Source: an uncultured Collinsella sp. (lineage in GTDB: Bacteria; Actinomycetota; Coriobacteriia; Coriobacteriales; Coriobacteriaceae). Taken from it: a stretch of DNA of 13,692 nucleotides. Under the pieces are notes generated by a model. The model had not been told where the DNA came from, made no database searches, and worked only from the letters and a program-made list of their open reading frames with translations. The stretch spans positions 1 through 13,692 of the forward strand of contig USKL01000015.1 in NCBI GenBank assembly GCA_900555225.1, written 5' to 3'. The position numbers and the translations under genes are program-made. Below, piece after piece: positions 1-13,692 of the stretch; the stretch's first letter is position 1; each line of letters opens with the position of its first letter.

Positions 1-148
1 CGGCATAGACCTTCTGGTCATGCCGTCCTCTTTGAATGACAAGTTGTCGCTCTGGCGCCCGCGCAGCGTCGACTGGTCCGCCGTTCGTTAGAACGGCGGA
101 ACTGAGGGCAGCGTCGAGCCGTTACGCGGTTTGGTAAAACCGCGTAAC
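1..148. repeat. Tandem array of three stem-loops downstream of the first GntR gene
   Basis: Three stem-loops follow one another. Positions 1-25 form a 10-bp stem with one bulged A and loop TTCT. Positions 77-100 form a perfect 10-bp stem (TCCGCCGTTC) with loop GTTA. Positions 121-148 form a perfect 12-bp stem (GTTACGCGGTTT) with loop GGTA. The nonamer CAGCGTCGA precedes the second and third stems (64-72 and 109-117, 45 bp apart). A short palindrome GACAAgTTGTC sits at 38-48. The last stem touches the GntR stop codon, so it could end or stabilise that transcript, but no T-run follows in that direction. The array may continue beyond the left edge. Confidence 0.6.
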
Positions 149-868
149 TTACATGACCATAACGTAGCGCGATCCCACGTAGTACTGCTTACCCATCAGG
201 ACCGGCTCGCCATTGGGACCGGTAAAGCCTGCACGCAGGTTGAGCAGTGGATCGTGCGGGGCAATGCCCAGCTCGGCCGCCTGCTCGGCATTGGCACGAA
301 CGGCCTCGACCGTGCGGTAGCCAACCGAGACAATCGGCGTTCCGCCAACACGCTCGACCTCGGCAAAAATCGACTTGTCCTCAAGATCGGCCGTCAACAG
401 CTCACGATATGCGTCAAAGGGCACAAAGATATTCTCCTCAAAGATGGGCTCGCCGTCGGCCGTACGCACGCGCTTGATATGCAGCAGCAGCGCATCCTTC
501 TGCAGGCCAAAGAACTCCATCTCGTTTTGACGCGCCGGAACGATCTGGCGATCGACCACATGTGCACCGGCCTTCATGCCGTTGCCGGCACACAGCGCGG
601 TAAACGTCTGCAGCGTCGAGGCATGGAACTGACGATTGATGTGCGGCGTGGAAACAAAGGTGCCGCGGCCCTGTTGCTTAACCAGGTAGCCATCGGAGCA
701 CAGCTCCTCGACGGCGCGGCGCACCGTAATGCGGCTCACGTCGTACTGCTCGGCTAGCTCAAGCTCGGACGGAATACGCTCCTTGGGTGCATAAACACCT
801 TTCTCGATCGCATCCTTGATTTCGTCGTAAATCTGCTGGTAAAGCGGTGCATTTTTGGGCGTAGGCAT
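149..868 (-). CDS. GntR family transcriptional regulator, HutC/UTRA subfamily
   Basis: This 239-residue protein is a normal length for the HutC/FarR branch of GntR. Residues 1-72 form the winged helix-turn-helix, with PSELELAEQYDVSR and ITVRRAVEEL as the recognition region and GRGTFV as the wing. Residues from about 90 to 230 match the UTRA effector domain, which usually binds a sugar phosphate or related small molecule. The ATG at 868 has only a weak ribosome site (AAGAGTGA). A TATAACGTCT motif lies in its upstream region (911-920) and recurs before the PTS operon and the DMT gene, so it is the likely local repressor of those genes and of itself. B. subtilis FrlR, which controls fructosyl-amine genes, belongs to the same subfamily. 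The effector is unknown; a 6-phosphorylated Amadori compound is a guess from context. Confidence 0.93.
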   Translation of the reverse strand: MPTPKNAPLYQQIYDEIKDAIEKGVYAPKERIPSELELAEQYDVSRITVRRAVEELCSDGYLVKQQGRGTFVSTPHINRQFHASTLQTFTALCAGNGMKAGAHVVDRQIVPARQNEMEFFGLQKDALLLHIKRVRTADGEPIFEENIFVPFDAYRELLTADLEDKSIFAEVERVGGTPIVSVGYRTVEAVRANAEQAAELGIAPHDPLLNLRAGFTGPNGEPVLMGKQYYVGSRYVMVM

Positions 869-910
869 ATCTAATCACTCTTATCGAAATATCGAAATAA
901 CTAATACGTA

Positions 911-920
911 TATAACGTCT
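911..920 (+). promoter_or_regulatory. Putative operator, TATAACGWCT motif, gntR copy
   Basis: TATAACGTCT lies 43 bases before the GntR start, within an AT-rich stretch that contains TATACG- and TATTAG-like -10 candidates on the minus strand. The same decamer occurs exactly at 6798-6807 before the PTS operon, and with one difference at 8081-8090 (opposite strand) before the DMT gene. The position suits autoregulation by the adjacent GntR protein. That assignment is inferred. Confidence 0.55.
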
Positions 921-960
921 AGTTTCATGTTACCTCATAATGATAAAACGATACACCCTC

Positions 961-993
961 CCTACCAAAAAGCGACAGCTTCATTTTGGTAGG
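961..993 (+). repeat. 33-nt palindromic repeat, copy 1
   Basis: Perfect 10-bp arms CCTACCAAAA (961-970) and TTTTGGTAGG (984-993) flank the 13-nt core AGCGACAGCTTCA. Copies 2 (2841-2873) and 3 (10273-10305, minus) have the same 10-13-10 layout. Identity with copy 2 continues past the right arm through TTTTATCTGGG, to 1004. It lies between the GntR promoter and the YitT terminator. Confidence 0.8.
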
Positions 994-1011
994 TTTTATC
1001 TGGGCAAACGA

Positions 1012-1047
1012 GAGCCTCCCGAAAGCAACGAGGCTTTCAGGGGGCTC
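1012..1047 (-). terminator. Terminator-like hairpin after the YitT-family gene
   Basis: Arms of 15 nt (1012-1026 and 1033-1047) pair fully if two G-U wobbles are allowed, around a 6-nt loop. It lies 42 bases after the stop of the minus-strand YitT-family gene. The bases that follow on that strand are TCTCGTTTG, a poor T-run, so termination is plausible but not certain. Confidence 0.55.
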
Positions 1048-1088
1048 AAGTGGACAGGATTGCGCCAGGCCGGCAAAATGCCAACACT

Positions 1089-2096
1089 CTACCTGCCGTC
1101 GTCCTGCTGCAGGCTGTCCTGCTCGCTGAGGCGCGCCTGCCTGCTGGCCATGCGCGCGGGCTTGTCGGGATCGGGTACGGCCGTGGGCATGGGCTCGTCG
1201 ACATGACCGCCCCACCAGCCGCCCACAAAGTTGAGCGTGTGGAACACATTGATCACGGCGCCGGGATCAATGTCGCACACCAGCTTGATAATGTCCTGGC
1301 TCTCGTAGGTCGATACAACGGCGTGCAGCAGGTACATCTTTTCGCGGCTGTATCCGCCGATGACCTCGGCGCAGCTAATGCCGTGCTGAAAATGGTCAAC
1401 ATAGGCGGTCATGACCTCGTCGGCCTTGCGCGTCGTGATCTGCAGCGTCACGCGGTCGTAGCGACGATAGAAACTGTCGATGGTCTTGGTCGAAATAAAC
1501 TGGAACACGATGGAGTACGCCGCGTTGTCCCAGCCAAACATAAAGCCAAAGATCGCCAGGATAAAGCAATTGAAACCAAAGATAACGCCCCAGATGGTCT
1601 TGCCCGTGTGGTTGGAGACCCACAGCGCGATAAAGTCGGTGCCGCCGGTAGATGCGCCGGACTTTAGCGCGATGGCAGCGCCCAGACCCGAGACCACGCC
1701 GCCAAAAATGATGAGCATAATCTTGTCGCCCAAAAACGGGGCGAAGTGAAAGATGTTGAGGAACAGCGACGAGAGCACGACCTGCATCATCGAGAAGATG
1801 ACGAAGCGCTTGCTAATGCCGCTCCAGCATAAGAGCGCCACGGGGATGTTGAGCGCGAGCATACCGAGCGAGATGTCGATGTGAACGCCGCCGAGCGAGG
1901 TAACGCGATCAAGCAGGACCGCGACGCCGGTGAGGCCGCTCGGAAGCAGGTCGGCGGGCTGAATGAACGCCTGGATCAGGAATGTTTGGAGGACGGCAGA
2001 AATTGTGACCGCCACGGCGGTAATGGCACGGCGGACGATGGTGAGGCGGCCGAGCATGAGCACGCGGTCCGTGAGCTGATCGATGGCGTTCGCCAC
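1089..2096 (-). CDS. YitT family membrane protein (YitT_membrane plus DUF2179)
   Basis: The protein has 335 residues with several hydrophobic segments in its first 220 residues. It includes the family's SGASTGGTDFIA stretch around residues 147-158 and a GGVVSGLGAAIALK segment just before it. A soluble domain of DUF2179 type follows (about 220-285, with AEVIGGYSREKMYLLHAVV). The tail after residue 290 is polar and poorly conserved. The start is a GTG at 2096, supported by AAAGGAG five bases upstream. Proteins of this family are widespread integral membrane proteins of unknown transport role, sometimes called YitT/YpjC/YqfU. Nothing ties it to the sugar-amine genes, and it has its own 3' hairpin. 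Confidence 0.9.
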   Translation of the reverse strand: MANAIDQLTDRVLMLGRLTIVRRAITAVAVTISAVLQTFLIQAFIQPADLLPSGLTGVAVLLDRVTSLGGVHIDISLGMLALNIPVALLCWSGISKRFVIFSMMQVVLSSLFLNIFHFAPFLGDKIMLIIFGGVVSGLGAAIALKSGASTGGTDFIALWVSNHTGKTIWGVIFGFNCFILAIFGFMFGWDNAAYSIVFQFISTKTIDSFYRRYDRVTLQITTRKADEVMTAYVDHFQHGISCAEVIGGYSREKMYLLHAVVSTYESQDIIKLVCDIDPGAVINVFHTLNFVGGWWGGHVDEPMPTAVPDPDKPARMASRQARLSEQDSLQQDDGR

Positions 2097-2153
2097 GTAG
2101 GCTCCTTTCGAAGGCAGATGTAGTTGTGGGGCATGCCCGCGATTGTAGCATGG

Positions 2154-2188
2154 ACCACCACGAAGGTGCCTGTCCCCTTTGTGGTGGT
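2154..2188. repeat. Hairpin with ACCACCAC arms and a GGGGACAGG core
   Basis: Perfect 8-bp arms ACCACCAC (2154-2161) and GTGGTGGT (2181-2188) enclose a 19-nt core. Read on the minus strand, the core is AAAGGGGACAGGCACCTTC. It begins 7 bases after the HAD gene stop and may act as a 3' stem-loop for it. TTT follows only on the plus strand. The core resembles that of the other intergenic hairpins here although the arms do not. Confidence 0.65.
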
Positions 2189-2195
2189 TTTGCTG

Positions 2196-2825
2196 CTAAA
2201 TGGCAGATAGGATGTCGGTCAGGTTGTCGATGACAACGTCGGCGGCGGACTGGTCCAGGTTGACGCCCTCGTGCGGACGCAGTGCCAGGACGCGGGCGCC
2301 GGAACGTTTGCCAGCCTCGATCCCCAAAGGCGAATCCTCGATAACCAGGCACTCGGCAGGCTCCACCCCCAGCGCCTCCATGGCACGCAGGTAGATCTCG
2401 GGGTCGGGCTTAAACGCACTGCACTCGTGACCGCTGATGGTGTAGTCCAGCACGTCGGGGATACCGGCAATCTCCACCAGCTCGTCGATCAACTCGCGAT
2501 AGGACGAGCTCGCGATGGCACACTTCACGCCGCGCTCGTGCAGTGCGCGCATCACCGGCTCCGTCTGCTCGTTGAGCAGCTCGGCATACGGAACGGGATG
2601 GTCCGGGCTATAGACCTGCTTGTACTCCACGCGCAGACGCTCGCGCAGCTCAACATCGTCGGGCACCAGCGCCTCCCAAATGGCAGGCTCGTTAGACCCC
2701 GAAAGATCGGGGATCTCGTCAAAGTGGAAGCCCTTCTCCTCCATAAACGCCACGCGACGACGGTTGTAGAACCACTCGGTATCGACCAGCACGCCGTCCA
2801 TATCAAACAGCACTGCCTTGATCAT
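2196..2825 (-). CDS. HAD superfamily hydrolase, beta-phosphoglucomutase-like
   Basis: A 209-residue haloacid dehalogenase-like phosphatase of subfamily IA. Motif I is FDMDGVLVDT with the nucleophile Asp8 and acid/base Asp10. The alpha-helical cap follows (about 15-90). Motif II is Ser106 in AIASSS, motif III is Lys139 in FKPDPEIY, and motif IV is Glu163-Asp164 in VIEDSPLGI. All catalytic residues are present. An in-frame extension to 2960 exists but runs through a repeat. The ATG at 2825 is preferred because GGAGG lies 8 bases upstream, whereas the ATG at 2831 is only 2 bases from it. It probably acts on a sugar phosphate or similar metabolite; the motifs do not fix the substrate. It lies beyond the deglycase terminator, so it is probably a separate transcript. 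Confidence 0.9.
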   Translation of the reverse strand: MIKAVLFDMDGVLVDTEWFYNRRRVAFMEEKGFHFDEIPDLSGSNEPAIWEALVPDDVELRERLRVEYKQVYSPDHPVPYAELLNEQTEPVMRALHERGVKCAIASSSYRELIDELVEIAGIPDVLDYTISGHECSAFKPDPEIYLRAMEALGVEPAECLVIEDSPLGIEAGKRSGARVLALRPHEGVNLDQSAADVVIDNLTDILSAI

Positions 2826-2840
2826 ACGCATCTCCTCCCA

Positions 2841-2873
2841 CCTGCCAAAAAGGGTCAGGTTTATTTTGGTAGG
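2841..2873 (+). repeat. 33-nt palindromic repeat, copy 2, in the HAD leader
   Basis: Arms CCTGCCAAAA (2841-2850) and TTTTGGTAGG (2864-2873) pair with one G-U wobble around the core AGGGTCAGGTTTA. TTTTATCTGGG follows, as in copy 1. On the HAD transcript the hairpin would end one base before TGGGAGGAG, the ribosome site. Confidence 0.8.
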
Positions 2874-2919
2874 TTTTATCTGGGGTTTTACGGCGCGACA
2901 GACACGCCCTCCCCAGAGC

Positions 2920-2950
2920 AAAAAGGGGACGGGGCACAAACCCCATCCCC
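2920..2950 (-). terminator. Rho-independent terminator of the PTS/deglycase operon
   Basis: On the minus strand GGGGATGGGG (2950-2941), loop TTTGTG and CCCCGTCCCC (2934-2925) form a 10-bp stem with one G-U pair. TTTTT (2924-2920) follows at once. It starts 34 bases after the stop of the SIS deglycase gene. This is the clearest terminator in the central region and marks the operon end. Confidence 0.88.
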
Positions 2951-2984
2951 TCTCAATCAACCCGTAAGGTCTACTTACTTGTGA

Positions 2985-3968
2985 TTAGTAGGAAAGCTTC
3001 CACATGTAGCGACGCATGGTCAGCGGGTGCTGACGGGCCTCGGCGATCTGGTTGCCGTACTCGCGCATAACGGCGAGGTGCAGCAGCGGGTTGAAGTAGG
3101 TGACGACGCTCGCGGGCACAGCGTCAGCCAGGCCGTAGTCCTTGGAGTCGATCAGAGCGACCTTGGCGCCCATGCGCTCAAGGAAGGTGAGGGCGCGGGC
3201 GTCCATCGGACGGGTGGCGCCATCGGACATGAAGAAGACGTAGGGCTTACCCTCGGTGGAAACCTCGAACGGGCCGTGGAAGTACTCGCCGGTGTTGTAG
3301 GCGGCGGCGTCGATCCACTGCATCTCGGTGAACAGGAAGGCAGCGTGAGAATAAGCCATCTTCTCGGAGGCACCGGAAGCCATGAAGTAGATCATCTTGT
3401 CGTCCTTGAAGTCCTCGGCGAACTTCTTGGCGAGCTTCTTGCAGTGCTGAGCGGCGTTCTCGCAGAGCTCGAAGACGTTGGTAAGGCCGGTGATCATGTC
3501 CTCGTAGTGGTCATAGCCCTCGGTCTGCTGAAGGATCTCGACAGCAAGAGCGATGGCGTAGCCGGGCTTCTCGCACTTGGCAGCGAAGTTGGCGTGGAAG
3601 CCGTGAACGATGACGTAGTCAGCGTCGACGGTCAGAGCGGAGCCGGCCTTGTTGGTGAGGGAGACGACCGGGCAGTTGTGCTTCTTGGCGGTCTTGTTGG
3701 CCTCGACGGTCTCGGGCGTGGAGCCACCGAGAGAGCAGGTGATCACGAAGGTGTGCTCGTTGACCCAGGAAGGCGTGTCGTAGTTGAACTCGTTAGCGGT
3801 AAAGATCTGAACGTTCAGCTTGTCCGTGTTGTTGGCCAGGAAGTACTTGGCGGGGTAAAGGTCGGACATGGAAGCACCGCAGCCGACGAAGGCGACGCTG
3901 TGGATCTCGTGGTTGGACAGGACGTCAGCGACGATCTGCTTAGGGAGGTTAAGGTCGATCTCGTACAT
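2985..3968 (-). CDS. SIS-domain sugar-amine 6-phosphate deglycase, FrlB/GfrF-like
   Basis: The 327-residue protein has two SIS domains and no glutaminase domain, so it is not GlmS. The first domain has VGCGASMSDLYPAKYF (28-43) and the phosphosugar loop SLGGSTPET (79-87). The second has Glu215 (FTEMQW) and His231 (GEYFHGPFE), 16 residues apart. That matches the catalytic Glu/His pair of the GlmS isomerase domain (Glu488/His504) and of FraB-type deglycases. The C-terminus RRYMWKLSY recalls the RRYYGGLVEY end I remember for E. coli FrlB. These enzymes split fructoselysine-6-P or glucoselysine-6-P into glucose-6-P and lysine. The ATG at 3968 has AAAGGA 9 bases upstream; upstream ATGs at 3977 and 4001 lack good spacing. 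It follows the PTS IID gene by 199 bases. Lysines are almost all AAG, which suggests strong expression. The exact amine is not determined. Confidence 0.88.
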   Translation of the reverse strand: MYEIDLNLPKQIVADVLSNHEIHSVAFVGCGASMSDLYPAKYFLANNTDKLNVQIFTANEFNYDTPSWVNEHTFVITCSLGGSTPETVEANKTAKKHNCPVVSLTNKAGSALTVDADYVIVHGFHANFAAKCEKPGYAIALAVEILQQTEGYDHYEDMITGLTNVFELCENAAQHCKKLAKKFAEDFKDDKMIYFMASGASEKMAYSHAAFLFTEMQWIDAAAYNTGEYFHGPFEVSTEGKPYVFFMSDGATRPMDARALTFLERMGAKVALIDSKDYGLADAVPASVVTYFNPLLHLAVMREYGNQIAEARQHPLTMRRYMWKLSY

Positions 3969-4058
3969 CTGACACATTCCTTTCGATTTTTGCGGCGCCA
4001 CATTGCCGGGCGCTCGCAGGGTTACCGTGGTTTGGACCGAGTCGCCGGCCCGTTAAGG

Positions 4059-4089
4059 ATGCGACAAAGGGACTGTCCCATTGTCGCAT
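4059..4089. repeat. 31-nt palindrome with GGGACTGTCCC centre
   Basis: Perfect 9-bp arms ATGCGACAA (4059-4067) and TTGTCGCAT (4081-4089) enclose a 13-nt core, AGGGACTGTCCCA. The core pairs with itself, giving one near-continuous stem with a single A/A mismatch. It lies between the PTS IID gene and the SIS gene. The 9-13-9 layout and the AGGGAC core start resemble the 33-nt repeat, although the arms differ. Confidence 0.75.
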
Positions 4090-4102
4090 TTTGGGGATGG
4101 AA

Positions 4103-4133
4103 GCCTGCCTGGGGTATGGGATGCCAGGCAGGC
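4103..4133. other. 10-bp stem-loop between PTS IID and the deglycase gene
   Basis: GCCTGCCTGG (4103-4112) and CCAGGCAGGC (4124-4133) are perfectly complementary around an 11-nt loop. It begins 34 bases after the IID stop. No T-run follows on the minus strand, so I read it as a processing, stabilising or partial termination element rather than the operon end. Confidence 0.6.
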
Positions 4134-4167
4134 CCCCGGGGGAAAGCGGTTAGGCGCTTGGTCGCGA

Positions 4168-5001
4168 CTAGGCCAGGATGCCGGCCGCGGAGAGGGCGAT
4201 GCCGCCCACAATGGCGATCACGAGAAGCCAACCGGTGTTGACGTTCTTCTTGATGAGCCAGTACATAAGGCCGGTGAGGCCAAGGGAAATCATCTGGGGC
4301 ATCATGCCGTCCAGGATGTCCTGGATAACGACGGTGCCCTCAGCGAACTGCAGCGGGGTGGTGGCGCCAATCAGCGTAGCGATCATGCCGCCCACGGACA
4401 TAAGGCCCACGATGCCGCAGACATACATGAGCTTCTCCATGAGGTCGCCGCCCTGAAGCTTGCTCAGGTACTCGTGGCCGCCCTGATAGCCCATCTTGGC
4501 TGCGAACCAGGTGATCAGCACAGAGGGGACGATGGAGATGAGCATGGCCAGGATCGGGCCCATGATGGAGCCCTGCTGAGCCAGCTGAACGCCCAGGCCA
4601 AAGGCGATAACGCGGATGGTGCCCTGGAAGAAGGAGTCACCGATGCCGGAAAGCGGACCCATGAGGGAGGTCTTGACCGCGTTGATCGAATCGGGATCGA
4701 AGTTCTCAGGATCCTTGGCGTACTCCTCCTCCATGGAGGCGGAGAGGCCCAGGATGAAAGCGCTCGTCTGCGGGGTGCAGTTGTAGAACGCCATGTGACG
4801 GTGGTAAGCCTCTTTCTTAGCAGCGAGCTGCTTGGGGTCGGACTCGTCCGGATAGAGGCGATCGAGCGTGGGAACCATGCCGTAGAGGAAGCCCATGTTC
4901 ATCTGACGCTCGTAGTTCCAAGAGGCCTGGATGGCCCAGGAGCGCCAGAAGAACTGGCTGACCTTCTTGTTCAGGGACACGTCCTTGGTTGCGGTTGCCA
5001 T
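4168..5001 (-). CDS. PTS mannose/fructose/sorbose family IID component
   Basis: A 277-residue membrane subunit of a mannose-class PTS permease. Family signatures are plain: SWNYERQMNMGFLYGMVP (27-44), HMAFYNCTPQTSAFILG (69-85), ASMEEEYA (88-95) and SLMGPLSGIGDSFF (112-125). Hydrophobic segments follow to the C-terminus. With IIC it forms the translocation channel and is needed for sugar specificity. The ATG at 5001 has AAGGAGG about 8 bases upstream. The frame is open further upstream into the end of the IIC gene, but that stretch has no better start. It follows the IIC gene by 13 bases, so the two are co-transcribed and probably translationally coupled. Confidence 0.96.
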   Translation of the reverse strand: MATATKDVSLNKKVSQFFWRSWAIQASWNYERQMNMGFLYGMVPTLDRLYPDESDPKQLAAKKEAYHRHMAFYNCTPQTSAFILGLSASMEEEYAKDPENFDPDSINAVKTSLMGPLSGIGDSFFQGTIRVIAFGLGVQLAQQGSIMGPILAMLISIVPSVLITWFAAKMGYQGGHEYLSKLQGGDLMEKLMYVCGIVGLMSVGGMIATLIGATTPLQFAEGTVVIQDILDGMMPQMISLGLTGLMYWLIKKNVNTGWLLVIAIVGGIALSAAGILA

Positions 5002-5014
5002 AGTGTGTTCCTCC

Positions 5015-5809
5015 TTAGTCTTCGTCGTCTTCGAGCGGATCGTAGTCGGAATCGACACCGGCGGCTGCATGGGAACCGTTGAACTTGAAGCCCATGAAGA
5101 CGACAGCCAGGCACACACCGATCAGAGCGACCGCGATGACGGACAGGTTGAGGTAAGCGGCGAGCAGGAAACCGATGAACAGGAACGGAGTCATACCCTT
5201 CTTGATCATCATGGTGAGCAGCAGGGCCAAGCCGTAGGCGGTCATGATCTTGGTCGAAACGTTAAGACCAGTGGACAGCCACTCGGGAACCATGTTGACG
5301 ATGGCCTGAACCAGGTCGGTGCCAACAAAGACGGCGAGGAAGATCGGCAGGAAGTACATGACGGCGTACAGACCGGAGCCGGCGCAGATGTGCATGCGGT
5401 AGGCGGTCTTGAACTTTCCGTTATCGATCGCGCTATCTGCCACATGGGTGAGGGCGGCGATGATGGAACGGAACACGATGCCGAGGAGCTGACCCAGGAC
5501 GGCGACCGGGATGGCGATCGTCATGGCGGTCTCGGCGGAAGCATCGGTCAGGCACGCAAAGGCAGCGGCCACGATGCCGCCCAGGACCATATCGGGCGGA
5601 ACGGCAGCGCCGACCTGCACCAGGCCCATGGACACGAGCTCGACGGCGGCACCGACGGCAAGGCCGGTGGGCACATCGCCCAGCAGCAGACCGACGAGCG
5701 TAGCGCCAACGAGGGGCTGCTCGAAGTTAAGACGACCGAGCAGGCGGGAGTCCCACATGCAGAACACGCCGACGAGGCCGACGAGCACCGCACTGATGAA
5801 CGTATTCAT
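5015..5809 (-). CDS. PTS mannose/fructose/sorbose family IIC component
   Basis: A 264-residue polytopic membrane protein with the EII-Sor/Man signature AAVELVSMGLVQVGAAVPPD (54-73), including the conserved Glu57. Many hydrophobic segments run to about residue 240. The C-terminal tail is acidic and cytoplasmic in character (DSDYDPLEDDED). It is the sugar-conducting subunit paired with IID. The ATG at 5809 has AAAGGAG seven bases upstream. It follows the IIAB stop by 36 bases. The substrate cannot be read from IIC alone. The downstream FrlB-like deglycase points to an Amadori sugar-amine rather than mannose. Confidence 0.96.
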   Translation of the reverse strand: MNTFISAVLVGLVGVFCMWDSRLLGRLNFEQPLVGATLVGLLLGDVPTGLAVGAAVELVSMGLVQVGAAVPPDMVLGGIVAAAFACLTDASAETAMTIAIPVAVLGQLLGIVFRSIIAALTHVADSAIDNGKFKTAYRMHICAGSGLYAVMYFLPIFLAVFVGTDLVQAIVNMVPEWLSTGLNVSTKIMTAYGLALLLTMMIKKGMTPFLFIGFLLAAYLNLSVIAVALIGVCLAVVFMGFKFNGSHAAAGVDSDYDPLEDDED

Positions 5810-5845
5810 ACCCTTCTCCTTTCAGTCAGGCAAAAGCCTGGTTGA

Positions 5846-6769
5846 TTACAGCTTGGCGTCGATGTCGACGCTCTGATACGTAGGGGTCTGCTGGACATAG
5901 AGCTTGATGCCCATGTCGAGCAGCTGGTTGACGTCGGCCTTCTGGGCGGCGTCGAGGAAGACGGAGCTGTCCTTGCCGCCGACCTGATCGGCACCGTCGT
6001 GGTTGGCGGTGGCGCCCAGGTTGATGGCGTCGAGCTTGTAGCCCTGGCAGAACTGCAGCATCTCGGCCGTGTTGCCAAAGACGAACATGACGCGCTCGCC
6101 GAGGGTGTTGAGCTTGTCCATCTTGGCGAGGGCACGCTCGACGGTGAAGACGTTCAGGCGCACGCCCTGGGGCTTGGCCAGCTTAAGAGCGCCCTTCTTG
6201 ATGTCATCGTTGGCGGCAGCGTTGTCGACGACGATGATGCGCTCGGCCTGAACCTTGGTGGTCCAGGTAAAGACGACCTGGCCGTGCAGCAGACGGTAGT
6301 CAAGACGTGCGAGGACGATCTTGGCGGGACCGGAGCTGTGACGGGACGCCTTGGCCTTCTTGGCGGGAGCCGCGGCGGCCTCGACCGGTGCGTTGGGGTT
6401 GGTCAGACCGGTGCGGGCCTCATTGATGAGGGCCGCGAGCTCGGCGCCCTTGACGGGGACGGGGCTCATAGCGAGCGTGAGCGCCAGCGGGATGTTGAAA
6501 CCGCTGACAACCGTGAACTTCGTGCCGTTCTTGGAAAGCTCGACCATGTTGTTGTTGACCGAGCTGCCGAGCATATCGGTCAGCACATAGACGGTGTCGT
6601 CCGCGTTGAACGTGGCGATCATGGCGTCCACCTTATTGGTGATGGGCTCCTTGTCGTCACGAGCAAGCGACACGACGTGGACGTTCGACACGTCGCCGAG
6701 AACCATCTCGAGCGTGTCTTTGGCGCCTGCGGCCAGGCCGCCATGAGATGCGAGAATGATCTGATTCAT
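5846..6769 (-). CDS. PTS mannose/fructose/sorbose family fused IIAB component
   Basis: A 307-residue cytoplasmic phosphotransfer protein. Residues 1-125 are the IIA domain with phospho-acceptor His9 in ILASHGGLAAG and the usual VLTDMLGSS strand. An Ala/Pro/Lys-rich linker spans about 126-148. The IIB domain (149-307) has phospho-acceptor His162 in ARLDYRLLHGQVVFTW. Phosphate passes from HPr to His9, then to His162, then to the incoming sugar bound by IIC/IID. The ATG at 6769 follows GGAGGAGG at good spacing. It is the first gene of the operon, with a TATAAT box and operator motif just upstream. IIA and IIB are fused here as in E. coli ManX; as I recall, the Salmonella gfr system has them as separate proteins. 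Confidence 0.96.
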   Translation of the reverse strand: MNQIILASHGGLAAGAKDTLEMVLGDVSNVHVVSLARDDKEPITNKVDAMIATFNADDTVYVLTDMLGSSVNNNMVELSKNGTKFTVVSGFNIPLALTLAMSPVPVKGAELAALINEARTGLTNPNAPVEAAAAPAKKAKASRHSSGPAKIVLARLDYRLLHGQVVFTWTTKVQAERIIVVDNAAANDDIKKGALKLAKPQGVRLNVFTVERALAKMDKLNTLGERVMFVFGNTAEMLQFCQGYKLDAINLGATANHDGADQVGGKDSSVFLDAAQKADVNQLLDMGIKLYVQQTPTYQSVDIDAKL

Positions 6770-6795
6770 CTTGCCTCCTCCTTTTCGTTATGGTC

Positions 6796-6801
6796 ATTAT
6801 A
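6796..6801 (-). promoter_or_regulatory. -10 box of the PTS/deglycase operon
   Basis: A consensus TATAAT lies on the minus strand 27 bases before the IIAB start, leaving a short leader with a strong ribosome site. No good -35 hexamer sits 16-18 bases upstream (AATATA there). This suggests activator dependence or a weak core promoter. The operator motif at 6798-6807 overlaps it. Confidence 0.6.
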
Positions 6802-6818
6802 ACGTCTTATACGTTGCT
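6798..6818 (+). promoter_or_regulatory. Putative operator, TATAACGWCT motif, PTS operon copy
   Basis: TATAACGTCT (6798-6807) is identical to the site before the first GntR gene. TATACG (6809-6814) follows as a second half. On the minus strand this reads CGTATA-AGA-CGTTATA, a direct repeat overlapping the -10 box, which is where a repressor would block initiation. The assignment to the 149-868 GntR is inferred. Confidence 0.6.
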
Positions 6819-6840
6819 TATATTGCTAATTAGTATAAAG

Positions 6841-6874
6841 ACCGTTCGCGGGTGAAAATCGACCGTTGACGGGT
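6841..6874. repeat. Direct repeat ACCGTTnnCGGGT, 21-bp period, upstream of the PTS promoter
   Basis: ACCGTTCGCGGGT (6841-6853) and ACCGTTGACGGGT (6862-6874) match at 11 of 13 positions and start 21 bp apart, two helical turns. They lie about 40-75 bases upstream of the TATAAT box, a typical place for an activator. No known factor is assigned. Confidence 0.45.
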
Positions 6875-6951
6875 TTAACGTACTTGAAACGTTGGCGCAG
6901 GGCAGATCGACACTGGCCAGGCGGTGCCCATTCAAGCGTTCCGCCCATCCC

Positions 6952-8034
6952 CTATCGCACGAAGTACCAGGGGCTTTCCTGCACGGTGGGCTCCAGCGCG
7001 ATGCCGGTGCGCTCGCGGAACAGATCCATGTCCTGCGATTTCTCCGTCCACCACGCGTTGGGCTTAAAGGTCATGCTCTCAACGATATGGCCGACAAAGG
7101 CACTGTTGCGCAGCTTGGAGAAGTCGGTGTTCATAATCAGGATGGACGCGAGCACCAGCACGATGCCCAGGACCTTGATCGCGCCGGCGGGCTCGGCGTA
7201 GATGCCAATACCGACCAGAACGGTCGCCACGGTTTCGAACGAAGCCACGACCGGCACCTTCGACGTCTCGAGATCCATCGAAAGGCCCTGCATATAGAAG
7301 ATGTACGCAAGAGCCGTCGGAATAAAGCCAAAGCCCGCGAACAGCAGAATGAGCTGCGGGGACATTGCCGCGGCCACATCGGACCACGGAGCCGAAAGCA
7401 CTGCCATAAAGCATCCGCCAAAGACAAAGCCCCAAAACGTCACCGCCAGAGGATGCAGCGTCTTGGTGGCCATGCGACTAAACACAGCCAGCAGTGCACC
7501 GCAAAGTCCGGCGATCACGCCCGACACGACGCCCCAAGCCGAGAAATGGAAACCGGACAGGTCGCCGCTCGTCACCGCGAGCACGCAACCCACAATGTTA
7601 AAGACGATGGCGACGAGCTTGTTGGGGGTCACGTCCTCGCGATAAAGCACGCGGCCGAGCATGACGCCAAACACCGGCGAGGTGTAGAGCAGCACCGAGG
7701 CCGTGGACATGCCCACCTCGCCCATGCACTCGTAATAAAGCGTGTTAGCGGTGGCGAGGCCGATAATGCCAAGAAGCGCGCAGGGAACAAGCTCTTTAGG
7801 ACTTGCCTTGAACAGTGCCATGGGACCCGAGGCTTTTCCCTCACGAGCACCTCCCTGGCAACCCATAAATGCCAAGACCGGAGCCATTAAGACAGCACCC
7901 GACAACAGGCGAAGGGCCGCCATGCTCTGAGACGAAACACCCAGGGCCGATATTCCGTTAACAAAGATTCCGATGGTGCCCCACATAAGCGCGGCGATCA
8001 GCACCAGCACATAGCCCAGATTGCTTTTCTTCAA
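6952..8034 (-). CDS. DMT superfamily (EamA) permease, possible amino acid or amine exporter
   Basis: A 360-residue drug/metabolite transporter with two EamA halves and about ten membrane segments. It opens with LGYVLVLIAALMWGTIGIF and has the second-half pattern HPLAVTFWGFVFGG and GFGFIPTALAYIFYMQGL. A hydrophilic tail of about 55 residues after the last segment (NTDFSKLRNS onward, ending ESPWYFVR) is longer than usual. The frame extends to a GTG at 8070, but the predicted transcript starts near 8069 and that GTG has no ribosome site. TTG at 8034 has GAGGAGG five bases upstream and is preferred. Known relatives (RhtA, YddG) export amino acids. The TATAACGWCT-like site in its promoter links it to the PTS operon, so export of the freed amine is a reasonable guess. 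Confidence 0.85.
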   Translation of the reverse strand: MKKSNLGYVLVLIAALMWGTIGIFVNGISALGVSSQSMAALRLLSGAVLMAPVLAFMGCQGGAREGKASGPMALFKASPKELVPCALLGIIGLATANTLYYECMGEVGMSTASVLLYTSPVFGVMLGRVLYREDVTPNKLVAIVFNIVGCVLAVTSGDLSGFHFSAWGVVSGVIAGLCGALLAVFSRMATKTLHPLAVTFWGFVFGGCFMAVLSAPWSDVAAAMSPQLILLFAGFGFIPTALAYIFYMQGLSMDLETSKVPVVASFETVATVLVGIGIYAEPAGAIKVLGIVLVLASILIMNTDFSKLRNSAFVGHIVESMTFKPNAWWTEKSQDMDLFRERTGIALEPTVQESPWYFVR

Positions 8035-8075
8035 CGCAGCCTCCTCGGTATTGTTTCCAATATGTTTCACACTAC

Positions 8076-8101
8076 GTTATAGTCGTTATATACATTTTTC
8101 A
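8076..8101 (-). promoter_or_regulatory. Promoter and putative operator of the DMT gene
   Basis: On the minus strand TATAAC (8081-8076) is a -10 candidate with TCTTGA or TTGAAA 15-17 bases upstream. On the plus strand CGTTATA occurs twice in tandem (8075-8081 and 8084-8090). The AGTCGTTATA at 8081-8090 is a one-mismatch reverse complement of the TATAACGTCT sites before the gntR gene and the PTS operon. The predicted start near 8069 leaves a leader of about 35 bases to the TTG codon at 8034. Confidence 0.55.
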
Positions 8102-8128
8102 AGACACAAATCGCCGAACGGAAAAATG

Positions 8129-8208
8129 ATCCGCTGGGGACGGAGGAAAACGGATCACTGAGGGGCTGGTCTGAGTCAGTGATCCGTTTTCCTCCGTCCC
8201 CAGCGGAT
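8129..8208. repeat. Perfect 33-bp inverted repeat (REPIN-like)
   Basis: Arms 8129-8161 and 8176-8208 are exactly complementary over 33 bases around a 14-nt loop. Each arm is itself a small palindromic unit: GATCCG (8128-8133) and CGGATC (8151-8156) flank a core with GGGGACGGAGG. The structure is therefore two inverted copies of one unit facing each other. It fills the gap between the second SIS gene and the DMT promoter. No open reading frame or transposase is nearby. Confidence 0.88.
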
Positions 8209-8218
8209 TACTTGGCGG

Positions 8219-8281
8219 TTGCGGTGAAATAGTTCCTAAATAGAGGCTTCAAGCCCCCAAACAGGAACTATTCCACCGCAA
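8219..8281. terminator. Long stem-loop after the second SIS gene
   Basis: TTGCGGTGAAATAGTTCCT (8219-8237) pairs with 8263-8281 at 18 of 19 positions. A second short stem (GGCTT/AAGCC) sits inside the 25-nt loop. It begins 37 bases after the stop of the minus-strand SIS gene and could stop or protect that transcript. There is no T-run, so the terminator role is uncertain. It may be another mobile palindrome. Confidence 0.5.
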
Positions 8282-8318
8282 CTTATGAGGACATCGAGCT
8301 GTTAGGCCGCTCTATCCC

Positions 8319-9311
8319 CTAGTAGTCGAGCTTCCACATGTAGCGGCGCGTCATGTAGTCCTTGTGCGTGACGGCAGAGAGCGCGCGCATGTACACATTG
8401 TTGAGGATCGGGGCAAAGATCAGGTGGTTGAAGTACTCGCTCACGCTGTCCTTGATGTCGTTGAGGCCGAGCTCCTTGGCGTCGAGCTGATAGACGCGCT
8501 CGCCACCGTACTGGTTGACGAAGCGGATACCGCGCTCGTCGTTGCAGCGGCTGCGGCCGACGCTGATGAGCTGGAACAGCGAGGTGCGCTTGTCCAGAAT
8601 CTCGAAGGGACCGTGGAAGAAGTCGCAGGTGTTGATGGTGCAGGAATCGATCTGCAGCATCTCCTGCACGTTGCAGATGCTAAAGACGTAGGCGGCACCA
8701 AAGAGCGGGCCCTGGGCCATCACGTTGATGCAGGGCTTGTCGGCGTTTTGCTCGGCCCACTTGGCGGCGAGCGGACGGGTGTACTCGACGGCCTTGCGAT
8801 AGATGGGGTCAACCAGGTCGAAGGCGGCCATAGCGGTCTCATACTCGGCATAGCCCTCGGTCTGCTGCGTAAGCTCCATGGCGATCATGGTCACGACGGC
8901 GGAGTTGGTACGGCCCATGCAAGACTCGTCGACGGCCAGGCTGTCATACTGAATCTTGTAGTCGCAGACCTCGGTGAGGCCGGACTCGTCGACATAGATG
9001 GCGATGGTGCTGGCGCCGTGGTCCTTGGCGGCCTGGGCGGCGACGATGGTCTCCTTGGTGCCGCGCATGGACACGACGACGGCCAGGGTGTTCTCGTTGA
9101 CATAGGCGGGCGTGGCGTGCACGAACTCATTGCTGGTGTAGCTGGAGCTCACGACCTGCGTGGCCTCGTGCTCCATAAAGTACTGGGCAGGATAGTTGCC
9201 GCCGTTGGATCCGCCGGCGCCAATCCACACGACACGCTTGATGCCGCCCTTGTCTGCCTTGTCGGCCAAAACCTGGGAGACGACGTCCTTAACCTGTTCC
9301 TGAGTAGTCAT
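8319..9311 (-). CDS. Second SIS-domain sugar-amine phosphate deglycase-like protein
   Basis: A 330-residue double-SIS protein distantly related to the one at 2985-3968. Shared features are IGAGGSNGGNYPAQYF (30-45), the loop SMRGTKET (81-88), the end RRYMWKLDY, and the catalytic pair Glu217 (VQEMLQ) and His233 (DFFHGPFE), again 16 residues apart. It differs in the phosphosugar loop, one residue shorter and closer to the VSDYGKTEEV I recall for E. coli FrlB, and in having CDFFHGPFE instead of GEYFHGPFE. It may act on a different Amadori or Heyns compound, as GfrE and GfrF divide glucoselysine-6-P and fructoselysine-6-P in Salmonella. The ATG at 9311 has AAAGG ten bases upstream. It is divergent from the second GntR gene and probably under its control. 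Confidence 0.82.
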   Translation of the reverse strand: MTTQEQVKDVVSQVLADKADKGGIKRVVWIGAGGSNGGNYPAQYFMEHEATQVVSSSYTSNEFVHATPAYVNENTLAVVVSMRGTKETIVAAQAAKDHGASTIAIYVDESGLTEVCDYKIQYDSLAVDESCMGRTNSAVVTMIAMELTQQTEGYAEYETAMAAFDLVDPIYRKAVEYTRPLAAKWAEQNADKPCINVMAQGPLFGAAYVFSICNVQEMLQIDSCTINTCDFFHGPFEILDKRTSLFQLISVGRSRCNDERGIRFVNQYGGERVYQLDAKELGLNDIKDSVSEYFNHLIFAPILNNVYMRALSAVTHKDYMTRRYMWKLDY

Positions 9312-9349
9312 CGTGCATCAGCCTTTCTTCTCGTTTGATGCTCTCGATG

Positions 9350-9394
9350 GCATACAAGTTACATACATGTTTTGGTTATGTCGACTAGTTGTAT
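9350..9394. promoter_or_regulatory. Putative operator cluster before the second SIS gene
   Basis: ATACAAGTT (9352-9360) and ATACATGTT (9363-9371) form a direct repeat with 11-bp period, preceded by GC. An inverted copy, ATACAACTA, lies at 9394-9386 and is also preceded by GC on its strand. The cluster lies 40-85 bases upstream of the SIS start codon. It matches the pair at 9489-9510 in front of the second GntR gene. Confidence 0.65.
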
Positions 9395-9488
9395 GCTATA
9401 TTTGTCTTAGAAATTTTACTGATGCTGTTTTTGATAACTAGCTACCAGCGGTTTTGTTGTTGTATTGAATACATGCTTGATTAGACTC

Positions 9489-9510
9489 GCATACAGGTTA
9501 GATACAGGTT
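9489..9510 (+). promoter_or_regulatory. Putative autoregulatory operator of the second GntR gene
   Basis: ATACAGGTT occurs twice exactly (9491-9499 and 9502-9510), 11 bp apart. The 22-base unit starting with GC matches 9350-9371 at 19 of 22 positions. It lies 7-28 bases before the ATG, so it overlaps the only ribosome-site candidate (AGG at 9506-9508) and probably the transcription start. A weak promoter TTGTAT-N16-TAGACT (9460-9487) is possible. A related half, ATACATGCT, lies at 9469-9477. Confidence 0.65.
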
Positions 9511-9516
9511 GATCGC

Positions 9517-10272
9517 ATGAACGCTTCATCTAAAAAGAAACTGAGCCAATACGAGCGCTTGGCGGGTACGCTTCGCGACCGCATCGCCGCCGGCATCTAC
9601 GCACGCGGAGACAAGCTGCCGTCCGAGATGGAGCTCATGGACGAATCGGGGCTGTCGCGCAGCACCGTGCGCCACGCCCTTAAGGTTCTCGTTGATGAGG
9701 GCCTGGTGCGCACCGAGCGCACGGCAGGCCGCTTTGTCACGGAGGATACCGCATTGATCGAACAGCTCCGCGCCGACACAGCCGCGCTCCACGAGAACAA
9801 CCTAGTGTTTTCGAGCTATACCAAGCAGGTCGAAGGTCAGGGCATGAAGCCCACCACGCGCACCGTGGACTCGGGCTTTGCCAAGGCGGCCGGCAGCATA
9901 GCTAAGTTCTTTGACGCCGCCGTGGGCAGCAAGCTCGTCAAACTTGTCCGCCTGCGCTACCTGGACGACGTGCCGCTGTGCCTGGAGACCACCTACCTGC
10001 CGCCAAGCTTCGAGACGCTCATCGATCGCGATATCAACGGTTCGCTCTACGCGACGCTGCGCCAAGAATTCCATCGCGCGCCAGCACAGGGACATAAGAC
10101 CTTTGAGGTGTGCTATGCCTCGCAAAACGAGGCGTTTTTGCTCAACGTCGAGCGCGGGCAGGCGCTGATCCTGATCACCGACTACGTCTACGACACCGAC
10201 GGCCGACCGCTCCATGTCTCTAAGCGCATCCAACGCACCGACCGCGCCAAATACACCGAGCCAATCGGCTAA
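9517..10272 (+). CDS. GntR family transcriptional regulator, HutC/UTRA subfamily (second)
   Basis: A 251-residue protein and the only plus-strand gene in the window. Residues about 10-77 are the winged helix-turn-helix (KLPSEMELMDESGLSR, STVRHALKVLVDEGLVRTER). Residues about 95-245 match the UTRA effector domain, with VRLRYLDDVPLCLETTYLP as a typical strand pattern. It is transcribed away from the second SIS gene. The 205-base gap contains duplicated ATACARGTT sites on both sides, so it probably represses itself and that SIS gene. Its own ribosome site is weak. The effector is unknown; a phosphorylated sugar or sugar-amine fits the family and neighbours. Its stop is immediately followed by repeat copy 3. 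Confidence 0.93.
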   Translation: MNASSKKKLSQYERLAGTLRDRIAAGIYARGDKLPSEMELMDESGLSRSTVRHALKVLVDEGLVRTERTAGRFVTEDTALIEQLRADTAALHENNLVFSSYTKQVEGQGMKPTTRTVDSGFAKAAGSIAKFFDAAVGSKLVKLVRLRYLDDVPLCLETTYLPPSFETLIDRDINGSLYATLRQEFHRAPAQGHKTFEVCYASQNEAFLLNVERGQALILITDYVYDTDGRPLHVSKRIQRTDRAKYTEPIG

Positions 10273-10305
10273 CCTGCCAAAATAAACCTGTCCCTAAATG
10301 GTAGG
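10273..10305 (-). repeat. 33-nt palindromic repeat, copy 3, between convergent genes
   Basis: Read on the minus strand, arms CCTACCATTT and TTTTGGCAGG flank the core AGGGACAGGTTTA. Outer pairing is 7 bp with one wobble. It begins on the base after the stop of the second GntR gene and contains the stop codon and last few codons of the GNAT gene on the other strand. It may serve as a bidirectional 3' hairpin. Confidence 0.75.
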
Positions 10306-10884
10306 TTTGGGGAGGTCGGGGAACCAGGTTGGTTTGGGTTGGTTGGGCGTGCGCTCGGCAAGGACCAACTCCATCCAGCACATGTCGTACCAGCGGCCGA
10401 ACTTTTGGGCGCAGCGGTCAAAGGCGCCCACCAGGCGATACCCCATATGGGCATGGAAGTCCTGGCTGTTGTGCGTCAGGTACTCGTCGTCCTTGTCGTG
10501 CGGCACGGCGATGAGGGCGCACATGTTGGTGATACCCATCGCGATCAGGCATTGCTTGAGCGCGTCATGCAGCTTGCGGCCCAGCCCGCCGTGGCGCACA
10601 TCACGCGCCAGGTAGATCGATGTCTCGACCGACCAGTCGTATGCCTCGCGGCTGTTGAGCGGACTCACATAGGCATAACCTACCGGACGCCCATCCAGCT
10701 CCATCACCAAATACGGATAGCGCTTGAGCGTGCGCTCGATGCGCCCGGCGAACTCCTCAACGCTCGGCACCTCGTATTCGCAGGTAATCGCCGTCTGGCG
10801 CACATACGGCTCATAGATGGCAAGCAACGCCGGCGCATCATCGGGCGTCGCCAGGCGAATCGTCGGCTCGGACATCTCGGTCAT
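10294..10884 (-). CDS. GNAT family N-acetyltransferase, phosphinothricin/YncA-like
   Basis: A 196-residue acetyltransferase. The N-terminal IRLATPDDAPALLAIYEPYV is typical of the Pat/YncA (MnaT) group. RDVRHGGLGRKL (94-105) is the acetyl-CoA pyrophosphate-binding motif. HMGYRLVGAFDRCAQKFGRW followed by YDMCWMEL (146-173) is the usual C-terminal signature. Relatives acetylate methionine sulfone/sulfoximine, phosphinothricin or other small amines; the substrate here is unknown. The ATG at 10884 has GGGGAAGGG just upstream; the in-frame ATG at 10908 lies in the preceding terminator. The final residues (about 180-196, Pro-rich) run into repeat copy 3 and probably lie outside the fold. Confidence 0.88.
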   Translation of the reverse strand: MTEMSEPTIRLATPDDAPALLAIYEPYVRQTAITCEYEVPSVEEFAGRIERTLKRYPYLVMELDGRPVGYAYVSPLNSREAYDWSVETSIYLARDVRHGGLGRKLHDALKQCLIAMGITNMCALIAVPHDKDDEYLTHNSQDFHAHMGYRLVGAFDRCAQKFGRWYDMCWMELVLAERTPNQPKPTWFPDLPKPTI

Positions 10885-10900
10885 ACAACCCTTCCCCCTC

Positions 10901-10943
10901 AAAAACAAAGGCCGCCTTGCGCCAAACCCAGCGCAAGGCGGCC
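10901..10943 (-). terminator. Rho-independent terminator of the threonine aldolase gene
   Basis: GGCCGCCTTGCGC (10910-10922) and GCGCAAGGCGGCC (10931-10943) form a perfect 13-bp stem with an 8-nt loop. On the minus strand TTTGTTTTT (10909-10901) follows. It begins 18 bases after the threonine aldolase stop and separates it from the GNAT gene, whose ribosome site comes just after. Confidence 0.92.
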
Positions 10944-10961
10944 CCTCGTCATTACATCAGG

Positions 10962-11987
10962 CTACAGAACCGCCGCCAACGCGTCGATATCCTCCTGCGT
11001 CGTGGCCCAGCTGGTGCAAAAGCGCACCACCGTGTGGGTCTCGTCGTACTTTTCCCAGTACTCGATCGCCGCATGCTCGCGAATGCGCGCCATGTCCTCG
11101 TTGGGCAGAATCACGAACTGCTGGTTAGTCGGCGTCTCCAAGAAGAACCGGTAGCCGTGCTCGTGCAGCACGCGACGAAGCGCCTGCGCGGTTTCGATCG
11201 CCTGACGGCCAATCTCAAAATACAGGCCATCGGTAAAGAGCGCCTCAAACTGGACGCCCGTCAGGCGGCCCTTGGCCAACAGCGCACCGTGCTGCTTAAT
11301 GCGCGGAATGGGATGCGCCGGAGCGTGTATGCCGCAAAACACCACAGCCTCGCCGCACAGAGCGCCGCACTTGGTGCCGCCGATGTAGAACACGTCGCAC
11401 AGCTGCGCCAGCTCGGGCAGGGTAATGTCGCACTCATCGGCCGCCAGCGCATAGGCCAGGCGGGCACCGTCCACAAACAGCGGAATCTGGCGCTTCTGGC
11501 ACACCGCATGGATCGCCGCGAGCTCGGCCTTGGAGTACAGCGTGCCGTACTCGGTCGATAGGCTCACGTACACGGCGCCTGGGAACACCGTATGCTCGTA
11601 GCTCTCGTTTTCGTAGAACACCTGGATATAGTTCTCGAGGTCCTCGGCGTGCATCTTGCCCTCGTAGCCGGGGATGGTGAGCACCTTGTGGCCGCCAAAC
11701 TCGATGGCGCCCGCCTCGTGGCAGGCGACGTGGCCGGTCTCGGCAGCAACGACGCCCTCGTACGGCGCGAGCAACATGTCGATCACCGTCGCGTTGGCCT
11801 GCGTGCCGCCCACCAGAAAAAACACGTCGGCATCGGGGGCCTGGCAGGCCTCGCGAATAAGTTGCTTGGCGCGCTCGGTATGTGCATCGGTACCGTAGCC
11901 GGGCTGCGGCTCCATGTTGGTATCGACGAGCGCCTGCAGCACCGCCGGGTGTGCGCCGTGGGAATAATCGTTGTTGAACGCGAGCAT
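10962..11987 (-). CDS. ltaE: Low-specificity L-threonine aldolase
   Basis: A 341-residue PLP-dependent fold-type I enzyme, normal for the family. It cleaves L-threonine or L-allo-threonine to glycine and acetaldehyde in the cytoplasm. The N-terminal FNNDYSHGAHPAVL is characteristic. Lys206 in FYIGGTKCGAL is the Schiff-base lysine. DGARLAYAL (173-181) holds the Asp that pairs with the pyridine nitrogen. HVACHEAGAIE (86-96) carries the ring-stacking His. The ATG at 11987 has GAGGA seven bases upstream. It follows the PAP2 gene by 45 bases with no obvious terminator between, and ends at a strong terminator. Serine or beta-hydroxy amino acid side activities are common in the family. Confidence 0.93.
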   Translation of the reverse strand: MLAFNNDYSHGAHPAVLQALVDTNMEPQPGYGTDAHTERAKQLIREACQAPDADVFFLVGGTQANATVIDMLLAPYEGVVAAETGHVACHEAGAIEFGGHKVLTIPGYEGKMHAEDLENYIQVFYENESYEHTVFPGAVYVSLSTEYGTLYSKAELAAIHAVCQKRQIPLFVDGARLAYALAADECDITLPELAQLCDVFYIGGTKCGALCGEAVVFCGIHAPAHPIPRIKQHGALLAKGRLTGVQFEALFTDGLYFEIGRQAIETAQALRRVLHEHGYRFFLETPTNQQFVILPNEDMARIREHAAIEYWEKYDETHTVVRFCTSWATTQEDIDALAAVL

Positions 11988-12032
11988 GGCAATCCTCTCT
12001 TACCGGGTATCGGCCAGATGATTCAAACGGAG

Positions 12033-12896
12033 CTATTGTACGCCGTTGGGATAGGCAATGCGCGCGGCAAGGCACTCAAGCGCCAGCACCAGAGCAAAGC
12101 CGCAGCTCACGTCACTCAAAAAGTGCGCTCCGATCACGATGCGGCCAAGCGCGACGAGCGCCGCGACCACAGCCGCCGTCCAAAAGACCACACGACGGCG
12201 TGACGGCTTTTCCTTAAAGGCCGCCGCGGGAAGCCCGGCGAGCATAAGGCCGATCGCCGCGTGCGCCGTGTGTCCGCTCGCAAACGACTTGAAGCCGTCC
12301 TTGATCACGCCGGCGGCGATATAAGTCCACTTGTCGGGGTTACCGATCACCCACCACGGCTGAAAATCGAGTCCCGGCGTGACCTCGATCACGCGCATGC
12401 GCGGACGCGACCACAGCGGCTTGACGATCACGTTGAGGATGATGGCCTGAGCGATCCACACGGCAAGCACCATCAACGCCCAACGCGTGAGCTCGTCGGG
12501 CTCGGTCGTGCGCGTGAGGCGATAGACGATAAGGTTGGCAGCGATGACCAGCACAAACGTCAGCACCAACTGAGCCGCAATGAGTTTACCGCCAACCCTC
12601 AGGGACGAAACGATCTCGTAGCCGGTCAGGCCAACGTTGACGAGGATGCCGAGCGCGGCAAGCCATTTGCTGCCCCTGGAGTCGGGACGCACCGCGCGCA
12701 CGAGCATAACGCCCGCGATGCTCGCCGTCAGCTCAAACGGCAACTCGCCAGCGGCCTCGATAAAGCGGCCGTACATGCTGCCGATGTTGAACAGCGCGCT
12801 CGAGATCTGATAATCGAAGAAACTGCCCACGCCCAGACAAAGACACAGGACAACCGCGATAGCGGCGGCGTCTTTCTTGTAGATGTACCCGAACAT
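12033..12896 (-). CDS. PAP2 family membrane phosphatase
   Basis: A 287-residue integral membrane protein with the full PAP2 phosphatase signature. Lys159 and Arg164-Pro165 are in KPLWSRPRMR, Ser207-Gly208-His209 in FASGHT, and Arg252, His258 and Asp262 in RIVIGAHFLSDV. His209 and His258 are the expected nucleophile and acid/base. Hydrophobic segments lie around 11-28, 55-68, 76-96, 106-126, 138-158, 212-226, 235-252 and 262-280. Family members hydrolyse undecaprenyl pyrophosphate, phosphatidate or phosphatidylglycerophosphate on the outer face of the membrane; which applies here is not evident. The ATG at 12896 has AAAGGAA upstream. It sits 88 bases after the mfd end. Confidence 0.92.
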   Translation of the reverse strand: MFGYIYKKDAAAIAVVLCLCLGVGSFFDYQISSALFNIGSMYGRFIEAAGELPFELTASIAGVMLVRAVRPDSRGSKWLAALGILVNVGLTGYEIVSSLRVGGKLIAAQLVLTFVLVIAANLIVYRLTRTTEPDELTRWALMVLAVWIAQAIILNVIVKPLWSRPRMRVIEVTPGLDFQPWWVIGNPDKWTYIAAGVIKDGFKSFASGHTAHAAIGLMLAGLPAAAFKEKPSRRRVVFWTAAVVAALVALGRIVIGAHFLSDVSCGFALVLALECLAARIAYPNGVQ

Positions 12897-12932
12897 GCTT
12901 TCCTTTCGATGGGGCTGGAATCAACCTGCGAG

Positions 12933-12972
12933 GTGACGGGGCAAAGAACAACTGGTAGCTCTGCCCCGCCAC
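12933..12972. other. Weak inverted repeat after mfd
   Basis: GTGACGGGGCA (12933-12943) and TGCCCCGCCAC (12962-12972) pair at 10 of 11 positions around an 18-nt loop, 12 bases after the mfd stop. No T-run follows on the minus strand. It may be a 3' end signal for mfd, but the evidence is thin. Confidence 0.35.
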
Positions 12973-12984
12973 GCCCCCTACTTG

Positions 12985-13692
12985 TTAGTCATCGTCGCTC
13001 GCGCCTAATTGCTGCAGCAGCATGAGTGCCGCGGCCACGGGGCCGGTGCCGTCGTTGGCGTCGAGGCCGCGACCCAGGCCGCTGCCCGCGCCGGCGCCCG
13101 CCTTGTAGGGCACCGACAGCTTGCGACTCTTGGGAAAGTTCACCGCGCCATAGCGGGTCTTTAGTTCAAAGGCCACCTTCTTGGGCACGTCGACGCCCAA
13201 AAACGTGATGCGGCCGCCACTGAGCGTGACGCTCTCGAGCCCCAGGCGCTCGCCGCGAATGCGGATGCGCGCGCGATTGAACAGGTTGAGTCCCGCCAAC
13301 GGCAGCTCGCCATGCGCGGCCTCGGTCTCCTCCTGCACCTCGTCGATACTCTCCAGGTCCTCAGCCGCAGCGAGCTTGCGGTACACGAGCACGCGCTGGT
13401 CCACCGCCGGCAGGTACTCCTCGGACAAGAAGTAGTCGGCCGGCAGGTTGATGCCCACGCTCGCCGCCTCCACGCCGGCATCGTCGTCGCCGCGCGCCTC
13501 GGCCACGGCCTGTCCCAGCATCTGCGTAAACAGGTCAAAGCCCACACTCGACAGGTTGCCGTGCTGCTCGGCGCCCATAAGCGAGCCGGCGCCGCGGATC
13601 TCCAGGTCGCGCATGGCGATGCGCATGCCGCTGCCCAGGTCCTGGAATTCGGAAAGCGCGGTCAGGCGCGCCGTTGCCTCCTCGGTGAGCGG
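12985..13692 (-). CDS. mfd: Transcription-repair coupling factor Mfd, C-terminal part (cut by window edge)
   Basis: The frame is open at the right edge, so only the last 235 residues are present. The first residues read TEEATARLTALSEFQDLGSG, then MRIAMRDLEIRGAGSLMGAEQ, which holds the RecG/Mfd translocase TRG-type segment. HGNLSSVGFDLFTQML leads into the C-terminal TRCF domain (D7). Mfd is an ATP-driven DNA translocase that removes RNA polymerase stalled at lesions and recruits UvrA. The last 45 residues are Gly/Ala-rich and then acidic (GASDDD), probably lineage-specific. The Met at 13626 is internal, not a start. Confidence 0.95.
   Translation of the reverse strand, partial: PLTEEATARLTALSEFQDLGSGMRIAMRDLEIRGAGSLMGAEQHGNLSSVGFDLFTQMLGQAVAEARGDDDAGVEAASVGINLPADYFLSEEYLPAVDQRVLVYRKLAAAEDLESIDEVQEETEAAHGELPLAGLNLFNRARIRIRGERLGLESVTLSGGRITFLGVDVPKKVAFELKTRYGAVNFPKSRKLSVPYKAGAGAGSGLGRGLDANDGTGPVAAALMLLQQLGASDDD

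Follow-up and report, generated by a model that had tools for sequence, protein, structure and literature searches.

A candidate kinase-free fructosamine utilisation locus with a mannose-class PTS and two predicted deglycases in an uncultured Collinsella sp.

Background

The fra system of Salmonella, which acts on fructose-asparagine through the deglycase FraB (PDB 9otj series), comprises a Dcu-type transporter, an asparaginase and the FraD kinase in the available parts of its descriptions (PMC10100877, PMC4072780). The frl systems, frlBONMD of Bacillus subtilis and frlABCD of Escherichia coli, combine a kinase and an ABC or other transporter with one FrlB-type deglycase. In the gfrABCDEF system of Salmonella and Enterococcus, fructoselysine and glucoselysine are taken up by a mannose-class PTS and two SIS enzymes are present. 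Salmonella also carries a putative PTS, STM0577-STM0572, whose inducer is listed as not known, so that STM0572 gives no substrate clue. In Faecalibacterium prausnitzii, a seven-gene 'GFR' operon was mapped by its authors to gfrABCDF, with gfrE absent, in the accessible portion of that report (PMC12136445); compared by description only, it resembles the present locus as a predicted fructosamine PTS in a gut commensal.

The window analysed here (13,692 nt of an uncultured Collinsella sp.) shares features with each system. As for fra, its two SIS proteins, SIS1 and SIS2, fall in the tree branch of FraB and keep the catalytic Glu/His, and the fra plasmid copy has a GntR-type regulator adjoining fraB; unlike fra, the window has a PTS, two deglycases and no kinase. 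It shares with gfr the mannose-class PTS and two SIS enzymes, whereas its SIS proteins lie in another branch, its IID lies in another clade, its IIAB is fused, and its regulators are UTRA-GntR proteins rather than a LevR-type activator. B. subtilis FrlB, with its similar deglycation, and STM0572 lie in the same branch as SIS1 and SIS2, but the frl systems differ in having a kinase and a single deglycase. The point made in the initial annotation, that the locus is laid out differently from gfr and frl, was supported, and its regulation is also unlike theirs. Judged from its sequence, the locus is probably (at about 0.75) a kinase-free fructosamine utilisation module, in which the PTS would import and phosphorylate the substrate and SIS1 and SIS2 would hydrolyse it.

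Results and discussion

Gene content of the locus

The features of the locus are listed in Table 1. Coordinates and Pfam matches confirmed the gene content described earlier, namely a fused IIAB, IIC, IID and SIS1 in one array with a second SIS gene nearby. The intergenic gaps from IIAB to SIS1 are 36, 13 and 199 nt, and it is plausible that the four genes form a single transcription unit across the 199-nt IID-SIS1 gap; four terminator-like sites were found in positions 1-10400, none of them inside this gap. A longer GTG start is possible for SIS1. The mannose-class PTS, presumably TC 4.A.6, is complete, with IIA, IIB, IIC and IID domains (Pfam) and both His9 of IIA and His162 of IIB in what we take to be the phosphorylation-site motifs. 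No LevR-like sigma54 activator was found in the window, where Pfam gave GntR/UTRA regulators instead; among the best 80 of 106 SIS2 loci, a LevR-like gene of at least 150 bits was found in seven, all Lactobacillales, with a weaker match in L053.

Table 1 Predicted genes and operator-like sites of the locus
Feature	Position	Strand	Remarks
GntR/UTRA regulator A	149-868	minus	Pfam GntR + UTRA; downstream of PTS-SIS1 genes
Operator-like site A1	911-920	plus	TATAACGTCT; 43 nt from regulator A start
HAD phosphatase, beta-phosphoglucomutase-like family	2196-2825	minus	Pfam/NCBIfam
SIS1, predicted 6-phospho-fructosamine deglycase	2985-3968	minus	E215/H231; ATG start
PTS EIID, mannose class	4168-5001	minus	Pfam EIID-AGA 306 bits
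PTS EIIC	5015-5809	minus	Pfam EII-Sor 241.8 bits
PTS EIIAB fusion	5846-6769	minus	Pfam EIIA-man + PTSIIB_sorb; His9, His162
Operator-like site A2	6798-6807	plus	TATAACGTCT; 29 nt from IIAB start
EamA/DMT transporter	6952-8070	minus	Pfam EamA 116.9 bits; between PTS genes and SIS2
Operator-like site A3	8081-8090	minus	TATAACGACT; 11 nt from EamA start
SIS2, second predicted deglycase, distinct subfamily	8319-9311	minus	SMRGT loop, EMLQ, E217/H233
Operator-like site B1	9351-9367	minus	TGTATGTAACTTGTATG; upstream of SIS2
Operator-like site B2	9490-9506	minus	TGTATCTAACCTGTATG; upstream of regulator B
GntR/UTRA regulator B	9517-10272	plus	Pfam GntR + UTRA; divergent, adjoining SIS2

Regulation and recurrence of the module

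Motif A (TATAACGWCT) occurs exactly three times in the window, each time upstream of a module gene (regulator A, IIAB and EamA). From such motif associations, regulator A is predicted to repress the PTS-SIS1 unit, EamA and itself, and regulator B is predicted to repress SIS2 and itself. Upstream of SIS1, motif A was found in two clostridial loci (L056 and L074). The exact motif A was missing in 44 of 81 sources, including most Lactobacillales loci, and motif B in 63 of 81. The divergent arrangement of regulator B and SIS2 is shared by Collinsella, Enorma, Pediococcus and Lactobacillus loci.

In the SIS2 locus survey (the best 80 of 106 loci), the module of SIS2, PTS, SIS1, HAD and GntR genes was found repeatedly across Coriobacteriia, with close versions in Lactobacillales; in a Pediococcus pentosaceus from food, SIS2, PTS and SIS1 lie together on a plasmid. 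SIS1 accompanies SIS2 in 56 of the 59 close-PTS loci, and the three loci without it (L026, L035, L040) sit on contigs that stop some 2 kb downstream of SIS2. In Collinsella and several further Coriobacteriaceae the EamA gene separates SIS2 from the PTS genes, and the SIS2 loci of Lachnospiraceae have frl-like parts (kinase, ABC transporter, SIS, FrlC-like). No record titled C. intestinalis, the species that the initial annotation named as reportedly consuming fructoselysine, was among the best 80 of 106 loci.

The window could also hold two neighbouring but separate pathways, with the PTS and SIS1 serving one compound and SIS2 working with its own regulator and another transporter. Consistent with this, a separate regulator and motif B go with SIS2 in the window and its near relatives, 8 of the 13 kinase loci with SIS2 lack SIS1, and plasmid stretches of E. 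faecium carry the PTS and SIS1 but no SIS2. However, the same array starts with SIS2 in many genera, and seven other Coriobacteriia loci (L041, L043, L045, L046, L049, L052, L055) have motif A upstream of SIS2. Furthermore, all 32 relatives with a strong SIS2 match (of 148) have a SIS1-type match, which in 31 of them is no more than about 7 kb away on one contig. Separate pathways are unlikely.

Certain other neighbourhood features were also considered. Two SIS1-IID fusions were rejected as evidence of coupling, as they look like assembly or frame artefacts: P0134 continues from IID into the sequence between the genes, and in P0211 the fusion point is internal to both IID and SIS1. Threonine aldolase and GNAT genes were rejected as amino-acid clues, the aldolase being confined to near Collinsella loci and GNAT scattered elsewhere. 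YitT-like genes recur near SIS2, which may be partly by descent; in 10 genomes they number 3-8 per genome. In L053, proline-racemase-like and ornithine-cyclodeaminase-family genes adjoin SIS2, too thin a hint for a substrate.

Placement of the two SIS proteins

By phmmer, tree and structural alignment, SIS1 and SIS2 fall in a branch with Salmonella FraB, STM0572 and B. subtilis FrlB, and in the tree they lie outside GlmS, AgaS and GfrE/GfrF (SH-aLRT 97, from a quick method with long branches among the outside references). Separation from GlmS was seen by tree and score, from AgaS by tree, and from NagB-II by score only. Against FraB, the two proteins are 35-39% identical over 300-308 aligned residues. 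With the NCBIfam FrlB equivalog PRK11382 they score 73.5 (SIS1) and 59 bits (SIS2), both missing the cut-off of 430. The profile and tree comparison with FrlB, GfrE, GfrF, FraB and AgaS places both with deglycases of phosphorylated sugar-amines; the grouping with AgaS or GlmS that the initial annotation had named as contrary evidence was therefore not found, as far as sequence tells.

This placement bears on amino-sugar catabolism, in which SIS1 and SIS2 would be GlcN6P/GalN6P deaminase-isomerases of the AgaS, NagB-II or GlmS type. Although the SIS fold and a mannose-class PTS are common to aga loci and weak matches to NagB-II and GlmS were obtained, tree and scores put both proteins in the FraB/B. 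subtilis FrlB branch, their relatives adjoin an FrlD-type kinase and an FrlC-like epimerase, and an aldolase or deacetylase was absent among the 10 window proteins scanned. Such a role is highly improbable.

The earlier reading of the two proteins as Amadori deglycases was supported by the branch placement, while its gfr-like pairing of fructoselysine and glucoselysine was not, neither protein grouping with GfrE or GfrF. In a gfr-equivalent system the PTS would import both compounds, with SIS1 in the GfrF role and SIS2 in the GfrE role. The parts list indeed matches that of Salmonella gfrABCDEF, as given in the available part of PMC12675984, and that of the Enterococcus raffinosus plasmid operon L110, whose GfrE and GfrF served as references and are named by gfr layout, not by assay. 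The window and gfr IIDs also share a 26-row group apart from ManZ and AgaD (95/88, though the two outgroup rows are not on one side of a branch there), and SIS1 scores slightly higher with the glmS model (85.7 bits) than with the FrlB model (73.5 bits, NCBIfam). On the other hand, neither SIS protein grouped with the GfrE or GfrF of L110, and SIS1 matched STM0572 and FraB at 246-248 bits versus 52-54 bits for the FrlB/GfrF structures, whereas the L110 GfrF itself best matches 8glr/2a3n. The SIS1-linked IID clade (100/100) is likewise separate from the GfrD clade. Since SIS1 and SIS2 lie in the FraB/B. subtilis FrlB branch, the Gfr comparison, and glucoselysine with it, is weakened, and equivalence to gfr is doubtful.

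Catalytic residues and phosphate loop

The Glu/His pairs in Table 1 (SIS1 numbered in its 327-aa form) correspond to E214/H230 of FraB, in which E214A is catalytically inactive according to the available text of PMC10100877. The pair is 16 residues apart in both proteins, as had been noted before. The same spacing occurs in FraB, GfrE, GfrF, the FrlB proteins of E. coli and B. subtilis, and E. coli GlmS (18 in AgaS); since GlmS, GfrE and GfrF share it, it is a sign of the SIS superfamily and was rejected as a deglycase marker. Both residues are present in all 64 SIS1 ORFs, and Glu in all 81 and His in 76 of the 81 SIS2 ORFs. In five Lactobacillus SIS2 proteins Asn replaces the His, so that deglycase activity may not be universal among SIS2 proteins. 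The phosphate loop S-x-x-G-x-T is intact in SIS1 and one residue shorter in SIS2 (SMRGT in all of the 81 ORFs but one, which has STRGT), which makes SIS2 a variant of the branch and, by sequence, a distinct subfamily.

The conserved pairing of the two proteins and the loss of the His in those Lactobacillus proteins could also point to one mixed enzyme, with SIS2 as a structural or regulatory partner. According to the accessible part of PMC9609667, FraB and FrlB form homodimers, so SIS enzymes of this kind do pair. However, some genomes have SIS1 with no SIS2 close by and others the reverse, and most SIS2 ORFs retain the catalytic pair; a mixed enzyme is very unlikely.

PTS and kinase in SIS2 loci

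Among 47 dereplicated SIS2 loci, 32 had only a PTS, 12 only an FrlD-like kinase, none both and three neither. In the window and in the 31 further PTS loci of this set, the ORFs up to 9 kb from SIS2 gave no match to the L070 kinase (E 1e-3). The PTS thus appears to take the place of the FrlD-like kinase in SIS2 loci. Two kinases were typed, with fructoselysine 6-kinase as the best NCBIfam match (178 and 167 bits; next best 80 and 64), while 4 of the 12 (L051, L058, L073, L074) match the reference kinase at only 90-163 bits. An FrlC-like epimerase is present in 11 of 13 kinase loci versus 0 of 62 PTS loci, and a HAD gene like that of the window in 49 of 59 close-PTS loci versus 0 of 18 loci without a PTS. 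On the SIS2 tree the PTS label changed four times, and kinase and PTS were opposite in direction in all three phylogenetically independent pairs, a small sample (sign test p 0.25). Separately, a related Collinsella genome carries an FrlD-type kinase and SIS pair of its own, which could explain fructoselysine use.

Proposed function

In the proposed module, the mannose-class PTS (IIAB, IIC, IID) would import a sugar-amine, most likely a glucose-amino acid Amadori compound, and phosphorylate it during import, presumably at C6. Through its Glu/His acid-base pair, SIS1 would then split the 6-phospho-fructosamine hydrolytically into glucose 6-phosphate and a free amino acid or amine, and SIS2 would do the equivalent, with its own pair, for a second substrate class. 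Regulator A may sense the phosphorylated substrate by its UTRA domain and switch the PTS-SIS1 unit, EamA and itself, and regulator B may switch SIS2 and itself. EamA may carry the freed amine or amino acid out of the cell, and the HAD enzyme may counter accumulation of the phospho-intermediate.

The substrates of FraB and B. subtilis FrlB are alpha-glycated amino acids, and for the present locus we give such compounds roughly an even chance, ahead of epsilon-fructoselysine, which ranks next. More tentatively, the locus may represent an unnamed, horizontally mobile, kinase-free fructosamine system common to Coriobacteriia and Lactobacillales, with one PTS feeding two non-equivalent deglycases; SIS2, with its shortened loop and altered tail, would then found a new deglycase subfamily for a different class of glycated compounds, e.g., Heyns products, glycated peptides or non-amino-acid amines.

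The kind of pathway is known; its arrangement here appears to be new. A literature search of titles, opening lines of abstracts and accessible passages, with limited coverage of subscription journals, found no description of the module in Collinsella, a silence that is only a weak sign of novelty. Probably, this gut Collinsella-type bacterium uses the locus to import sugar-amino acid compounds from heated food, phosphorylate them on the way in and split them with two enzymes. In the available part of a survey of gut fructosamine degraders (PMC9749803), the kinase gene frlD was the main focus and frlB the second step. Because a PTS phosphorylates during import, an FrlD-type kinase would not be needed, and searches built on the kinase would overlook this route both in Coriobacteriia, Collinsella among them, and in lactic acid bacteria, where it includes the plasmid copy of P. 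pentosaceus. Furthermore, SIS1 and SIS2 share one branch and the same catalytic pair and differ in their substrate loops, a clean comparison which would make the basis of substrate choice in deglycases directly testable.

Gene layout and conservation of the module

The module in the window is real and conserved, and its broad function as PTS-type catabolism of fructosamines with two deglycases of the FraB branch, named after the Salmonella enzyme for fructose-asparagine, is likely, with a probability of roughly three in four. The gene content and coordinates reported in the initial annotation were confirmed and are listed below. SIS1 and SIS2 denote the two predicted 6-phospho-fructosamine deglycases, and L-numbers denote loci of other genomes.

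Genes of the module and their arrangement in the window
Feature	Coordinates	Strand	Position or role
SIS2	8319-9311	minus	first in transcription order
EamA transporter	6952-8070	minus	after SIS2 in transcription order
IIAB	5846-6769	minus	PTS component
IIC	5015-5809	minus	PTS component
IID	4168-5001	minus	PTS component
SIS1	2985-3968	minus	after IID
HAD phosphatase	2196-2825	minus	after SIS1
YitT membrane protein	1089-2096	minus	between HAD and regulator A
Regulator A (GntR/UTRA)	149-868	minus	last in transcription order
Regulator B (GntR/UTRA)	9517-10272		divergent from SIS2

Several repeats were seen between these genes. An inverted repeat with 45-nt arms (8117-8161 and 8176-8220, 89% complementary, 14-nt spacer) lies between EamA and SIS2, and a dispersed 44-nt intergenic repeat (CCTACCAAAAAG...TTTTATCTGGG) has three copies in the window, at 961-1004, 2841-2884 and, inverted, 10271-10314. 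The 199-nt gap between IID and SIS1 (3969-4167) contains the inverted repeat gcctgcctgg...ccaggcaggc, which possibly tunes SIS1 expression. YitT-family membrane proteins recur at or near SIS2 loci of different phyla (the window, L021, L022, L023, L038, L042, L064 and L073), and 3-8 YitT genes were counted per genome in ten genomes.

The SIS2 protein of the window was 99-100% identical to Collinsella records, including C. aerofaciens. A profile search was performed with the SIS2 alignment, and the best 80 of 106 loci were taken. Among these 80, SIS1 was present in 56 of the 59 close-PTS loci, and the contigs of the other three (L026, L035 and L040) break off some 2 kb downstream of SIS2; a HAD like that of the window occurred in 49/59 close-PTS loci versus 0/18 loci without a PTS. 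The gene order SIS2, (EamA), IIA/IIAB, IIB, IIC, IID, SIS1, HAD, regulator was found in Collinsella and Enorma, and with minor changes in Olsenella and Atopobium. Near versions of the module occur in Pediococcus, Lacticaseibacillus, Lactobacillus and Enterococcus species, with an additional LevR-like activator in seven Lactobacillales loci of the best 80. A Pediococcus pentosaceus plasmid, typed conjugative, carries a short regulator gene, SIS2, LevR, PTS, SIS1 and pgmB, while two E. faecium plasmid stretches (L111 4436-11435 and L105 5460-8975) hold PTS and SIS1 with SIS2 missing; in L111, PTS and SIS1 are followed by a sigma54-type activator and HAD. Relatives of Collinsella sp. 4_8_47FAA were surveyed as well: of 148 genomes, 32 matched SIS2 strongly, at 404 bits or more, and each of these also had a match in the SIS1 band (141-173 bits), which in 31 genomes shared the contig with SIS2 and lay no more than about 7 kb away; three further genomes had a SIS1-type match without a strong SIS2 match. 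SIS1 matches in this survey were judged on score and position, not on a tree.

SIS2 as a separate subfamily

Sequence comparison indicates that SIS2 is a separate subfamily. In the window and the best 80 of 106 loci (81 ORFs), the phosphate loop reads SMRGT in 80 ORFs and STRGT in one, so that it lacks one residue relative to FraB (SHKGNT) and SIS1 (SLGGST). The context of the catalytic glutamate is EMLQ, not EMQW, in 81/81 of these SIS2 ORFs, and the catalytic histidine is retained in 76; the other five, all from Lactobacillus (L061, L065, L066, L069 and L072, SIS2 at about 10001-10996), have asparagine instead (YEYFNGPFE). Both EMQW and the histidine were retained in 64/64 SIS1 ORFs. The E214A variant of FraB is catalytically inactive, according to PMC10100877. 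In L061 and L069, the array continues after SIS1 with an extra SIS gene.

Positions were counted over 36 SIS2, 19 SIS1 and five other proteins of the FraB branch. Nine positions were invariant in the five other proteins yet fixed differently in SIS1 or SIS2, and SIS2 deviates at seven of them: every SIS2 row has Ala at FraB position 29, a deletion at 82, Trp at 182, Leu at 216 and Tyr at 314, and more than 90% of rows deviate at 224 and 226. SIS1 deviates at positions 31 and 121 and is variable at 82 and 224. The initial annotation had noted a Glu/His pair 16 residues apart in both enzymes. The pair does exist (E215/H231 in SIS1, E217/H233 in SIS2), but the same spacing is found in GlmS and FrlB of E. 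coli and in GfrE and GfrF, and it thus marks the SIS superfamily rather than deglycases.

Apparent replacement of the kinase by a PTS

After dereplication at 90% SIS2 identity, 47 loci were left of the best 80 of 106 and the window, which is counted in. Among them, 32 had a PTS without a kinase of the FrlD (fructoselysine 6-kinase) type, 12 had the kinase without a PTS, and none had both. The PTS appears to stand in the place of the kinase. Both were missing in three loci: L033, a 3.7-kb contig; L042, where an ABC binding protein of the amino-acid type is present and the contig breaks off 1.5 kb away; and L071. Contig ends cut some PTS loci too. On the SIS2 tree, the PTS label changed four times, with at least three of the changes required by branches of good support; the kinase label was opposite to PTS in 3/3 independent pairs, a number too small for significance. 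In L053 and L076 the PTS belongs to another clade, which indicates that a swap to a different PTS occurred too. ABC-transporter genes accompany the kinase in the best 80 of 106 SIS2 loci, and an FrlC-like epimerase was found in 11/13 kinase loci versus 0/62 PTS loci of this set.

Eight of the 12 kinases matched the reference kinase of L070 at 300 bits or more, and those of L051, L058, L073 and L074 at 90-163 bits. The typed kinases of L070 and L044 scored 178 and 167 bits with the NCBIfam fructoselysine 6-kinase model (runner-up model 80 and 64), below its cut-off of 247, as did the kinase neighboring the plasmid fraB (158).

Two arrangements were seen besides. L053 (5167-16142) combines SIS2 and its different mannose-class PTS with dihydroxy-acid-dehydratase-type, ornithine-cyclodeaminase-family and proline-racemase-like proteins, and may represent a distinct route for a glycated amino acid. 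In L058, a UPF0047/YjbQ protein (8706-9134) adjoins a protein (7851-8702) of a 283-289 aa type, a pair also present in kinase-type L051 and L073; the L058 copy of the latter had no NCBIfam match.

Operator-like motifs and regulators

The window has three copies of motif A (TATAACGWCT): one precedes regulator A by 43 nt, one IIAB by 29 nt and one EamA by 11 nt. The motif was found 57 times in the window and 22 loci, a count inflated because most of these loci are near relatives, while 60 permuted 10-mers averaged 0.2 occurrences and never exceeded 4. Across the window and the best 80 of 106 loci, 72 sites were found in 37 of 81 sources, and 71 of them had an ORF start no more than 260 nt downstream. 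The exact motif was missing from the other 44 sources, including ruminal Coriobacteriaceae (L024-L035) and all Lactobacillales loci but one.

Fifteen distant sources, listed from L037 on, were examined. The motif was located upstream of SIS2 in seven (L041, L043, L045, L046, L049, L052 and L055), of the PTS in four (L037, L039, L040 and L078), of SIS1 in clostridial L056 and L074, and of a GntR gene in L067; in L042 it was not before any module gene start. Motif B (TGTATSTAACYTGTATG) lies upstream of SIS2 and regulator B in the window, and was found in 18/81 sources of the same set, namely the window and near Collinsella relatives. In our reading, the putative operator of regulator A would be ancient and would formerly have covered SIS2, PTS and SIS1 alike, and in Collinsella SIS2 would have shifted to predicted control of regulator B. 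The sites in Bacillota loci lie at 28 in L056 and 1333 in L074 (before SIS1), 2961 in L067 (GntR gene) and 10952 in L037 (IIA), which suggests that the pair of regulator and operator may have moved between phyla together with the module. We infer the regulator ligands from the UTRA domains and from the ligand proposal for E. coli FrlR, as quoted in a passage of PMC12632257.

Predicted substrates and accessory functions

FraB acts on 6-phosphofructose-aspartate (PMC10100877), and B. subtilis FrlB and FrlD prefer α-glycated amino acids, unlike the E. coli pair, which serves ε-glycated lysine (PMC12632257). The substrates of FraB and B. subtilis FrlB, together with kinship, favor α-glycated amino acids for the window enzymes. 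SIS1 and SIS2 are thus more likely to act on these compounds than as a counterpart of the SIS pair GfrE/GfrF of the Salmonella gfr system (fructoselysine and glucoselysine), to which the initial annotation had likened them. Specificity in the deglycase family can shift fast.

The best NCBIfam match of EamA was a carboxylate/amino acid/amine transporter (108 of 230 bits), and EamA, preceded by motif A, might export the amine once it is released. Surplus phospho-intermediate might be dephosphorylated by the HAD, since accumulation of 6-P-F-Asp is toxic to fraB mutants, as described in excerpts of PMC4941530 and PMC12755824.

The reported fructoselysine consumption by C. intestinalis had also been used as an argument. 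A related Collinsella genome (G001) has at least two further SIS proteins of the family. One (L102 8200-9168), about 8 kb beyond SIS1, adjoins a GntR gene related to regulator A; the other (L103 6744-7745, pair 5866-7745) adjoins an FrlD-type kinase (185 bits, cut-off of 247 not reached). A Collinsella may use fructoselysine through such a kinase and SIS pair, and therefore this argument does not single out the window locus. The parts of the module were already known; their combination, the replacement of the kinase and the SIS2 subfamily are new as far as we are aware.
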